Below are positions 1-64,000 of a DNA stretch of 64,000 bases, piece by piece. The first letter of the stretch is position 1, and each line of letters starts with the position of its first letter. The translations under genes were made by a program, and so were the position numbers. The notes under the pieces are model-generated. The model made no database searches. It saw only the letters and a list, made by a program, of their open reading frames with translations, and was not told where the DNA came from. The stretch is from contig NZ_SOCA01000002.1 of NCBI RefSeq assembly GCF_004364345.1, positions 819,711 through 883,710 of the forward strand, in the 5' to 3' direction. This DNA is from Prosthecobacter fusiformis. Lineage in GTDB: Bacteria; Verrucomicrobiota; Verrucomicrobiia; Verrucomicrobiales; Verrucomicrobiaceae.

Positions 1-1
1 C

Positions 2-2008
2 AGCATGGATGCGGATGGCAAAGATGTGGAACTCTTCTGTTACGGATTCCGAAATGAATTCGACATCACATTCGACCTCAGCGGCGAGCTATTCACTTAT
101 GATGCCGACATGGAGTGGGACATCGGTTCTCCCTGGTACCGCCCTACTCGTGTGAACCATTGCGTGAGCGGTGCTGACTACGGCTGGCGCAGCGGCAGCG
201 GCAAGTGGCCCGGATATTACCCGGACAGCCTCCCCACCACACTGGACATCGGCCCAGGAAGCCCCACGGGTGTGGTCAGTGGCAAAGGCGCCAAATTTCC
301 CGCCAAGTATCAGCGCGCGGTATTCATCAATGACTGGACCTACGGCACCATGTGGGCCATCAACCTCCAGCCTAAAGGAGGCAGTTTTGTGGCAGAAAAA
401 GAGGAGTTTGTTTTTGGTAAACCACTGCCTCTGACAGACGTCATCATCCATCCTCAAGATGGTGCTATGTATTTCGCTGTGGGTGGTCGCCGCACTCAGT
501 CTGGAGTCTATCGTGTGATCTATGCCGGGAAAGAATCCACGGCACCCGTGGAGGCATTGCCAATGGATGAGGAAGCCCACACGCGCCTCACCTTGGAAAC
601 CCTGCACGCGGAAGGTGGCGATCCTCAAAAGACCCTTGCCACAGCCTGGCCCTACCTGAGCCACAGCGACCGCCATGTGCGTTATGCGGCTCGTGTCGCT
701 ATTGAAAAGCTGCCCAAGGATCTCTGGCAGGAAAAGGCACTGGCAGAAACTCAGCCTATGGCCGTCATCGAAGGCATCATTGCCCTTGCGCGGGTCAACG
801 GGACGAAGAGCGAAGCCCCATCTGAAAAGCCAGCCGCAGGTTCTTCATCGCCGAGCCTCAGTGACGTTGCCCCCGAAAACGTAGAGCTTCAGTTGAAAAT
901 GCTGGAGACTCTCAGTCGCCTGGAAGGTGCAGAATTGAGCCTCAATCAGCACCTCGGTGCTTTGCGTGCTTTGCAGCTCGTCTTCACCCGTCTCGGCAAA
1001 CCTGCTCCAGAAGTTTGTGAAGCGATTGTGGAAAAACTGGAGCCGCTTTTTCCAAGTGAGAATGAAAGCATCAACCGTGAGCTTTGCCAGATTCTCATCG
1101 CCCTGGATTCTACACAGGCCCCAGCCAAGACGATTGCTCTGATGGCCACTGCCAAAGACGACTTCCAGGCCGTTGCCACAGATGCCGTGCTCAGTCGCAA
1201 TGATGGTTATGCCAACGCTGCCCGTGCCGCTGCTGGCAGCCGCCCAAACTCCCAGCAGATCGCCTACATGTTCGCGCTGCGGAATGCCAAGGCCGGCTGG
1301 ACGCCAGAGTTGCGCAAGACCTTCTTCTCCTGGTTCCCTCGCGCCCGCACATGGAAGGGTGGCAACAGTTTCAAGGGTTTCATCGAAAACATCCGCAAGG
1401 ATTCCCTGGCCACATTTGTGCCAGAGTCGGAACTAGCAGAACTGGATGCCATCAGCAGCAAAGTGGAGGGTGCCGACATCCCCAATTACGTCGCACCCAA
1501 AGGACCGGGTAAAGCCTGGTCGGTGGATGAGGTTGTCGCCCTTACATCCGGCGGACTCAAAGGCCGCGACTTCAAAAATGGCGAGGCCATGTACCGCAGC
1601 GTCATGTGCGCCACTTGCCACCGCTTCAACGGTGACGGCGGCAGTATCGGTCCGGACCTCACCGGCAGTGGCAACCGTTATACCATGCGCGACCTCATGG
1701 AAAACATCGTGGATCCCAGCAAGGTTATTTCCGACCAGTATGACAGTCACCAAATCACCAAAAAGGACGGCAGTACCATCCTGGGCCGCATCGTCGTCGA
1801 GGAGAATGGCAAGGTCTTCGTGATGGCCAATCCCTTCGCCCCGAATGACCAACTCGCCATCAATGTGAGCGAGATCGCCAGCAAAGAAACGCGCCAGGTT
1901 TCCATGATGCCTCCCGGCCTCATCAACGCCCTCAACCAGGACGAACTCCTCGACCTGATCGCCTATCTCATCAGCGGCGGCAATGAGCAGGACAAGGTAT
2001 TCAAATAG
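2..2008 (+). CDS. PVC-type haem-binding dehydrogenase, 5' partial
   Basis: The reading frame is open to the left edge, so the N-terminus lies outside the window. The visible part starts inside a beta-propeller of the glucose/sorbosone dehydrogenase type. A middle region rich in helices that looks like HEAT repeats follows (about residues 190-470). The end is a cytochrome c-like domain with a CATCH haem motif near 1607-1621 and the segment GPDLTGSGNRYTMRDLMENI, typical of the Planctomycetes/Verrucomicrobia haem-binding domain. The family is thought to act in the periplasm in oxidising sugars or alcohols, but the substrate is unknown. Domain calls are by eye; the family assignment is firm and the substrate is not. 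Confidence 0.85.
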   Translation, partial: SMDADGKDVELFCYGFRNEFDITFDLSGELFTYDADMEWDIGSPWYRPTRVNHCVSGADYGWRSGSGKWPGYYPDSLPTTLDIGPGSPTGVVSGKGAKFPAKYQRAVFINDWTYGTMWAINLQPKGGSFVAEKEEFVFGKPLPLTDVIIHPQDGAMYFAVGGRRTQSGVYRVIYAGKESTAPVEALPMDEEAHTRLTLETLHAEGGDPQKTLATAWPYLSHSDRHVRYAARVAIEKLPKDLWQEKALAETQPMAVIEGIIALARVNGTKSEAPSEKPAAGSSSPSLSDVAPENVELQLKMLETLSRLEGAELSLNQHLGALRALQLVFTRLGKPAPEVCEAIVEKLEPLFPSENESINRELCQILIALDSTQAPAKTIALMATAKDDFQAVATDAVLSRNDGYANAARAAAGSRPNSQQIAYMFALRNAKAGWTPELRKTFFSWFPRARTWKGGNSFKGFIENIRKDSLATFVPESELAELDAISSKVEGADIPNYVAPKGPGKAWSVDEVVALTSGGLKGRDFKNGEAMYRSVMCATCHRFNGDGGSIGPDLTGSGNRYTMRDLMENIVDPSKVISDQYDSHQITKKDGSTILGRIVVEENGKVFVMANPFAPNDQLAINVSEIASKETRQVSMMPPGLINALNQDELLDLIAYLISGGNEQDKVFK

Positions 2009-2054
2009 CACATCCTACGTGGACAAATTCCCCGTGATGCTTTAAAATGGCTTC

Positions 2055-2330
2055 ATGACGGCCGCCGTTGAGCACATCAAAAAGGAGATCCGCAGTCTCG
2101 GTCCTGATGAGATCGAAGCCCTCCTGCGTGATCTCCAAAACGAGTACGTCCTGCCCCCCACTGATGACGAATTCGCCTCTATCGAAGCCGAATGGGACGC
2201 GGAAATAGACCGGCGCATGCAGGACGTTATCGAAGGCAGGGTGGAGTTGATTCCAGGCGAGGAAGCAGATCGTCAGACGGATGCTTTGTTTGCCAAATTG
2301 GGAATAACACGTCCGGTTTATCGTCCGTGA
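2055..2330 (+). CDS. Addiction module antitoxin (Unstab_antitox family)
   Basis: This 91-residue acidic protein matches the small 'putative addiction module component' family: an N-terminal helical segment with DEIEALLRDL, then the repeated pattern of W-D-x-E-I-D-R-R and a C-terminal segment with a conserved acidic linker. In this family it neutralises a RelE/ParE-like toxin encoded directly downstream. Its stop overlaps the next ATG by one base (TGATG), the usual antitoxin-toxin coupling. The toxin here is broken, so the antitoxin is an orphan. Confidence 0.8.
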   Translation: MTAAVEHIKKEIRSLGPDEIEALLRDLQNEYVLPPTDDEFASIEAEWDAEIDRRMQDVIEGRVELIPGEEADRQTDALFAKLGITRPVYRP

Positions 2331-2583
2331 TGAATTGGAAGATTCATCCTGCGGCAAAGCTGGAACATGATGATTTAATCATGTTATTCGGGGTGTTGAT
2401 GAATCTCTTGTGATCAAGTTTGAAAGAGCATATTTGCGATGCAGGTATCTGATCTGTCAGAACCCTCTGCTCTATAACGTTCGCTGGAAAGATGTGCGGC
2501 GGGTTAATTTGGCTCCTCGCTTTGATGAATACTACATCCCTTATATGACCTGGAATGAGAAGGTGGTCATCCTCGCGATGTGA
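2330..2583 (+). pseudogene. Degraded RelE/ParE-like toxin
   Basis: Translation from 2330 starts like a RelE/ParE toxin (MNWKIHPAAKLEHDD) and stops at 2413 after 27 codons. In another frame the sequence from about 2371 to 2583 continues the same protein without a stop, including NPLLYNVRWKDVRRVNLAP and the C-terminal EYYIPYMTWNEKVVILAM. The two parts together are shorter than a normal toxin of about 95-100 residues, so a frameshift plus a central deletion is likely. The C-terminal beta-strand region is well kept, which points to recent decay. No RNase activity is expected. Confidence 0.75.
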
Positions 2584-2602
2584 AGGGCCGAAGGGGGAGC
2601 TT

Positions 2603-3487
2603 TTATAGCGCCAGGTGCCCGAGGGCGAGCAGGCCGTAGTAGGTATATTCGGGGTCGAGGGTGTCGTCGGTCCAGTTGCCGTGAAAGCCGCCCTCGGCAC
2701 TCCAGAGGCTGTCCACGAAGTCGAGGCAGGGTTCGCGCACACGTTCGATGGCGGCGTCATTGCCGGAGAGGGCGTGAAGGGCTACGGCGGTGGAGAGGAG
2801 GTCCGGGATGGGGGCACCTTGTATGGCCAGGAAGCCACCTCCGGGAAGGCACTGGCGGACCAGCCACTCCACACTGGCTGGAGGTGGGGGCATTTGCAGG
2901 TGGCGGTAGAGCGATAGCATGGCGGCTGTGGCGGTGGTGGAGCCAAGGCGGATGCCGGGTTCATTGGACCAGGCTCCATCGGGTGTTTCCAGACTGTCCA
3001 TGCAGAGGGCGATGTTCATCGCATCCGGTGGCAGCAGCCCCAGGTCCTGATAGCCGCCCCAGGCAATGAGGCAGCCGTAAGCACTGCCATTCTTACGTCC
3101 AGGTGCCTGATGATAACCTCCGTCGGGGGTGCGATAGGCTTCGATGCGTTCTGCCAGTTTAACACGCGAGGCTTCGGGGAATCCAGCCATGCCAATGCCA
3201 GCCCAGCAGCGTGCGAGGCAGCACAGGTGGACAAAGTCAAGGCCTGCGCCATCCCCAAAATGGCCTAACCAGGAGCGTGTTAATTCAACGGGAGGACTGG
3301 CTTGTAAAGCCATGAGGCCTTCCATGCCAAAGACCGTGTAATAGAGATCCGGTTTACCGTCACGGTCCATGAATCCGCCATCCGGGTGGAGGCGGGAGTT
3401 TAAAAAAGTGGCAACAAGCTCTGTGGATTCACCCAGGAGCTTGGGGGCCACCCTGGCGACCTGAAGCATTTCGAGTCTGAAGGACAT
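2603..3487 (-). CDS. Prenyltransferase/squalene-cyclase-like repeat protein
   Basis: The protein (about 294 residues from the chosen ATG) is made of alpha-alpha barrel repeats with the typical motifs DGGF, PDGGYHQ, PDGAW, PGGGF and EGGFHGNW at regular spacing, as in prenyltransferase beta subunits and squalene-hopene cyclases. It is far shorter than a cyclase and resembles protein prenyltransferase-like beta subunits. The start at 3487 (MSFRLEML) is preferred over an upstream ATG at 3589 because the latter overlaps the neighbouring lactonase gene by about 95 bases. With the chosen start the genes are 7 bases apart and probably cotranscribed. The substrate is unknown. Confidence 0.72.
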   Translation of the reverse strand: MSFRLEMLQVARVAPKLLGESTELVATFLNSRLHPDGGFMDRDGKPDLYYTVFGMEGLMALQASPPVELTRSWLGHFGDGAGLDFVHLCCLARCWAGIGMAGFPEASRVKLAERIEAYRTPDGGYHQAPGRKNGSAYGCLIAWGGYQDLGLLPPDAMNIALCMDSLETPDGAWSNEPGIRLGSTTATAAMLSLYRHLQMPPPPASVEWLVRQCLPGGGFLAIQGAPIPDLLSTAVALHALSGNDAAIERVREPCLDFVDSLWSAEGGFHGNWTDDTLDPEYTYYGLLALGHLAL

Positions 3488-3494
3488 GCTTTTT

Positions 3495-4346
3495 TTATCC
3501 GGCAAACGCAACGCTGGGCACGCCCTGAGCACCTGGACGGCAGACGAAGAGACGGCCGGCATGGGCTTCTTCCAGGTCACCTTTGACACCTGTCGTTACG
3601 TAGAGATCACGCAGCTCCGGGCCACCAAAGGCGCAGGCCGTTGTCTCGACACAGGGGAAATCAATCTGCTGCACCACCTGCGAAGTGGCCGGATCAAAAC
3701 AGACAACCTTGGCCCCATGACAGAAGGCGATCCAGAGGCGGTCCTCACTGTCGATCGTCATTCCGTCGGGGCTGCTGGAATCTGCGCTGGTATCCCAAAT
3801 GACACGCTCGTTGCTGATGTCAGCAGTGGTAATATCGAAGTCAAAGGCACGGATCTTTTTACTCGGCGTATCGATGTAGAACATGGTTTCGCCGTCGCGG
3901 CTCCAGATGATGCCGTTGGAATTGGTCACTGGGCCGAATTTCTTTTCCACCGTGAGATCTTTGCGGAGACAATAAAGGGAGGCATCCGGGCGTTTCTTGA
4001 GGCAGATCGTGCCTGCCCAAAAACGGCCGAGGGGGTCGCACTTGCCGTCATTAAAGCGGTTGTCGAGGAGATCCGGCTCAGGATCGGCAATCGGGGTGCT
4101 GATTCCTGTTTCTTCATCCAGGAAAAAGAAACCCTGATCCCCCGCCCAGACGAGGCCGCCTTTTTCGCGGACCACCACCGTGCCTACACGCTGGCCTACA
4201 TCCCAGATCTTTTCCTCCCCGGTGGCTGGGTAGAAGGCGATGATCTTATAGCTTTCGATGTCCACATAAAGCAGACGGTTTTTGTCCCAGATCGGGCCTT
4301 CGCCCCAGACGGAAGTGTATGTGCCGACAATTTCAGGTTTGGTCAT
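3495..4346 (-). CDS. SMP-30/gluconolactonase/LRE family protein
   Basis: A six-bladed beta-propeller of the SMP-30/regucalcin family, of about 283 residues, which is normal length. The usual metal-site motifs are visible: the glutamate in WGEGP near the N-terminus, the asparagine in NSNGI in the middle and the aspartate in SPDGM further on. Family members hydrolyse sugar lactones such as gluconolactone in the cytoplasm, or act on related lactones. I take the ATG at 4346 rather than the GTG two codons earlier. It lies just upstream of the prenyltransferase-like gene in the same direction. The exact lactone substrate cannot be read from sequence. Confidence 0.85.
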   Translation of the reverse strand: MTKPEIVGTYTSVWGEGPIWDKNRLLYVDIESYKIIAFYPATGEEKIWDVGQRVGTVVVREKGGLVWAGDQGFFFLDEETGISTPIADPEPDLLDNRFNDGKCDPLGRFWAGTICLKKRPDASLYCLRKDLTVEKKFGPVTNSNGIIWSRDGETMFYIDTPSKKIRAFDFDITTADISNERVIWDTSADSSSPDGMTIDSEDRLWIAFCHGAKVVCFDPATSQVVQQIDFPCVETTACAFGGPELRDLYVTTGVKGDLEEAHAGRLFVCRPGAQGVPSVAFAG

Positions 4347-4450
4347 GCACACGTGATAGGCGGGAGGAAGTGGAGGTCAAGGCATGAGGGAACATGAGGT
4401 TCAGGTCAGACAAAATTGGCCGACCTGAATCCTATCGCGGGACATGGTGA

Positions 4451-4969
4451 TTACCTGTCTTTCAGCCGTGTAAATGTTTTGGCTTCGCCGAAAAGTTTAT
4501 CCCAGTCTGGAGACTTGTCCTGGAGGGCTTTTTGAGTCGCAGCGGCGCTGACCGTATGCTCACCTTCTGTTTTCAACGGCCGGATCTGCATCTTGTCCCC
4601 AGCGGCTTTTTCGACCAGGAGCAGGGTATAGGTGGGCGTATCGTTTTTCGGCAGACCGTCTTCAAAGGTGGCGGCGAGCTTAACCTGCCAGACGTCTTTT
4701 CCCCCTACTTTTAATGGCCGGACTTCAAAGTAGGAACTGCCCTTGGAACCGACGGGATAGTTGAGCATGAAGGCATCCTGTCCGATGGGGGCAAGCACAG
4801 CAAATTCACGCCCTCGTGCATCGCCGGTTTCATCTTCACTCATCCAGACGCCGGCCACTTCTGGGTCAGCCATGACAAAACCGCCTGTAAAGACGGGTTC
4901 GGTAAACAGACAGGATGAAAGCCCCAGGGCGAGAGTGGCTGTGGCGAGAAGTTTGAAGATGGATTTCAT
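4451..4969 (-). CDS. Predicted lipoprotein of unknown function
   Basis: A 172-residue protein with a clear lipoprotein signal: a basic start (MKSIFK), a hydrophobic stretch and the lipobox LSSC at about residues 17-20. The mature part has no motif that I recognise; it is mixed alpha/beta with several lysine-rich strands and ends in a helical segment containing DKLFGEAKTF. It stands alone, with about 100 bases to the lactonase gene and a wide gap upstream. It is probably anchored in the inner or outer membrane facing the periplasm. Function unknown. Confidence 0.7.
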   Translation of the reverse strand: MKSIFKLLATATLALGLSSCLFTEPVFTGGFVMADPEVAGVWMSEDETGDARGREFAVLAPIGQDAFMLNYPVGSKGSSYFEVRPLKVGGKDVWQVKLAATFEDGLPKNDTPTYTLLLVEKAAGDKMQIRPLKTEGEHTVSAAATQKALQDKSPDWDKLFGEAKTFTRLKDR

Positions 4970-5204
4970 GAGAATTAGGCCGCAATGTTGGGCGCATCTA
5001 AAGGAGACTGTGTTTTTTGCAGAGTATTCAAAAGTTTGTCTCTAAATCATGCAGCCAGCACGATTAAAGCGACCCTTTGTGGTGCATGATGCAATTAATG
5101 GGTGGGAGCTGTACCGATCTGCCTGGGAAAAAGACGATGGCACGCTCCTTGCCCTAACCAATTGCAGTGTGGCGACTGCCATGCCCAACTCAACCTATCG
5201 CATC

Positions 5205-5507
5205 ATGAAACGCATTTTTATTACACTCATTGCCATCTCTTCGCTGGCCTCTTGCGCCACTGGTCCTAACGCACAGACCGGAACCGTCGTCGGCGGTCTG
5301 GGCGGTGCAGCCTTAGGCGGTATCGTCGGCAATCAAAGTGGTCGTGGCCTGGAAGGCGCTGCCATCGGTGCTGGTCTCGGAGCCCTAGCTGGAAATGCCA
5401 TTGGCAACTCCCAGGACCAACGGAATTATCAGCGCGGTCGCTACTACAACAATGGTCGTTATTACAACCAGCGTGGCTATCGGAACAACCGTTACTATTA
5501 CTATTGA
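5205..5507 (+). CDS. Small glycine-zipper lipoprotein
   Basis: The ATG at 5205 gives a 100-residue protein with a lipoprotein signal peptide (lipobox LASC) followed by a glycine zipper (GGLGGAALGGIVGNQSGRG and GAAIGAGLGALAGNAIGN), then a tail very rich in Tyr, Arg and Asn. Glycine-zipper lipoproteins of the YMGG/OsmB/SlyB type sit in the outer membrane or envelope and are often stress-linked. An upstream in-frame start at 5049 would add 52 residues before the signal peptide and is rejected. It converges with the antiporter gene, leaving only 11 bases between stops. Confidence 0.78.
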   Translation: MKRIFITLIAISSLASCATGPNAQTGTVVGGLGGAALGGIVGNQSGRGLEGAAIGAGLGALAGNAIGNSQDQRNYQRGRYYNNGRYYNQRGYRNNRYYYY

Positions 5508-5518
5508 TACATGATGAA

Positions 5519-7210
5519 TCAGAGGACGCGCCCTTGCTCCACAACAGCTCGGGCCGCCTCAATTTCATCATTGATCACTACCGTGGCACCGAAGCGTTTC
5601 AAGCGTTCAACGTCTGAAGCGAATCTTGCCCTTGCGAGCACCGGAATATCCTTTCGGTGCTCGCGTATTTGTGACAAGGCCTGCAAGGTCAATGTGGCAT
5701 CAGGGAAGGTAAAGGCGACCATGCGGGCTTCAGAAAGACGGGTGAGTTCCCAGGTTTCCGCATGGGCGGCGTCGGCAAAGAGGACGGCCTGACCTTGACG
5801 CTTTAACAGGCTCACTGTTTCTGCATTCAGTTCTACGATGAGTGTGGAGACACCTTCGTCGTGTAGAGACTTGTTCAGTTGCTGTCCTACCGGACCATAT
5901 CCGCAGATGATGGCGTGATCATGCATCACACTCATCTTTTGGCGCATGGGGGCAGATTCAGGAAGAGCAGGTTTTTTTCTTCCCCAGCCGAGTTTTTCCA
6001 AACGAGTTCCAAGAGGTTCTCCGGCGCGCATCAAAGCGGGAAGAAGCCCCATGCTGAGCGCGGCGCTGGCGATGAATGTCTGTTGGGTGCCGGAATCCCA
6101 AACTCCCGCGTGGCCGGCCTTCTGTAACAGTACCAAGGAAAACTCCCCTGCGCTGCAAAGTCCCAAACCGGCCATCAGTGACTGCCGGTGAGCTAGGCCG
6201 AGTAGGCGTGCAATGAGGGTGATCAATCCAGCCTTGGCCACCATGATGACTGTCGTGAGGGCCAGGATGGGTTTCCAATATATGGCTGCCACTTGAAGGT
6301 CGATCATCAATCCCACCGAGACAAAGAACAGGGTGAGAAAAAGATCCTTGATGGGCATGATGTCCGCAAGGATGCGATGTTTGAAGATGGATTCGCTGAC
6401 GGCCAAGCCAGCGACAAAGGCCCCCAGGGCAAGGCCAAGCTGAAGAAGGCCCCCGATGAAAGCCAAGCCGAGGCAGGAGCCGACGACACTCAGGGTGAAG
6501 AGCTCACGGTTACGGGTGCGGGTGACGGCATTCAGCAGCATGGGAATGACCCAGCGTGCGGCTACGCCAGCGAGGATGACAAAGAGGCCACCTCGCCCCA
6601 GCAGTGAGCCGACGCGCTGCCAAATGCTCTGGTCTGCACCGCCTTCATGAAGAAGAAGGGGAAGGACCAGGAAAAAGACAATGATGAAGAGATCCTGGAA
6701 AATGGCCACCGCCAGGGCCATTCGTGCACCCGTGCTGGATTCGAGACCCAAATCCTGAAATGTTTTTAAACTGACCGCAGTGGAACTCATGGCCAGAGCC
6801 ACGGCCAGCAGGATTGCACCTGTCATCGAAAGACCACCGATCCAAGCGCCTGCACCGGCAATAAGGATGCACAATCCCATCTGCCAACCACCCCCGACGA
6901 AAGCTAGGCGCCGGACGTAACGCAGGTCACTCAAGGAAAACTCCATGCCCAGGGTGAACATGAGCAACATCACACCAAACTCTGACATTTGTGCAATGCG
7001 TGCTTCAGATTCGCCACCACCCAGCAGATCCAAAACGCCGCTATTGGCGACGATGACACCGCAGATGAAGTATCCCGCCAGGAGGGACTGCTGAAGTTTT
7101 AGCAACAGCAGGGAGACAAAGACCACCGTGGTGAGCATGACCGCCAGGAGTGTAAAGAGAGGCGGCAGCCCCTCAGCAGCAGCGAGCAGGGGAGTCAGGC
7201 GGGGAAGCAT
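5519..7210 (-). CDS. Kef-type cation:proton antiporter with RCK/TrkA-N domain
   Basis: The first approximately 390 residues form a 12-13 helix CPA2 exchanger with the typical glycine-rich helices and the motif SSTAVSLKTFQDL; AIFQDLFI carries the conserved helix aspartate region. A linker follows, then a TrkA-N/RCK nucleotide-binding domain (IICGYGPVGQQLNKSL, a Rossmann GxGxxG-type fold) to the end at residue 563. This architecture fits KefB/KefC/YbaL-like proteins, which expel potassium or other cations in exchange for protons and are gated by a nucleotide bound to the RCK domain. It is monocistronic and convergent with the glycine-zipper gene. Confidence 0.88.
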   Translation of the reverse strand: MLPRLTPLLAAAEGLPPLFTLLAVMLTTVVFVSLLLLKLQQSLLAGYFICGVIVANSGVLDLLGGGESEARIAQMSEFGVMLLMFTLGMEFSLSDLRYVRRLAFVGGGWQMGLCILIAGAGAWIGGLSMTGAILLAVALAMSSTAVSLKTFQDLGLESSTGARMALAVAIFQDLFIIVFFLVLPLLLHEGGADQSIWQRVGSLLGRGGLFVILAGVAARWVIPMLLNAVTRTRNRELFTLSVVGSCLGLAFIGGLLQLGLALGAFVAGLAVSESIFKHRILADIMPIKDLFLTLFFVSVGLMIDLQVAAIYWKPILALTTVIMVAKAGLITLIARLLGLAHRQSLMAGLGLCSAGEFSLVLLQKAGHAGVWDSGTQQTFIASAALSMGLLPALMRAGEPLGTRLEKLGWGRKKPALPESAPMRQKMSVMHDHAIICGYGPVGQQLNKSLHDEGVSTLIVELNAETVSLLKRQGQAVLFADAAHAETWELTRLSEARMVAFTFPDATLTLQALSQIREHRKDIPVLARARFASDVERLKRFGATVVINDEIEAARAVVEQGRVL

Positions 7211-7368
7211 GGTCTGTCATGGACAAGACATGCGCTTTGCTCAAGCGGAATGAGAGAGGAACTTAAAAATCTTGGTTGAGAAAAGACCCAAAGCTATTTG
7301 GACTCGCCGGATTCCAGGCGTGAATATGGGAAAAGGCTGTCCAATAAGCGAGAATTGAGTCCTTATGT

Positions 7369-7396
7369 AAAAACAGCTCTTTCCGAGCTGTTTTTT
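7369..7396 (+). terminator. Terminator-like hairpin directly before a start codon
   Basis: An 11-bp perfect stem (arms 7369-7379 and 7385-7395, core AACAGCTC/GAGCTGTT) with a 5-base loop is followed by a T-rich run. This is the form of an intrinsic terminator. It ends only 7 bases before the ATG at 7403 and would include the ribosome-binding region. It could terminate a short leader transcript or act as an attenuator. Confidence 0.6.
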
Positions 7397-7402
7397 ATTT
7401 TT

Positions 7403-8638
7403 ATGAACCGCCGTTTATTTCTAACACAAGCTCTCGCTGCCAGCGCCCTCCCTTCCTTCATTTCGGCTGCCGATGCCGCTCCGAAAAAGAAGATCCTGCT
7501 GCGCTCCTCCTGGCAGACGGAAAATATTGGAGACATCGCGCATACGCCGGGGATGTTGAAGCTTTTGGAAACCTACCTGCCGGAGTATGAGGTCACTCTG
7601 TGGCCAGGTAGCGTGGAGAATGGGGTGGACAAAATGCTGATGAAGCGTTTTCCAAAACTCAAGATCCTGGCCAAGGGTGACACGGCGAAAGAAGAGGCTT
7701 TCAAGAGCCATGACTTCCTGCTTCATGGTTCAGGCCCAGGCATCTCCAGCGGGAGCATTGTTGACTGGACACAAAAGACCGGAGGCAAGCCCTACGGCAT
7801 CGCTGGGGTAACCTGGGGCTACATAAATGCCAAGGCGGGGCTGGAGGTGATCAATGGCTCCCAATTCACCTTTTTCCGGGATTCAGTTTCGCTGGAGACG
7901 GCGAAGAAACTAGAAGCGACCTGCCCGATCATGGAGTTCGGACCGGATGCGACGTTTGCCTGCGATCTGGTTTCCGATGAACCTGCAGCGGCTTGGTTAA
8001 AGGAAGTCGGCCTTGAAGATGGCAAGTTCGTTTGCTGCATTCCGAAGCTGCGGCGCACGCCGTATTGGGAGATCAAAAAGCATGTGCCCTTCAATGAAAA
8101 GTCCCATGCATACAATGAGAAAATGAAGGAGCACGACATCGCTCCTCTGCGTAATGCGGTGATTGCGGTGGTGCGTGAAACCTCAATGAAGGTCCTGCTG
8201 TGCCCGGAAGATGCGAGCCAGATGAAACTGAACAAGGAGATGATCTACGACAAGCTGCCTGCGGATGTGAAAGACCGGGTGGTGTGGCGTGAGCAATACT
8301 GGCTGACGGACTTTGCCCAAGGAGTCTATAACCGTTGTGCGGGCTTGTTCGGCAATGAGCAACACAGCCCCATCCTGTGCATCGGTCATGGCATTCCCGC
8401 CATCGTCTGCCGCTATAAGGAGCAGACAAGCAAGGGCTTTATGTGGAAAGATATCGGTCTTTCGGAATGGCTTTTCGACCATGACAAAGACGAGGCGGAA
8501 AAAGGTCTGACACCGGCCGTTCTGGCGATCATCAATGACCAAGCTGCTGCGCGAGCCAAGGCGCTCAAGGCCAAGGGCATCGCCGATGACCGGATGAAGC
8601 GGATGATGACTGTCCTCCGTGAGGAGCTGGAAAAGTAG
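7403..8638 (+). CDS. Polysaccharide pyruvyl transferase family protein with Tat signal
   Basis: From the ATG at 7403 the protein begins MNRRLFLTQALAASALPSF, a twin-arginine-type signal followed by a hydrophobic core. The mature part starts KKILLRSSWQTENIGDIAHTPG, which matches the N-terminus of the polysaccharide pyruvyl transferase family (the N-x-G-D loop), with HGSGPGISSGS further on. Family members transfer pyruvate ketals to glycans, or act on related glycan substrates. Export by Tat would be unusual for the family. The upstream in-frame start at 7298 would run through the terminator-like hairpin and is rejected. It is followed by a strong terminator shared with the YebC gene. Confidence 0.72.
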   Translation: MNRRLFLTQALAASALPSFISAADAAPKKKILLRSSWQTENIGDIAHTPGMLKLLETYLPEYEVTLWPGSVENGVDKMLMKRFPKLKILAKGDTAKEEAFKSHDFLLHGSGPGISSGSIVDWTQKTGGKPYGIAGVTWGYINAKAGLEVINGSQFTFFRDSVSLETAKKLEATCPIMEFGPDATFACDLVSDEPAAAWLKEVGLEDGKFVCCIPKLRRTPYWEIKKHVPFNEKSHAYNEKMKEHDIAPLRNAVIAVVRETSMKVLLCPEDASQMKLNKEMIYDKLPADVKDRVVWREQYWLTDFAQGVYNRCAGLFGNEQHSPILCIGHGIPAIVCRYKEQTSKGFMWKDIGLSEWLFDHDKDEAEKGLTPAVLAIINDQAAARAKALKAKGIADDRMKRMMTVLREELEK

Positions 8639-8646
8639 GGCTAAAC

Positions 8647-8684
8647 AAAAAAAGCCCAGGCTTGAACGGCCTGGGCTTTTTTTT
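8647..8684. terminator. Bidirectional intrinsic terminator
   Basis: A stem GCCCAGG/CCTGGGC (8654-8660 and 8670-8676) with a 9-base loop is flanked by seven A on the left and eight T on the right. It therefore works in both directions and separates the two convergent genes ending at 8638 and 8696. Confidence 0.9.
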
Positions 8685-8695
8685 GGCGAATTGGT

Positions 8696-9421
8696 TTATT
8701 TGAGAGCCGCATAAACGCGATGTACGTCCGCGTGACCGTCCAGCCCTTGGAGGAAGTTGGTCACATCGTCGCGCTGGGCTTCGGTGAGTTCAGGATAGTC
8801 CTTCGGCTGGTAGTGCATTTCAGAGGTGGTGATGCTCCATCCGGCTGCTTTGAGCGCCTTGGTCACTGTGTCCAGGGAAGGGATGGGGCAGAAGAAACGG
8901 GCTCCGATGTGACCTGCGGCTTCTTCTTCATCCAACTCCAGCGGTTCCACATTGTCTGCTTCAGCCTCAAGGGCGGCGACTTCGATGTCGATGGCCTTGT
9001 CGGTATGCTGACCTTCGATCAGACCGCAATGATCAAACATCCAGGCAACGGAGCCTGGGGTGCCCATGCTGCCGGCTTTGAAAAGTACACGTACTTCTGA
9101 GGAGGTACGGTTGTTATTATCGGTAAGGCATTCCACCATGACGGGGACACGATGGGGGCCGAAGCCTTCGAACATCACGGTCTGGTAGTTGACCTGCTCA
9201 CCGCCAATGCCTGCGCCTTTGGCGATGGCCCGCTCAATGGAATCGCGGGTGACGCTCTGTTTACGAGCGGCGGCGATGCCCGCGAAGAGGCGTGCATTGA
9301 GATCAGGGTCCGGGCCGCCAAGACGTGCGGCCACCTGAATTTCACGCGTCAGTTTGCCGACGAGTTTGCCTTTTTGATCGGCGGCCAGTTCCCGCCATTT
9401 TTGTTTCCATTGTGCGCCCAT
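8696..9421 (-). CDS. YebC/PmpR/TACO1 family regulatory protein
   Basis: A 241-residue protein with the family landmarks: the basic N-terminus (MGAQWKQKWREL), ARLGGPDPDLNARL, the IERAIAKG segment, YEGFGP-type motif here MFEGFGPHRVPVMVECLTDN and the C-terminal QRDDVTNFLQGLDGHADVHRVYAAL. YebC-type proteins act in the cytoplasm as DNA-binding regulators, and recent work ties the family to translation of proline-rich stretches. The N-terminus lacks the common MAGHSKW form and is nearer to the YeeN type. It is a single gene with a terminator at its 3' end. Confidence 0.88.
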   Translation of the reverse strand: MGAQWKQKWRELAADQKGKLVGKLTREIQVAARLGGPDPDLNARLFAGIAAARKQSVTRDSIERAIAKGAGIGGEQVNYQTVMFEGFGPHRVPVMVECLTDNNNRTSSEVRVLFKAGSMGTPGSVAWMFDHCGLIEGQHTDKAIDIEVAALEAEADNVEPLELDEEEAAGHIGARFFCPIPSLDTVTKALKAAGWSITTSEMHYQPKDYPELTEAQRDDVTNFLQGLDGHADVHRVYAALK

Positions 9422-9565
9422 GAGTCAATAAAAGAGTGAATTCGTATCGAAAGGCAGGCGGGGTGAGAATGCAAGGGTGGATGCAAAAGAGGGGCGAGGA
9501 GGCTGCGAAAATAGGCGGGTAAACCTGAGGAAAATGCAGATTTTACTTTAGAACCCATTGCTTAA

Positions 9566-10714
9566 ATGAGTGAGAATGTTAAAATTTCCAGAATGACGGA
9601 TATTTCCAGAGCCAAACGCCTGCTTTTCGTTCTGGGTACACGTCCAGAAATGATCAAAGTGGCACCGCTTATTCTGGAAGCCCGCAAACAAGGATCTGAA
9701 GCCATTTTGGTAAACAGTGGGCAGCATGCCGATCTGCTGACGCCACTCTTTGATCTATTTGATGTGCATCCCGCGCATGACCTGGAGGCGATGGTAGCTG
9801 GACAGCCATTAAACCGGCTGCTTTCGCGGGTGATCGACCGTTTAGATCCGGTGCTGGAGGAAGTGAAACCGGACTACGTGCTGGTGCAGGGGGATACGGC
9901 GACGGCCTTGGGCGGAGCGCAGGCAGCTTTTCACCGCAAGATACCCGTGGGGCATATTGAGGCGGGGCTGCGCTCTGGCAATCCACTGAGTCCTTTCCCG
10001 GAAGAGATGAACCGTCGGCTTGTCTCGCAACTGGCTTCTATACACTTTGCAGCGACTGAGCGAAACCGTGCCGCGCTGCTGGCAGAGGGGATCCTGGACT
10101 CCCAGATCCTGGTTACTGGAAATACGGTCGTGGATGCACTGCACCATACGCTGGCCCATGCACTGCCTGGGGCTGACATGGGAGTGCTGAGGAAACAGAT
10201 CGCAGGACGTAAGGTGGTGCTGCTGACCACTCATCGGCGCGAAAACTTCGGTGATACCATGCGGACGCATTTGCGGTTGCTACGCCGTTTCGCCGAAGCG
10301 CATCCTGAGCTGTGTGTGGTCTTTCCGATGCATCCGAATCCCGCAGTCAAAGAAGCTGCGGCGGAGGAACTGGGCGGTTGTGACCAGATTATCATCACAA
10401 CGCCGATGGGCTATGCAGATTTTGTGCATCTCCTTTCGGATGCGTGGCTCATTGTCAGCGATTCCGGCGGTATCCAGGAAGAGGCGGCCTCCCTGGGCAA
10501 GCCCATCCTGGTGCTGCGGGAAAATACGGAACGGCCGGAAGGTGTGGATGCGGGCGTGGCGCGGCTGGTCGGCGAATGTGCAAGCGACCTGGAATCACTT
10601 TTGAATGAGGCAGTGGCTGATGCGGTCTGGTTCGCGCATGCCGCTGGGGCGGAGAAGGTCTTTGGGGACGGTCACGCCTCCGAGCGCATCATCGCCCATC
10701 TGCTGAAATCTTAA
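9566..10714 (+). CDS. wecB: UDP-N-acetylglucosamine 2-epimerase (non-hydrolysing)
   Basis: A GT-B fold enzyme of 382 residues, usual for WecB/MnaA. The sequence carries LGTRPEMIKVAPL at the N-terminus, VQGDTATALGGA, HIEAGLRSG, PFPEEMNRRL, TGNTVVDAL, TTHRRENFG and SDSGGIQEEA, which together form the substrate and UDP sites. It interconverts UDP-GlcNAc and UDP-ManNAc in the cytoplasm for surface polysaccharide synthesis. It is first in a four-gene run with deacetylase, glycosyltransferase and FAD protein, spaced by 3 bases from the next gene. A second in-frame ATG at 9593 is a possible alternative start. Confidence 0.95.
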   Translation: MSENVKISRMTDISRAKRLLFVLGTRPEMIKVAPLILEARKQGSEAILVNSGQHADLLTPLFDLFDVHPAHDLEAMVAGQPLNRLLSRVIDRLDPVLEEVKPDYVLVQGDTATALGGAQAAFHRKIPVGHIEAGLRSGNPLSPFPEEMNRRLVSQLASIHFAATERNRAALLAEGILDSQILVTGNTVVDALHHTLAHALPGADMGVLRKQIAGRKVVLLTTHRRENFGDTMRTHLRLLRRFAEAHPELCVVFPMHPNPAVKEAAAEELGGCDQIIITTPMGYADFVHLLSDAWLIVSDSGGIQEEAASLGKPILVLRENTERPEGVDAGVARLVGECASDLESLLNEAVADAVWFAHAAGAEKVFGDGHASERIIAHLLKS

Positions 10715-10717
10715 CTT

Positions 10718-11716
10718 ATGCTGAATCGTCCTTTGAACCGAATCCAAGCCAGCGTTTCCCTCGATCTGGACAACCAATGGGCCTACATGAAGACCCAGGG
10801 GCTGGACGGGTGGCAGGATTTCCCCAGCTATCTGGACTTAGTCACCCCACGTATCCTGGATACAATGCGCCGGGCCGGGTTGCGCATCACTGTGTTTGTG
10901 GTGGGAAAGGATGCTTCTTTGAAAAAGAACCATGCAGCGCTGCAAAGCCTGACTGAGGAGGGGCATGAAATCGCTAATCACAGCCACATGCATGAGCCGT
11001 GGCTGCACCTGTATAATGAAAAGGAACTGGAGGCGGAATTTGATCAGTCAGAAGAGGCCATCTTTGAGGCGACTGGACAGCGTGCGCGAGGGTTTCGCGG
11101 ACCGGGATTTAGCACTTCAGCGGCGGTGCGCGATCTGCTGATCCGCCGTGGTTACCGATATGATGCCAGCCTTTTCCCGACAGTGATGGGGCCGGTGGCG
11201 AGAGCTTATTTTTTCTTTACCTCCCAATTGTCGCCTGAGGAGAAAGCGAAGCGCAAAGGTCTCTACGGCAATTTTTCGAATGCCTTCTCGCCGTTGACAC
11301 CATACCAAATCCAGCCGGGCTTGCTGGAGATACCGGTCACTACGATGCCGGTTTTCCGCACACCGGTCCATCTGAGCTATCTGCTTTTCCTCGCCCAGTA
11401 TTCGATGCCTCTGGCAAGGGCCTATTGGGATATGGCGGTGGGGCTTTGCCGACTGACGGATGTGGCTCCGTCCCTGCTGCTGCACCCGACGGATTTCCTC
11501 GATGCGACTGATGTGCCTGCGCTTGGGTTTTTCCCTGCCATGAAGGTGCCTGCGGAGAAGAAGATCGAGCTGGTCCGGCATGCGCTGAGCAGTTTGCGCA
11601 GTCATTGGGGGACCGCAACGATGGGGCAGGTGGCGCATGATCTCACTGCACCGGTGCATCCCGACCCAATGAAAACGGAAACGCCCAAATTTAATCTCCA
11701 ACCTAACCGCATATGA
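10718..11716 (+). CDS. Polysaccharide deacetylase family protein
   Basis: A NodB-type carbohydrate esterase of 332 residues. Visible motifs are SLDLDNQWAY (the catalytic/metal aspartate region), EIANHSHMHE (the H-x-x-x-H metal pair) and GFRGPGFS (the RxPG-type motif). It would remove acetyl groups from a GlcNAc/ManNAc-type sugar. There is no signal peptide, so it may act on a cytoplasmic or lipid-linked intermediate. It sits 3 bases after wecB and overlaps the following glycosyltransferase by 4 bases, so the genes are translationally coupled. Confidence 0.85.
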   Translation: MLNRPLNRIQASVSLDLDNQWAYMKTQGLDGWQDFPSYLDLVTPRILDTMRRAGLRITVFVVGKDASLKKNHAALQSLTEEGHEIANHSHMHEPWLHLYNEKELEAEFDQSEEAIFEATGQRARGFRGPGFSTSAAVRDLLIRRGYRYDASLFPTVMGPVARAYFFFTSQLSPEEKAKRKGLYGNFSNAFSPLTPYQIQPGLLEIPVTTMPVFRTPVHLSYLLFLAQYSMPLARAYWDMAVGLCRLTDVAPSLLLHPTDFLDATDVPALGFFPAMKVPAEKKIELVRHALSSLRSHWGTATMGQVAHDLTAPVHPDPMKTETPKFNLQPNRI

Positions 11717-12507
11717 AACGCATTGCATCGGTGGCTATTGTGCTGCCTGCCTTCAATGAAGAAAAAGATCTGCCTGCTCTGCTGGCGCGAATCAAAGAAA
11801 CGCTCTCCGGGCAGGACTTTCGCTACGAGGTGATCGTGGTGGATGATGGCTCCAAAGACCGCACGGCTGAGATCGCGAAGGAAGGTGCCAAGGACATGCC
11901 GCTGACCCTCATCCAGCATGAAGCAAATAAAGGGCTGGGAATGGGAATACAGACCGGCCTGTCCGCAGCGATGAAAGTGGCGGATGCAGTGGTGGTGATG
12001 GATTCCGATAATACGCATGACCCTATCTATGTGATGGAGATGGTGCGTGAGTTGGAAACGAAAGACGTGCAATTGGTCATCGCCTCCCGCTATCAGACGG
12101 GAAGTGTGATCGTGGGACTTTCGGCTTTCCGAAAGGGACTTAGCCTGGGCTGTTTTCTATTGATGAAAACCCTGGTTCCTTTCAACAATGTGCGGGATTA
12201 TTCCACGGGGTTTCGGGCTTATGACAGTGGCCTGCTGAAGCGTATGGCGACCGTCTATGGAGAAGACAAACTGGTGGAGGAAAGTGGCTTCGTTTGCATG
12301 CTGGAGGTATTGCTCAAGCTGCGTGCCATCGGTGCAAAAGCCACGGAGATCCCCTACACGCTGCGGTATGACCTGAAGGCTGGGGTGAGCAAGCTGCGCA
12401 TCTGGAGAACGCTGAAGCGCTACCTTATCGTAGTGAACCGGTATCGGTCCAAAAGGCCGGATGCAGCTACTGCCGTGGCCATGACGGCCAAGCAGGCGGG
12501 TGCTTGA
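11713..12507 (+). CDS. Family 2 glycosyltransferase (dolichyl-phosphate mannosyltransferase-like)
   Basis: A GT-A enzyme of 264 residues starting IVLPAFNEEKDLPALL, with VIVVDDGSKDRT (nucleotide-sugar site) and VVMDSDNTHDP (the DxD metal motif). It lacks the C-terminal membrane helices of some relatives, although a hydrophobic segment lies near residues 135-155. It probably transfers a sugar to a polyprenyl phosphate or a lipid-linked glycan. The ATGA overlap with the deacetylase and close spacing to the FAD protein support a single glycan operon. Confidence 0.88.
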   Translation: MKRIASVAIVLPAFNEEKDLPALLARIKETLSGQDFRYEVIVVDDGSKDRTAEIAKEGAKDMPLTLIQHEANKGLGMGIQTGLSAAMKVADAVVVMDSDNTHDPIYVMEMVRELETKDVQLVIASRYQTGSVIVGLSAFRKGLSLGCFLLMKTLVPFNNVRDYSTGFRAYDSGLLKRMATVYGEDKLVEESGFVCMLEVLLKLRAIGAKATEIPYTLRYDLKAGVSKLRIWRTLKRYLIVVNRYRSKRPDAATAVAMTAKQAGA

Positions 12508-12526
12508 AGTGTTCTTGTTTTCATTT

Positions 12527-13834
12527 ATGCAATCTGTTCCGAGTTCCAAGCTGCCGCATGTTCTTATCCTGGGAGCAGGCATCAGCGGCCTGGTGGGTGC
12601 GCTGAGGCTGGCTGAAAAAGGCCACCCGGTGACCTTGGTGGAAGGCTCTGACCAATTGGGTGGGCTGGGTACATTTTTCCAGCACGATGGGCGGACGTTT
12701 GAAAAATTTTATCACTGCATGCTGCCCAGCGACGGGCCGTTGCTGGAGGTGATGGAGACGCTGGGCCTAACCAAAGATATTTATTGGCGGCCGAGCTCTT
12801 TTGCCTATGCGGGCGGTGGCAGCATTTATCCGCTGAATACGCCGGTGGATCTGCTGCGTTTTGGACCGCTGCCATTCATGGATCGCATCCGGGTGGGGAT
12901 TACAGGGGCCTGGGGACGGGTATGCTCTGACAAGGGGCTGGATGAAATCACGACGGCTCAATGGTTGCAGGGGCTTTCCGGCAAGCGGGCTTTCAGCACC
13001 TTCTGGCAACCCATGCTAGAGGCTAAATTTGGAGACCGGTTTCAGGATGTGCCGGCACTATGGTTTTGGACCCGCTTTAATCGGGAGAAAGGCGAGAGCA
13101 AGGGGGAGGTGAAGGGTTATGTGAGAGGTGGCTATAAGCGTATCACGGACACCTTTGCGACGCGGCTGAAGGCGCTGGGGGTGACCCTGCGAATGAATGA
13201 AAAGATCCATAAAATCGACCTGGATGCCACCGGGCATCCTTTTGTGGAAACGGATACCGGAGAGCTGCGGGCGGAGCAGATGCTGATCACGCTGCCATGG
13301 CCAACACTGCAAACTCTGGCCACGGACGCTTTTAAACAACGGGCGGATGTACCGGACTGGAACATCGATTTTCAGGGGGTGATCAATCATGTGCTGTTTC
13401 TGAAGCGACCACTGACGAAGCATTACTGGCTGGCCACGCCTGAGCGGGAGCATCCTTTTGACGGAGTGGTGGAGACCTCCACGCTGACGGACGAGGCGGA
13501 TCGTGGGCAGGGAAGGCACGTTGTTTATCTGACAAAGTATGTCCACCGCACGGATCCCCGGTTTAACCAGCCGGAAGAGGAGATTAAAACATCATGGTTC
13601 GCTGCATTGCAGAAAATTTTCCCTGATCTGCGGCAGGATGAACTGGAGGCTGATTATCTATTCCGGGCACCCTTCGTGGAGCCTGTTTACACACGGGGCT
13701 TTCTCAAAAAGAGGCCGCCTGAAGTGCTGATTCCTGGGAAGGTAGCCCTGGCCACGACGGCTCAGGTTTATCCTGTGGTGACCTCCTGGAATGGCAGTGT
13801 CATCCAGGCGGAGAAGACTTTGGGGGCGATGTAG
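12527..13834 (+). CDS. FAD-dependent amine-oxidase/UDP-galactopyranose-mutase-like protein
   Basis: The protein starts with a Rossmann dinucleotide motif, LILGAGISGLVGALRLAEKG, and an ExxxxxGG-like continuation (VEGSDQLGGL), followed by the NAD(P)-binding_8/flavin amine oxidoreductase fold. It resembles the FAD proteins found next to glycosyltransferases in PVC glycan clusters. The ATG at 12527 is preferred over the GTG at 12500, which overlaps the previous gene. The reaction is not known: a sugar-nucleotide mutase or lipid-carrier oxidoreductase is possible from context. About 70 bases separate it from metF. Confidence 0.72.
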   Translation: MQSVPSSKLPHVLILGAGISGLVGALRLAEKGHPVTLVEGSDQLGGLGTFFQHDGRTFEKFYHCMLPSDGPLLEVMETLGLTKDIYWRPSSFAYAGGGSIYPLNTPVDLLRFGPLPFMDRIRVGITGAWGRVCSDKGLDEITTAQWLQGLSGKRAFSTFWQPMLEAKFGDRFQDVPALWFWTRFNREKGESKGEVKGYVRGGYKRITDTFATRLKALGVTLRMNEKIHKIDLDATGHPFVETDTGELRAEQMLITLPWPTLQTLATDAFKQRADVPDWNIDFQGVINHVLFLKRPLTKHYWLATPEREHPFDGVVETSTLTDEADRGQGRHVVYLTKYVHRTDPRFNQPEEEIKTSWFAALQKIFPDLRQDELEADYLFRAPFVEPVYTRGFLKKRPPEVLIPGKVALATTAQVYPVVTSWNGSVIQAEKTLGAM

Positions 13835-13906
13835 AGTGAAGGCGGGTCCGTGCAATTGGGCGCAAAGAGCATTCTATGACTTGCCCCGGCGCGAGTCCCG
13901 CGTTGA

Positions 13907-14860
13907 ATGAGTCTGCCTGCCGACCTCACTTCTTGCCTGATGCATATCGCCGACATTCTTGCCAACCAGCGCCCGACGCTGTCCTTTGAATTTTTTCCAC
14001 CTAAAACGGCGGAGGCTTCGGAGGCTCTGTATCAGACCATTGGAGAACTGGAAGCATACAAACCTTCGTTTGTGAGCGTGACATACGGAGCTGGTGGCTC
14101 CACGCGGGAGCTGACGCATGACTTGGTGGTGCGCATCAAAAAGACGACCACGCTGGATCCGGTGCCGCATCTGACCTGTGTTTGTCACAATGAGGCGGAT
14201 ATTGCTTCCATCCTGGAACGGTACGCGGAGGCCGGAGTGAGCAATATTCTGGCACTGGGAGGCGATCCGCCGCGCAATTTGGAAGGATATGAACGGAAGA
14301 ACGATGCCTTTCAGCATGCAGTGGACCTGGTGAGCTTCATCACCAAATTTAACAACAGCCACGCGCACCCGGACCGACGGGGATTTGGCATTGGTGTGGC
14401 AGGGTTTCCTGAAGGCCATCCATCGACGCCGAACCGTATGCTGGAGATGGATTATCTAAAAGCCAAGGTGGATGCCGGGGCGGACTACATCTGCACCCAA
14501 TTGTTTTTTGATAATCACGACTTCTTTGATTTCCGTGACCGCTGCAAGCTGGCTGGCATTCATATCCCCATCATTGCAGGCATCATGCCGATCACGAGTG
14601 CAAGCGGCATGCGGCGTATGGCGGAGCTGGCTGCGGGTGCACGCTACCCGGCCAAGCTGATGCGGGCTATTCAGCGTTGTGGTGGCGACGAGGAGGCGGT
14701 GCAGCGGGTGGGCGTACATTACGCTACGGAGCAATGCCGCGACCTGCTGGAGCATGGCGTGGATGGCATCCATTTTTATACACTCAACAAATTTCAGGCT
14801 ACTCGCGAAATCTATGCCAGCCTGGGTATTCGTGATTCTTCCGCAGTCCGCCCGTCATGA
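13907..14860 (+). CDS. metF: Methylenetetrahydrofolate reductase
   Basis: A TIM-barrel flavoprotein of 317 residues with LSFEFFPPKT near the start (the glutamate used in catalysis), SVTYGAGGSTRE, LALGGDPP, TQLFFDN and GIMPITS, all diagnostic for MetF. It reduces 5,10-methylene-THF to 5-methyl-THF in the cytoplasm, feeding methionine synthesis. An internal ATG (13940) is a possible start because homology begins soon after it. Its stop overlaps the ROK kinase start by 4 bases (ATGA). Confidence 0.95.
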   Translation: MSLPADLTSCLMHIADILANQRPTLSFEFFPPKTAEASEALYQTIGELEAYKPSFVSVTYGAGGSTRELTHDLVVRIKKTTTLDPVPHLTCVCHNEADIASILERYAEAGVSNILALGGDPPRNLEGYERKNDAFQHAVDLVSFITKFNNSHAHPDRRGFGIGVAGFPEGHPSTPNRMLEMDYLKAKVDAGADYICTQLFFDNHDFFDFRDRCKLAGIHIPIIAGIMPITSASGMRRMAELAAGARYPAKLMRAIQRCGGDEEAVQRVGVHYATEQCRDLLEHGVDGIHFYTLNKFQATREIYASLGIRDSSAVRPS

Positions 14861-15777
14861 GTGCAGAATCCCCTCTCATTGTCGCCATCGAAGGTGGTGG
14901 CACCAAATTTGTCTGTGGCATCGGCACGGGACCGCATCAAATTTTGGACACAGTGCGCATCGATACGACGACGCCTAACGAGACATTGGAACATGTCAGT
15001 CACTGGATTTCCAAGATGAAGGTCACGCATGGGCCTATCGCGGCTATTGGCCTGGGCACCTTTGGGCCAGTGGATCTCAATCGCGAAAGTGAAACCTATG
15101 GCTTCATCACGACCACGCCCAAGCCGCATTGGCAGCAGACGGATGTGGTGAAGTTTTTCAAGCATCGTTTCAAGGTGCCTGTCGGCTTTGATACGGATGT
15201 GAATGCGGCCGTATTGGCCGAGTATCTCTGGGGTGCAGGGCAGGGGATGGATCCGCTGATTTACATCACCGTTGGGACGGGTGTCGGTGGTGGAGTCTTA
15301 GTGAACGGGCAGCTTTTGCACGGACTTCTCCATCCTGAAGTGGGGCATCTCATTGTGCCGCCGCCGCATAACAGCCTGGCCATTCAACGAGAAGGACAGT
15401 GCCCGTATCATAAGAGTTGTGTAGAAGGTTATGTCTCCGGGCCGTCCATTGCGAAACGCTGGGGCGTGAAGGCAGATGCGCTGCCGCCGGATCACCCGGC
15501 CTGGGAAGAGGTGGCTGATGTGATGGGCTATGCGCTCATGAATATGACGCTGACGCTGTCCCCGAAGCGCATTATCCTGGGCGGTGGTGTGATGCAACAG
15601 CCACATCTCATCCCGCTGATTCAGGGCAAGCTGATGCAGCACATGAACGGTTATTTAGCCGTGCCTCAGTTGAGCCATGACATTGAGCATTTCCTCGTGA
15701 CGCCGGGTCTGGGGACGCGCTCTGGTTTGTTAGGCGCGCTGGCGCTAGGTCGCATGACTTTGGACGGACCAGCCTGA
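14857..15777 (+). CDS. ROK family sugar kinase (fructokinase-like)
   Basis: A 306-residue ROK kinase. The ATP site IEGGGTKFVCGIG opens the protein; GFDTDVNAAVLAEY holds the catalytic aspartate, and VGTGVGGGVLVNG and LHPEVGHLIV are typical. A zinc-type cluster is suggested by the C/H residues in CPYHKSCVEGYVSGPSI. The combination is closest to bacterial fructokinases (ScrK/GmuE type). It is translationally coupled to metF, which is functionally unrelated; a housekeeping pair is more likely than a pathway. Confidence 0.87.
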   Translation: MSAESPLIVAIEGGGTKFVCGIGTGPHQILDTVRIDTTTPNETLEHVSHWISKMKVTHGPIAAIGLGTFGPVDLNRESETYGFITTTPKPHWQQTDVVKFFKHRFKVPVGFDTDVNAAVLAEYLWGAGQGMDPLIYITVGTGVGGGVLVNGQLLHGLLHPEVGHLIVPPPHNSLAIQREGQCPYHKSCVEGYVSGPSIAKRWGVKADALPPDHPAWEEVADVMGYALMNMTLTLSPKRIILGGGVMQQPHLIPLIQGKLMQHMNGYLAVPQLSHDIEHFLVTPGLGTRSGLLGALALGRMTLDGPA

Positions 15778-15864
15778 ATACGTGCTGAGGCAATGGAGGC
15801 AGGTGGCTGTAGTTATCGTGCCGCTACCTCGTCCTTGGTATAATTTGATCAAGGATTGGTCCAT

Positions 15865-15894
15865 TTTGACTCTAACGTGTGACATTGAGTCAAA
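15865..15894. promoter_or_regulatory. Inverted repeat upstream of the PSD1 gene
   Basis: Perfect 8-bp arms TTTGACTC and GAGTCAAA are separated by 14 bases, centred about 63 bases before the ATG at 15943. A TATAAT hexamer lies at 15839-15844 just upstream, without a good -35. The repeat could be a dimeric regulator site. No regulator gene is adjacent, so this rests on symmetry and position alone. Confidence 0.4.
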
Positions 15895-15942
15895 GCGGTC
15901 ATGCTGGCGTAATACTTGGGTATAACGCCCGTATCCCCTGCG

Positions 15943-18900
15943 ATGATTTTAGTGCGCCTTCACGTCATTTTGAGTTTGATCGCCCTTCACGGTAGCCTCT
16001 TCGGCGCCAGTACGGGGAAGGTCATCTTCAATCAAGACATCCGTCCGATCCTGGCGGATGCCTGCTTTCACTGCCACGGTCCTGATCCAGGGACGCGTAA
16101 AGCGGGTCTGCGACTGGATACGGAGGCTGGATTTTTTACTGCCAAAGAAGGTGAGACGCCGACGGTACTCAAGGGTAAGCCTGAAGAGAGTCCATTGTAT
16201 CAGAGGCTGCTATCCAAGGATGAAGAGGAAATCATGCCGCCACCGGATTCGCACAAGGAGCTGAAGCCTGAGCAGATCGCCAAGATCAAAGCATGGATCG
16301 AAGAAGGTGCGCCTTGGCAGCCGCATTGGTCGCTGATGAAGCCTGAGCGGGCACCGGAGCCGGAGGTTAAAAACAGCGCATGGGTGAAGACTCCTGTGGA
16401 CCGTTTTGTGCTGGCCAAACTGGAGAATACCGGGCTGCAACCTGCCCCTGAGGCGGAGGCTGCCGCTTTGATCCGCCGGGTGAGCTTGGACCTGACCGGG
16501 CTGCCGCCGTCACCAGAACTGGTGCAGCGGTATATCCAGAAGGCGGAAGGCAAGCGACTTCCAGATGTGGCTTATAATGAGCTGGTGGATGAGCTGTTGA
16601 AGTCGCCACAGTATGGGGAGCATCGCGCGCGCTACTGGCTGGATGCGGCGCGGTATGCTGACACTCATGGGCTGCATTTTGACAAGCCTCGCGAAATGTA
16701 TCCTTACCGGGACTGGGTGGTGAAGTCATTCAACCGCAATCAGCCCTTTGATGAGTTCACTGTGGAACAGATCGCCGGGGACCTGCTGCAGAAACCGTCA
16801 GAGGAGCAGCTCATTGCGACGGGTTTTCAGCGCTGCAACATCACCACCAATGAAGGGGGTACAATTGATGAGGAAAATTTGGCCAATTACGCGGCGGACC
16901 GTGTGCAGACGCTAGGCTGGGTTTACATGGGACTGACGACGAACTGCTCTCAGTGCCATGACCACAAGTTTGATCCTATTTCTCAACGCGACTACTACTC
17001 ATTGGCTGCCTTTTTCCGCAACACCACTCAGAAGCCAAAGGACGGCAATGTGAAGGATGGCAATGGCCCCATCCTGGTTCTGCCGAGTGATCAGGACCGG
17101 CCACGCTGGAATGCACTGCCAGCGGAAATCGCAGCCAGCAAGGTGCAACTGGAGGAGAATCGCAAGCTGGCGACGGGCGAATTTGATCAATGGCTAACGA
17201 CGGCCAAGCCGGAAGATTTGGATGATGATGTGCCAGCTAAGGGCATGGTGGTTCATCTGCCGCTAAATGAAGGTATGGGCAGCGAGGTTGCGGTGATGGG
17301 CGGAGCCACAAAAACATTGAAGACCAAGGGCGAGATATCCTGGAAGCCGGATGGCAAGATCGGCCCGGCACCGGTGATGAAGACCGACAGTACCTTTGAG
17401 ATCGGGGATGTGGGTGACTTTGAAAAGGACCAAGCCTTTAGCTACGGTGGCTGGGTGCGTGCAAGCAAGGTGGGCCAGAGCGGCGGCATCATTTCGCGTA
17501 TGGATGTGAAGGGCGGCTATCGAGGCTGGGACTTGCTCCAAGGCGACAACAAATACGCTGTCCACATCGTCAGTGAGTGGCCAAAAGATGCGCTGAAAGT
17601 GAGCACACGCAAACCGAGCATTCGGCCTGGCGTTTGGCAGCATGTTTATGTGACCTATGATGGCAAAGGCAAGGCACAAGGAGTGAAGCTCTATGTCGAT
17701 GGTGTCGCCCAGGAATTGAATATTGAAAACAATACTCTCACAGGCAGCATCCGGACCACGATGCCAATGCGGATCGGCCAGCGCGGCACGGGGGGTGTTT
17801 TCAACGAAGGTTCCGTGCAGGATGTGCGAATCTATGATCGCCAGCTCGCTGCGACGGAAATTCAGACCCTTTCAAAAGTGGGGCCACTAAAGTTGATGCT
17901 GGCTGCGACCAAACGCGGAGCCAAGCAGAAAGAGGCTTTGCTTCAGCACTACCTGGTGACCCGTCATTCGGGCTATCAAACGGCTAACAAACTGTCTGGC
18001 AAGCTTGATGCGGAGCTGGCTGCCATCAAGGCCCGCAGCCCGATGACTCACATTCAGGAAGAGAAAATGGACACGCAGCCGATGGCCAACATTTTGATGC
18101 GCGGCCAATATGACCAGCTCGGGGAAGAGGTCGAGGCTGCACCTCCGATGGCGCTGGGCGCTTTACCTGAAGGCGCACCCAAGAACCGCCTGGGTCTAGC
18201 GCAATGGGTGGTGGATGAGGCCAATCCGCTGACAGCCCGCGTGACGGTGAATCGTATGTGGCAGGAGCTATTCGGACGCGGCATTGTGATCACGAGTGAG
18301 GATTTCGGCATCATGGGCAGCCCGCCTACCCACCCTGAACTGCTCGACTGGCTGGCGGTGGAGTTCCGTGAAAGCGGCTGGGATGTGAAGCGCTTCTATA
18401 AGATGCTAGTGACCTCCGCCGCTTATCGCCAGGCAGCGCTCATCACCCAGGAGAAGATTGACAAAGATCGCGACAATGCCCTTCTCAGCCGAGGTCCGCG
18501 CTTCCGAATGGATGCGGAAATGATCCGTGATTATGCCCTGGCTGCCAGCAGCTCTCTTTCTCCAAAAATGGGCGGTCCAGGCACCCTTCCTTACCAGCCA
18601 GAAAACGTCTGGGAAGTCGTGGGCATGGGGACTGAAAAGTATGTGCAGGATCAGGGTGAAAACCTCTATCGCCGGACTTTGTATAACTTTTGGAAACGCA
18701 TGGCCCCGCCTGCGAACATGGACGTCTTCAACGCTCCGAGCCGGGAGGTGAGTTGTGTGCGCCGGGACCGCACCAACACTCCTTTGCAGGCACTGGTGGT
18801 GATGAATGACCCGCAGTTTATTGAGGCCTCACGTAACCTCGCCCAGCAGGCATTGAAAAGTGGTGGTGATGATGGGCAAAAGCTGGGCGCTATCTCTCAG

Positions 18901-19119
18901 CGCCTCCTTTGCCGCCCACTGAGCCAGCAAGAGGCTGCCATTTTGCAGGATGGGCTGGCCGACCTGCGTGCGCATTATCAGGCTACTCCTGCCGACGCCA
19001 CAGCCCTCATCACCGTGGGTGAAACCAAGCCGGATGCGGCGCTGAATCCAACTGAACTTGCAGCCTGGACCATGGTGTCCAGTCAGGTGATGAACCTGGA
19101 CGAAGTTTTAAACAAGTAA
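15943..19119 (+). CDS. PSD1/PSCyt1 cytochrome with DUF1549, LamG-like and DUF1553 domains
   Basis: A large secreted protein of about 1,058 residues. After a hydrophobic signal (ILVRLHVILSLIALHGSLFG) comes the planctomycete cytochrome domain with CFHCHGPDPG. DUF1549 follows (about residues 130-350), including a second CSQCHDHKFDP motif, then a concanavalin A-like/LamG region (about 430-660) and DUF1553 to the end. The PSD1 family is confined mainly to Planctomycetes and Verrucomicrobia and is always paired with a DUF1501 protein, as here 20 bases downstream. A role in glycan or sulfated-polymer breakdown is often suggested but unproven. The ATG at 15943 replaces an upstream TTG. Confidence 0.9.
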   Translation: MILVRLHVILSLIALHGSLFGASTGKVIFNQDIRPILADACFHCHGPDPGTRKAGLRLDTEAGFFTAKEGETPTVLKGKPEESPLYQRLLSKDEEEIMPPPDSHKELKPEQIAKIKAWIEEGAPWQPHWSLMKPERAPEPEVKNSAWVKTPVDRFVLAKLENTGLQPAPEAEAAALIRRVSLDLTGLPPSPELVQRYIQKAEGKRLPDVAYNELVDELLKSPQYGEHRARYWLDAARYADTHGLHFDKPREMYPYRDWVVKSFNRNQPFDEFTVEQIAGDLLQKPSEEQLIATGFQRCNITTNEGGTIDEENLANYAADRVQTLGWVYMGLTTNCSQCHDHKFDPISQRDYYSLAAFFRNTTQKPKDGNVKDGNGPILVLPSDQDRPRWNALPAEIAASKVQLEENRKLATGEFDQWLTTAKPEDLDDDVPAKGMVVHLPLNEGMGSEVAVMGGATKTLKTKGEISWKPDGKIGPAPVMKTDSTFEIGDVGDFEKDQAFSYGGWVRASKVGQSGGIISRMDVKGGYRGWDLLQGDNKYAVHIVSEWPKDALKVSTRKPSIRPGVWQHVYVTYDGKGKAQGVKLYVDGVAQELNIENNTLTGSIRTTMPMRIGQRGTGGVFNEGSVQDVRIYDRQLAATEIQTLSKVGPLKLMLAATKRGAKQKEALLQHYLVTRHSGYQTANKLSGKLDAELAAIKARSPMTHIQEEKMDTQPMANILMRGQYDQLGEEVEAAPPMALGALPEGAPKNRLGLAQWVVDEANPLTARVTVNRMWQELFGRGIVITSEDFGIMGSPPTHPELLDWLAVEFRESGWDVKRFYKMLVTSAAYRQAALITQEKIDKDRDNALLSRGPRFRMDAEMIRDYALAASSSLSPKMGGPGTLPYQPENVWEVVGMGTEKYVQDQGENLYRRTLYNFWKRMAPPANMDVFNAPSREVSCVRRDRTNTPLQALVVMNDPQFIEASRNLAQQALKSGGDDGQKLGAISQRLLCRPLSQQEAAILQDGLADLRAHYQATPADATALITVGETKPDAALNPTELAAWTMVSSQVMNLDEVLNK

Positions 19120-19139
19120 TTTTTTTTGCGACACCGATC

Positions 19140-20594
19140 ATGAGCATTCTCAACGAATGGAACACCTTTGAAACACGCCGCCAGTTTTTCTCGCGAGGAA
19201 AAAATGCGCTGGGCGCGGCGGCTCTCACCTCTTTGTTAGGCGAGGGGATGACTGGCTCAGCCAAGGCGGCCATCGGCAGTGTGGCGCCGCATTGGGCACC
19301 GAAGGCCAAGCGGGTCATTTACCTGCACATGGTCGGCGGGCCTTCGCAGATGGATCTGTTTGATTACAAGCCGGTGATGAAACAATGGTATGACAAGGAC
19401 CTGCCGGAGAGCATTCGCAAGGGGCAGCGCCTCACCACGATGACCAGCGGCCAGGCGCGCTTTCCCATTGCTCCATCGGTCTATAATTTTGCCCAGTACG
19501 GGAAGTGCGGCATGTGGATGAACTCGGACTTGCTGCCGAACCTTTCCAAAAATGCGGATGACATCTGCTGGATGCGCTCTCTGCATACGGAGGCGATCAA
19601 CCATGAGCCTGCCATCTGTGCCATGCAGACGGGTAACCAGATTACCGGGCGTCCGTGTCTGGGCTCCTGGGCCTCGTATGGGCTGGGGTCAGTCAATGCG
19701 AACCTGCCGAACTTTGTGGTGCTGATTGCCACGCCAACGAACCGCGAACAAGAGCAGGCGATCTCCTCTCGCTTGTGGTCTAGCGGATATCTGCCTGGCG
19801 AACACGCGGGCGTCTCCTTCCGCAGCAAGGGGGATCCCATCCTTTTCATCAACAACCCGCCCGGCGTGCCTAACAGTGTACGCAAACGGACCATCGAAGG
19901 GCTCAATGCGCTGAATGAACTGAACTACCAGCAGGTGGGTGATCCTGAAACGCATACCCGCATTCAGCAGTATGAAATGGCCTTCCGCATGCAGGCAAGT
20001 GTGCCGGAACTGACGGACATCACTAAAGAGCCTGACCACATCTTTAAGATGTATGGTGAGGAAGCGAAGAAGCCGGGGACTTTTGCGAATGGTGTGCTAA
20101 TGGCGCGGCGTCTGGCGGAGCGTGGTGTGCGCTTCACGCAGATTTACCTGAACAACTGGGACCACCACCGCAATGTCACTGGCCGCATGCCTAGCCAGTG
20201 CAAAGACATCGACCAGCCATGCCATGCCTTGATCGAAGATCTCAAACAGCGTGGCATGTTTGAGGATACGCTCATTATCTGGGGCGGAGAATTCGGGCGC
20301 ACCATCTATAGCCAGGGTGGCCTGACCCAGGACAATTATGGACGTGACCATCACCCGCGCTGCTTCACCATGTGGATGGCCGGAGGCGGCTCCAAAGGTG
20401 GTGAGATCTATGGTGAAACGGATGATTTCAGCTACAACATCGTCAAGGATCCTCTGCACATCCGGGACTTCCACGCGACTGTTCTGCATTTGCTGGGCTA
20501 TAACAGTGACCGCTTCACTTATAAGTTCCAGGGCTTGGATCAGAAACTGACCGGGGTGGAGGCTGCAAAGGTGGTGAAGGCACTGATTGCCTAA
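19140..20594 (+). CDS. DUF1501 domain protein with Tat-like signal
   Basis: A 484-residue DUF1501 protein, the constant partner of PSD1 cytochromes. The N-terminus TRRQFFSRGKNALGAAALTS is a twin-arginine signal. Typical family segments are HMVGGPSQMDLFDYKP, NNWDHHRNV and GGEFGRTIYSQGG followed by GRDHHPRCFT; these histidines and aspartates match the alkaline-phosphatase/sulfatase-like metal fold. It is expected to work in the periplasm with the upstream cytochrome. The substrate is unknown. Confidence 0.9.
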   Translation: MSILNEWNTFETRRQFFSRGKNALGAAALTSLLGEGMTGSAKAAIGSVAPHWAPKAKRVIYLHMVGGPSQMDLFDYKPVMKQWYDKDLPESIRKGQRLTTMTSGQARFPIAPSVYNFAQYGKCGMWMNSDLLPNLSKNADDICWMRSLHTEAINHEPAICAMQTGNQITGRPCLGSWASYGLGSVNANLPNFVVLIATPTNREQEQAISSRLWSSGYLPGEHAGVSFRSKGDPILFINNPPGVPNSVRKRTIEGLNALNELNYQQVGDPETHTRIQQYEMAFRMQASVPELTDITKEPDHIFKMYGEEAKKPGTFANGVLMARRLAERGVRFTQIYLNNWDHHRNVTGRMPSQCKDIDQPCHALIEDLKQRGMFEDTLIIWGGEFGRTIYSQGGLTQDNYGRDHHPRCFTMWMAGGGSKGGEIYGETDDFSYNIVKDPLHIRDFHATVLHLLGYNSDRFTYKFQGLDQKLTGVEAAKVVKALIA

Positions 20595-20603
20595 AAAAAA
20601 AAA

Positions 20604-20632
20604 GGCAGTGTCCTCTCGCGAGCGACACTGCC
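20604..20632 (-). terminator. Intrinsic terminator (mainly for the minus-strand gene)
   Basis: A 9-bp perfect stem, GGCAGTGTC/GACACTGCC, lies between the convergent stops at 20594 and 20657. Read on the minus strand it is followed by 11 T, the classic form. On the plus strand the T-run is absent, though the hairpin may still protect the transcript. Confidence 0.85.
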
Positions 20633-20656
20633 TCTTGGATGAGCATTTGGACAATT

Positions 20657-21475
20657 TTATTTTACGCCCATGACTTCCTTCAAGTAGCTGATGCTCTTGC
20701 GGGCGATGTTTTCCGGGCCTGGGGTGTAATCGAAGACTTCGACGGAGAGGTAACCTTGGTAATCCACCTCCCGCAGTGCGCCGATGATGGGTTCGAACTT
20801 CACTTCGCCCATGCCTGGGCCGAGGAGATTTGGATCATTGGCATGAAAGTGGACGAACCAGTCCTTGCTGTCCCGAATGATGTCCGGGATGGATTTGGCC
20901 TCATCGCTCATGGCTTTCACGTCCAGGTGAAGTTTGCAACTGGGGTGGTCCACCATCTGGCAAAGGCGGATGGTTTCCTCAGCCGTATTCAGGAAGTTGG
21001 TCTCTCTTTTACCCAAAGGCTCCATGGCGATGACGACGCCGTATTTGCCTGCCTCTTCAGCTACGGCGCGCACGGATTCAGCGGCGCGTTTGAAGGCGTC
21101 TTCATATTCCCATTCAGGCAGGATGTTGCGGGCTTTCGGGCTGCCCCAGACCATGATGCGGCCGCCTGTGGTGGCGCAAAAGCGGGCGAGATGCTGACCA
21201 AATTTTGCAGTCTCTTTGCGCTGAAGGGCGTCTGGTGTGGTGATGTGAAACCAAGCTGGCTTGGTGAGCAACCAGTGCAGCCCCAGGATCTCCAGCCCGA
21301 AGGAAGAGGCAATGTGGCTGAGGCGCAGGGCATCGGCTTCCGTGAGATCGCGCGGATCCTCTTTCAGGGTGAAAGGTGCCAGCTCCAAGGCGTGATAGCC
21401 TGCGGCGGCGGCATCTTCACACACTTTCTCAAAAGGCCAGTTGGGGTAGGTTTCGTTACAAATCGCAAAGCGCAT
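20657..21475 (-). CDS. Sugar phosphate isomerase/epimerase family (xylose isomerase-like TIM barrel)
   Basis: A 272-residue TIM barrel of the AP-endonuclease-2/xylose isomerase-like superfamily. Metal-binding segments visible are VIAMEPLGKRETNFLNT (glutamate), LHLDVKAM (aspartate), WFVHFHANDPN (histidines) and YLSVEVFDY (glutamate). Family members isomerise or epimerise sugars, inosose or hydroxypyruvate. There is no neighbour that reveals the substrate: it is alone between the DUF1501 gene and the glycohydrolase gene. A terminator follows its stop. Confidence 0.85.
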   Translation of the reverse strand: MRFAICNETYPNWPFEKVCEDAAAAGYHALELAPFTLKEDPRDLTEADALRLSHIASSFGLEILGLHWLLTKPAWFHITTPDALQRKETAKFGQHLARFCATTGGRIMVWGSPKARNILPEWEYEDAFKRAAESVRAVAEEAGKYGVVIAMEPLGKRETNFLNTAEETIRLCQMVDHPSCKLHLDVKAMSDEAKSIPDIIRDSKDWFVHFHANDPNLLGPGMGEVKFEPIIGALREVDYQGYLSVEVFDYTPGPENIARKSISYLKEVMGVK

Positions 21476-21521
21476 AGGGAATGCAGATTCGGGTGCGTGC
21501 AGGCAGGCGTCAACCCTGCTT

Positions 21522-22466
21522 TTACTCTCCGAGGTGCGAAGACAATTGCTCGATGGCTTTAGCGATGCGTTCTTTGGCTGTCAATTTTTCCAGCCAGGCA
21601 GAGGGTATGCCCTCAATGCCATGGGCTGCACCCAGCCAGGCACCGATCATGCTGGCACGCCCTGCATTGTCCCCGCCTGCACGCAGGGTATTCAGCACCG
21701 CGTCTTCAAAGGAATCTTGGTGACGCCAAGCTGCGTGCAGCGCTGAAGGGAAGCTCTGTGGCAGCGGGCAGCTCTGGCCAAACCGGCCGGTTGCGGTGAT
21801 GACATCCATCTCCCGCAGCATGTAGGCAAACTCAAAATAATCTGAGCCGTCACAACTGACTTCGCGGGACTTGCGGGTCAGCTCAAAGGCTTCGCGAAAT
21901 GGGGTGCCGCGCAAGAGGGTGCGTAGCAGCATGCCGTGAGCGGTGGCGCATGCGACGGCCGTTGGATGATTTTGCGTGACGTGGGTGAGCCGACGAATGG
22001 CATCAGCCACCAGTGTGAAGTCATCTCTTTGATAAGAGACAACAACAGGGGCTAGACGGCTAACCGTGGCGAGTTGGTCATCATCTGCGCCATTTTGAAA
22101 ATTGCCGGGCTGCTTCTGCAAGTGCTCCAGGGTTTCGCGGGTGGAATGATCCTTGTAACTACGGCAGTTAGGGCCAGTGAAATAACTCTCAAACCGCATG
22201 CCGAAATCGTTTTCACGAAAACGTCCGCCACACGCGGCCACGGACTCCAGCAAAAGCAATGCAGTATCGCCGTAATGAGTCTGGTCCCCGGGCTGCTTGC
22301 CTTCATGATAATGGCCCGTCTTGGGTTTTTCAAAACCATGGATGCCTTTCGGGAATTTTTTTGAGAGATCCTCCAGATCATAGATCCAATGCGTGCCCAG
22401 GGCGGCAGCATCGGCGACAAATTGTCCCCACAGGGCACCTTGAAAACGGGACGTGGTAGAGATCAC
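21522..22466 (-). CDS. ADP-ribosylglycohydrolase family protein
   Basis: A DraG/ARH-type all-helical hydrolase of about 314 residues. The N-terminal GALWGQFVADAAALGTHW, the THYGDTALLLLES segment and the C-terminal LRAGGDNAGRASMIGAWLGAAHG carry the dimetal-site aspartates and threonine. Members remove ADP-ribose from arginine or other groups; DraG reactivates nitrogenase reductase. The GTG at 22466, preceded by AAAGGA, is preferred because the ATG at 22562 lies inside the nitrate reductase gene. It is 62 bases after nasA on the same strand and may be the last gene of the nitrate operon. Confidence 0.78.
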   Translation of the reverse strand: MISTTSRFQGALWGQFVADAAALGTHWIYDLEDLSKKFPKGIHGFEKPKTGHYHEGKQPGDQTHYGDTALLLLESVAACGGRFRENDFGMRFESYFTGPNCRSYKDHSTRETLEHLQKQPGNFQNGADDDQLATVSRLAPVVVSYQRDDFTLVADAIRRLTHVTQNHPTAVACATAHGMLLRTLLRGTPFREAFELTRKSREVSCDGSDYFEFAYMLREMDVITATGRFGQSCPLPQSFPSALHAAWRHQDSFEDAVLNTLRAGGDNAGRASMIGAWLGAAHGIEGIPSAWLEKLTAKERIAKAIEQLSSHLGE

Positions 22467-22528
22467 AATCCTGTCCTTTGCCCTATATCGGACGGGAGGG
22501 CAAGTGCGGACGTGCGAATGTTTGGCCT

Positions 22529-24745
22529 TCAATCCCTGGCCAGAGTCACACGGATCGCGCAATGTTTGTAACTGGGCTGCCGACTGTGGGGATCCATAGC
22601 CCAGTGAGTGAGTTGGTTGACCCTGGCGTCATGCATGGGAAGGAAGGCCTGTCCTCGTCTGACTCCTGGGGTAAGCCGGGCCCTGGTCTTTAAACTGGCA
22701 CGCCTGGATGTGACGATAACGAAATCGTTGTCACGGATCTGAAGAGAGGTCGCATCTTCCGGGTGCATCTCGATGAATAGTTCGTTAGGTGCAAGAATGC
22801 GAAGAACTTTGGACTTGGATGTCCGTGATTCAGTATGCCATTGGGCGCTGGATCCACGACCGGTGAGGAGCACGAAAGGATACTCGGCGTCAGTTGGCTC
22901 AGCGGGCGTTTCCGGTGGATCAAAGATGAATCGGGCGCGCTGATCCGGTGTGAAAAAGAGTCCATCGGCAAACAAACGTCGCTCTGTTTGAAAAGCAGGG
23001 GGGGTATCAGGATTGTGCGCACCAGCATCGCTTTGCTGTTTCAGCGGCCACTGAACACCGCCACGAGATTCCAGCATAGTGTAGTCTTGAATGCCGGTGA
23101 TGTCACATGGCTGTCCCTGGGTGCAGCGTTTCATCACCTGAAACACAGCTTCAGGCGAGATCCATTCTGCAAACATGTCGCCCAGACCCCAGGTTTGGGC
23201 GATGAGACGGAAGATTCGAAAGTCGCTCAGCGCCTGGCCGGGAGCACGTCTGACTTGCCGACTGAGTCCGATGCGGCGCTCAGAATTGATGAAGGTCCCT
23301 TCTTTTTCACCCCATGCGGCGGCAGGCAGGAAGAGGTGCGCACGCTGTGCGGTCTCTGTGGTGGCATACATGTCCTGCACGACGAAGAAATCGAGTTTTC
23401 CCAGAAGGGCATTAAAGCGGTTTTGATTAATCCAGGAGTGGCTGGGGTTGGTGGCGATGATCCAGAGAGCTTTGATTTTGCCAGACTCGATGCCTTCCAG
23501 GATCTGGTCGTAAGCCAGGCTGGGCTGATCTGGAATGGTCTCCACCGGAAAGCCCATGGCGGCGGCGATTTTTCCGCGATGCTCGGCATTTTTGAAATCA
23601 TGACCACCCATTAGATTGGTGGTGTTCGAGAACAGGCGGGAGCCCATGGCATTGCACTGTCCAGTGATGGAATTGGCACCGGTTCCAGGTTTGCCGATGT
23701 TGCCCGTCATGAGTGCCAGATTGATGATGGCCTGGGCTGCGCGGGTGGCCTGGTGGCTTTGGTTGACCCCCATGGTCCACCAGAACGAGACGCGCGGGGT
23801 GCCTTTTCTTATCGTATCAGCAAAGTGCTGTAACTGCTCCATGCTCAGGCCTGTTTCGGCGGCTACATGCTCTGGGGTATAGGTTTGTATGAAGGCGGCA
23901 AACTCTTCGAAGCCGGTGGTGTGGTCGGTTACAAAGGGGGTATCCACAGCGCCATCCCGGATGAGCAAATGGGCGATGCCGTATAGCAAAGTGAGGTCAC
24001 TCTTGGGCTTGATGGCGTAGTGTTGAGTCGCCGCCATGGCCGTCTCCGTCGTGCGTGGATCCACGACGATGATTTCCGGCTGGCGCTTGTTGCGAAGCAC
24101 ACGCTGCCACATGATGGGGTGCGCGATGCATGGATTCGCCCCGATGAAGACGAGGACGTCACTCTCCTCGAAATCGGCATAGGTGAAGGGCGGGGCATCA
24201 AAACCGAAGCTTTCTTTATACGCGGTCACCGCCGTGGCCATGCACTGGCGGGTATTGCCATCGCCATGAATCATGCCCATGCCAAACTTGGCCAGGGAGC
24301 CGAGGAAGGCCATCTCCTCACACATGATCTGTCCGGTGCTGATGAAGGCGGTGGACTCTGGCCCGTGCTGAGCCATGACGGCTTTCATCCGCTTGCAAAA
24401 GATCTGCATGGCGTTTGGCCAGTCCACGGGTTGGCCATTGAACAAGGGGGTGGTGGCACGGTCCGGCGCATCCAGTGGCGTTAATGCTTCCCAGCCTTTG
24501 GGGCAGGCTGTGCCAAGGTTAACGGGGTAATCTGGATCTGGGGTGGCATTGATGGCGATGCCATCCTTGAGGTGCAGTTTTAAACCGCAGCCAGTCGAGC
24601 AGAATCCGCAGATGGATTTGGCTGTGCCATTGGGCTGCAGACGAAGCGGAAGCTGCCCGAGACCGAAGCGTGATGGCTCACGAACAAGGTCCGTTGTCAG
24701 CGGTCCGGTCCATTCACGAAAGGTGGGGGCGGGCAGGGTGATCAT
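22529..24745 (-). CDS. nasA: Assimilatory nitrate reductase catalytic subunit
   Basis: A molybdopterin bis-MGD oxidoreductase of 738 residues. The [4Fe-4S] motif [10 protein letters not shown] followed by TACPKGW lies near residues 46-82, and the Mo-ligand cysteine is in [10 protein letters not shown]. The molybdopterin dinucleotide-binding domain ends with [20 protein letters not shown], a segment typical of Nas/Nap enzymes. It reduces nitrate to nitrite in the cytoplasm. No signal peptide is present. It starts 2 bases after the DmsB-DmsC fusion, which is the likely electron donor in place of ferredoxin or NasB. Confidence 0.93.
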
Positions 24746-24747
24746 GA

Positions 24748-26376
24748 TCAGTTTCCAGGCATCTTGGAACCCGAGGCAGCCGTGAAGAAATAAAGGCGCT
24801 CAATGATCTGGCTGGTAAAGGTCAGCGAAACGGAAAGGGTGAATAAAATGGGGGTGGCAAGACCGCTTAGAATCATGACGGGGATGATGAAGCCGGTGGC
24901 CGCAAGCAGTAGGCGACGGGCTTCAAGGGGCTTTGAATGAAGTTCATCCAGAATGCGTGCTGATTTATGCCAGGGACTGCTTTCATTGGTCAAGGCTTGA
25001 GCGTTTTGATTCAGTTCAAAGAGTGAAACGATCCATCGCATAACCAGTGTGCTGCTGATGGCCACGAACATGATCTTCACATCCAGCCAACACCAGACGA
25101 TGCCGGTCAAGCCTGCGCCGAGAAGCAGCATAGTGCCCAAAAATTTACCTGCGGTGAGTTTAAACGACCAGTAGGGACGTCGGGTGTCCACATACACCAT
25201 GATTGAAGTGAGGACGGCCAGGATGCCGATGAATGCGGTGCCAGTGACGGCCAATTTTAAGAGATGCAGATCTCCCCACCACCAGGCGGCCATCACCGAA
25301 GATGCTGCACCGATGAAGCCGCCAAAAGCCAAGATCTCCCGTGAAAGCCAGGATTTCCTCCAGCCCATGAATGCACGCCATGCTTTCAAAGGCTGGCCGA
25401 GATGGAGGACGCTAAGCTGGATGCCCATGAAGCCAACAAAGAAAGCCACGGCGCTGGTGATACCAGCCTGCTGCAAGGTGAGTGCATCCATCCACAAGGC
25501 AACTGCACAGGCGATGAAGGCTCCGGTACTCATCTGTGTCATCACCAGCATCCATGAAAGCGGTGCATGTGAATGATCCCGCTCCAGACGGCTGGCATCT
25601 GCTGCGTGTGCATGGGCTGGTAGCGGACGTTTGCTGACGTAGCGAGTGGAGGGGCGAGTGTAGCTGCTTTCGAAGGCCCCGCTAATGATGCTGCCGTGAC
25701 TTGAGATATCGACAGTTCTTACCGCTACAATTTTAATAGCTTCATTAGGACAGGCCTGCACACAGGCTGGTGCTTCGCCTTCCGCCAGCCGACCGTGACA
25801 CATGTCACATTTGCGGACGATGCCACGCTTGAGGTTAAACTTGGGCACATCATAGGGGCACTTCAGAATGCAATAGCTACAGCCGATGCATTGATCATCC
25901 AAATGTCTGACGATGCCAGTGACGGCATCCTTGTCATAAGCGAGGACCGGGCAGCCATCCGCACAGGCGGGATCAGCGCAGTGATGACAGGCGGTGGTGA
26001 CTGTCTGTAAATAAGGCTGTTTGCGAGTGCCCACCAGCAAACCCATATCCCGCCAGGATTCATTGTCATCAAGGCCGTTCAGTGAGTGGCAGGCTACGAC
26101 GCAGGCTTTGCAGCCCGTGCAGGCATCCAGATTGACTTCGAAGGAATATTGCTCACCGGGTTGAGGTTTACTTAATGGGATGAGGTGAGCAAAACGCTTG
26201 AACGGAGTGGCTTGATCATAAGCCTCCGAGAAAAGAGTCACCGGGGTTTTTAAGGTCTGCTGCTCTTCTAGCAAGTTTTCCAGCAGGAGAGAATCAAGGA
26301 TGTTCGATTTATCATGGCCTGTTTCACAAGCAGTCTTTCGACTGCCTGCGAGAGGATCTGCTAAATCAAAAATCAT
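24748..26376 (-). CDS. DmsB-DmsC fusion: four-cluster ferredoxin plus membrane anchor
   Basis: Residues 80-230 carry the four cysteine clusters of the DmsB family ([58 protein letters not shown]). From about residue 280 to 535 there are around eight hydrophobic helices that match the DmsC/NrfD-like quinol-binding anchor. In most bacteria these are two proteins. The arrangement suggests that quinol electrons go through the iron-sulfur clusters to the cytoplasmic nitrate reductase encoded 2 bases downstream. The first about 75 residues have no clear homology. Confidence 0.88.
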
Positions 26377-26397
26377 AGATGGCTGAAAGGCTCTTGG

Positions 26398-28152
26398 TTA
26401 GGCCGCTTCGCAGAAGATCTCCTGGAGCTGACCCACTGTGTGGCGGTTGCAGAAGCTGTGGAATGATTCCTCGCCTTCGCGCTTTTGTTGGAAGCCTTTC
26501 AGCATGGTCTCAAGGGTGCTGCCCAGAGATTCAAAGGGAACACCGCTAAAGATTTGTCGGCCGATTTTACGGTTCTCACCAAAGCCGCCTCCGACAGTGA
26601 TGTGATATCCTTCACCGGACTCTGATTTCACTTTGGTGCCGAGCAGGCCGATGTCCCCCATGAAGTGTTGGGCGCAACTGTGGGCACAGCCGGTGAAGTG
26701 GATGTTGATCGGCTTGTCCAGTTTCACCCTCTTATCTAAGTACTCCATGATTGCGATGGCATGGCCCTTCGTATCCGTCGCGGCGAATTTGCAATAACGG
26801 TTGCCTGTGCAGGCAACAAAACCACTCTTCAAATTTGACTGTTCGCAGGGGAGCCCAAGCTTTCTGAGGGACTTGGCCAAGGTGGCTGCATAAGCGGCTT
26901 TGACATTTGGGATGATGAGGTTTTGCCAAACAGTTAGGCGAACTTCACCGGAGCCATAACTTTCGGCCAGATCGGCGACGCGTTCAAGCTGCCGGGCGGT
27001 GAGCTGCCCCACGGGCACGCTGGCTCCCACATAAACGAGCCCTTCCTGTTTTTGTGGATAAGTGCCCACATGGGAGTGACCTTGCTGGGAGAAGCTGCGT
27101 TTTTCCTGGATGGGCGAAGTCGGTGCGAGGCGGGTGAGTTTAAACGGCAGCAGTTTTTCCGTTTCTGCCATAACTCCCTCCAGGCCCATGCCTTCAATGA
27201 CATATTTGAAACGGGCCTTTTTCCGGTTGGTGCGGTCGCCATGTTTGATGAAGACGCGCAGCAGAGCCACCATGACATCATTGAGTTGCTCTGGCTTGAC
27301 GATGACACCCCAGTCACTGGCGAAGGTTTGGTGTCCGGTGACGCCGCCCAGAGCGATGCGGAAGTAGATGCCTGGCTCGATGCCATCGCCATCATCAAGA
27401 ATGCGGACTGCACTGGCACCGATGTCATTGGTATCCTCCACGGCACTGATCAAACCGCCGCCATCGTAGGCGATGTTGAACTTGCGAGGAAGATCATAAA
27501 ACTCTTTTGAAGCGATGATGAGCGTAGCCAGTTCATTCACCAAAGGTCGCACATCGATGAGCTCATGCGGATCATAACCCGCACAAGGATTCATCGTGAT
27601 ATTGCGGATGTTATCTGCGCCAGCACCTTTGGAATGCAGGCCGCAAGACTGGATGCGCCGCAGAACTTCGGGGCAGTTTTTTGGCTCGATGAGGCGAATT
27701 TGGAAATTGTTCCGCGTCGTAATCTGGATGTAACCTGTTGTTAGGTCGCTGGCGATGGCCGCGAGTTCACGCAGTTGATAGCTTTTCACCACGCCGCCGG
27801 GGATGCGCAGTCGGCACATGTAACCGTCTTTGACAGGATTGAGCCAGAAAAGGCCATTCCATTTATAGCGGAAGACGGACTCTGGCTCGGGTTTGGCATT
27901 CCAGCGTGCATCCATGACCAGTTGCTCAATGGCATCAAAAGGATGGAGTTCGCGTTTGATGCGTTCTTCTTTAGTTAGGTCTTCAAGGGACGGGCCTTCG
28001 GGGATCGGAGCCTTGGCTGCTGGGGGGGAGGATAGATCTCCAAAGCTGATGCCGCCCGCGGAGATACCCGCGAAGAAACCTTCAAGGTAGCGCTGTTGCT
28101 CTGGCGAGAAGTCTTTGCCTGGCGAGGATGGGGCGGCAAGGGCAGTCATCAT
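26398..28152 (-). CDS. nirA: NirA-type siroheme nitrite/sulfite reductase
   Basis: A 584-residue sirohaem/[4Fe-4S] reductase with the duplicated nitrite/sulfite reductase half-domains. The cluster and sirohaem cysteines are in CTGNRYCKFAATDTKG and CAHSCAQHFMGDIGLLG near the C-terminus. The nitrate context makes nitrite the likely substrate, six electrons to ammonium. The N-terminus carries SPEQQRYLEGFFAGISAGG, which also occurs in altered form in the diflavin gene just upstream. The start at 28152 (ATG ATG) replaces a weak TTG at 28176. It is separated by about 40 bases from the diflavin gene. Confidence 0.9.
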   Translation of the reverse strand: MMTALAAPSSPGKDFSPEQQRYLEGFFAGISAGGISFGDLSSPPAAKAPIPEGPSLEDLTKEERIKRELHPFDAIEQLVMDARWNAKPEPESVFRYKWNGLFWLNPVKDGYMCRLRIPGGVVKSYQLRELAAIASDLTTGYIQITTRNNFQIRLIEPKNCPEVLRRIQSCGLHSKGAGADNIRNITMNPCAGYDPHELIDVRPLVNELATLIIASKEFYDLPRKFNIAYDGGGLISAVEDTNDIGASAVRILDDGDGIEPGIYFRIALGGVTGHQTFASDWGVIVKPEQLNDVMVALLRVFIKHGDRTNRKKARFKYVIEGMGLEGVMAETEKLLPFKLTRLAPTSPIQEKRSFSQQGHSHVGTYPQKQEGLVYVGASVPVGQLTARQLERVADLAESYGSGEVRLTVWQNLIIPNVKAAYAATLAKSLRKLGLPCEQSNLKSGFVACTGNRYCKFAATDTKGHAIAIMEYLDKRVKLDKPINIHFTGCAHSCAQHFMGDIGLLGTKVKSESGEGYHITVGGGFGENRKIGRQIFSGVPFESLGSTLETMLKGFQQKREGEESFHSFCNRHTVGQLQEIFCEAA

Positions 28153-28191
28153 ATAAAAGGTGGGGGTGAGGGACAAATTCGACTGAAGAAC

Positions 28192-29844
28192 TCAATACAC
28201 ATCCCGTTGGTAGCGTTTGTTTTTCTTCATGTCGGCGATGTAAGCGGTGGCTTCTTCGGCGCTATTGCCACCGGCGGTCTGGATGATTTCGTGGAGAGCT
28301 GCGTCCACATCTTTGGCCATGCGTTTGGCATCACCGCAGACATAAAAATGCGCGCCTTCTTCGAGCCATTGCCAGAACTCTGCTGCGGCTGTGAGCATCC
28401 GTGTTTGAACGTACACTTTTTCTTCCTGGTCTCGGGAAAAGGCGGTGTCGAGGCGGCTTAGCACGCCTTTTTGTACCCACTCAATGATCTGATCATGATA
28501 GAGGAAGTCGGTGGCGCGGCGCTGGTCTCCAAAGAACAACCAATTTTTCCCGGGTGAGCCGGTAGCTTCACGTTCCTCGAGGAAGGCGCGGAAGGGAGCG
28601 ATGCCGGTGCCGGGTCCGACCATGATGACGGGTTTAGTACGGTCGGTGGGCAGGCGGAAATGCTTGGCAACGTGGAAGAAGATGCCGGTGGTTTCCCCCA
28701 GGGGCAAGCGCTCCGCCAAGAAGGTGCTGGCGACGCCTTTATGGACGATGCCGTGGACTTCATAACGCACGGCTCCGACGCAGAGGTGAACTTCTTCTGG
28801 ATGTGCCTTGAGGCTGGAGGCGATGGAGTAAAGACGCGGCTGGAGCTTGCGCAGATTGGTGACGAAGTCGGCCACGGATCCTGGATTGCCAGGCGTGATA
28901 CCGTGCAAATGACGGATGTCATAATGGCTGATCATGGCATCGCGAAGAGAGGCGGTGCCGATGTCTGGCAGAGGGACTTCACAATGGGGATCGAAACCGT
29001 GAGCCGAGATGATGGAATCGACCACTTCAGCGCAATTTTTGACATAGACGCCGAGGGCGTCACCGACTTCATAATCGAGGCCGGAACCGGCCAGTGAGAA
29101 AGCGATGTGACGGGTGTCCTTGGCACTGCCGGTGGCATTGAGCTCTAGGTTGGCGATGAGTTGTGCCTGGAAGGGATTCTTTTTAGAGTAGCCTGATTCT
29201 TCAACGATTTCAGTCGTGATAATGGGGTTTGAAGAGGCTTGCAGTGAAAGGGTGGCGGTGCTTTCCAGAGCCGCAAGGACTGAGGTACTCCAGGTTTTGG
29301 CCAGGTCGTCAAACTCCACATCGCAGTCCACTCTTTCCACCACACGTATGGCTCCAAGTTCAGCAAGACGCGCATCAATTTTTTTACCGGCGAGGCAGAA
29401 GGTATCTCCATAGTTTTTATCGCCGAGAGCGAGCACACTGTATTTCACTCCGGTCAGAGCCGGGCTGCTGCCGTTTTGATTGATGCTGTCCCAGAAGGAC
29501 ATGGCATTGTCCGGCATGTCGCCTTCACCCCAGGTGCTGGTGATGAGAAGCACATTTTGTTCGCGGACAAGGTCGGCCGGTTGCAACGAGTCGAGGCCTG
29601 CTGCGCGCGCAGCAAAGCCCCGGCCCGTTGCTTCCCTGGCCAGCCGCTTGGCCAAACTTTCTGCATTGCCGCTCTGACTGCCAAAAGCAATCAGCAGCGG
29701 ACACTGGGGTGAGGCAGAGGCCCCTGTCGGGGCGGGGCCGGAGGAAGCTCCACGATTGAGGAGTCCCGCCAAAAAGCCATTGAGCCAGGCTCTTTGCTCT
29801 GCTGAAAAAGGGGCAGAATCAGGTATGATCGGTACAGTGTTCAT
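28192..29844 (-). CDS. CysJ-like diflavin reductase
   Basis: A 550-residue diflavin reductase: an FMN flavodoxin domain (IAFGSQSGNAESLAKRLA, TSTWGEGDMPDNA, residues about 50-190), a CPR-type FAD domain (RLYSIASS) and a ferredoxin-NADP+ reductase C-terminus (VGPGTGIAPFRAFL, HFYVCGDAKRMAKDV, ending in RYQRDVY). This is the architecture of sulfite reductase alpha subunit, which feeds NADPH electrons to a sirohaem partner. Here that partner should be NirA, downstream in the same operon. The N-terminus has FSAEQRAWLNGFLAGLL, a partner of the motif in NirA. Confidence 0.9.
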   Translation of the reverse strand: MNTVPIIPDSAPFSAEQRAWLNGFLAGLLNRGASSGPAPTGASASPQCPLLIAFGSQSGNAESLAKRLAREATGRGFAARAAGLDSLQPADLVREQNVLLITSTWGEGDMPDNAMSFWDSINQNGSSPALTGVKYSVLALGDKNYGDTFCLAGKKIDARLAELGAIRVVERVDCDVEFDDLAKTWSTSVLAALESTATLSLQASSNPIITTEIVEESGYSKKNPFQAQLIANLELNATGSAKDTRHIAFSLAGSGLDYEVGDALGVYVKNCAEVVDSIISAHGFDPHCEVPLPDIGTASLRDAMISHYDIRHLHGITPGNPGSVADFVTNLRKLQPRLYSIASSLKAHPEEVHLCVGAVRYEVHGIVHKGVASTFLAERLPLGETTGIFFHVAKHFRLPTDRTKPVIMVGPGTGIAPFRAFLEEREATGSPGKNWLFFGDQRRATDFLYHDQIIEWVQKGVLSRLDTAFSRDQEEKVYVQTRMLTAAAEFWQWLEEGAHFYVCGDAKRMAKDVDAALHEIIQTAGGNSAEEATAYIADMKKNKRYQRDVY

Positions 29845-29892
29845 TGGAATGAAAGCGGCTTCTTCCAGAGACAGAGGTTTTTTGCGGCCAAT

Positions 29893-30312
29893 TCAGACGG
29901 CGGACTCCTTGGAGGCTGCCTTCATTACATCGGCCAGGAGGGTGTAGGTCTTTGTCCAGGCCTCGGCGACGGCCGGGGTGTAGGCATCACCCAGGCCCTT
30001 GCCAAGAGTCCAAAGCAGGGCTCCGGCCACGGTGTCATAGTGCTCGTCCTTTACACCATACCCGACATGCCGCCGTCCTAGCGACTGGACGGCGGGTACG
30101 ATTTCGTCCAGGTGATCCAGGCCCTTGACGGCGATGGTGATCATCTGCATGAGCTTTTTTCCCTGCTCCTTGATATCGGAGGTGAAGAGCGGACGAAGAG
30201 AGGGATCCATCTCAAAGAGACGGTTGTAAAACAATCCGGCGGCGGTCTCTGAGATCGGGATGACCTGGGCCCAGGTTGTTTGGACGAGTACTTTTTGTTC
30301 GGGTGTGATCAT
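29893..30312 (-). CDS. Single-domain globin (bacterial haemoglobin)
   Basis: A 139-residue globin of the Vitreoscilla haemoglobin/flavohaemoglobin-globin type. FYNRLFEMDPSLRPLF holds the B-helix tyrosine and the C/D region; RRHVGYGVKDEHYDTVAGALLWTL contains the proximal histidine region and the F-G turn. Such globins bind oxygen and nitric oxide. In this operon it most likely protects against NO and nitrite by-products. It lacks the reductase domains of flavohaemoglobin; the adjacent diflavin reductase could in principle reduce it, which is an inference. Confidence 0.87.
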   Translation of the reverse strand: MITPEQKVLVQTTWAQVIPISETAAGLFYNRLFEMDPSLRPLFTSDIKEQGKKLMQMITIAVKGLDHLDEIVPAVQSLGRRHVGYGVKDEHYDTVAGALLWTLGKGLGDAYTPAVAEAWTKTYTLLADVMKAASKESAV

Positions 30313-30352
30313 GGCGGGCTGATTAGGGTGGGATTAAGACAAAGATGGCTCT

Positions 30353-30943
30353 CTAGTTGGAGACGGTGAGCGGGATGCGGATCACCACGCCGCCCATGAC
30401 ATCACCTTCTTTGAAGTCGGTGCGAGGGGAGTCGTCGTGGTTGTTGTGGCACTTCACGCAGGCTGCGGCGATGGCGATGTCTGGATAGACGGCGGTGAAG
30501 TATTTTTTGCCGCCAAGGGTCTCCTCCGTGTAATAGTTCTGGCCCACGTTTTTGACGATGTGCGCCAGGCCTGTCTTTTCAGCATCGGTCTTGGGTGAGT
30601 TCTGCTTGTTGATGGGCCATTCGGAGAGCAGGGCATAGGTGAAGCCCTTTTTCTTCTCGGCCACCATTTCTGCGCCCATGCGGAACATCTGAGCGGGCAG
30701 CGGCAGGGCTTTGTCATCCTGCCAGTGTTCGCTGGCTTTGATCACCTTTTCTTCGTTTTGCAGGCGGTTGACGACGGCCCGTGTGTAAACGGTGCGGTCA
30801 GATTCCATCACTGCGTGCAAGCCGTCGGCCATTTGTTGTGGGGAGATACCGGCGGTGACAGCGGTTTCTGATTTGCCTCCGCAGGAGCTGAGAAGGCCGA
30901 GGATTGCTGCGAGTGCCGGGATGTGGAACGTGAATGATTTCAT
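30353..30943 (-). CDS. Tll0287-like haem-binding lipoprotein (DUF3365)
   Basis: A 196-residue protein with a lipoprotein signal (lipobox LSSCGG) and a single c-type haem motif, CVKCHNNH, close to the C-terminus. The pattern of a helical N-terminal part with VNRLQNEEKVI and a C-terminal GDVMGGVVIRIPL strand fits the Tll0287-like/DUF3365 haem domain. That domain is known in redox sensors and in single periplasmic proteins. It starts 19 bases after the multihaem cytochrome gene, so it is likely its periplasmic partner. The start at 30943 replaces an upstream start before the signal peptide. Confidence 0.8.
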   Translation of the reverse strand: MKSFTFHIPALAAILGLLSSCGGKSETAVTAGISPQQMADGLHAVMESDRTVYTRAVVNRLQNEEKVIKASEHWQDDKALPLPAQMFRMGAEMVAEKKKGFTYALLSEWPINKQNSPKTDAEKTGLAHIVKNVGQNYYTEETLGGKKYFTAVYPDIAIAAACVKCHNNHDDSPRTDFKEGDVMGGVVIRIPLTVSN

Positions 30944-30962
30944 AAGTGTGGGTGGGATGAGG

Positions 30963-32312
30963 TCATTGTTTTTTGACGGATGATTTCCGGCGGCTGAGCA
31001 CCATTTCGATGGATTCGATGTGGTGTTCTGGATGTCCGTCAAAATTGGAAGGGCCGAGTTTGGGATCGGCCAAAGAGTCCATGGTGAAGCCGAGACCGTG
31101 GCAGTTCATGCACACTCCCCTGGCCATCTTTTCCACCGGGCGCAGATTCATGCTCTGGTTATGCTGTACACTCACCGTGGTGAGGCCGCCCCTGGCATGA
31201 GTCTCCCGAGGCATGTGGCATGTGGCGCAGCTCACGCCGCTGCCTGCCGGGGCCTTGCCGCTGATCTCCGCCATCCAGAGCTGATAGTGGGAGGAATTCT
31301 TGTAGGCCAGGCTGTGATTGTCGGCATGGCATTGGAGGCAGGATTCTACCGCAGCGCGGCGGGTATCGCTGTCATGCGGGGTGTGGCAGGAGGTGCAAGT
31401 GAGGCTCAGGTGAGCGGATTTTTCCTGCATGGGCAGGCGGGCTTGGCCCGGTTGCATCGGGGGCAGCCCCTGGGCTACCCTCATGCCATGCAGCCCTGCG
31501 AGAAATCCTTCGTTCTCCTGCTTGTGGCAGTGGGTGCAGGAGTCCATGCCGGGGCTGTCCTGCCACGAATTCTTCGTACCATGGCAGGCCGTGCAGTTGA
31601 CGGCGGAGGCGGCGTGAGCGGAGGCGGCCCATTCATTGAGGATCCTGGAGGCAGCGGGGCTGCTGACGGGCAGATGACCATCATGCTGGGCAGAGGAGAG
31701 GGCCACCGTGGCCGAGGCGGCAATGGAGGCATTTGGGGAAGGAGTGCGCTGCGGCAGGATGGCGTTTAGCAGCTGGGCGGGCCCGGAAGCATGCTTGGCC
31801 AGGAAGTCTTCGTACAGGGCGGTGTTGTCGTGATAGTTATGGCAGCCGACATTTGTGCAGGTGGTGAAGCTCAGGCCTTCGTGGGTGGGGCGCTCTTTGG
31901 CCACGTCGGCATGGCAATGAAGGCAATAGTCCATGGGCTGCGTCAGGCCCATTTGCGAGGTTGCTTCTGGGCGGTGTTCGATGTGGCAGGTGATGCACTT
32001 GTCCGCAGCGATGGTACTCAGGCGGTCCGCATTCCGGGGATCGGCAAACTTGGCCATGGAGTGGGAGTCTTTGGCGGCAGTGAGGGCACCGCCATGGCAG
32101 TCTAGGCAGGATTGCTCACGCACGGCACCCCAGGGCTCATGACAGGCCGAACACTTCATTTCGATCTGGTAGTGACCGTGCGTGGTGGGCCCCGGCAGGA
32201 AGACTGTGGAGGCTCCGTCATCCTCGCGGAAGCGGCCTGCCAGATAGCTGCTAAGCACAGCGGCGGAACCGATGCCAAGCACCCAGGGCAGTATGGAGGC
32301 GGACGTATTCAA
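30963..32312 (-). CDS. Multihaem cytochrome c, about 11 haems
   Basis: A 449-residue protein with one N-terminal membrane helix (ILPWVLGIGSAAVLSSYLAG). It has ten CXXCH motifs (CSACH, CLDCH, CITCH, CLHCH, CTACH, CTHCH, CTSCH, CLQCH, CATCH, CMNCH) and one CX4CH (CTNVGCH). It does not match NrfA (no CXXCK) or NapC/NrfH, and looks like an uncharacterised periplasmic electron-transfer cytochrome with a cytochrome c7/octahaem-like fold. The TTG at 32312 overlaps the stop of the flavoprotein gene by 4 bases, which supports this start over an ATG at 32384 that overlaps by 76. Confidence 0.85.
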   Translation of the reverse strand: MNTSASILPWVLGIGSAAVLSSYLAGRFREDDGASTVFLPGPTTHGHYQIEMKCSACHEPWGAVREQSCLDCHGGALTAAKDSHSMAKFADPRNADRLSTIAADKCITCHIEHRPEATSQMGLTQPMDYCLHCHADVAKERPTHEGLSFTTCTNVGCHNYHDNTALYEDFLAKHASGPAQLLNAILPQRTPSPNASIAASATVALSSAQHDGHLPVSSPAASRILNEWAASAHAASAVNCTACHGTKNSWQDSPGMDSCTHCHKQENEGFLAGLHGMRVAQGLPPMQPGQARLPMQEKSAHLSLTCTSCHTPHDSDTRRAAVESCLQCHADNHSLAYKNSSHYQLWMAEISGKAPAGSGVSCATCHMPRETHARGGLTTVSVQHNQSMNLRPVEKMARGVCMNCHGLGFTMDSLADPKLGPSNFDGHPEHHIESIEMVLSRRKSSVKKQ

Positions 32313-34306
32313 TAGCGGTAAACGGTGAGGATGTGAAACAGCACCAGCACCACGAGGGGCCAGGTGAGGAGGGCGTGTACGCATGTCCAGCCCATCTGCA
32401 GCCAGCGGGCGGAGACAGGGGGCAGGCGATGGGAGAGGGCGATGACCGCGCCTGAAAAAGCGCCTGTCAGCGCCAGGGTCAGCATGTTCAGCATGAGCAC
32501 TTTATTCAGATTGAATCCCAGGCGGAAGCCGGTGTGGCTGACCAGGACCAGGAGTGAAAGCACCCCCAGAGCGGTGTGCAGGAAGCGCCACAGGCCGTAA
32601 TCCCCCACACGCACCAGCGCACGCACCCGCTTCCGCAAGGGCAGCAGGAGGGCAAGAAGCACCAGGCCTAACAAAACATACCCAGTCAGCTGCTTCCAAA
32701 AACCATTGAGCCAGAGCTGGTCATAGCGGAAGGCCGCCACCGTCCGGCTCAGCGGAATGGGCGGCAGCAGGCTGTGAGCGGCTGTGAACAGGATGGCGAT
32801 GAGGCAGGTCCACAGTAGCGGTCTGGCCAGGCGTGCAGCGGGTGAGACCGTGCTGCCACAGAGCTGGGCCAGCAAAGGGCGGCAGGAACCGCACACTGTG
32901 CCGGCCCCCGTTTCAGCGGAGAGAGCGGCGACCGTCTTGCACCCTGCTTCAAACGCACAGCTTAGACGGCCACGGGTGACACCTGTACATTGGCAGACAG
33001 CGGTGGTGGCCGGCCATTGGGTCACCTCTGTGGCGGCAGGTTTCCAAGGAGAGCCGGTTTTGACAAACCGGGTCTGCTCCCAGGAGCGCAAGCGCCGTCT
33101 TTGAAGCAAGGCCGTTTGAAGCCTTCCCACATCCTCAGTGCTGCCAAAAAGGCTGACCCCGGACACGCGGCCTTCATCCAGCAGGATCTGCTTCAGCATG
33201 CCCTGGCTTTTCCATACCAGGAGACTGCCTTCACCCCGAATGTCGCCGATGGTGACTACATCTGTGCCGGCGAGTTTTAGCCGGACAGGATATTCGCTGG
33301 GGATGAAGAGCGAATTGCGCCCGGCCAGCCTTTCTGCGAGCACGCGAGCCATGTCGAATCCAGGGGCTGCAAATCCATAGAAGACCCCGCGTGGCAAGGC
33401 ACATTCGCCAATGGCAAAAATCGCGGGATCTGAGGATTCCAGTGCTTCATTCACCAGAATGCCGCCACGGGCACCAGTTTGCAGGCCGCAGGCCCGGGCC
33501 AGTTCATCGCGCGGCTCTACCCCGGCGGCCATGACGATCATGTCCACCGTGAGGCTGCGCTCATCCCGAAAATGCAATTGCAGAGCATTTCCTGTCTGTG
33601 TGATGGCCGTGGTGATGCAACCGGTGAGGACCTTCAGGCCGGTGCTTTTGACGCGATGCTCCAGCATTTGCGAAGCCTCCGCATGAAGCTGCCGACTCAT
33701 CAGGCCGTGGGCGGCCTCCAGGACATGAGTCTGAACGCCCAGGTCCAGCAGGGCACGGGCTGCTTCCAGGCCTAACAACCCCCCGCCGAGAACTGCGGCG
33801 GTCTGCGCTGTGGCAGCCTTCTGCCGGATGGCTGCCAGGTCCGCCAGAGTGCGATAGACATAAACTCCGGGAAGCTCTGCGCCGGGCACCGGCAGGCGAC
33901 GCGCCGAAGAGCCGGTGGCCAGGATTAAAAAATCGTATTCAAAAATGCGGCCCTGGCGAGTAGTGACCTGCTGATTTTTCCGGTCAATGTGGGCCACCGC
34001 ATCTCCGAGGGCCAGCTCAATGCCATGCCCGGCATACCATGAAGGTGGGGCCAGTTGTAAATGGGCTTCTCCCTCGATGCCCAGGCCCTGGGTCAGGTGG
34101 ATGCGGTCATAAGCCGGTACGGGTTCTTCTGCAAGGATGGTCAGATGAAAACCCGGAGGGGCCAGTTTGGTCCACTCCACACAAAAGCGGTGGCTGACCA
34201 TGCCGTGGCCGATCATAACCAAACGGCGTCCTGATGCCGCAGCCCCGCCCGCCACTGCCTGGGATACAGGCAGCGCGGGAGCTTCAGCGGGCGGGGGTGT
34301 TTTCAT
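32309..34306 (-). CDS. Membrane-anchored NirB-like flavoprotein with BFD [2Fe-2S] and b-type membrane domain
   Basis: A 665-residue fusion. Residues 27-340 are a NirB/rubredoxin-reductase-like FAD/NAD(P) domain (VMIGHGMVSHRF, ILATGSSARRLPVPGAELPGV, AVLGGGLLGLEAARALLDLG, AAGVEPRDELA, AIGECAL). A BFD-type [2Fe-2S] domain (VCQCTGVTRGRL ... VCGSCRPLLAQL) follows at about 430-485. The C-terminal 180 residues have about five hydrophobic helices with histidines suitable for haem b. NirB normally ends in a sirohaem domain; here that is replaced by the membrane part. It should pass NAD(P)H electrons into the membrane and on to the coupled multihaem cytochrome. Confidence 0.85.
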   Translation of the reverse strand: MKTPPPAEAPALPVSQAVAGGAAASGRRLVMIGHGMVSHRFCVEWTKLAPPGFHLTILAEEPVPAYDRIHLTQGLGIEGEAHLQLAPPSWYAGHGIELALGDAVAHIDRKNQQVTTRQGRIFEYDFLILATGSSARRLPVPGAELPGVYVYRTLADLAAIRQKAATAQTAAVLGGGLLGLEAARALLDLGVQTHVLEAAHGLMSRQLHAEASQMLEHRVKSTGLKVLTGCITTAITQTGNALQLHFRDERSLTVDMIVMAAGVEPRDELARACGLQTGARGGILVNEALESSDPAIFAIGECALPRGVFYGFAAPGFDMARVLAERLAGRNSLFIPSEYPVRLKLAGTDVVTIGDIRGEGSLLVWKSQGMLKQILLDEGRVSGVSLFGSTEDVGRLQTALLQRRRLRSWEQTRFVKTGSPWKPAATEVTQWPATTAVCQCTGVTRGRLSCAFEAGCKTVAALSAETGAGTVCGSCRPLLAQLCGSTVSPAARLARPLLWTCLIAILFTAAHSLLPPIPLSRTVAAFRYDQLWLNGFWKQLTGYVLLGLVLLALLLPLRKRVRALVRVGDYGLWRFLHTALGVLSLLVLVSHTGFRLGFNLNKVLMLNMLTLALTGAFSGAVIALSHRLPPVSARWLQMGWTCVHALLTWPLVVLVLFHILTVYRY

Positions 34307-34351
34307 CTGGCGTGGTTTTTGGTGGTGCGTGTCCGGACGGTAATGGAGGGG

Positions 34352-35731
34352 TTAGAAATCAATCTGCACCTGAACGTAGCCGAAGTGCGCATTGTCGTCG
34401 GCACCGGTATCGGAGAGGTAATCACCGGCGACGTAGAGGCTGTAACCGGCCTGAAAGGCTACATGGGGGTTCAGCTTGTAAATGGCGGTCAGGTCAAACT
34501 CCTGGCCACGGAAGCTGCTGGCATCGCGGGCTGCTGCATTCACGGGGCGCACAGCGGTGACGCCGTTCACACGACGCCAGGCGTCGTCGTTGCTGGCATT
34601 CCAATAGAGGTGGTAATCCATCATCACCTTCAGCTTGGGAGTGGGGGTGAAGCTGATGTTCAACTGCGGGTTGTGTAAGTTTACCCAGCCGGAGGTGTCC
34701 ATGTATCCATAGAACAGGTGGTTGGTGGGATAGAGGTTCTGGAAGGTTTCAATATCGCCATCAGCGGGGTCTTGATCACCCGTGGCATAATTGTATTGGA
34801 GGCCGACACGCGGCTTCCAGGAATGCTTGAAGTTATACCCGATGCCCCAGTGACCGGCGAAAGCGGTGAGGTCACGGCCACTGACTTTGCCAGTCTGGAA
34901 GGCCATTTCAGTCTCATAATCCCAGCCGCCTAGTTTTTGAGGGTCTCCTTTCCACAAGGTGCCTAGGGTCAGAAAGCTGGTCTCACCCAGACGGGGGCCG
35001 AAGGTGCCGTTTCCATCGTCGCGCTTGTGCAAGACGTAGAAGTCAGTGGTGGTGTTTATGGGGATCCACTTGCTGCTGAGGTAGATGCCGCTGAAAAGCT
35101 CGTTGAGCTGTGTGTCATCATCCAGGAGGGTGGACTGGTTCCACTTGTGATCTCTGAACACAACGGGGCTGCCGCTGAAGAGGTCCAGGGACCAAGTGGG
35201 GGCTGCGTAGCGCAGTTTCAGTGCGTCAAAGGCCCGGGCACTGTTCAGCCACTCCAGGGGGCCAATCAAGCGCTGGTCTCCATAGGCGAGGAACTGGCGT
35301 CCGACGGTGGCGCTCATGCCTTTTTTCAAATCACCGGCCTGGATGTAGGCCTTCAGCACGTCAAAGGTGTCATCACCTTCCGCACCGAAGACGCCCATCT
35401 CATTCGGGCGGCTGCCTCCGATTTCGCGCAAATCCTGGCCCTGGACATAAAGTTTGAGCCAGGGGGTCATGCTGTAGCCAATGCCTAACCGGAAGCGTTG
35501 CAGGAGCCAGGAGGCGTCCTGTGGGCCGTTGACATCGCTGTTGAAGTCGAAGTTGTTTTCACGTATTTCAGCACGCATCTTTTCCTGGATGTCCACGGTT
35601 ATTTTACCGTCGAACAGGGTGATGGGTGCGTAGCCCGGCGGGGGCAGGGGAGCGGGTGTCGCCGGTGGTAGGCTGGGGGTTCCGGCTTGGGCCATGGAGA
35701 CCGTTGCCAAGAGGAGTGCTAACCTTTTCAT
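34352..35731 (-). CDS. Alginate-export-type outer-membrane porin
   Basis: A 459-residue protein with a Sec signal (MKRLALLLATVSMAQA), a proline-rich linker, and a long series of amphipathic beta strands ending in an aromatic terminal strand (FGYVQVQIDF), typical for an outer-membrane barrel. QRFRLGIGYSMTPWLKLYVQGQD and GRQFLAYGDQRLIGPLEW match the alginate export porin family, which also includes general anion porins. In this operon it is probably the outer-membrane path for nitrate or nitrite. It is read before the NirB-like gene. Confidence 0.85.
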   Translation of the reverse strand: MKRLALLLATVSMAQAGTPSLPPATPAPLPPPGYAPITLFDGKITVDIQEKMRAEIRENNFDFNSDVNGPQDASWLLQRFRLGIGYSMTPWLKLYVQGQDLREIGGSRPNEMGVFGAEGDDTFDVLKAYIQAGDLKKGMSATVGRQFLAYGDQRLIGPLEWLNSARAFDALKLRYAAPTWSLDLFSGSPVVFRDHKWNQSTLLDDDTQLNELFSGIYLSSKWIPINTTTDFYVLHKRDDGNGTFGPRLGETSFLTLGTLWKGDPQKLGGWDYETEMAFQTGKVSGRDLTAFAGHWGIGYNFKHSWKPRVGLQYNYATGDQDPADGDIETFQNLYPTNHLFYGYMDTSGWVNLHNPQLNISFTPTPKLKVMMDYHLYWNASNDDAWRRVNGVTAVRPVNAAARDASSFRGQEFDLTAIYKLNPHVAFQAGYSLYVAGDYLSDTGADDNAHFGYVQVQIDF

Positions 35732-35770
35732 TCAGTGTATATGGGAGTTGGATACGTTGTTTGTTCTCGG

Positions 35771-36652
35771 CTAAGCGGCGGCTGCAGGGAAAGGGAAGGC
35801 ATGGGCGGCCATTTCGGCGGCCATGTCTGCGGAGGGTTGAAACTCCGGCTCACGGCTGGGGCGGATGTGTGAGCGGTCGTTAAGAAAGGTAATGAGGCGT
35901 GCGCGCAGCTCGTAGTAACGTGGGTCTTCCATGATCTCCTTGCGGTTGCGTGGACGCTCGAACGGGATGTTTAAAATGTCGCCCACTTCGGCTTCCGGGC
36001 CGTCTGTCATCATGACCACACGGTCAGAAAGGAAGATGGCCTCATCCACATCATGGGTGACCATCAGTGTGGTGATGCGGTTGCGCCTCCAGAGTTCTAG
36101 CAGCACTTCTTGAAGCTCATATTTGGTCAGTGAGTCAAGCATGCCAAAGGGCTCGTCCAGGAGGAGCATCATGGGTTGCAAGGCAAAGGCCCGGGCAATG
36201 CCCACACGCTGGCGCATCCCCTGGGAAAGCTCGCCGGGATACTTATGCATGGCTTCAACCAGTCCCACGATGCTGAGATAATACTCCGCCACTTGGCGGC
36301 GCTCAGCTTTGCTGGCGGTGAAATAGACTTGGTTCACACCGAGCATGACATTTTCAAAAGCAGTCATCCAGGGGAGCAAACAGGGGGACTGGAAAACAAT
36401 GCCGCGATCAGGCCCTGGTCCGAGGGCCTCTTTGCCCGCTAGAATCATGTTTCCTTTGCTGGCATCACTCAGGCCTGCGACCATCATGAGAACTGTGCTT
36501 TTACCGCAGCCGCTATGGCCAATCAGAGTGGCGAATTCGCCTTCTTTCATCTTGAGGTTGAAGTTTTTAACGATCGTGGCCGGACCTTTCGGAGTATCGT
36601 AGATCTTCCACAGACGATCCAGCTCAAGCATTTTTGGATTCGGAATACTCAT
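35771..36652 (-). CDS. nrtD: Nitrate ABC transporter ATP-binding protein
   Basis: An ABC ATPase of 293 residues of the NrtCD/TauB/SsuB class. Visible are Walker A ([17 protein letters not shown]), the signature [17 protein letters not shown] and Walker [15 protein letters not shown], with [19 protein letters not shown] as the H-loop region. The tail of about 40 residues after the core is Ala/Pro-rich without known function. It overlaps the other ATPase gene by 4 bases; the two probably form a heterodimer driving NrtB. Symbol D rather than C is by lack of an NrtA-like extension; the neighbour also lacks it. Confidence 0.9.
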
Positions 36653-37569
36653 GCTGTCACCTCCACTTCTTCGTTCTTGATTTCGTTGCGGCGTTTCGGC
36701 CCTCGGCGGCTGAGAAACTCAAAGCTGTTGGCCTGGCCAAGGTCTTCCGGCAAAATGTCTGGAAGAACGAGCTTGCGGTTAGACTTCACTTTGTTTTTGC
36801 CTTTGGATTCCAGCAGTGTGGTGATGAGATGGGCACGTAGTTTTTTGAATTCAGGGTCGTGGTTAATGGCCTTGCGGTCACGTGGTCTGTCCAGGTTCAC
36901 TGGGATGGATTCGCCTAAAGTTGCCGGTGATGTGGGCAGCAGCGGAATGACGCGATCAGCTACCAAGATGGCTTCATCGGGATCATTGGTAATCCAGACC
37001 ACCGTGGTTTTGTTATTGAGCCAAATTTCGGCTATTTCATCCTGTAGCGTAGCACGTGTGAGGGCATCCAATGCGCTGAGGGGTTCATCCATCAGCAGCA
37101 CCTTTGGATTCATGGCCAGAGTGCGTGCGACTGAGACACGTTGCCGCATCCCGCCAGAGAGTTCCTTTGGCAGCTTTTTGGCGGCGGATGTGAGTTTTAC
37201 CATGCCAATGTATTTGGCCACATGCGCTGCCCGTTGATCCTTGGTCCAGTCTTTGAAAACTTCATCCACAGCGAGGGCGATGTTCTCTTCCACCGTGAGC
37301 CAGGGCAGCAGAGAATAGTTTTGGAAAACCAGCCCCCGGTCAGTTCCCGGTTCCGTGATGGGTCTGTCTTCCATCAATGCGACTCCGGTGTCTGGCTTAA
37401 CCAACCCAGAGATGAGATTGATAAGGGTGGTCTTACCGGTTCCAGAATAACCAACAATGACGACAAACTCTCCTTCCTCGACAGCTAGATTGATGTCCTT
37501 CAGGACTTCACTGCGCTGGCCAGGAAGGCCAAACCCTTTTGAGGCGTTTTTGATTTCGATGAGCGGCAT
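36649..37569 (-). CDS. nrtC: Nitrate ABC transporter ATP-binding protein, second copy
   Basis: An ABC ATPase of 306 residues with Walker A ([18 protein letters not shown]), signature [17 protein letters not shown] and Walker [16 protein letters not shown], followed by [19 protein letters not shown]. The conserved nitrate-family signature around [24 protein letters not shown] is clear. In cyanobacteria NrtC carries a C-terminal nitrate-binding domain; here that part is a separate gene at 39784-40902. The about 70-residue C-terminal tail is basic and ends [11 protein letters not shown]. Confidence 0.88.
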
Positions 37570-37588
37570 ATCGAATGAATTTCTCCTG

Positions 37589-38473
37589 TTAAGCGGTTTT
37601 GAAACGGCCTTCGATCAGGCTCATGATCCGGTCCATAAAGTACCCCGTGAGGCCGATGGTAAGAATGCAGAGGATGATGTGCGCGTAGCTGCTGGAGTTA
37701 TACTGCTGCCAGAGAAAACCACCGACACCAGGCCTACCCGTGAGCATTTCCACGGCGACAATGACGAGCCAGGCGATGCCCAGGCTGAGGCGGAAACCAG
37801 TGAACATGTAGGGTAATGTGGCTGGCACGAGCACCTTCCATAGAGTCTTAGCCTTCGAAAGTTTAAGCACTTTAGCGACATTCATGTAGTCCTGAGGAAC
37901 TGCACGTACCCCCACGGCGGTATTCAACACGGTGGGCCACATGGCGCAGATGGCGATGGTGAAAAGAGCGGCAGCATCAGAGGCACCGAAAAAGGTCCGG
38001 CCCGCAGCATCCGTTAGCTTCACATTGCTAAAGAGCACCAGTCCCAAAGGATACCAAGCGAGCGGTGATACCGGACGCAGGACCTGGATGATCAGATCCA
38101 GCGCCATCATTGCCCTTTTAGATAATCCAAGAATGAACCCCAGAGGTGTGCCTAAAAGCAGTGCGATCAAGTAACCTTGAGCCACCAGTTTCAGGGACAG
38201 CCAGGTAAATCTCAGGATTCCCTGGTCCAGTTCGCCACGCTTGGCCAGCGGTTCAGTCACATACAGTTTGCTGGCAGTCCAAGTTTCTGACGGCGTCGGC
38301 AGGTCCTTGGAAATGCCTTCACGTTTAACATCTTCAATCATGTCTCCAAACCCATCATCTTTGGTATATTTGACGGATTTTCCGGCGATGGCATACCACA
38401 GGATTCCACATGCCAGGATGGCAATCATGGGCAGCAGAACGTGGTCAAATTTATAGCGTTGAAGCAGGTGCAT
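37589..38473 (-). CDS. nrtB: Nitrate ABC transporter permease
   Basis: A 294-residue inner-membrane permease with about six helices and the EAA-like loop (DYMNVAKVLKLSKAKTLWKVLVP) that docks to the ATPases. LGTPLGFILGLS, RPVSPLAWYPLGLVLF and AMWPTVLNTAVGVRAVP are typical for NrtB/SsuC-class permeases. A longer than usual N-terminal section (about residues 30-75) lies between the first helix and the main core. It sits 19 bases before the ATPase gene and follows NrtA in the transcription order. Confidence 0.92.
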   Translation of the reverse strand: MHLLQRYKFDHVLLPMIAILACGILWYAIAGKSVKYTKDDGFGDMIEDVKREGISKDLPTPSETWTASKLYVTEPLAKRGELDQGILRFTWLSLKLVAQGYLIALLLGTPLGFILGLSKRAMMALDLIIQVLRPVSPLAWYPLGLVLFSNVKLTDAAGRTFFGASDAAALFTIAICAMWPTVLNTAVGVRAVPQDYMNVAKVLKLSKAKTLWKVLVPATLPYMFTGFRLSLGIAWLVIVAVEMLTGRPGVGGFLWQQYNSSSYAHIILCILTIGLTGYFMDRIMSLIEGRFKTA

Positions 38474-38500
38474 GGCAGTGGCGGCGGCTTTGGGATAAAA

Positions 38501-39787
38501 TCAGGCTTTCAGACTCTTGACCGCGAATCCTGCGGCGTAGGCCTCGAGGTCGGCTTTGGGATCAAAGGTTACTCCATCGAAAAGAGTCTCAGGCTTTTCG
38601 TCGAGACCGGCGTGCGTGTAGCCGATCTCCTTCATCGCTTCCTCATAGATGTCTGTGCGCATCACCTGTTTGGTCACGGCTTCATAGTCCGGTGCTCCGT
38701 CCGTGAACCCCCAGCGGCGTAATTGTGTGAGCCACCATTTCGCATATTTTGGCTGCGGGTAGTTACAGTTGCGATCACTGAAAATCATGTAATCGGGATC
38801 ACGAAACTTACGGCCATCCCCCATGTCATATTTGCCCTGCAGACGAAGCAGCAGGCTCTGCGGTGGACAGTTGATGTAAGTGGCTGCGCTGACGATGTTC
38901 GCCTGCTCCTCTCGGTTTTCCATCTTATCCAGCCACACACTGGCTTCGTGCAGCGCTTTGAGCACAGCCTTCACCGTCTTTGGATTTTTATCTGCGAATT
39001 CTTCCGTAAAAGCGCAGACCTTTTCTGGGTGATCTTTCCAGATGGCCTGGGTATTGATGGCTGTGAATCCGATGTCTTCTGCAATGGCGCGGGCGTTCCA
39101 GGGTTCGCCAACACAAAAGCCGTCCATTTTACCAACCTTCATGTTAGCCACCATTTGGGGAGGTGGCACGGTGATGAGCGAGATGTCAGCACCGCCTCCC
39201 ATGGCATCTCCAGGATGAATGCCGCCAGCCGCCAGATAGTAGCGCATCCACATGGCATGTGTACCCGGTGGGAAGGTCATGGCAAAGGTCATCGGCGTCC
39301 CTGCTGCCTTGGCCTCATCCGCAAAAGGTTTTAGGGCTTTGGGGTCGGCGGCCACTTTGCCTTTAAGGCTATTGGCGAGAGTGATGGCCTGACCGTTGCG
39401 ATTGAGCAGCCAAGGGATGATCATTGGCTTTTTCGGTGCGCCACCCAGCCCCATGGTGCTGGCGATGGGCATGCCGATGAGCATGTGCGTGGCCTGGAGG
39501 TCATTGTTGCTGAGGGAGTCTCGAATAGCTGCCCAACTTGCCCCCTTGGTCACTGTAGATTTGATGCCATACTTTTTGAAAAGCCCCTTCTCATGAGCCA
39601 AGACGATGCTGGAGCAATCTGTCAGGGCGATGATACCAAAGTTAAGATCGGGCCGTTCTGGTGAATCATCCGCATAGGCACTGCCCACCCAGCCTTGAGG
39701 AAGGCCGGAGAGTAATGTGCCGAGACCAGCGGCCGTAGAGCGCTGCAAAAGGCTACGACGCGAGATAGGGGTGGGGAGGGGTTTCAT
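38501..39787 (-). CDS. nrtA: Nitrate-binding protein (NrtA/CmpA), Tat-exported
   Basis: A 428-residue substrate-binding protein. The N-terminus PISRRSLLQRSTAAGLGTLL is a twin-arginine signal, as in other NrtA proteins. The mature domain has LNFGIIALTDCSSIVLAHEKGLFKKYGI, NRNGQAITLANSL, MTFPPGTHAMWMRYYLA, KMDGFCVGEPWN and the tail with CNYPQPKYAKWWLTQLRRWG, all typical of nitrate/bicarbonate-binding CmpA/NrtA proteins. The nitrate context favours nitrate. Its gene overlaps the preceding NasS-like gene by 4 bases. Confidence 0.92.
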   Translation of the reverse strand: MKPLPTPISRRSLLQRSTAAGLGTLLSGLPQGWVGSAYADDSPERPDLNFGIIALTDCSSIVLAHEKGLFKKYGIKSTVTKGASWAAIRDSLSNNDLQATHMLIGMPIASTMGLGGAPKKPMIIPWLLNRNGQAITLANSLKGKVAADPKALKPFADEAKAAGTPMTFAMTFPPGTHAMWMRYYLAAGGIHPGDAMGGGADISLITVPPPQMVANMKVGKMDGFCVGEPWNARAIAEDIGFTAINTQAIWKDHPEKVCAFTEEFADKNPKTVKAVLKALHEASVWLDKMENREEQANIVSAATYINCPPQSLLLRLQGKYDMGDGRKFRDPDYMIFSDRNCNYPQPKYAKWWLTQLRRWGFTDGAPDYEAVTKQVMRTDIYEEAMKEIGYTHAGLDEKPETLFDGVTFDPKADLEAYAAGFAVKSLKA

Positions 39788-40902
39788 GCTTGGGCAGGTT
39801 TAGCGTTTTGGGTGGATTTGCGCAGGGTTTTGACGGCGGTTTTAGGGGCAGGGGAAAGGAGTGAGTCCGAGGTCCAGCAGGCAGACATGGCCTCCGTAGC
39901 TTCGGCTCTTTGAGAGGGAAGAATCAGTCCATGGGTGATGAACTCTTCCAGTAGCCAGCGACCACGTTCGCTGGTGGGCACATTGGCTTCACGGCGATGA
40001 AAGATGTGAAAGTTAGCTGCATCCGCAGTCTTGCCAGTGCCCAGGTCAAAAGGACCCACGAGGGATCTGCGCATGATGGCCTCGCCATTGCTAAAGTAAC
40101 TGCTTTCCGCGAGGATACGGGCCACTTCGGGACGGTTGTCCATCTCATCGCAAAAGGCGCAGGCTTCTTTTAGTGCGGCAGTGATGGCCTGGGCTTGGTC
40201 AAGGTGCTGCTCAATGAATGTCTCATTCATCAGCAGGACTTTCTCTGGATGATTCGGGGCGAGGTCCTCGCTGGTGGCGGCTACCCAGCCGATGCCTTTC
40301 TCGACAGCGACGGAGTTCCATGGCTCACCCACACAGTATCCATCAATCAGCCCGGCAGCCATATTGGCAGCCATTTGAGTGGGAGGCAGAGCGACAATGC
40401 GGACATCCTGATCGGGATTGATTTCCCCCCTGGCCAGCCAGCGGCGAAGAAGAAAATGGTGGGATGCATAGCGGGAGACCATGCCAAAAGTGAGGCGCCG
40501 GGAGGTGGTGCTGCGGATCAGTTTCTTCAGACTTGGAGCATCGCGGACGCCACGATTCCACAGGTCACGGCTGAGGGTGATGGCATCTCCATGCAGATTG
40601 AAGACGAATGGTGCCACCACCCTGCAAGGGGGCGTGCTCAGGCCCAGACGCATCGCAAGCGCCAGCCCGGCGATGGCGTGTGCGGCGTCCACCTGGCCAT
40701 AGAGCAGCTTTTCCCGGATGGTGGCCCATCCGACTTCACAACTGAGTTCGACCTTTACTCCTTGTTTGCGAAACAGCTCTTTCTCTTTGGCCACCAGCAG
40801 GGGTGCGCAGTCCGCGAGCGGAATGAATCCGATGCGGACCGGCTGAATAACCCCGGTGAGGGCAGGGGGGGAGATGTTGGCTGACTTCGGCATGACAGCC
40901 AT
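39784..40902 (-). CDS. Cytoplasmic NrtA-like nitrate-binding protein (NasS-like)
   Basis: A 372-residue CmpA/NrtA-family domain without any signal peptide: it starts MAVMPKSANISPPAL and goes straight to VRIGFIPLADCAPLLVAKEKELF. It has the same landmarks as the exported paralogue (NLHGDAITLSRDLW, SRYASHHFLLRRWLA, IDGYCVGEPWN). A cytoplasmic version may be a nitrate sensor like NasS, or the regulatory C-terminal domain of NrtC encoded alone. No NasT-type antiterminator is seen in the window. It is the first gene of the long nitrate operon, 85 bases from the divergent LysR gene. Confidence 0.85.
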   Translation of the reverse strand: MAVMPKSANISPPALTGVIQPVRIGFIPLADCAPLLVAKEKELFRKQGVKVELSCEVGWATIREKLLYGQVDAAHAIAGLALAMRLGLSTPPCRVVAPFVFNLHGDAITLSRDLWNRGVRDAPSLKKLIRSTTSRRLTFGMVSRYASHHFLLRRWLARGEINPDQDVRIVALPPTQMAANMAAGLIDGYCVGEPWNSVAVEKGIGWVAATSEDLAPNHPEKVLLMNETFIEQHLDQAQAITAALKEACAFCDEMDNRPEVARILAESSYFSNGEAIMRRSLVGPFDLGTGKTADAANFHIFHRREANVPTSERGRWLLEEFITHGLILPSQRAEATEAMSACWTSDSLLSPAPKTAVKTLRKSTQNAKPAQA

Positions 40903-40974
40903 TCACATCAGCAGCGGAGATGCCAGCGTGCCAAACTCATCCAGAAACAACGCGCAATCTTTTTCACATGATGT

Positions 40975-40989
40975 ATGAATCAAATTCAT
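40975..40989. promoter_or_regulatory. Candidate LysR operator over the regulator start codon
   Basis: The perfect palindrome ATGAAT-CAA-ATTCAT fits the LysR T-N11-A form. It lies in the 85-base divergent promoter region between the nitrate operon and the regulator, and its right half includes the first two bases of the regulator's ATG (40988). Binding here would repress the regulator itself. A role in activating the nitrate operon, whose start codon is 73 bases away, is plausible but not proven. Confidence 0.5.
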
Positions 40990-41890
40990 GGATCAACCGC
41001 TCGATACCCGGCAGCTTCGCGCCTTTATCTCCCTCGCTCGCAGTGGCAGCTTTACCCAGGCTGGTAGGGAGCTTCATCTCACCCAGTCAGCCATCAGCCA
41101 CGGAATCAAAGCGCTGGAGAACGATCTGGCCTGCCAGCTTTTCCACCGGCAGGGCAAAAGCGTGCACCTGACACATCACGGCCGTGAACTGCTGCCGCAT
41201 GCGGAAACCGTCATGCAGGCAATGAGCCAGGCGCGGGCATCCTTGGGCGCGCTGGACAAAACGCCTCGTGGCCGCCTAACCATCGGTTGTACACCAGCAG
41301 CGTCCCAGTTTATTTTGCCCACAGTATTTCGAGAGTTTAAGGAGAGCTTCCCCCAATATGAAATCCGGGTGCTTCCGGGTGAGACACCGCAGACGATCGA
41401 GCGGCTGTTGAACAATGAAGTGGACCTTGCAGTGACTCTCCGCCCCCCCGAGGTGACGCGCCTGGAATGTCATGGCATTTTTGAAGATGAGCTCGAATTT
41501 CTAGTTTCACCATTACACCCCTGGGCGACAAAGGCACCGAAGGTCAAGGATGCCACGCTGGAGACTTTCATTGTATCCAGCCGCAGCAGTCTAAACTTCA
41601 CCATGATTCAGGAGTTCTTTTTGAAGCAAGGGGTGCGTTTGAATCACTTCATTGAACTGGGCAGCAGTGAGGCCATCAAAGAACTGGCCAAGCTAGGTCT
41701 GGGCATTGCCATTGCTGCACGCTGGATCGCGCGGACGGAGATAGCAGCGGGGCAACTCGTGCCGGTGCCATTGCCCAAAGCGAAATTAAGGAGACGCTGG
41801 GTAACTTCCTCTTTGAAAGGTAGGCCATTAAATTTGGCGGAGCGGACTTTTGTGGGCTTGTGTGAGGAAGTCGGACGCAGGATGAATTGA
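40988..41890 (+). CDS. LysR-family transcriptional regulator of the nitrate cluster
   Basis: A 300-residue LysR protein with the N-terminal winged helix (LRAFISLARSGSFTQAGRELHLTQSAISHGIKALEN) and a periplasmic-binding-fold effector domain starting GRLTIGCTPAASQFILPTVFREF. It is divergent from the nitrate operon, the usual place for its regulator, and is most like CysB/NtcB/CbbR-type proteins. The effector could be nitrate, nitrite or a nitrogen-status metabolite. A palindrome lies over its start codon. Confidence 0.9.
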   Translation: MDQPLDTRQLRAFISLARSGSFTQAGRELHLTQSAISHGIKALENDLACQLFHRQGKSVHLTHHGRELLPHAETVMQAMSQARASLGALDKTPRGRLTIGCTPAASQFILPTVFREFKESFPQYEIRVLPGETPQTIERLLNNEVDLAVTLRPPEVTRLECHGIFEDELEFLVSPLHPWATKAPKVKDATLETFIVSSRSSLNFTMIQEFFLKQGVRLNHFIELGSSEAIKELAKLGLGIAIAARWIARTEIAAGQLVPVPLPKAKLRRRWVTSSLKGRPLNLAERTFVGLCEEVGRRMN

Positions 41891-41919
41891 GTTCCGATGG
41901 ATTTTCATTTATCACCCAC

Positions 41920-42450
41920 ATGATCACGAACTCGCCCTATCAATACTGCTCCCGCTGTGGAAGCGATGAGATGACGCCGGCGAGCGAACGTGAGTATGTC
42001 TGCGGTCAATGTGGCTACCAACATTTCATCACGCCCTTTCCTGCGGCGTGTGCACTGATCCTGGATGTGAATAAACGCCTCCTCGTCACTCGGCGGGCGC
42101 ATGAGCCAGGCCTGGGTAAGTTAGGCCTTCCGGGGGGAGTGATCGAGCCAGGTGAAACGGGTGAAGAAGCGGCTGCGCGTGAGACCCGCGAGGAGGTAGG
42201 GCTGGATATCCCGCCATCCGCCTTCAGATATTTTGCGGCACTGCCCAATCTCTACCTATTTCAGGATTACCTGTGGCCTACCATTGATCTTTTTTATCTG
42301 GCTGAAGTCACGGACTTTGCCTCGTTAAAGGCCAGTCCTGATGAAGTATCCGAAATGACCACACCTAAGTTGGCTGAGGTGGCATTGGATGAATTCGCTT
42401 TTGAGTCGAATGCTGAGGCGGTCCGAAGGTTGCAGGAATACCACGTCTAA
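41920..42450 (+). CDS. NUDIX hydrolase with N-terminal zinc ribbon
   Basis: A 176-residue protein from the ATG at 41920. The first 25 residues hold a zinc ribbon (CSRCGSDE ... CGQCGYQHF). The NUDIX box is complete: GGVIEPGETGEEAAARETREEVGL. This is the NudC/ADP-ribose pyrophosphatase-like arrangement; the substrate may be NADH, ADP-ribose or another nucleoside diphosphate derivative. The earlier TTG at 41887 overlaps the LysR gene and is less likely. About 30 bases separate it from the LysR gene; the functional link is unclear. Confidence 0.87.
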   Translation: MITNSPYQYCSRCGSDEMTPASEREYVCGQCGYQHFITPFPAACALILDVNKRLLVTRRAHEPGLGKLGLPGGVIEPGETGEEAAARETREEVGLDIPPSAFRYFAALPNLYLFQDYLWPTIDLFYLAEVTDFASLKASPDEVSEMTTPKLAEVALDEFAFESNAEAVRRLQEYHV

Positions 42451-42519
42451 GCTTGAGCGTGAAAAAGCAAGTTGCCACTGCTGGGGGGATGGCTTAAAAC
42501 CATGCGGTCTCAAGGAAAA

Positions 42520-42557
42520 GCGCTTGTAGCTCAACGGTTAGAGCAGGGGACTCATAA
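42520..42557 (+). pseudogene. Truncated tRNA (CAU), 5' half only
   Basis: The sequence has an acceptor 5' arm (GCGCTTG), a D stem/loop (GCTC ... GAGC), the anticodon stem 5' arm GGGGA and the loop CTCATAA with anticodon CAU at 42553-42555. No 3' half follows: after ATTC the sequence continues AAAATCAACGCTTT, which resembles the region 3' of the intact tRNA (42982-42995). It cannot fold into a functional tRNA. Confidence 0.8.
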
Positions 42558-42874
42558 TTCAAAATCAACGCTTTGCGTGGTTTTGCAGAGCTTTGCAACG
42601 AGACAAAAATTGTTCATTATCAGTGTTTTAGATTCCGATATTGTTTTCGCAGCTTTGCACAGGCTTACGGGAAAATTCCGACAGACCGTGAAATTCACTG
42701 TGAAATTTCACTGAAAATTTCTGGCTGACTGACCTGGAAGATTTCAGTTAATGCGGCATTTACATTGTGCCTGATGGATGTTCCCGTTTTAACGCAGCCG
42801 CACGCGCCGAGGAAATCATGCACCACAAACTGCTTGAGGATGGCAGATGTAGCGCCATTTTGATCCACCTAAAC

Positions 42875-42947
42875 GCTCCTGTAGCTCAATGGTTAGAGCA
42901 GGGCACTCATAATGCCTTGGTTCTCGGTTCGAATCCGGGTGGGAGCA
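42875..42947 (+). tRNA. tRNA with CAU anticodon (Met elongator or Ile2)
   Basis: The 73 bases fold fully: acceptor GCTCCTG/TGGGAGC, D stem GCTC/GAGC, anticodon stem GGGCA/TGCCT with loop CTCATAA, T stem CTCGG/CCGGG and discriminator A. CCA is not encoded. The anticodon CAU is at 42908-42910. C4-G69 and C5-G68 in the acceptor and the TTGG variable region are as in E. coli tRNA-Ile2 (read as AUA after lysidine modification), so Ile2 is possible instead of elongator Met. Confidence 0.92.
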
Positions 42948-43628
42948 CATATTTCCAGGTTAGAGTACCAGATTCTACTTGAAAATGAACGCTTTACAAA
43001 AGCCTGTAGAATACCGATGAAAAAGTTTCCTGCGGGTCAATTTGTTCAAAATTTTTTGCGTGGCTAAGCCTGGATTTGGGCCGCTTTTCAGCAGACCGCA
43101 GAAAACGACCGTGAATTTTCCCGGTCTGGAGCTGAACCCTGCAAGATGGTATGGACTCAGTTTGCAGCACAATGTTGAGACTGTAATAAGAGATTAGCGA
43201 TTTAGGTGAATCCCGAAATTTGGGCCTGGAGCTATGTTATGAAATGATGGTGGTTGCAGTCAGCACGGCTTAATAATCGCCGTAAACTTTCCCCAAGGTT
43301 ATGCCGCGTGGACTACAATGTTTGACGCCAAGCCGGGTCGAGTAAAGGTTCTGCTAGCGTTTAATCTGCCATTATGTCCGAGGCACAATATTGTAGACGG
43401 CAGCAAGCACTTGAAAGTTTAGAATCTTATTTCATAAGCAAACACATTAGCCGAGTAAGAATTCCATTTGTAAGATCAGGGCACTTAATTTGATGCCATG
43501 CATCTCATGGACCTGCCTATTGGTAAGCACAGTCTATATGAATATGTAGGGCGTGGAAATTATTGCGGACTGATCTATCATCATAAAAGATGTGCCAGTC
43601 TTTCTTATGACAAATTGCTGATTAAATA

Positions 43629-46148
43629 ATGAAACCACCACTTAACGTTCAATGCAGCCAATTTTTGGTTAATTCCTTAGTTATAATACTTACTGTAATT
43701 TTACCAATGGCGAATGCTCAGAACATAACGGATTCATTCAATTATGTCGTCAATGCTTCTATAGGAAATTATTCGGGATGGAGTGTGTCTTCCGGCAATG
43801 CCCTGGTGGTAAATCAGTATGTACATTCAGCCTCCCGTTCGCTGCGTTTGGTCGGCGGCTTGCAGACTGAAGTTAGGCGTGAGCTAGGCGGGGCAAGCGG
43901 CGCTTCCGTTCTATATGTTGACTTATGGATTCGGCCCGTGGTTTACGACGGAACATTTGAGACGGCTATCCTGCTCGACGGTTCTCTTGTAGGATTCACG
44001 AAAGAGGGGGCGGAAGGAAGGATATGGTTTTGTCATGGTGAAACTCCAGAAGGAACCGCAAATTGGGTGGACTCTGGATATCGGTTCTGGATGAACCGTG
44101 ACGGTTGCACCGCCAGTGATTGGCTACGGATTGGCATCCGCCAGGACAGCATAAACGAAAATTGGGATCTCTATGTGGATGGAAAAATGTTCGCGGGTAG
44201 TATCGCCTTCAAGAACAGAGGGGTTGAGTCCGGGTATTTGATTCTGATGGGCGGTGATTTACCAGCCGATGTTTATGTGGATGATCTGAAGATTTGGACT
44301 TCCAATCCTCTGTTTGCTGATGCCGATCTCGACGGGATGGATGATGCCTTTGAAACGAATCACTCATTTAACACGATGACGAATGATCGCGAAAATGACA
44401 GTGCCGAACCTGGAGTTTCCCGAATTCAGTATTACCTGAACGAGACGCACAATTGGTTTGTCGGTCAATGGGCGGCAACGACAGCCGACACTGACATGGA
44501 CGGCATGCCAGACCAATGGGAGTTGTTCTTCGGACTGGATCCAAATGACATCACGGATGGTGACCGTGATTCAGATGGGGATGGTGTTTCGAATGCGAAG
44601 GAATATCATCTAGGCACATCACCCGTGGGAAACTTCGTGGTCAAAGATGTTGGGGAAATTATGAGCACCCATGGCACTAATGGGAGGATGTTCCAGCCGT
44701 ATGGGATAAATAATGCAGGAGATATTATTGGTTATTATCCCGAATCATCTTCAACACGCCGTTACGTTGTTCTACATCCGTCTGGAAGCATTCATGTAGT
44801 CTTTACCACCACGGAGAACTCAGTGCCTCGATCCTTGCTGGCGATCAACGACTTGGGGTTGGTCGTTGGACACTACAAACCGCTTACTCCGGATAATGCA
44901 TCCTTATTTTGGTGGAATGGAAATGGTCTTCAATCTGCTGGGCTGCCGGAGACTGGCACTCAAATAACAAGTTCTCCGCTGGGTATAAGCATAGACCTTG
45001 AGGCAGGTGACATGGACCCTGGCTATTACACGTGGAATGAAGGCTCGTCTGTCTTCAACGACATCAGCAATGAATTTGAATCGACGTTTACACTCGATGG
45101 CCCGGGTGAAGGTTTGCTAGTAGATTCCGACACACACTATGATATCGATCTTGTTGAGACTAAGACACTCTCGTTTAACTCATCCTTTATCGGCCTCAGC
45201 AACCTTGGTAAGGTAGTGGGCGCTTATACATCAAACTTTGCCCACTATTTTGATGTAGAACCACCCTTCGGCGGATTTGAGATGTATATAAGTGCGGAGC
45301 GACGAACATCTAGCGGTTTCTATGGTCTCCAACTGCCGGTTGGTGGGAATGCATTGACATATTCTCAGTTTCCTCAAAACGTTTGGTCTGGAACTGAGTA
45401 CCGTCCACTGGAGGTGAACTGTGCAGGGGAAATCCTTGGCACTATGAAAGTATATGAGGACGGTAACGCACCGTTCTCCCCGTCAGGTGCCTACGTGGAA
45501 ACATTCGATGGTATGAAGACCATTTTGGAGCATCCAAATGGCCTGCCACTAACACCACTCAAACTAAATCGCTTCGGCCACGCACTTCTCAAGGTTACAG
45601 GTTCGTCGCCTCCCGAGTATGGACTGGCCAAGGGGCAGGAATGGGTTCCATTAAGCTACTCGCTGCCGAGTGGGGCAAGTTTTGTTCCAAAGGGAATTGA
45701 TGACAGCGACGTTGTTGTCGGTCATGTGAATGCATCTGGGTTTGGGCCAGCGCTACTATCGGACAAGGGTTTGATGCGGTTGGCTAATGCAGCGCCTGAA
45801 GGCGGCGGCTGGAGGTTTAATCAAGCTACGATAGTAGCCGTTAGCGATTCAGGGCTCATTCTTGGCACCGCCCCAATGCTTGGCCACAGTGGTCCACAAC
45901 GCTGCTTCGTTATGTGGCGGTTCGATGACCAAGATGGAGATGGGCTGCCGGATGATTGGGAGCGCCAAATCGTGGCGGCGGATACTAGCGGCTTTTTAGT
46001 CAGCATCTGGGATGTGCAGCCCGGCGATGACCAGGATGCAGATGGGCTGAACAATCGGGATGAACACCGGAATGGCACAGACCCAACAGAAAGTGACGGA
46101 ACTCTTTTTGAGCAGGTGGGTCTGACAGTTTTTACCCTGCTTGAATGA
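43629..46148 (+). CDS. Secreted protein with TSP3/EF-hand-like calcium repeats
   Basis: An 839-residue protein with a signal peptide (hydrophobic stretch LVIILTVILPMANAQ). A LamG-like region covers about residues 35-225. Thrombospondin-3/EF-hand-like motifs are clear: DADLDGMDDAFE, DTDMDGMPDQWELFFGLDPND, DGDRDSDGDGVSNAKEY, and near the C-terminus DDQDGDGLPDDWE and DDQDADGLNNRDEHRNGTDP. The middle has HAF-like repeats with GINNAGDIIGYY and AINDLGLVVGHY. It is likely a surface or secreted calcium-binding protein. Its stop overlaps the next gene's start by 4 bases. Confidence 0.75.
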   Translation: MKPPLNVQCSQFLVNSLVIILTVILPMANAQNITDSFNYVVNASIGNYSGWSVSSGNALVVNQYVHSASRSLRLVGGLQTEVRRELGGASGASVLYVDLWIRPVVYDGTFETAILLDGSLVGFTKEGAEGRIWFCHGETPEGTANWVDSGYRFWMNRDGCTASDWLRIGIRQDSINENWDLYVDGKMFAGSIAFKNRGVESGYLILMGGDLPADVYVDDLKIWTSNPLFADADLDGMDDAFETNHSFNTMTNDRENDSAEPGVSRIQYYLNETHNWFVGQWAATTADTDMDGMPDQWELFFGLDPNDITDGDRDSDGDGVSNAKEYHLGTSPVGNFVVKDVGEIMSTHGTNGRMFQPYGINNAGDIIGYYPESSSTRRYVVLHPSGSIHVVFTTTENSVPRSLLAINDLGLVVGHYKPLTPDNASLFWWNGNGLQSAGLPETGTQITSSPLGISIDLEAGDMDPGYYTWNEGSSVFNDISNEFESTFTLDGPGEGLLVDSDTHYDIDLVETKTLSFNSSFIGLSNLGKVVGAYTSNFAHYFDVEPPFGGFEMYISAERRTSSGFYGLQLPVGGNALTYSQFPQNVWSGTEYRPLEVNCAGEILGTMKVYEDGNAPFSPSGAYVETFDGMKTILEHPNGLPLTPLKLNRFGHALLKVTGSSPPEYGLAKGQEWVPLSYSLPSGASFVPKGIDDSDVVVGHVNASGFGPALLSDKGLMRLANAAPEGGGWRFNQATIVAVSDSGLILGTAPMLGHSGPQRCFVMWRFDDQDGDGLPDDWERQIVAADTSGFLVSIWDVQPGDDQDADGLNNRDEHRNGTDPTESDGTLFEQVGLTVFTLLE

Positions 46149-47650
46149 ATCGCCACCAGCCTTCCTCCCACCAAATGATCAAATTTCGAGAGTTGAAGGA
46201 GCTTTCTCCTTCCAAAGCAAAACATTGCTTAGAGTGGTTTTGTTACCTCTTCGCTGCTGCAAGTCTGCTGCTGGCACCCTGCATTGTCGTGGCGGAGCAT
46301 CCCCATACAGAAGGCGCTTTCCTGGTTACTCCGGTCGTCTCACCGGCAACCTATCTTATCCGCTTTCCCGATGAGATTCTGCATGTCTGGCCCTCCCCAT
46401 TGAAGCCTTCAGGCCCCGGGCGAGTGAACGAAAACGGGGAGCTTTTGAGAGTCGTGAGAGATCATCTGCCACCGTCCTTTCGCCTAGGCGGCGGAACTGG
46501 CGGCCGGATCACAAAAACTTCCTGGGATGGCAAGGAAGTCTGGAGTTACACCATGGCCACTCCCACGTTGCTGATTCATCATGATGCACTGCAACTGCCC
46601 AATGGGAATGTGCTCGCACTGGTTTGGCAGCGGCACTCTCCAGAAGAGGCTACGGCCAAGGGACGAGACCCAAATAAAGTCGGCAAGGCGGGTATCTGGA
46701 GCGATTCAATCTGGGAACTACAACCCCTGCAGCCCAGGGGGGCGCACGTGGTCTGGGAATGGAACGCCTGGGACCATATCCAAACAGTATTTTCTAGCGA
46801 TGAGACGCGGGACACGCAATCCCAGAATCCCGATGAATACATAGATATCAAAGGGGGGTGGGATAAGAGACCTGCATGGGCGGGGGTGACACGGATGGAA
46901 TACTCGGATAGCCTGGATCAAGTACTTCTGGTCGCAAAAGGTTTTGGCGCAATCTGGATTATCGACCATGGGACCACCACTACTGAGGCAGCGTCAGGCA
47001 CGGGCGGAAAAGCAGGCAAAGGAGGCAGACTGCTCTATCAGTGGTCAGGAAGTCCGCCAGACCACGACGCACAAGCAACCAGCTTTATCATTGATGCGGA
47101 ATGGTCAAAAGGTATCGGATCAAAAGATGCTTCCATTGAAGTTCTTCGTGGTACCTGTCGAAACGGATCTGTCAGCTATACGGTCGAGGAGTGGCAACTC
47201 CCAAGGCTAACGGGAGGAAGCGGTTATTTGCTGACTACAGCGGGGCGGTATGAGTCGCCCTCTCTTTTGAACAGCAGACCGCTGACGATGCCTGAGTTGT
47301 CGCACCATGAGTTAAGCCGACCAACGGCCCTAAGTAATGGTGTTGTTACTTTTGGAGCGGCGGGCGTTATCCGAAGTTTAAACCCAGCGGGCATGAGCCT
47401 CATGGAATACAAGAACGGGAAAGGGGTGACCTCAACCCGTATCTCTAAAACGCCAGTTGATCCAAGCCTCTGCTGTGGGGGGAGTCAGACCGGAAAAGAA
47501 GATAGCTTCTCAGTTCCCACTCAGGAAACTTTTGAGTTAAAAACTGCCCCGGTCATGAAGAGCAGACGGGTCAACCTTCAAAAGTCATTGCTCAATCATG
47601 AGAAGTTGCAGCTGGATACTACCGGCAAGACCCTTCAACCCATCCAATAA
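46145..47650 (+). CDS. Arylsulfotransferase-like beta-propeller protein
   Basis: A 501-residue protein. After an N-terminal membrane/signal segment (WFCYLFAAASLLLAPCIVVA) the core resembles the arylsulfotransferase (ASST) propeller: KEVWSYTMATPTLLIHHDALQLPNGNVL is close to the family's HHD-x-LPNGN motif, with later segments WIIDHGT and SFIIDAEWS. Family members transfer sulfate between phenols in the periplasm. The catalytic residues outside the HHD region are not certain, so it may be a non-catalytic propeller. It overlaps the previous gene by 4 bases and is 10 bases from the Rhs gene. Confidence 0.6.
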   Translation: MNRHQPSSHQMIKFRELKELSPSKAKHCLEWFCYLFAAASLLLAPCIVVAEHPHTEGAFLVTPVVSPATYLIRFPDEILHVWPSPLKPSGPGRVNENGELLRVVRDHLPPSFRLGGGTGGRITKTSWDGKEVWSYTMATPTLLIHHDALQLPNGNVLALVWQRHSPEEATAKGRDPNKVGKAGIWSDSIWELQPLQPRGAHVVWEWNAWDHIQTVFSSDETRDTQSQNPDEYIDIKGGWDKRPAWAGVTRMEYSDSLDQVLLVAKGFGAIWIIDHGTTTTEAASGTGGKAGKGGRLLYQWSGSPPDHDAQATSFIIDAEWSKGIGSKDASIEVLRGTCRNGSVSYTVEEWQLPRLTGGSGYLLTTAGRYESPSLLNSRPLTMPELSHHELSRPTALSNGVVTFGAAGVIRSLNPAGMSLMEYKNGKGVTSTRISKTPVDPSLCCGGSQTGKEDSFSVPTQETFELKTAPVMKSRRVNLQKSLLNHEKLQLDTTGKTLQPIQ

Positions 47651-47660
47651 CTTGGCAACT

Positions 47661-50600
47661 ATGACCCTGCATCAAACGATACTGAAATGGCGAACAACTG
47701 GTAAACGTCCGCCTCCATCTTTCGCCTCTGCACTGATATGTTTCGTAATTTTGCTGTTTTGGCCTATATCAGGCAAGACACAGTCTTGCGCACCCTGCAA
47801 TTCAGGCGGTGTTACCGTCACTGCACGCGTTTACGTAGGTGACTCAGCCTCGATAGTCGTGCACATAGGGGCGAAGTCTTATCCCTTTACCGGTCCGGGT
47901 GAGTATCATCCAGAGGTCGTAATTCCAGATGCCATAGGGGGCCGTGTTGAAGTCTCCATGGACTTTTCCGTTGACGAATCTGGCAGTGATCCGGTACCCC
48001 TGACCTCGGCATACTTTTCCGCTGAAACCTGCGATCTTGTGGGGGTGATAGGGGCCGCTAGTTATTACGAGGATGGTGGGTGCTCCATAGAATATGACGA
48101 GTACGGGGAGCCTTATGAATACTGTGGTGGAGGTGGCGATATTTATTATACGGGATCAACCAGCGTTACAGGGGCGCTCAAGGCGAAACTAGATTCATCT
48201 TTGGTCAAGAAAGGCCAAGCGTCCCCTCCCAGCTATCTCCCCACCGCAGGAGGGGGGGGAAGCACTACCGATTATGCGCAAATGCCGACTGTGTTGAGCC
48301 AATCCTATGGGCTAGGCACCCAGACCATGCTAAACGGGACTAAGGTGGCCCTCGGCACATTGATATTCGAGAAGGCGCTCGACGCCATCACCGCCCCTTC
48401 CATTAGCGACATCAAGATCGTCCCATATCTGGCCACCATCGGGCCGTTCAGCGGTCCGGTGGAGTATGTCAGGACTCCAGGCGGCACAGGGCCGGTCCTG
48501 CAGTACAAGACAGAAAATTTGCTCGCGGATCTGACAACTTTAACCAACGGGGTGCAAATCCGTTTCTATGATTTGAGTGTCGTCAGCCAAACAAAAAACA
48601 GTACCACTCACCGTTATACCACCTCGGGTGATCCGTTCGCAGCACATATCATCACCAAGGTCACGGTTGGTGGTGAAACAGGCATCCAGATTAGTTCAAC
48701 CGAGAATGGCGTCACCAAGACTCATCAAAGCTTTGCCACTCCCAATGTGGATGGCAGTGGCGCACGTGTGACGATTGATGGCGATATGAAAACCGAGATC
48801 CTGGATGTGCGCCCTAATGGTGCTGCGGGTGAGCGAATCATCAGCACCACGGTGACACGCCTGCTTCCCGGTGGCGGCAGCGTGCCTGTGTCCGTGTCCG
48901 AGAATCACTATGAACTGGTTTCTTGGGGGCAGGCTCTAGTTAGCAGTGTCAGCGATCCTGCTGGAGCTAATCTGGAGACTCAGTACTTTTATAATGCAAG
49001 CGGTTTGCTCACCTCCGAGATTTATCCAGATGGTTCGTGGACGTCCTTTGTTCGAGACGGGAATGGAGAGGTGACTTCCACCTATCGTCCATGGCTTGAT
49101 GGTCCGGCCAATCCTGCCGCAGCGGCAGCTGGCAATTCAGCACGGACCTCATACAGCATCTCCACGCAAACAGATACTATGGGTTATACCATTTCAGTAA
49201 CCAAGACGACGATTCAATCCGTTTTGGGAACTCAGGTTTCAAAATCTGTTGAGATCGAAAGCAGGGGGGTGGATCCCTTGGGAAGCGGAAGCGTCTTTAT
49301 TGTGGAAAGTCAGAGTTTTCACGGCACATCCTCAACCCCAAGCGAGGAAAGCACCTCAGTCCATGAGGCGGTTTGGGACTATGATTTGCAGGAACACGTC
49401 CGAGGTCGGCTCCTGCATACCATTTCCCCGACAGGCATTGTGACGACGTACACCGAGGGGGAAAATGGTCTCACCTCACGGCAGACTGGCACGTTGGCCA
49501 GTCCCGAAGGCGTCAATGGGAAGTCGATTCTAGAAGAGACGATCACGGGAGAGTTCGGTGTTACCAACCAGACTACGAAGATCTATTCTGGTAGCAGCTA
49601 TCAAACCATTTCAGTCAGGGAGACGGCATACACAGCACCAACAGGCTATCCCATCACGGAGACATTCGACGGGCATACCATCCGCACTCTTAGCCGACCT
49701 GACGAAACGACCACAATCGAAGTCGATGCTGAAGGAATCACGACGACCCGGGTTGAAGATGGCAATGGCAATCTCATTGAGGTTAGCCGAAATGGCGTGA
49801 CCACAAACTACACCTGGAGCAGCACGTTGGCAGGACTCCCGAAGCAGACCACCTCCAAGACCGCAGGCCTCCTTACAATCACTTCGTATCAAGTGACCGA
49901 TCTTGCAGGCAGGCTGCTGGAGAGCTGTGATGAGAATGGCGTGGTGACTACTTACGCGTATTCGTCAGGCGGCAGGGTGATCACTGAATACAGTCCCGGG
50001 ACGGGTGGGGAAAGGCGTGAGCGAACAACGACGACGTATCTTGACGGCCAGCTAAAGAGCATCACCGGTTCAGCAGTGGTTGATCAGTTCCATAACTATG
50101 AGGTCGTCAGCGGTACAGACCCAATTCTGTCGAAGACCATCTTGGAAACAGCTTATTTTGGCGACGGCTACACACTTCAGACCGGAAACCGATCACCGCG
50201 CTGGCAGAAAACTTACACCGATGGGCTGGGGCGCAAACTTCTCGAAGAACGCCCCGGTCCCGCCAGTTCGACATTGGCGGCCGCTTACCACTACAATGAG
50301 GCCGGGCAACTCATTAAAATGACCCAAACTGCCATGGCGGACATGCTCTACAGCTACGATCCCGATACGGGAGAGCAGATCATGAGTGGCTATGATCTGG
50401 ATGGCTCGGGGGTTTTGGAGCTAGCTTCCAACGAACCGGTCAGCAAGACCACCCGCTATTACGAACAGGCGGCGGGCGAGTGGTGGGAAATCACCGAGCA
50501 ATCCAGGCTTACCAACGACGCCAGCGCCACGGAAGGTGCATTGACAAAGCGGCGGCGAAAATTTGGTGTGGGTTTGAATTCTGTGGTGGAAACCACACTG

Positions 50601-53600
50601 CCGGACGGCACGGTGCTGACGGAAACAACGGCCATTAACTCTCTGAATCACACGCGGACGGTGACTGCCACATCCAACCGCAGCAGCCTCTCTGGAGTTC
50701 AGACATGGATCAATGGACTGCTCACCTCTTCAAGCAGATTGGGCAGCATCGGTTCCGTAACTTATGGTTATGATGATCTTGAGCGTCAGACCAGTGTCAC
50801 CCCCACCGGACAGACTGCCACCACCACTCAGTTTGTGACAGGTACGCACCTGCCGGAAATCGTGAGCGGCCCCGGCGGCAGCTTTGTCTATTCATATTAT
50901 GGCACGAGCTCGCCCTGGGTTGGTCAGGTCCAGACTGTCACGGACGGCGAACTCGCCGTCACCAACATCGCCTACACGGATCGCGGGGATACGGCGGCTG
51001 TCTGGGGCACCGCGACTCATCCGGTCCGTTATGAATACAACGCCTTTGGTGAAAAGTGGAAGATGCACACTTTCCGTACCGACCCGGCCAATGACACACC
51101 CATCACCGCCGGAGATGTCACAGAATGGGTGTACGAGGCCGCCTCCGGACTGCTAGAAGAGAAGCGGGATGCCGCAAATGCCTCCGTCATCTATACACAT
51201 GACTTTGGCGTGACCGGCCGTGTTGTGCAGCGCGCCTGGGCAAGGGGTGGAATTACCACCAGCAGCTACGACCTGGCGGGCCGGTTGACCTCTGTAAATT
51301 ACAACGATGGGGTTACACCCAATGTCAGCTACCAGTATCTGCGAGATGGCACCTTGAACCAGATGACGGACGCGGCCGGCATCCACAGCTACGCTTACGA
51401 AGGGCCGGCACGCCAGGAAGTCACCGAAACGATTTCGGGCAGCGGCCTGCTCAGCGGTTACGTGATGGAGAGCGCCTCTGGACATGCAGGCACGAACGGA
51501 TATGTTGAGGCCCGCCGGGGAGCCCAGGTTATTTATCATTCCACCCGTATGCATGCTGCTGACACAGGCCTCCTCCAGAGCACCACAGGTGTCGGCGGTG
51601 CCTGGACTTACAGCTACGATTCAGGCAGTGGAACCATCAGCGAAATCGGTTTTACCATGACGGGGGGCACTCCGCATGTGGCGGTGCATGAACGTGACAC
51701 CTTCGGCAGGGTCGCCACTATCCGCTATCAGCACGGCGATGCCACGGACGCCTGGAGTTCGCATGGCATTCTTGGCTGGTCCTACAGCTATCACGCGAAC
51801 TCGCCGCAGCGTCGTGAGAAAACATTGCCTTATCGCCTGGCAGGCGGCTCCCCTCTCCCGGCCAGTCCGCCCAGTTGGAGCCATGCCTACAACTCACGGG
51901 GCGAAGTCGCCAGCGCCTCCCGTGGCGATGCCGAAGGAGATCCCATCAGCGGACAGGCCTGGGGCTATGCTTATGACGCCATTGGCAACCGGTTGACGAG
52001 CACTCAATCCGGTCACTCCACAGGTTATTCGGCCAATGAACGCAACCAGTACAGCAGCATCGCCTACCCTGACAGCGTCGAGATCAGCGGCCTGACAACG
52101 CAGGGTGTCACACGTGTGGCGGTCAATGGCCAGCCCGCTACCGGCCGACCGCCTGAGAATGGCGAGCCGGATGGGTTTTCCCAATGGCTCAGTGTGCCCA
52201 ATGCCCAGCAGCCGAAGTGGCTCACCGTGAAGGTGGAGGCGAGCCGCCCGGGCGAGCCACCTGAAAATGCGCCCTTGGAAATGCTGCGCCAGGGGAAACT
52301 CTGGGTGCCCTCGTCTCAGACAAGTCCTGCTTATGATGCGGATGGAAACCTGCTCTTCGACGGGCGCTGGCGCTACACCTGGGATCTGGAGAACCGCCTA
52401 GTCGCTGTCGAGACAGATCAGGCCGTGGCATTGCTGCCCAATGCCCCGGCGCGGATGCGCCTGGAGTTTGCCTATGACGGCAATGGCCGCCGGGTGAGCA
52501 AGGTGGTGAAGCGCTGGCAAACCGGCGCAGAACAGTGGCTGACGGTGGGTTGGTGGAAGTTTCTCCATGAGGGATGGAACTTGGTGGCAGAACTGGATGC
52601 TCTGCGCGGAGAAGCCGTGGAGCGTGCCTATATCTGGGGCAAAGATCTTAGTGGCACGATGAGTGGCGCTGGAGGTGTAGGGGGGCTGCTCGGTTTGTAT
52701 GACGGTCGCACAGGCAAAGTGTACAGCGTATGCATTGAGGTCAATGGCAACGTCATGGGATTGATCGACAGTACCACCGGAGATCTTGCCGCCCGCTATG
52801 ATTACAACGCCTTCGGCAAAAAAATCACCGCCGTCGGCCCCGCCGCAGCCGTCTGCCCCATGGGTTTCAGCACAAAGTATAAGGATGTTGAAACGGGACT
52901 TGTGTACTACGGCTACAGGTATTACGCGCCTGAGATGGGCAGGTGGATCAGCAGGGATCCGATTGAGGAGAACGGCGGCATCAACCTGTATGGGATGTGT
53001 GGGAATGATCCGGTGAATGGGGTGGATGTGCTGGGGTTGAACATGTGGCAGTTGAATGTTGTTGGTTCAAACCCTGCTCGTGACCGTACTACGGGTAGTT
53101 CAGGTGCGCCTGTAAGCGGTCAACATGTTGCAGCTATGGCGGCAGCGACTGAGTTTTTCCCAATGTGGAGTGCTCAGGATGGCTCCGAGATTAACGCACC
53201 AAAGTATCTATTGGATGGAGATCCAAGTCAGGATGAAGCTTGGGTTCTGCTTGTCGCAAAAACTAGCCGTGGACGTTACAGGCACGGGCCTGGTTTTCCC
53301 CCTCCGAATGGCCTCAGATTTGGCGAGAGCCGAAACCCTTGGAGCGATCGAAATTCAGACCAGAATTGGCCCGCCTATCTTCGTAACAATGTTAAAATAA
53401 AGATGAAAGATGGTGGCGAGATTGTTGTCGAACAAAATCCTGGTGAGGTCTGGAATGTTCCGAGCGAAGGAGCTGCAAATGGCTTAGGTTCCGCTCTCGC
53501 CGCGCAGATTACATATACTCAAAAGCGAATCGAAGGTGGATGGGAGTTGGAACTCACATACTCTGTTTCAGGCGGGTGGAGCAGTGAAGGAGTTGTCAAC

Positions 53601-53804
53601 CACAACGGTTCTGGATTCTTCCCACCATCAGAAAGTGGGTCGCCTGGATTGGAACAGTTTATAGTTGGGGGCGGACGGGTGAATGACGACATGAGACATC
53701 ATCCGCGTTCAAGGCCGCGGGACCCTCAAACCGGGCAAGGCGCCCCTATCCGGGTTAAGTTAAAAATTCGGTCCTACTGTGGGCCGAAGAAACCAGCCAA
53801 CTAG
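47661..53804 (+). CDS. Rhs/YD-repeat protein with distinct C-terminal tip
   Basis: The ATG at 47661 gives 2,047 residues. A signal segment (ALICFVILLFWPISG) opens the protein. Repeats with the YD pattern (for example YDYNAFGKKITAVG) lead to the hyperconserved Rhs core end, VYYGYRYYAPEMGRWISRDP and INLYGMCGNDPVNGVDVLGLN, at about residue 1793. The last about 254 residues (DNA from 53041) are unrelated to the core; they are Gly/Pro/Asn-rich with DMRHHPRSRPRDPQTG near the end. In Rhs systems the tip is a toxin and the gene behind it an immunity protein. No known nuclease motif is seen in this tip. It follows the arylsulfotransferase-like gene by 10 bases. Confidence 0.85.
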   Translation: MTLHQTILKWRTTGKRPPPSFASALICFVILLFWPISGKTQSCAPCNSGGVTVTARVYVGDSASIVVHIGAKSYPFTGPGEYHPEVVIPDAIGGRVEVSMDFSVDESGSDPVPLTSAYFSAETCDLVGVIGAASYYEDGGCSIEYDEYGEPYEYCGGGGDIYYTGSTSVTGALKAKLDSSLVKKGQASPPSYLPTAGGGGSTTDYAQMPTVLSQSYGLGTQTMLNGTKVALGTLIFEKALDAITAPSISDIKIVPYLATIGPFSGPVEYVRTPGGTGPVLQYKTENLLADLTTLTNGVQIRFYDLSVVSQTKNSTTHRYTTSGDPFAAHIITKVTVGGETGIQISSTENGVTKTHQSFATPNVDGSGARVTIDGDMKTEILDVRPNGAAGERIISTTVTRLLPGGGSVPVSVSENHYELVSWGQALVSSVSDPAGANLETQYFYNASGLLTSEIYPDGSWTSFVRDGNGEVTSTYRPWLDGPANPAAAAAGNSARTSYSISTQTDTMGYTISVTKTTIQSVLGTQVSKSVEIESRGVDPLGSGSVFIVESQSFHGTSSTPSEESTSVHEAVWDYDLQEHVRGRLLHTISPTGIVTTYTEGENGLTSRQTGTLASPEGVNGKSILEETITGEFGVTNQTTKIYSGSSYQTISVRETAYTAPTGYPITETFDGHTIRTLSRPDETTTIEVDAEGITTTRVEDGNGNLIEVSRNGVTTNYTWSSTLAGLPKQTTSKTAGLLTITSYQVTDLAGRLLESCDENGVVTTYAYSSGGRVITEYSPGTGGERRERTTTTYLDGQLKSITGSAVVDQFHNYEVVSGTDPILSKTILETAYFGDGYTLQTGNRSPRWQKTYTDGLGRKLLEERPGPASSTLAAAYHYNEAGQLIKMTQTAMADMLYSYDPDTGEQIMSGYDLDGSGVLELASNEPVSKTTRYYEQAAGEWWEITEQSRLTNDASATEGALTKRRRKFGVGLNSVVETTLPDGTVLTETTAINSLNHTRTVTATSNRSSLSGVQTWINGLLTSSSRLGSIGSVTYGYDDLERQTSVTPTGQTATTTQFVTGTHLPEIVSGPGGSFVYSYYGTSSPWVGQVQTVTDGELAVTNIAYTDRGDTAAVWGTATHPVRYEYNAFGEKWKMHTFRTDPANDTPITAGDVTEWVYEAASGLLEEKRDAANASVIYTHDFGVTGRVVQRAWARGGITTSSYDLAGRLTSVNYNDGVTPNVSYQYLRDGTLNQMTDAAGIHSYAYEGPARQEVTETISGSGLLSGYVMESASGHAGTNGYVEARRGAQVIYHSTRMHAADTGLLQSTTGVGGAWTYSYDSGSGTISEIGFTMTGGTPHVAVHERDTFGRVATIRYQHGDATDAWSSHGILGWSYSYHANSPQRREKTLPYRLAGGSPLPASPPSWSHAYNSRGEVASASRGDAEGDPISGQAWGYAYDAIGNRLTSTQSGHSTGYSANERNQYSSIAYPDSVEISGLTTQGVTRVAVNGQPATGRPPENGEPDGFSQWLSVPNAQQPKWLTVKVEASRPGEPPENAPLEMLRQGKLWVPSSQTSPAYDADGNLLFDGRWRYTWDLENRLVAVETDQAVALLPNAPARMRLEFAYDGNGRRVSKVVKRWQTGAEQWLTVGWWKFLHEGWNLVAELDALRGEAVERAYIWGKDLSGTMSGAGGVGGLLGLYDGRTGKVYSVCIEVNGNVMGLIDSTTGDLAARYDYNAFGKKITAVGPAAAVCPMGFSTKYKDVETGLVYYGYRYYAPEMGRWISRDPIEENGGINLYGMCGNDPVNGVDVLGLNMWQLNVVGSNPARDRTTGSSGAPVSGQHVAAMAAATEFFPMWSAQDGSEINAPKYLLDGDPSQDEAWVLLVAKTSRGRYRHGPGFPPPNGLRFGESRNPWSDRNSDQNWPAYLRNNVKIKMKDGGEIVVEQNPGEVWNVPSEGAANGLGSALAAQITYTQKRIEGGWELELTYSVSGGWSSEGVVNHNGSGFFPPSESGSPGLEQFIVGGGRVNDDMRHHPRSRPRDPQTGQGAPIRVKLKIRSYCGPKKPAN

Positions 53805-53811
53805 TTCTTGC

Positions 53812-54516
53812 ATGAAAAGCCGGATTATTGTCTATTTTTTTGTCGGGGCGTTCCTTGTATGCTGCGGTTGGTTTGCCGCCCGATGGTCCGCTATATCTGT
53901 ACTAGACGCAGAAACTGCTGCGGGCCTCAATGTGAAATGGAGGACAGTACTTAACACAAGGTTTCTGCCAGGGGCAAGTCCACTCGACATGCACTTGAAT
54001 TACGATATTGTTTCTGCTTCGAAACTCGCAAATGCTGTCAAGCATTTTGGTGATGTTGAATCGCTCAGTATCAACCACGGCGACGAGCGTACAATTATTT
54101 TTTTGGCCGAGATTGGACGGCTGAACAGTCTCACCAAATTGTTGATTTTTGATGCGCCGGTTAATGACAAGATTTTGCAAGGGTTTACGTTTCCTAAACT
54201 ACAAAAACTGTCCCTTGTTAATTGTGATATTACAGGAGTTCATTGGCCCCTTTTGCCTGAACTTCAAGAGGTTGATCTTGGGGGCTGCCCAATCAGTGAC
54301 GAGGGCTTTAAGGCAATCTTGAAAAGCCCTAAAATAAACTATTTGATTTTTGAAAACGCCTCAATCACACCAAATGGGCTGCTAATGTCAGGTGCTGCTC
54401 TACACCCTAACCTTATTCGCTTGCAGTTTTCAAATTGTGCTTGGCCTCGTGTCTCTATTGAAGAAGCCGAGGCTCGAATTCGTAAACTTAACAGTCGGCT
54501 CCAACTATCGTGGTAA
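53812..54516 (+). CDS. Small membrane-anchored leucine-rich repeat protein, possible immunity protein
   Basis: A 234-residue protein, 7 bases after the Rhs stop. Residues 4-20 form one hydrophobic helix (IIVYFFVGAFLVCCGWF). The rest holds irregular LRRs: LNSLTKLLIFDAPVND, FPKLQKLSLVNCDITG, LPELQEVDLGGCPISDEGF, KINYLIFENASITPNG and HPNLIRLQFSNC. No catalytic motif is seen. Position and spacing suggest an immunity partner for the Rhs tip, but the membrane anchor and LRR type are not the usual immunity form, so this is an inference. The ATG at 53812 avoids overlap with the Rhs gene. Confidence 0.65.
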   Translation: MKSRIIVYFFVGAFLVCCGWFAARWSAISVLDAETAAGLNVKWRTVLNTRFLPGASPLDMHLNYDIVSASKLANAVKHFGDVESLSINHGDERTIIFLAEIGRLNSLTKLLIFDAPVNDKILQGFTFPKLQKLSLVNCDITGVHWPLLPELQEVDLGGCPISDEGFKAILKSPKINYLIFENASITPNGLLMSGAALHPNLIRLQFSNCAWPRVSIEEAEARIRKLNSRLQLSW

Positions 54517-54957
54517 TTTTTAAACAGTAATAACCCATGGTAGGCACCGCGCTACAGTGCCTACTTCGCAAAAAGTATACCCCCGAAGCAAGGTTCCTCC
54601 TGCGTCGGGCTTCGTTAACTCAGCGCAGAGGTCCGAAGGACATGTCGCTTTACCATCCGAACTCGTCGATGCACGGTCTCCTACCATTCAGGGCATTCTC
54701 TCTGATGAAGGGAGCTTTGGAACGTGGGCATAGTGGTTCAGCAAGCCATCTGTGCCAGACGATAAGCCCTAATCGCATCAGCTGGGCCGCCCGCCTGGAA
54801 GCGGTAAACTTCCAAGGTGGCTTGAGCGATAATGAGGCTGCAGGTGCTGCTGCCGAGCGTGGTCGACTCGTAGGCATAGCCGGGGCCAGCGGGCGGCTTT
54901 GTCAGAAAGATGATCGGTAGGTTTTAGCGAGACAGCGCCACCTGCAAATAAGATATT
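54517..54957. other. Intergenic stretch without a recognised gene
   Basis: This 441-base segment separates the LRR gene from the minus-strand partition genes. It holds a hairpin at 54540-54564 (arms GTAGGCAC and GTGCCTAC, 9-base loop) and an open frame 54537-54920 whose product has no recognisable features. I do not call a gene here. It may be a remnant of earlier mobile DNA. Confidence 0.5.
54540..54564. repeat. 8-bp inverted repeat (hairpin)
   Basis: GTAGGCAC (54540-54547) and GTGCCTAC (54557-54564) form a perfect 8-bp stem with a 9-base loop. It lies 24 bases after the LRR gene stop and is not followed by a T-run, so it is a weak terminator at best. Confidence 0.45.
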
Positions 54958-55347
54958 TTAACTACCTTTGATATACCCTGCTCTTTTCAACCACTCAGTG
55001 AGCGCTTCGTTCACAATGTCCTGAACCGCCGCTCTTGATCTCCGCTCGATCTTCCGGTCGGTCGAAGCTCTTAAAAGTGCGGCATTAATATGACGCCCCA
55101 CACGAGTATTTAGTCCCACCATCTCAGTGTGAACTGAGATAGCAGTCTCTTCATCAAGCACTGGAGATGTCGATTTGACCTTGAGCGACGCAGCTAGATT
55201 TCCAGCAGGAATTGCTGCCTGGTTGCGACTTCCAGATTTTGGCATAGAAGCTTCCGAAGGGTTGTTAAGAAATGGTGCGGCACCCTCGTTGAGAAATGCC
55301 GTTTCCTCTGGGGTCAAGCCGTCTCCAAGTGTTCTGCGTTTAACCAC
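54958..55347 (-). CDS. Small plasmid-partition partner protein (ParA-linked)
   Basis: A 129-residue basic protein starting at a GTG (55347), overlapping the ParA stop by 8 bases. The C-terminal half (VGLNTRVGRHINAALLRASTDRKIERRSRAAVQDIVNEALTEWLKRAGY) has two helices after a short strand region, as in ribbon-helix-helix partition proteins of the ParG/ParR class. In such pairs it binds centromere DNA and stimulates the ParA ATPase. The N-terminal half is unordered and Asn/Ser/Pro-rich. The function is inferred from position and this pattern. Confidence 0.6.
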   Translation of the reverse strand: MVKRRTLGDGLTPEETAFLNEGAAPFLNNPSEASMPKSGSRNQAAIPAGNLAASLKVKSTSPVLDEETAISVHTEMVGLNTRVGRHINAALLRASTDRKIERRSRAAVQDIVNEALTEWLKRAGYIKGS

Positions 55348-55963
55348 GGGTCATCTCCTTCATGAGTTGCTGCATTTCGTGAGAAGCCACGAGGGCTGAT
55401 GCTCCCATTTGCCAGACCACTTTCGCCTGCCCGGCTGCATCAACAAAGCTTTGGCGCTGTGAAAGCCCGGCCAACAAAGGAACACCGAGTTTTTGTGCAG
55501 CGCCGAGCATCTCACGACTCAGCCGACCGCGTTTTTGCAGTTTGTTTGGAATGATCGTTCCAACAGGCGGACCCTTCCGGGATTTTTGAGCTTCACGCAG
55601 CAAGAGCACTGCTTTTGAAGCTGCGCGGAGATCGAGAATGGATGGTCCACATGGAAGAAAAACACGGTCCGACCGCAACATGATCGCCCTTGTGGTTGTG
55701 GAAAGCCCTGCGGGTCCATCTATGACGATGTCATTAGCGTCAGTCGCCAGTTGCGCGACTCGACGAATTATCTCCTCCGGCTCGGACAGTTTTTCGAGCT
55801 GAATGTCCAGATCGAGTTCACTGATCCACTGCGAGGCGGAAGATTGAGGATCAGCATCAATGAAAATGACTGTCCGTTTCTTTTTGACGAGCCAAGCTGC
55901 CAGGTGGACGGCAATCGTTGTTTTGCCAACGCCGCCTTTAGAATTTGTTAAACCGTAAATCAT
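55340..55963 (-). CDS. parA: ParA-family partition ATPase
   Basis: A 207-residue P-loop ATPase of the small ParA type (Ib), without the N-terminal HTH. The deviant Walker A is NSKGGVGKTTIAVHLA; Walker A' is IFIDADPQSSASQW; DIVIDGPAGLSTTTRA is the switch/Walker B. The protein drives plasmid or element segregation on nucleoid DNA. It lies next to iterons and a replication initiator, which fits a low-copy plasmid backbone. The about 130 bases upstream hold palindromes that could be its centromere or operator. Confidence 0.92.
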   Translation of the reverse strand: MIYGLTNSKGGVGKTTIAVHLAAWLVKKKRTVIFIDADPQSSASQWISELDLDIQLEKLSEPEEIIRRVAQLATDANDIVIDGPAGLSTTTRAIMLRSDRVFLPCGPSILDLRAASKAVLLLREAQKSRKGPPVGTIIPNKLQKRGRLSREMLGAAQKLGVPLLAGLSQRQSFVDAAGQAKVVWQMGASALVASHEMQQLMKEMTRG

Positions 55964-56045
55964 ACGGCCATCATAATGGAATGCGGTTCACCTCGGAAGC
56001 TTCCTGAGCTTTGGCTTCTTTCTGAAGCTTCATATTTTGCGGTCG

Positions 56046-56061
56046 GTTGCAATGTTGCAAC
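56046..56061. promoter_or_regulatory. TTGCAA palindrome upstream of parA
   Basis: GTTGCAA-TG-TTGCAAC is a perfect inverted repeat about 85 bases before the parA start. The same TTGCAA core occurs in the divergent region at 60422-60435 and 60500-60504. It may be a parS-like centromere site or an operator of a backbone regulator. Confidence 0.5.
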
Positions 56062-56082
56062 ACCGCAATCACGTTTGCGAGC

Positions 56083-56100
56083 TTGCGAGTTTTCTCGCAA
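56083..56100. promoter_or_regulatory. Hairpin TTGCGAG-TTTT-CTCGCAA
   Basis: Perfect 7-bp arms around a TTTT loop, 22 bases from the TTGCAA palindrome. TTGCGAG-like words recur, for example CTCGCAAG at 60558-60565. Together with that palindrome it makes a compact repeat field upstream of parA, fitting a centromere or shared operator. Confidence 0.45.
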
Positions 56101-56148
56101 AGGTTGTAGTTAGAGTATTGGAGGTTGAGTTGCCCTCCCCCTTGGCGT

Positions 56149-56185
56149 TGGCAGGCGAGCCTATCTTATGGCTTGCCGCCTGCCA
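56149..56185. repeat. Large hairpin near the replication region
   Basis: Outer arms TGGCAGGCG and CGCCTGCCA (9 bp) plus an inner AGCC/GGCT stem give a long hairpin with loop TATCTTAT and a small bulge. It lies 86 bases before the first iteron and could be an origin structural element or a terminator of a short transcript. Confidence 0.45.
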
Positions 56186-56190
56186 GCGGC

Positions 56191-56220
56191 GTTTAAGTGT
56201 TTAAGAATTAGTTTAAAAAG
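56191..56220. other. AT-rich GTTTAA repeats, possible DNA-unwinding element
   Basis: Three GTTTAA words occur within 30 bases of AT-rich sequence between the hairpin and the first iteron. In iteron origins such an AT-rich block near the iterons is where the helix opens. Assigned by position only. Confidence 0.4.
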
Positions 56221-56270
56221 GTTTCAGGTTACGCTAAAGCCCAATGGCTCAAGGTTTGAGGGTGATTTGA

Positions 56271-56675
56271 GTCGCTGGCACCCCGATAAAGGGTCGTTGG
56301 TCCCCCGATGGTAAGGTCGCTGGCACCCCGACTTGTGGTTGCTGGTCCCCCGATACGGTCGTCAGTCCCCCGATATCAAAGGTCGCTGGTCCCCCGATAG
56401 CAGAAGGATAGATCCTGAATGGGCGAAAAGTCGCTGGCACCCCGACAGCGTGATGTTTTCTCACTAACACGGGCGTTTGAGGCCCAAGATGATAGATTTT
56501 TGGCACCTAACGGCCAAAAGGATACATCCAGAACACCCGAAAAGTCGCTGGCACCCCGATAAGTCTATTGTGAAATCTTCACAGAGTCGTTAGCCCCCCG
56601 ATATCAAAGTCGCTGGCACCCCGATAACATAAATGACACACTCAAAACACCCAAAAAGGTCGTTAGCCCCACGAT
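56271..56675 (+). repeat. Eleven 17-bp iterons (candidate oriV)
   Basis: Eleven direct copies of a 17-mer with consensus GTCGYTRGYMCCCCGAT start at 56271, 56293, 56316, 56338, 56358, 56382, 56430, 56544, 56586, 56609 and 56659. Many neighbours are 20-24 bases apart, about two helical turns, so bound initiators would line up on one face. A longer shared block (AAGGATA-CATCC-CGAAAAG) precedes the copies at 56430 and 56544. The array ends 36 bases before the initiator start, so it is probably both the origin and the repA operator. No spacers of CRISPR type are present. Confidence 0.9.
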
Positions 56676-56711
56676 ATTGTTTTTCTAAATGAAGTATGCT
56701 ATGCCCATGTA

Positions 56712-57914
56712 ATGGGCAGGAAAATCGAGGGTGGAATCAAGGAACATCAAGACCTTACACGGTTTACAGTTTCCGCTGCCGATGTCGCTGCAAAAGACCA
56801 GATAGACTTGATGTCGCGTAATTGGTTTAGTTTAGTTCCAGGCAGGACGGAGCCTATTGATCACAAATATGTCGATCAGAAGACTGGAATGACTGAGTCA
56901 GTTCGGATTACAGGAAGCAAAGAGCATGGAGGCATCGCCACGATTCATGACCAAGACTTGCTGCTATTTGCCATTTCTCAATGGGTAGATGCTCAACGCC
57001 TTGGCTTGGCAACATCCCGAAGGATTCACTTCACGCCGTATCAGTTCTTCGCTTGGTTGAAAATAGCACCCCACGGGACGGCCTATGACAGGCTCAAGGA
57101 CGCGCTTAACCGTTTGAAAACGACCAATATTCAGACCACGGTTCGCGCCGAAATTGGCAAACGGACACGAAACCGAATTAAACAGTTTTCGTGGATCACA
57201 GAATGGGAGATCACTGAGGAGCAAGGAGAAGTGCGCGGCATCGAAGTGGTGCTCGCGGAATGGTTATTTGAAAGCATCCAAAACTTCCATGTCCTCACTC
57301 TGGATAAACGCTATTTTGAAATTCCGGGGGGAGTCGAACGCTGGTTGTACCTGTATGCCCGTAAAGCCACAGGAGGTGGTGCCGGCATTTGGAAAGAGAC
57401 ATTCAAAAGTCTTTATCTCAAATCGGCTTCCCAGCAGGAATACAAACATTATGCCAGCACGCTGAGGAAGCTGATCAAAAAGAATGAGCTTCCTGGGGTT
57501 CGCCTCGAAAAGGTCAGCTCCGTTCAGGGCAAAGATATGCTCTTGATGGAGAGGACGGATAAAAGGCCTCTGGCGGAAAAATTGCCCGCCGCTGATCGGG
57601 AAGTGCAAATGGCTTTGATTGAGAAAACGCCACTTGAAGAAGCGTGGGAGAACGTGTTGGAAATCCTCAACAAACATCTTGGGGATGCGACGGTGAATGC
57701 CTGGATCAGGATCTTGAATCTGGTCGGCTATGAGGATGGCACCCTCACCTATCGCGCATCGACACAGTTCATTGTCGATACCGTGGAAATCCAATACAAG
57801 CCGAGGCTCATGCAGGCGTGGGAGAGCTTGGGTTACGATCTGAAAGCCATCCGCTTTGAGGTGAAGTCGTCGAAGAAAGGTTCTGCCTCAACCGTGGGTT
57901 CGGCGAAAAAATGA
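56712..57914 (+). CDS. repA: RepA-type replication initiator with DnaA-N-like tail
   Basis: A 400-residue initiator of the RPA (replication initiator A) family. The winged-helix part is at about residues 20-260, with RRIHFTPYQFFAWLKIAPHG, LKDALNRLKTTNIQTTVR and RYFEIPGGVERWLYLYARKA. From about residue 305 to 380 the sequence EEAWENVLEILNKHLGDATVN and DGTLTYRASTQFIVDTVEI resemble DnaA domain I, which recruits DnaB helicase in chromosomal initiation. It sits behind the iterons it should bind. Its 3' end overlaps the convergent membrane-protein gene by 27 bases. Confidence 0.85.
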   Translation: MGRKIEGGIKEHQDLTRFTVSAADVAAKDQIDLMSRNWFSLVPGRTEPIDHKYVDQKTGMTESVRITGSKEHGGIATIHDQDLLLFAISQWVDAQRLGLATSRRIHFTPYQFFAWLKIAPHGTAYDRLKDALNRLKTTNIQTTVRAEIGKRTRNRIKQFSWITEWEITEEQGEVRGIEVVLAEWLFESIQNFHVLTLDKRYFEIPGGVERWLYLYARKATGGGAGIWKETFKSLYLKSASQQEYKHYASTLRKLIKKNELPGVRLEKVSSVQGKDMLLMERTDKRPLAEKLPAADREVQMALIEKTPLEEAWENVLEILNKHLGDATVNAWIRILNLVGYEDGTLTYRASTQFIVDTVEIQYKPRLMQAWESLGYDLKAIRFEVKSSKKGSASTVGSAKK

Positions 57915-58766
57915 AATTGCTTCATTGAGGTGTGCGGCGAGCCCTTCATCAGAATCCAGACCCTCATCCTGATCAGAATGAGCATTTTTGATCAGCCTCT
58001 CGTAATTCCGCTCCGCTTCATCCAAACGATAGGGAGGCATGAGCCTCAAAACTTGGGCATGTTGCCGTTCTGTGATTTCGTGAGCTGCTGAACGGGTGCT
58101 GGCTCTGGCGCGTCGGATTTTAGCTTTCCCGATGGGTTTGGGGGCATCCACTGGGGTGGTGGCGGGTTCATCCTCGAAAATGTCTTCAGCATCGTCTCTG
58201 GAGTCTTTATGCCTCTTTTTCTGGCGAACCTGGAACCAGTAGTTGAGCAACTCTTTGACAGAAAGACAGGGAGCGGTGAAAACCAGCCAATAAGAGAGAT
58301 GGCGTTCTTTAACGACAACACCTAGAAAAAGGCCGGCCAGAAAGACGGAAATTGGCTCAACCCAGATATGCCATTTCATCTCGAAACTTGGTGTGCAGGG
58401 TCTGCCTAGCAGTCGCAACACGCGCAGCGTATGCGGGGTGCCCGAGTCGTTATCATGGGCACCTCCCCGGAACAGCTCACCGAAGAAGGCGCTGAGTATA
58501 TGGGTGAGATAAAGGAGGATGGTCGCCGCGCCATAGAGGCATAGCAGGCGATATTCCTGCCAAATGTCCTTTTCATTCCAGGCGTAAATGAAAAACAGCA
58601 CGAAGGCCCAAGAGAAGGCAAAAAATACGCTTTTAGGACGGAGGTAGGAGTAGCCGAAGGAACTGCGCAGAAACACGATGACGGTCATCGAAATGCAGTG
58701 CAGTGCTGCACTGACAAATGGCACCCGCATTTGCAGCGGAGTTTGTGGGGTTTGCCTGTCCTTCAT
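57888..58766 (-). CDS. Conjugation-linked membrane protein with degenerate J-domain
   Basis: A 292-residue protein. About four to five hydrophobic helices fill residues 15-175 (VSAALHCISMTVIVFL, VFFAFSWAFVLFFIYAW, LLCLYGAATILLYL, PISVFLAGLFLGVVV). The C-terminal 55 residues, MPPYRLDEAERNYERLIKNAHSD ending in AAHLNEAISFFRR, fit a J-domain in which the HPD tripeptide is HSD. An intact HPD is required for Hsp70 stimulation, so that function is doubtful. Its ATG overlaps the coupling-protein stop by 4 bases, which ties it to conjugation. Confidence 0.7.
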   Translation of the reverse strand: MKDRQTPQTPLQMRVPFVSAALHCISMTVIVFLRSSFGYSYLRPKSVFFAFSWAFVLFFIYAWNEKDIWQEYRLLCLYGAATILLYLTHILSAFFGELFRGGAHDNDSGTPHTLRVLRLLGRPCTPSFEMKWHIWVEPISVFLAGLFLGVVVKERHLSYWLVFTAPCLSVKELLNYWFQVRQKKRHKDSRDDAEDIFEDEPATTPVDAPKPIGKAKIRRARASTRSAAHEITERQHAQVLRLMPPYRLDEAERNYERLIKNAHSDQDEGLDSDEGLAAHLNEAISFFRRTHG

Positions 58767-60319
58767 GAATAAAGCTGGGGGAAGACATGCCGGATGAAAT
58801 TCTGCGTTGTCTTAGCGGTTTTGCTGGCGGTAACCCAACGCCGCCCTCCCTGGAATATGATGGCATCGACTTGCAGCTCACATTCCTCCCCGCCTGTGCG
58901 CAGCATGGTGAATTCCTGGGGCTGAATCAGATATTCAAAGACCTGGCTGCCCCCTGCACTCTGGTTCATCCCTCCCCCGCCTCGGGCTCCGGTTCCCTCA
59001 GACATGCCACCATAAAATTGAACCTGCCGGGTTCTTCCGATGGAGTCAGCCGCCCAGTTATTGGTGGTTGGGTCGCCATTGGCGTGGAAAATCTTGGTCT
59101 GGAGATTGCCCAGAAACGTCTCCGCCTCGGCCCTGGAATTGGCTCCTGAGAAGGTGGCCAGATAGCTGGGCAGGTTTTGGGTCAGATAAACGGTGCAAGC
59201 CCGCGAGCTGCGGGCGGTGCTTTGGAACAGCGCGTCATAAGAATTGACGAAGAACTGAGATTCGTCAGCCCAAAGGAAAACAGGGCGGATGGTTTTCTCT
59301 GCCTGAGCGCGGGGAACGCCTGGCGGAATTCGGCGTTCGACAGCCCTCTGCCAGACGAATTTGAATAGCACTTGGGCGAACTGGCCCAACTCGTTATATT
59401 CCTTCACGGGCAGATTCAAAATGATGATCCTGCCATTGAAGCTGTCCTCTGGGGTGAAATTGAGATCCGTGCAGAAAAGATCCCGGAGCATGCCCCGCAG
59501 GAAACAATCAGCCATGCTGGTGAAGGTGGAGACAATCACAGAGCGGGTTTCGACGGCGAGCCCAGGGAATTCCTTGAGCCAATAATCCCGCGTCAGTTCG
59601 TAATCCTGCACCCTCCCCTTTTCCTTGGCTTTGTCCTTGGAAACCTCAATCAACGTGAAGCAGACCGAATCTGACTGCCACTTTTCGTCAGCCGCCTCGG
59701 CAATCGAACGCGGTGCGGTAGCGATGATTTTATAGAGGGATGGGAGATCCACATCATCAGCCGCCAGGATGGCCAGATCAACGGCGTTGCGCAAAAGCTG
59801 CTTCAAGGTGCGCTGCCAATAGCTGTCATTGCCCCCGCCCTGACCATGTCTTCGGTCCGAGGCCTCGAGTACGCTACAAAAGAGATTAACGAGGTTTTCC
59901 GTATGCCCTGCCCCGATGCCTGGACGCCTCAGCTCATACCGGAGGAAGTTGAATTTGAGCGGTCCGCCCTGCTCCACAATGAGCAAATCTGTCTCTCTCC
60001 CCGCCTCCTTCGCGTATTGCTTCCAGGTAAGCACCTCGTCGGTTTTGGCGGTCAAAACCAGACCGCCCAGATTAGCTTCCATGAATGCGCGGGCAATAGC
60101 CTGCCCGCTACCTGAGGATTTGCCGGAACCTGTCCCACCGAAGATCTGCACGCCCTCAAAGGCATCCTTCATCAGCCACAAATTCTCCCGCTGCCGGTTC
60201 TTGGGGTCGGGGCTGAAATCGAGAAGCTCCTCGTCATTATCCGGCCAGTCTTTGACGACCGGCTGGGTCGGATGCCCCTGGCCAGTTCGACTATTTAAAG
60301 GGGGCGGAGGTCGGTCCAT
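58763..60319 (-). CDS. Type IV coupling protein, VirD4/TraD-like ATPase
   Basis: A 518-residue P-loop ATPase. Walker A is IFGGTGSGKSSGSGQAIARA; Walker B is PVFLWADESQFF; VYLTQNLPSYLA and the segment GNLQTKIFHANGDPTTNNWAADSIG are typical of TraG/TraD-type conjugative ATPases with the T4SS_TraG motif region. No transmembrane anchor precedes the ATPase, unlike VirD4, so membrane contact may be through the small membrane protein encoded next in the operon. It would bring relaxase-bound DNA to a secretion channel. No T4SS channel genes are in the window. Confidence 0.87.
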   Translation of the reverse strand: MDRPPPPLNSRTGQGHPTQPVVKDWPDNDEELLDFSPDPKNRQRENLWLMKDAFEGVQIFGGTGSGKSSGSGQAIARAFMEANLGGLVLTAKTDEVLTWKQYAKEAGRETDLLIVEQGGPLKFNFLRYELRRPGIGAGHTENLVNLFCSVLEASDRRHGQGGGNDSYWQRTLKQLLRNAVDLAILAADDVDLPSLYKIIATAPRSIAEAADEKWQSDSVCFTLIEVSKDKAKEKGRVQDYELTRDYWLKEFPGLAVETRSVIVSTFTSMADCFLRGMLRDLFCTDLNFTPEDSFNGRIIILNLPVKEYNELGQFAQVLFKFVWQRAVERRIPPGVPRAQAEKTIRPVFLWADESQFFVNSYDALFQSTARSSRACTVYLTQNLPSYLATFSGANSRAEAETFLGNLQTKIFHANGDPTTNNWAADSIGRTRQVQFYGGMSEGTGARGGGGMNQSAGGSQVFEYLIQPQEFTMLRTGGEECELQVDAIIFQGGRRWVTASKTAKTTQNFIRHVFPQLYS

Positions 60320-60377
60320 GCGGCAAAATAGGTCGAATTGAATCTAGCTGGATTGGGGCCAGCGGGCGAGCTGAATT

Positions 60378-60408
60378 GACATCCTAAGCTGTGCTTAGGG
60401 GAGATGTC
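60378..60408. other. Candidate oriT hairpin
   Basis: Core arms CCTAAGC (60383-60389) and GCTTAGG (60393-60399) with a 3-base loop are flanked by GACAT and ATGTC, giving an extended imperfect stem. It lies about 200 bases before the relaxase ATG. A hairpin beside the nick site is typical of MobF oriT. The nick site itself is not identified. Confidence 0.4.
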
Positions 60409-60421
60409 TGAATGAAGAAAA

Positions 60422-60456
60422 TTGCAATATTGCAACCTCGCAACCTCGCGAGGTTG
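60422..60456. promoter_or_regulatory. Two adjacent palindromes in the divergent region
   Basis: TTGCAATATTGCAA (60422-60435) and CAACCTCGCGAGGTTG (60441-60456) are both perfect. The first shares its core with the palindrome upstream of parA. They may bind one regulator that controls both transfer and partition genes. Confidence 0.5.
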
Positions 60457-60601
60457 TCTGCTGGCAACGGGGCAATCTCTGTTGCGATATTGTTACATTG
60501 CAACATCACTTGCGACCTCTCAACGTAGCAATCTTTCAACCCCGCATGCGATTTTGCTCGCAAGAGTGGAAGCGAGGTTTTTCTTCTGATAGGGTAGTGG
60601 A

Positions 60602-63600
60602 ATGTTACGAGTCGTGTCTCATCAGAGCGCGGCGGCTGCCCGCCAATATTATGCCGAAGGGCTGAAGCGAGAGGACTATTATTCGGAGGGGCAGGAAGTC
60701 GCGGGCAAGTGGTATGGCAAGGCGGCAGAGAGACTTGGGCTTTCTGGCGGGGTAACCCCTGAGGCATTTGCAGCCCTGGTTGAAAACCGTCATCCAACGA
60801 CTGGCGAGAGGCTGACGCCGCGAACAAAAGCTGACCGGAGGGTTGGCTATGACATCAACTTTCATGCGCCAAAAAGTCTCTCTGTGCTGCATGCCCTCAC
60901 GGGAGATGATGACATCTTAAGGCTGTTCAGGTCGGCAGTTCAAGAGACCATGACCGAGATGGAAGAGCGGGCAGGAGCAAGAGTTAGGCGCTCCGGGGCG
61001 GCGGTCAATCGCACCACCGGGAATCTCGCCTGGGCTGAATTTGTGCATTTCACTGCCCGTCCCGTGGGGGGCATTCCCGACCCGCATCTGCATGTCCACT
61101 GCTTCACTTTCAATGCCACTTTTGACGGGGTTGAGCAGCGATGGAAAGCCGCCCAATTTGGCGACATCAAAAAGGAGGCTCCTTACAGTGAGGCTGCCTT
61201 TCATGCCAGACTAACGGCGAAACTCGCGGACATCGGCTATGGCATCCGCCGGACCAAGGCAGGCTGGGAAATCGAAGGCATCCCTCAATCTGTCATTGAT
61301 AAGTTCTCACGCCGGACGGCTCAGATTGAGCAGTTTGCGGAAGAAAAAGGCATCAAAGATGCCAAATCGAAGGATGGACTCGGGGCGGCAACACGCGAGG
61401 GCAAACGGCATGGCATGACCTATACCGACCTGCTTGCCGCCTGGGGAGTGCGACTGACGGAGGCGGAAAAGGTCATCATCTCCAAGGTGCGTTTCGACCG
61501 GGATGGAAACCGCCCTGCGGAGAAAATCACGGCTTCCTTGGCGGTTGATTATGCCACTGAGAAGATGTTTGCCAGGAACTCGGTGGTCGAGCAAAGACGG
61601 CTGGTTGCTGAGGCGCTCCGCTATGGGGTGGGGCAAATTACACCGGAGCAGGTCTGGCGGGAATTGTCCCGCCGGGAAATGGTCGTGGGCAAGGTGAAGG
61701 ACACGGTTCTCTGTACCTCTTTAGACGTGCTGGCTGAGGAGGTGGCTTTGATCAACTTTGTCCGGTCTGGTCGGGGCATGTGCGCAGCCATCAACAAAGG
61801 CGGCATCCATTTTGGGAATGAGAAGCTGTCGGCTGAGCAGAAAGGGGCCGTCCGCCACATCTTGGGCTCAACGGATCAAGTCATTGCCATCAGGGGTGGA
61901 GCTGGGGTTGGCAAGACCACACTCATGAAGGAAGCGGCGGAGCAGATAGAGGCAAGCGGTCGCCGTGTGTTTGCTTTTGCTCCCTCGGCGGTCGCATCAC
62001 GCGAGACGCTGCAAGAGTCTGGCTTTGTCGGAGCCAATACGGTCGCGCATTTGCTGTTGAACAAAAACCTGCAACGTCAGACCCGGGGGCAGGTCATCTG
62101 GATTGATGAGGCGGGTTTGCTGGGTGCCCGTGAGATGTGGGAGCTGATGCAGGTTGCCGGAAGCTCCACCAGGATCATCCTGACCGGCGATAGTGGGCAG
62201 CATGCTCCCGTGGCTCGTGGGGATGCTTTTCGGCTCCTGCAAAAATATGCTGGGCTGAAAATTGCCGAGGTAACCGAAATTCGTCGCCAGGAAGGCGAGG
62301 TCTATAAAAAGGCGGTGGCGGCATTGAGCCGGGGAGATTTGCCAAATGCCTTCATGAGCCTGGACAAGCTTGGAGCCATCATTGAGGTGGCAGATGATGG
62401 TGAACGATACCGGGCGCTGGCAGCGGATTACATGGAATTGAGCCGCAAAGGCAGCCCGCCGCTGGTGGTTTCTCCCACGCATGGCGAAAGTGCCAAGGTT
62501 ACAGAAGCGATCCGAGAAGCGAAGCGCGGTGCAGGAAAGCTGGGGGATGAGCGCAGCTACATCCGGCTGCATAATTTGCAGTGGGAGAGTGCGGATAAAA
62601 AGCGGCTGGAAAATTACCGCGAGGGGCAGGTCATTCAGTTCCATCAAAACGCGCAGGGCATCCGGCGTGGGGAGATTTTTTCTGTTACAGGACGTGCCGA
62701 AAACGGTATTACCTTGGTAAGGTCTTCAACGGGTCGTGAAATGCCGCTGCCGATTAAATTCGCGGAGCGATTTCAGGTCTTTGAGGAACGGGAAATCCGA
62801 GTCGGCAAAGGTGAGCAAATCCGAATCACACGAAATGGAAAAAGCGCCAATGATCGCAGGCTTAATAATGGCAATGTTTTCACGGTCGAGAAGATCAAAA
62901 AGAACGGCGACATCGTGCTTTCAAACGGCGCTGAATTGGACCGCAATCACGGACACTTCACCTATGGTTACTGCCAGACTTCGCATTCTTCACAGAGCAA
63001 AAGCGTTCGCGACGTTTTGGTTGCACAAAGCGAGGATTCATTCGTTGCCAGTTCGAGGGAGCAGTTTTATGTTTCCGTCAGCCGTGGCAAAGAGAGCATC
63101 AGGATCTACACAGACAGCCGCCTTGGACTGCAAGAGGCGGTCGGCAATACAGCGACCCGCCAATCGGCGCTGGAGCTGGCAGGGATAAGCAAACGCGATA
63201 TTTCCTCTATGAATTCTGACCTCCCTAACAAGCAGTGGCGTGAGGTCGTCCAGAGTCGCAAGGCAGAGGGGGAGGCTCGCAGCCATGTGAAAAACCTTCT
63301 GGATGCACGTAAGCAAGATGTGTCGAAGAAAGATGCCGATATGAGCTGGCGGCAATATGTCGAGATGCGGCGCGGGCTGGTCAGTGCAGACGGGCGGAGC
63401 CGCTCCAAAGGTCATCCGCAAGGGACCGAGAAAAAGAGCGTCAACCTCGCCAACAAGAGGCGGAGTTTTCTCCGACCGACTGAGCAAAAAACCTCGACCA
63501 AAGAGAAAATGCAGGCTGGAAGGGAGACCAATAAAAAATCTCCAGAGGTTGAAAAGAAGCCAGCGCCTAAAGCTGAAAAGGGCGAGGCAAAGCAGGCGAC

Positions 63601-63952
63601 CAATCCCCGCCAGAACCGGTTTGTGAATGCTTACAAATCGGCTGTTTCCCACTTCAAGGAAAAGACGGGCTGGGATAAGGCTGCGGCTCCGGCCAAAAGC
63701 GCCAACGACAACCAACAAAAGAAGGCTGCGCCAGCGCCGACAAAAACGGCGGCGCAGGGTTTGGCAAAGCCGGTGCAGCAAACTCAGGCAAAGCCAAAAG
63801 CGTTGCAGCAAAGCAACGTGTCAAAAGTTGCTGACCATGCCGCGAAGCAAAAAGCTGTCGAGGCTAGCAAGGCGACTCAGCAAGCTGCTAAGGTGGCACA
63901 GGAAGTGAAACAGAAGGCAGCAACTCCGCCGCCGCCAACTCCACGCAAATAA
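60602..63952 (+). CDS. MobF relaxase-helicase (TrwC/TraI type)
   Basis: An 1,116-residue protein. The N-terminal tyrosine pairs RQYYAEG and REDYYSEG plus WYGKAAERLGLSGGV match TrwC; DPHLHVHCFTFN is the metal-binding histidine triad of the relaxase domain (residues 1-280). A RecD-type helicase follows: Walker A AIRGGAGVGKTTLMKEA and Walker B VIWIDEAGLLGAREMWEL, ending before about residue 880. The last about 200 residues are Lys/Ala/Gln-rich and low-complexity. It nicks and unwinds DNA for conjugation. A short gene follows 6 bases later. Confidence 0.93.
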   Translation: MLRVVSHQSAAAARQYYAEGLKREDYYSEGQEVAGKWYGKAAERLGLSGGVTPEAFAALVENRHPTTGERLTPRTKADRRVGYDINFHAPKSLSVLHALTGDDDILRLFRSAVQETMTEMEERAGARVRRSGAAVNRTTGNLAWAEFVHFTARPVGGIPDPHLHVHCFTFNATFDGVEQRWKAAQFGDIKKEAPYSEAAFHARLTAKLADIGYGIRRTKAGWEIEGIPQSVIDKFSRRTAQIEQFAEEKGIKDAKSKDGLGAATREGKRHGMTYTDLLAAWGVRLTEAEKVIISKVRFDRDGNRPAEKITASLAVDYATEKMFARNSVVEQRRLVAEALRYGVGQITPEQVWRELSRREMVVGKVKDTVLCTSLDVLAEEVALINFVRSGRGMCAAINKGGIHFGNEKLSAEQKGAVRHILGSTDQVIAIRGGAGVGKTTLMKEAAEQIEASGRRVFAFAPSAVASRETLQESGFVGANTVAHLLLNKNLQRQTRGQVIWIDEAGLLGAREMWELMQVAGSSTRIILTGDSGQHAPVARGDAFRLLQKYAGLKIAEVTEIRRQEGEVYKKAVAALSRGDLPNAFMSLDKLGAIIEVADDGERYRALAADYMELSRKGSPPLVVSPTHGESAKVTEAIREAKRGAGKLGDERSYIRLHNLQWESADKKRLENYREGQVIQFHQNAQGIRRGEIFSVTGRAENGITLVRSSTGREMPLPIKFAERFQVFEEREIRVGKGEQIRITRNGKSANDRRLNNGNVFTVEKIKKNGDIVLSNGAELDRNHGHFTYGYCQTSHSSQSKSVRDVLVAQSEDSFVASSREQFYVSVSRGKESIRIYTDSRLGLQEAVGNTATRQSALELAGISKRDISSMNSDLPNKQWREVVQSRKAEGEARSHVKNLLDARKQDVSKKDADMSWRQYVEMRRGLVSADGRSRSKGHPQGTEKKSVNLANKRRSFLRPTEQKTSTKEKMQAGRETNKKSPEVEKKPAPKAEKGEAKQATNPRQNRFVNAYKSAVSHFKEKTGWDKAAAPAKSANDNQQKKAAPAPTKTAAQGLAKPVQQTQAKPKALQQSNVSKVADHAAKQKAVEASKATQQAAKVAQEVKQKAATPPPPTPRK

Positions 63953-63958
63953 AGAATT

Positions 63959-64000
63959 ATGGCTTCTGACACGATTGAAGAGATTCTGAGACGAAAGCAG
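63959..64000 (+). CDS. Start of a downstream gene, 3' partial
   Basis: Only 14 codons fit in the window (MASDTIEEILRRKQ), starting 6 bases after the relaxase stop with AAAG at -7. The close spacing suggests cotranscription with the relaxase. Nothing can be said about its function. Confidence 0.5.
   Translation, partial: MASDTIEEILRRKQ

Follow-up and report, generated by a model that had tools for sequence, protein, structure and literature searches.

A conserved gene trio in a nitrate-assimilation operon of Prosthecobacter fusiformis encodes a probable transmembrane NAD(P)H:cytochrome c reductase

Introduction

NirB (TIGR02374) has an NAD(P)H/FAD domain, then a BFD-type [2Fe-2S] domain, and ends in a sirohaem domain. 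NirB-type proteins with the FAD and BFD domains and no sirohaem domain are known as electron-transfer subunits of Nas, which are soluble and have NasA as their partner. Both kinds are part of nitrate-assimilation operons. In ferric reductases, NADPH oxidases and MsrQ, NAD(P)H and a flavin are also the input, and electrons are transferred outward over a dihaem b domain with two HX13H histidine pairs on helices 3 and 5. The quinone pool is generally regarded as the electron source of periplasmic multihaem cytochromes. Conduits of the CbcL and CymA type, in which b haems and/or a membrane anchor feed a periplasmic multihaem c-type cytochrome, are fed by menaquinol.

Here we describe a trio of genes in a 64,000-nucleotide stretch of the P. 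fusiformis genome (the window). The gene 1 product has the FAD and BFD order of NirB, which it shares with the Nas subunits. Unlike NirB it lacks the sirohaem domain and is fused instead to a five-helix dihaem b domain, whereas the Nas subunit is soluble. The partner differs as well, since NasA of the window adjoins a Fer4-DmsC fusion which, from gene order, is its likely partner. Compared with ferric reductases and NADPH oxidases, gene 1 has an N-terminal flavin domain of NirB type, a [2Fe-2S] domain lies between it and the putative haems, and the output is an 11-haem cytochrome. In contrast to the CbcL and CymA-type conduits, the trio appears to be built to take NAD(P)H electrons directly. 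The original prediction presented the arrangement as a candidate new electron route. What is new is that FAD/BFD is fused to a dihaem b domain and that the fusion protein is paired with two c-type cytochromes; the sirohaem-less FAD and BFD combination was known already.

The three genes

The trio lies in a row of 14 genes on the minus strand (22529-40902) that also covers nitrate transport, NasA and NirA. Its features are:

32309..34306, minus strand: gene 1 (FNB), NirB-type FAD, BFD [2Fe-2S] and dihaem-b membrane protein, 665 aa
33398..34222, minus strand: FAD/NAD(P)H domain of gene 1 (Pyr_redox_2, residues 29-303), ferredoxin/rubredoxin reductase fold (profile E 4e-49; 2v3a and 3fg2 top in Foldseek)
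32864..32998, minus strand: BFD-like [2Fe-2S] domain of gene 1 (Fer2_BFD, residues 437-481; profile E 4e-9)
32327..32821, minus strand: membrane domain of gene 1, residues 496-660, five helices (hydrophobicity and AlphaFold model)
32576..32578, minus strand: H577, predicted cytoplasmic-side b-haem ligand with putative partner H644 (32375-32377); HX13H invariant
32534..32536, minus strand: H591, predicted periplasmic-side b-haem ligand with putative partner H658 (32333-32335); HX13H invariant
30963..32312, minus strand: gene 2 (MHC), membrane-anchored 11-haem c-type cytochrome, 449 aa, TTG start
30353..30943, minus strand: gene 3 (Lip), one-haem Tll0287-like/sCache_heme lipoprotein, 196 aa

The description of these genes in the original prediction (a NirB-like FAD and BFD protein fused to a membrane domain, an overlapping 11-haem membrane-anchored cytochrome and a single-haem lipoprotein) was confirmed by profile searches and, for the gene boundaries, to the base. 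TIGR02374 covers gene 1 by model positions 1-466 of 794, which is the FAD and BFD half, at 424 bits against a cut-off of 578; the sirohaem/4Fe-4S C-terminal half is absent and membrane helices stand in its place. The four BFD cysteines (C438, C440, C472 and C475) are invariant in ten aligned gene 1 members. The best 50 Foldseek matches of gene 1 were all flavin or pyridine-nucleotide oxidoreductases, which leaves the membrane half uninformed.

Between residues 496 and 660 there are five hydrophobic helices, which are helical also in the AlphaFold model; its membrane part reaches only about pLDDT 50-80. The loop between helices 2 and 3 is positively charged, as expected if the N-terminus of gene 1 is cytoplasmic. 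The paired histidines on which the original prediction had staked its membrane route are present: two HX13H pairs occur in all 11 gene 1-type membrane domains read, which provides what two stacked b haems require. In the nine of the 11 domains for which scores are given, no Pfam family reached its cut-off; the similarities, to PF01292, PF14358 and PF01794, were weak. PF01794 (ferric reductase) matched three of the nine at E<=10 (best E 3.2; the window's domain 8.3 bits against 28), and PF01292 (cytochrome b561; cut-off 30.1) matched four, the top score among those given being 21.9 bits (G396). A PDB sequence search with the membrane domain returned no matches.

The TTG start of gene 2 (32312-32310) overlaps the TGA stop of gene 1 by four bases (TTGA); an upstream in-frame ATG at 32384 is the alternative in the list of open reading frames. 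All three genomes of the genus that carry the trio keep the TTGA overlap; of the eight other complete loci, three have ATGA in its place. The gene 2 product has an N-terminal hydrophobic anchor and 11 haem sites, ten CXXCH and one CX4CH. The latter is probably a real haem site, because it aligns with an ordinary CXXCH in the relative G607. Eleven sites are present in all ten complete gene 2-type cytochromes. Twelve histidines outside the motifs are invariant across these ten proteins, enough for bis-His ligation of all 11 haems. The AlphaFold model of gene 2 had a mean pLDDT of 41, which does not allow a search by fold. The gene 2 fragment of G035, whose contig ends inside the gene, has WVTCH at the third haem site, which is either real or a contig-edge error.

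Gene 3 starts with ATG at 30943, 19 bases past the stop of gene 2, and has an LSSC lipobox and one haem site, CVKCH. It matches PF11845 (Tll0287-like) with E 9e-21 and 75.3 bits (cut-off 24.1), and CXXCH is present in all 12 aligned Lip homologues. PDB sequence searches with gene 3 gave nothing or chance-level matches. Gene 3 is a stand-alone PF11845 member with CXXCH. In the preprint PMC12889525, Tll0287 and a Pseudomonas putida protein are described as having a cysteine as the distal ligand, whereas gene 3 has no cysteine available for this: none of the 12 aligned Lips has a cysteine outside the signal/lipobox region and the CXXCH, so that they lack the distal cysteine of the Tll0287-like redox subtype.

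Distribution and neighbouring genes

The trio is contiguous at all ten loci that could be read through; the eleventh, G035, was left out of the count of complete trios, its contig breaking off within gene 2. The original prediction had named scattering of the three genes in relatives as the observation that would count against it, and the genes are not scattered. When 387 genomes from the window's phylum were searched, once for the membrane domain and once for the 11-haem cytochrome, the strong matches to the former and the matches to the latter fell in the same eight genomes. All eight are among the 46 genomes with a close NasA (E<=1e-200; hypergeometric 2e-8, with relatedness not removed), and by genus the five trio genera all fall within the 31 of 197 that have a close NasA (7e-5, again with relatedness not removed). 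The other 38 of the 46 are without the trio. The co-occurrence and the order of the trio genes are conserved and are not due to chance.

The occurrence is patchy: of the 48 genomes searched in the genus, three have full-length gene 1. In two Pseudomonadota the trio is contiguous as well, and the flanks read there carry no nitrate-transport genes, so that it is a portable module. Genes of the nrt type belong to the trio cluster at eight of the 11 loci and are absent from the flanks read at G395, G588 and G607, so that the nitrate-operon setting of the original prediction describes most loci and not all. The trio also stays together where NasA is not nearby, in G395 and in the genomes of family f44, and a search of G607 for NasA gave no match at E<=1e-20. 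On the input side G607 has an additional FNR-type FAD/NAD module, and it retains the membrane domain, the cytochrome and the Lip homologue.

Weak matches in G107 (E 3e-6) and G204 (1e-5), which belong to another system, and six further ones (G746, G492, G613, G598, G468 and G593) were left out of the trio count. The G107 cluster, comprised of a cNMP-Fer4 protein, an HX13H membrane protein and a 10-haem cytochrome, has the same plan of cytoplasmic Fe-S protein, membrane protein and multihaem c-type cytochrome; its input differs in being of ferredoxin type, with no FAD domain found, and the genome has no Lip-family match at E<=1e-15. The 74 loci returned by a contig search with gene 1 come from Acinetobacter and further Moraxellaceae, and their NirB-type matches end by residue 485. 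Among plasmids, gene 2 had no matches and none of the 1070 records matched by gene 1 covered 80% of the query; no relative was found in viral contigs. No publication on this trio was found in the open-access literature, a scope that makes this weak evidence of absence.

In the window the trio is flanked by the following features:

34352..35731, minus strand: Alginate_exp-type outer-membrane porin, next upstream of the trio, associated gene (profile search)
35771..40902, minus strand: nitrate/nitrite-type ABC transporter with two NMT1_2 binding proteins, a permease and two ATPases
29893..30312, minus strand: single-domain globin, next downstream of the trio, associated and outside the core trio (profile searches)
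22529..29844, minus strand: CysJ-like flavoprotein, NirA, Fer4-DmsC fusion and NasA-type molybdoenzyme, operon context (profile searches)

The globin adjoins Lip at four loci (the window, G018, G316 and G395), and a hemerythrin, observed once, lies upstream of the G588 trio; one or the other is thus found beside five of the ten trio loci. BLAST with the window globin found no globin at the four f44-family loci. No acceptor gene common to the flanks of all trio loci was found among the flanking genes annotated.

Each of the nine genomes of the window's phylum that carry the trio has a NasA, which is adjoined by Fer4-DmsC in eight (G000, G018, G035, G316, G291, G314, G276 and G396, the frame in G396 appearing split); in G395 a 774-aa frame with five CXXCH lies between the two. 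Judging by this gene order, the trio is unlikely to be the electron donor of NasA. NIR_SIR proteins are found in all nine genomes and are NirA-like in five. In the four f44 genomes one of them has the size of NirB (a frame of 838-849 aa); in G291, G396 and G276 its neighbour is a second paralogue of NasA. The possibility that the trio is a missing assimilatory nitrite reductase was rejected on the count of nine. The adjoining CysJ-like flavoprotein, or a flavodoxin in G316, is from its adjacency the likely partner of NirA.

Proposed electron pathway and acceptor

The domain order, the paired histidines, the haem sites, the gene order and their conservation are plain in the sequences. They make it probable that the three genes encode an electron-exporting NAD(P)H:cytochrome c reductase that spans the membrane. 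NAD(P)H would reduce the FAD of the cytoplasmic NirB-type domain of gene 1, from which electrons would pass to the BFD [2Fe-2S] cluster and then cross the membrane on two b haems, the inner held by H577 and H644 and the outer by H591 and H658. They would then enter the 11-haem cytochrome and finally the one-haem Cache-type lipoprotein. We infer that the cofactor sites are occupied, that the flow is outward and that the three partners are in contact. A route from NAD(P)H to the periplasm through b haems was the core of the original prediction, and the paired histidines and the conserved block of three genes support it.

As to the electron sink, the likeliest candidate in our tentative view is NO, or nitrosative damage arising from the use of nitrate and nitrite, which would be met at the periplasmic Lip while the globin acts in the cytoplasm. 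This choice is favoured by the globin or hemerythrin beside half of the ten loci and by the Cache-haem domain of the lipoprotein. It is weakened by the preprint PMC12889525, in the available part of which a stand-alone Cache-haem protein bound NO weakly and tight binding was confined to the signalling type. In Bradyrhizobium, the globin and the NAD(P)H flavoprotein of the narK-bjgb-flp-nasC cluster are reported as an NO-detoxification system (PMC4724949, available in part). That cluster shares with ours nitrate transport, a single-domain globin, an NAD(P)H-dependent FAD oxidoreductase and a nitrate reductase; its Flp, in contrast, is a cytoplasmic flavoprotein thought to be the donor of NasC, and the locus as described in that part has no cytochromes. 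A bolder version, in which the trio is a quinone-independent, NAD(P)H-powered export complex and Lip, having no such cysteine as its relatives use, acts in the periplasm as an NO reductase or scavenger of a new kind, the complex being kept together across phyla and recruited into nitrate-assimilation operons, is speculative and, in our judgement, rather unlikely.

It is also unlikely, to a similar degree, that gene 2 itself ends the chain in the periplasm as an enzyme akin to NrfA and the octahaem nitrite reductases, reducing nitrite, NO or hydroxylamine with electrons from NADH. Its C-terminal haems do resemble the GVSCxxCHMP segment of these enzymes (best E 1e-8, 2ot4), and the four f44 members exceed the cut-off of PF02335 (NrfA/cytochrome c552) with 31.7-35.4 bits against 24.1, over only about 55-90 of its 438 positions. 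The window protein, however, stays below this cut-off with 15.9 bits; its C-terminal haems also show local likeness to the DmsE/MtrA decahaem cytochromes, again below the curated cut-off (46.9 bits against 192 for the DmsE model TIGR03508). The NrfA catalytic motif CXXCK is absent from all ten complete cytochromes, the spare histidines leave no evident open site, and the trio genomes of the phylum all have NIR_SIR (nitrite/sulfite reductase) proteins, to which the four f44 genomes add full-length NrfA. The periplasmic nitrite reduction by the 11-haem protein suggested in the original prediction is therefore not supported.

Extracellular electron transfer or reductive metal uptake, with Lip and the porin as the way out to an external acceptor such as Fe(III) or Cu(II), appears less probable still. 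Four trios (G000, G018, G035 and G314) have an Alginate_exp-type porin as direct neighbour; in G291 and, on BLAST evidence only, G276 one is found about 7 kb downstream of the trio. The dihaem b plan is similar to that of ferric reductases. The window porin, however, scores 17.4 bits against MtrB/PioB, far below the cut-off of 240, a porin is also expected for nitrate entry, and the family was not among the proteins scanned beside the Pseudomonadota trios. We hold it just as improbable that gene 1 feeds or draws on the quinone pool, as an NADH:quinone exchange for the quinol-type NasA, with the cytochromes as a side branch. The constant presence of NasA in the trio genomes of the phylum, with Fer4-DmsC next to it or, in G395, one gene away, would fit such an exchange; the 38 close-NasA genomes without the trio, and the trios that are intact with no NasA nearby or, in G607, no match at E<=1e-20, argue against it, and no quinone site is evident on reading the sequence.

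Inward flow, in which a periplasmic cytochrome would supply NAD(P)+ or acceptors at the ferredoxin level that serve NirA, is very improbable: NirA requires low-potential electrons and flavin and Fe-S enzymes are reversible, but electrons would have to move to lower redox potentials and against the membrane potential, and NirA has its likely partners next to it. An equally slight chance is given to a redox or NO sensing relay in which Lip reports the periplasmic state instead of passing electrons, since, although Cache-haem domains fused to signalling parts have properties of NO sensors, stand-alone members are assigned redox roles (both from the available part of the preprint PMC12889525), profile searches found no signalling domain in the window's three proteins, and an 11-haem wire would be odd as a sensor input.

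As an electron-export conduit, the trio, whose parts travel together in every complete locus read, would link NAD(P)H directly with the periplasm. It would give a stand-alone Cache-haem protein a candidate dedicated source of electrons, by which the role of such proteins would become testable. To the nitrate-assimilation operon, where NasA and NirA already have likely partners, the conduit would add a third electron route.

Trio and operon in the window

The original prediction described three coupled genes, and all of its details are borne out on the minus strand: the domains, the TTG start and 4-base overlap, the 11 haems and the 19-base gap.

32309-34306, minus strand: FNB (gene 1), 665 aa, FAD/NAD(P)H domain and BFD [2Fe-2S] domain
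TTG start at 32312, minus strand: MHC (gene 2), start within the TTGA overlap with the FNB stop
Start 19 bases after MHC, minus strand: Lip (gene 3), lipobox, one CXXCH, Tll0287-like family

The NirB model covers FNB over model positions 1-466 of 794, where the match ends, and five membrane helices make up the remainder of the protein. MHC has a hydrophobic anchor at its N-terminus and 11 haem-binding sites, of which ten are CXXCH and one is CX4CH. The trio lies within a dense minus-strand run of 14 genes, and a LysR regulator gene is divergent from this run. The run also contains the following.

Nitrate-type transport genes, minus strand: two binding proteins, a permease and two ATPases
Other genes, minus strand: porin, single-domain globin, CysJ-like flavoprotein, NirA, ferredoxin-DmsC fusion and NasA-type molybdoenzyme

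A likely electron partner adjoins NasA, and another adjoins NirA, so the gene order suggests that the trio is a third electron line.

An ADP-ribosylglycohydrolase gene (21522-22562), possibly linked to nitrogen control, is directly downstream of NasA and is kept in the genomes G018 and G035. Just past the operon, 42875-63952 is probably an integrated plasmid-like element; there a tRNA-Met gene precedes genes for an RHS-repeat protein, a ParA-like ATPase, an RPA-type replication initiator, a TraG/TraD-like coupling protein and a TrwC relaxase.

Conservation of the gene order

A first search found full-length FNB in three of 96 relatives (G000, the window's own genome, G018 and G035), and as this is three of 48 genomes of the genus, FNB is patchy within it. 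Among 387 genomes of the window's phylum, Verrucomicrobiota, the membrane domain gave eight strong matches (E 2.5e-23 or better) and two weak ones. The cytochrome gave eight matches at E<=1e-20, in the same eight genomes, and in all eight, the window included, the trio genes are adjacent and in order. G035 is a ninth trio genome of the phylum, whose contig stops inside MHC. In 299 genomes of the Agitococcus lubricus phylum (Pseudomonadota) the membrane domain had two strong and six weak matches; the ordered trio is present at both strong loci (G588 and G607), the G607 FNB being cut by the contig edge. The same three-gene order, which the original prediction proposed to look for in relatives, is thus found contiguous at 10/10 loci read across the trio, a set that leaves out G035. 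Neighbouring genes of the trio overlap by up to 14 bases or lie up to 96 bases apart.

The membrane domain of FNB

The proposed route depended on paired histidines in the C-terminal helices. Two HX13H pairs (histidines with 13 residues between them) occur in all 11 membrane domains, nine of nine from the window's phylum and both from Pseudomonadota. The candidate b-haem ligands, H577, H591, H644 and H658, are all invariant columns in a ten-row alignment leaving out G607. Ferric reductases and NADPH oxidases likewise have HX13H in two helices. From the order of the helices and the charge of the loop joining helices 2 and 3, H577/H644 would lie on the cytoplasmic side and H591/H658 on the outer side. 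In Pfam, similarity to dihaem b families is sub-threshold only, for the 9 of 11 membrane domains that the scores cover. The membrane helices are also predicted by the AlphaFold model of FNB, which was built on nine sequences (pTM 0.58; mean pLDDT 76, with values of about 50-80 across the membrane part).

The multihaem cytochrome

Each of the ten complete MHC proteins contains 11 haem sites, all of them CXXCH in G607, where the CX4CH site has this motif too. Twelve non-motif histidines are invariant across all ten (14 across the eight of the window's phylum), so that bis-His ligation is possible for every haem. An enzyme activity of its own would fit the local resemblance of the C-terminal haems to octahaem nitrite reductase and NrfA, and four MHC members, those of the f44 family (four trio genomes of the phylum), score above the cut-off of PF02335, but only along a short stretch. 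None of the ten proteins contains CXXCK. Taken together, these features suggest that MHC acts as a wire, enzyme activity being the less likely reading.

The nitrate cluster of G395 has a 774-aa frame with five CXXCH between a Fer4-DmsC gene and NasA (L126:10040-12364; L numbers denote loci with their own coordinates). G291, of the f44 family, encodes a 791-aa NIR_SIR protein that ends in a TusA sulfurtransferase domain (L130:3886-6261).

The proposed electron route

The trio is probably an electron conduit from NAD(P)H to periplasmic haems. Electrons would pass from NAD(P)H to the FAD and [2Fe-2S] of FNB, cross the membrane from the inner to the outer b haem, and then reach the Lip haem through the 11 c haems of MHC. 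In the FNB relative of G607 (L188:1-3723), an additional FNR-type FAD/NAD module separates the BFD domain from the membrane domain; after this gene come those of the 11-CXXCH cytochrome and of a Lip homologue that lacks the lipobox cysteine. A cNMP-binding and 4Fe-4S protein and an HX13H membrane protein are encoded together in G107 (L122:8005-12543) and in G204 (L123:9618-11115), in G107 along with a 10-haem cytochrome. These two clusters are possibly a sister architecture to the trio. The G107 cluster shares with the trio the HX13H membrane protein and a multihaem cytochrome, but its input is apparently the cNMP-Fer4 protein. A constant core of membrane domain and cytochrome with inputs that vary (G607, G107) would be expected of an electron conduit.

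The lipoprotein and the electron sink

A study that redefines the Tll0287 family as a c-haem Cache domain tested a signalling member, which bound NO tightly, and a stand-alone member, which bound NO weakly, has Cys/His ligation and was given a redox role (PMC12889525). Unlike the stand-alone member as described there, Lip does not have the cysteine used in this ligation, which is absent from 12/12 aligned Lip proteins, two non-trio relatives included. In both genomes with these relatives, G226 (L189:8421-10627) and G182 (L190:7004-9288), the gene adjoins that of an FG-GAP/ASPIC-UnbV repeat protein.

NO or nitrosative stress is the first choice among sinks, a tentative one. In 4/10 complete loci (G000, G018, G316, where it is about 0.5 kb from Lip, and G395), the first gene that BLAST identifies beyond Lip is a globin gene, and G588 has a hemerythrin-domain protein upstream of FNB on the strand of the trio (L187:14313-14849). 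In Bradyrhizobium, the nitrate-assimilation locus encodes a globin together with an NAD(P)H flavoprotein, and this pair reportedly gives protection from the NO that nitrate assimilation produces (PMC4724949). These neighbours and this precedent favour an NO sink. Against it count the weak NO binding of the stand-alone Cache-haem protein in the study cited (PMC12889525) and a BLAST search with the window globin, which found no globin at the four f44 loci or on the G607 flank.

The link to nitrate use

The placement of the trio in a nitrate operon holds for 8/9 loci of the window's phylum, where nitrate-type transport genes are in the same cluster. G395 is the exception, with globin alone beside the trio and nrt, NirA and NasA elsewhere. 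The f44-family locus consists of transport genes and the trio, with NasA elsewhere; a sigma-54 activator adjoins it in G291 and G396, the two Pfam-scanned for that gene. A close NasA (E<=1e-200) is present in 46/387 genomes, including all eight trio genomes of that sample, for which the chance is 2e-8 by genome and 7e-5 by genus, relatedness not being removed; the trio is absent from the other 38. The placement does not extend to Pseudomonadota, as no nrt genes lie beside either trio on the flanks read (the G607 upstream flank is missing). Elsewhere in its genome, G588 encodes a distant relative of NasA (36% identity), and G607 has no NasA match at E<=1e-20. The trio does not seem to be dependent on nitrate use; with nitrate-type transport genes near most trios of the window's phylum and no nrt genes on the Pseudomonadota flanks read, it is a module that is nitrate-linked in one phylum.
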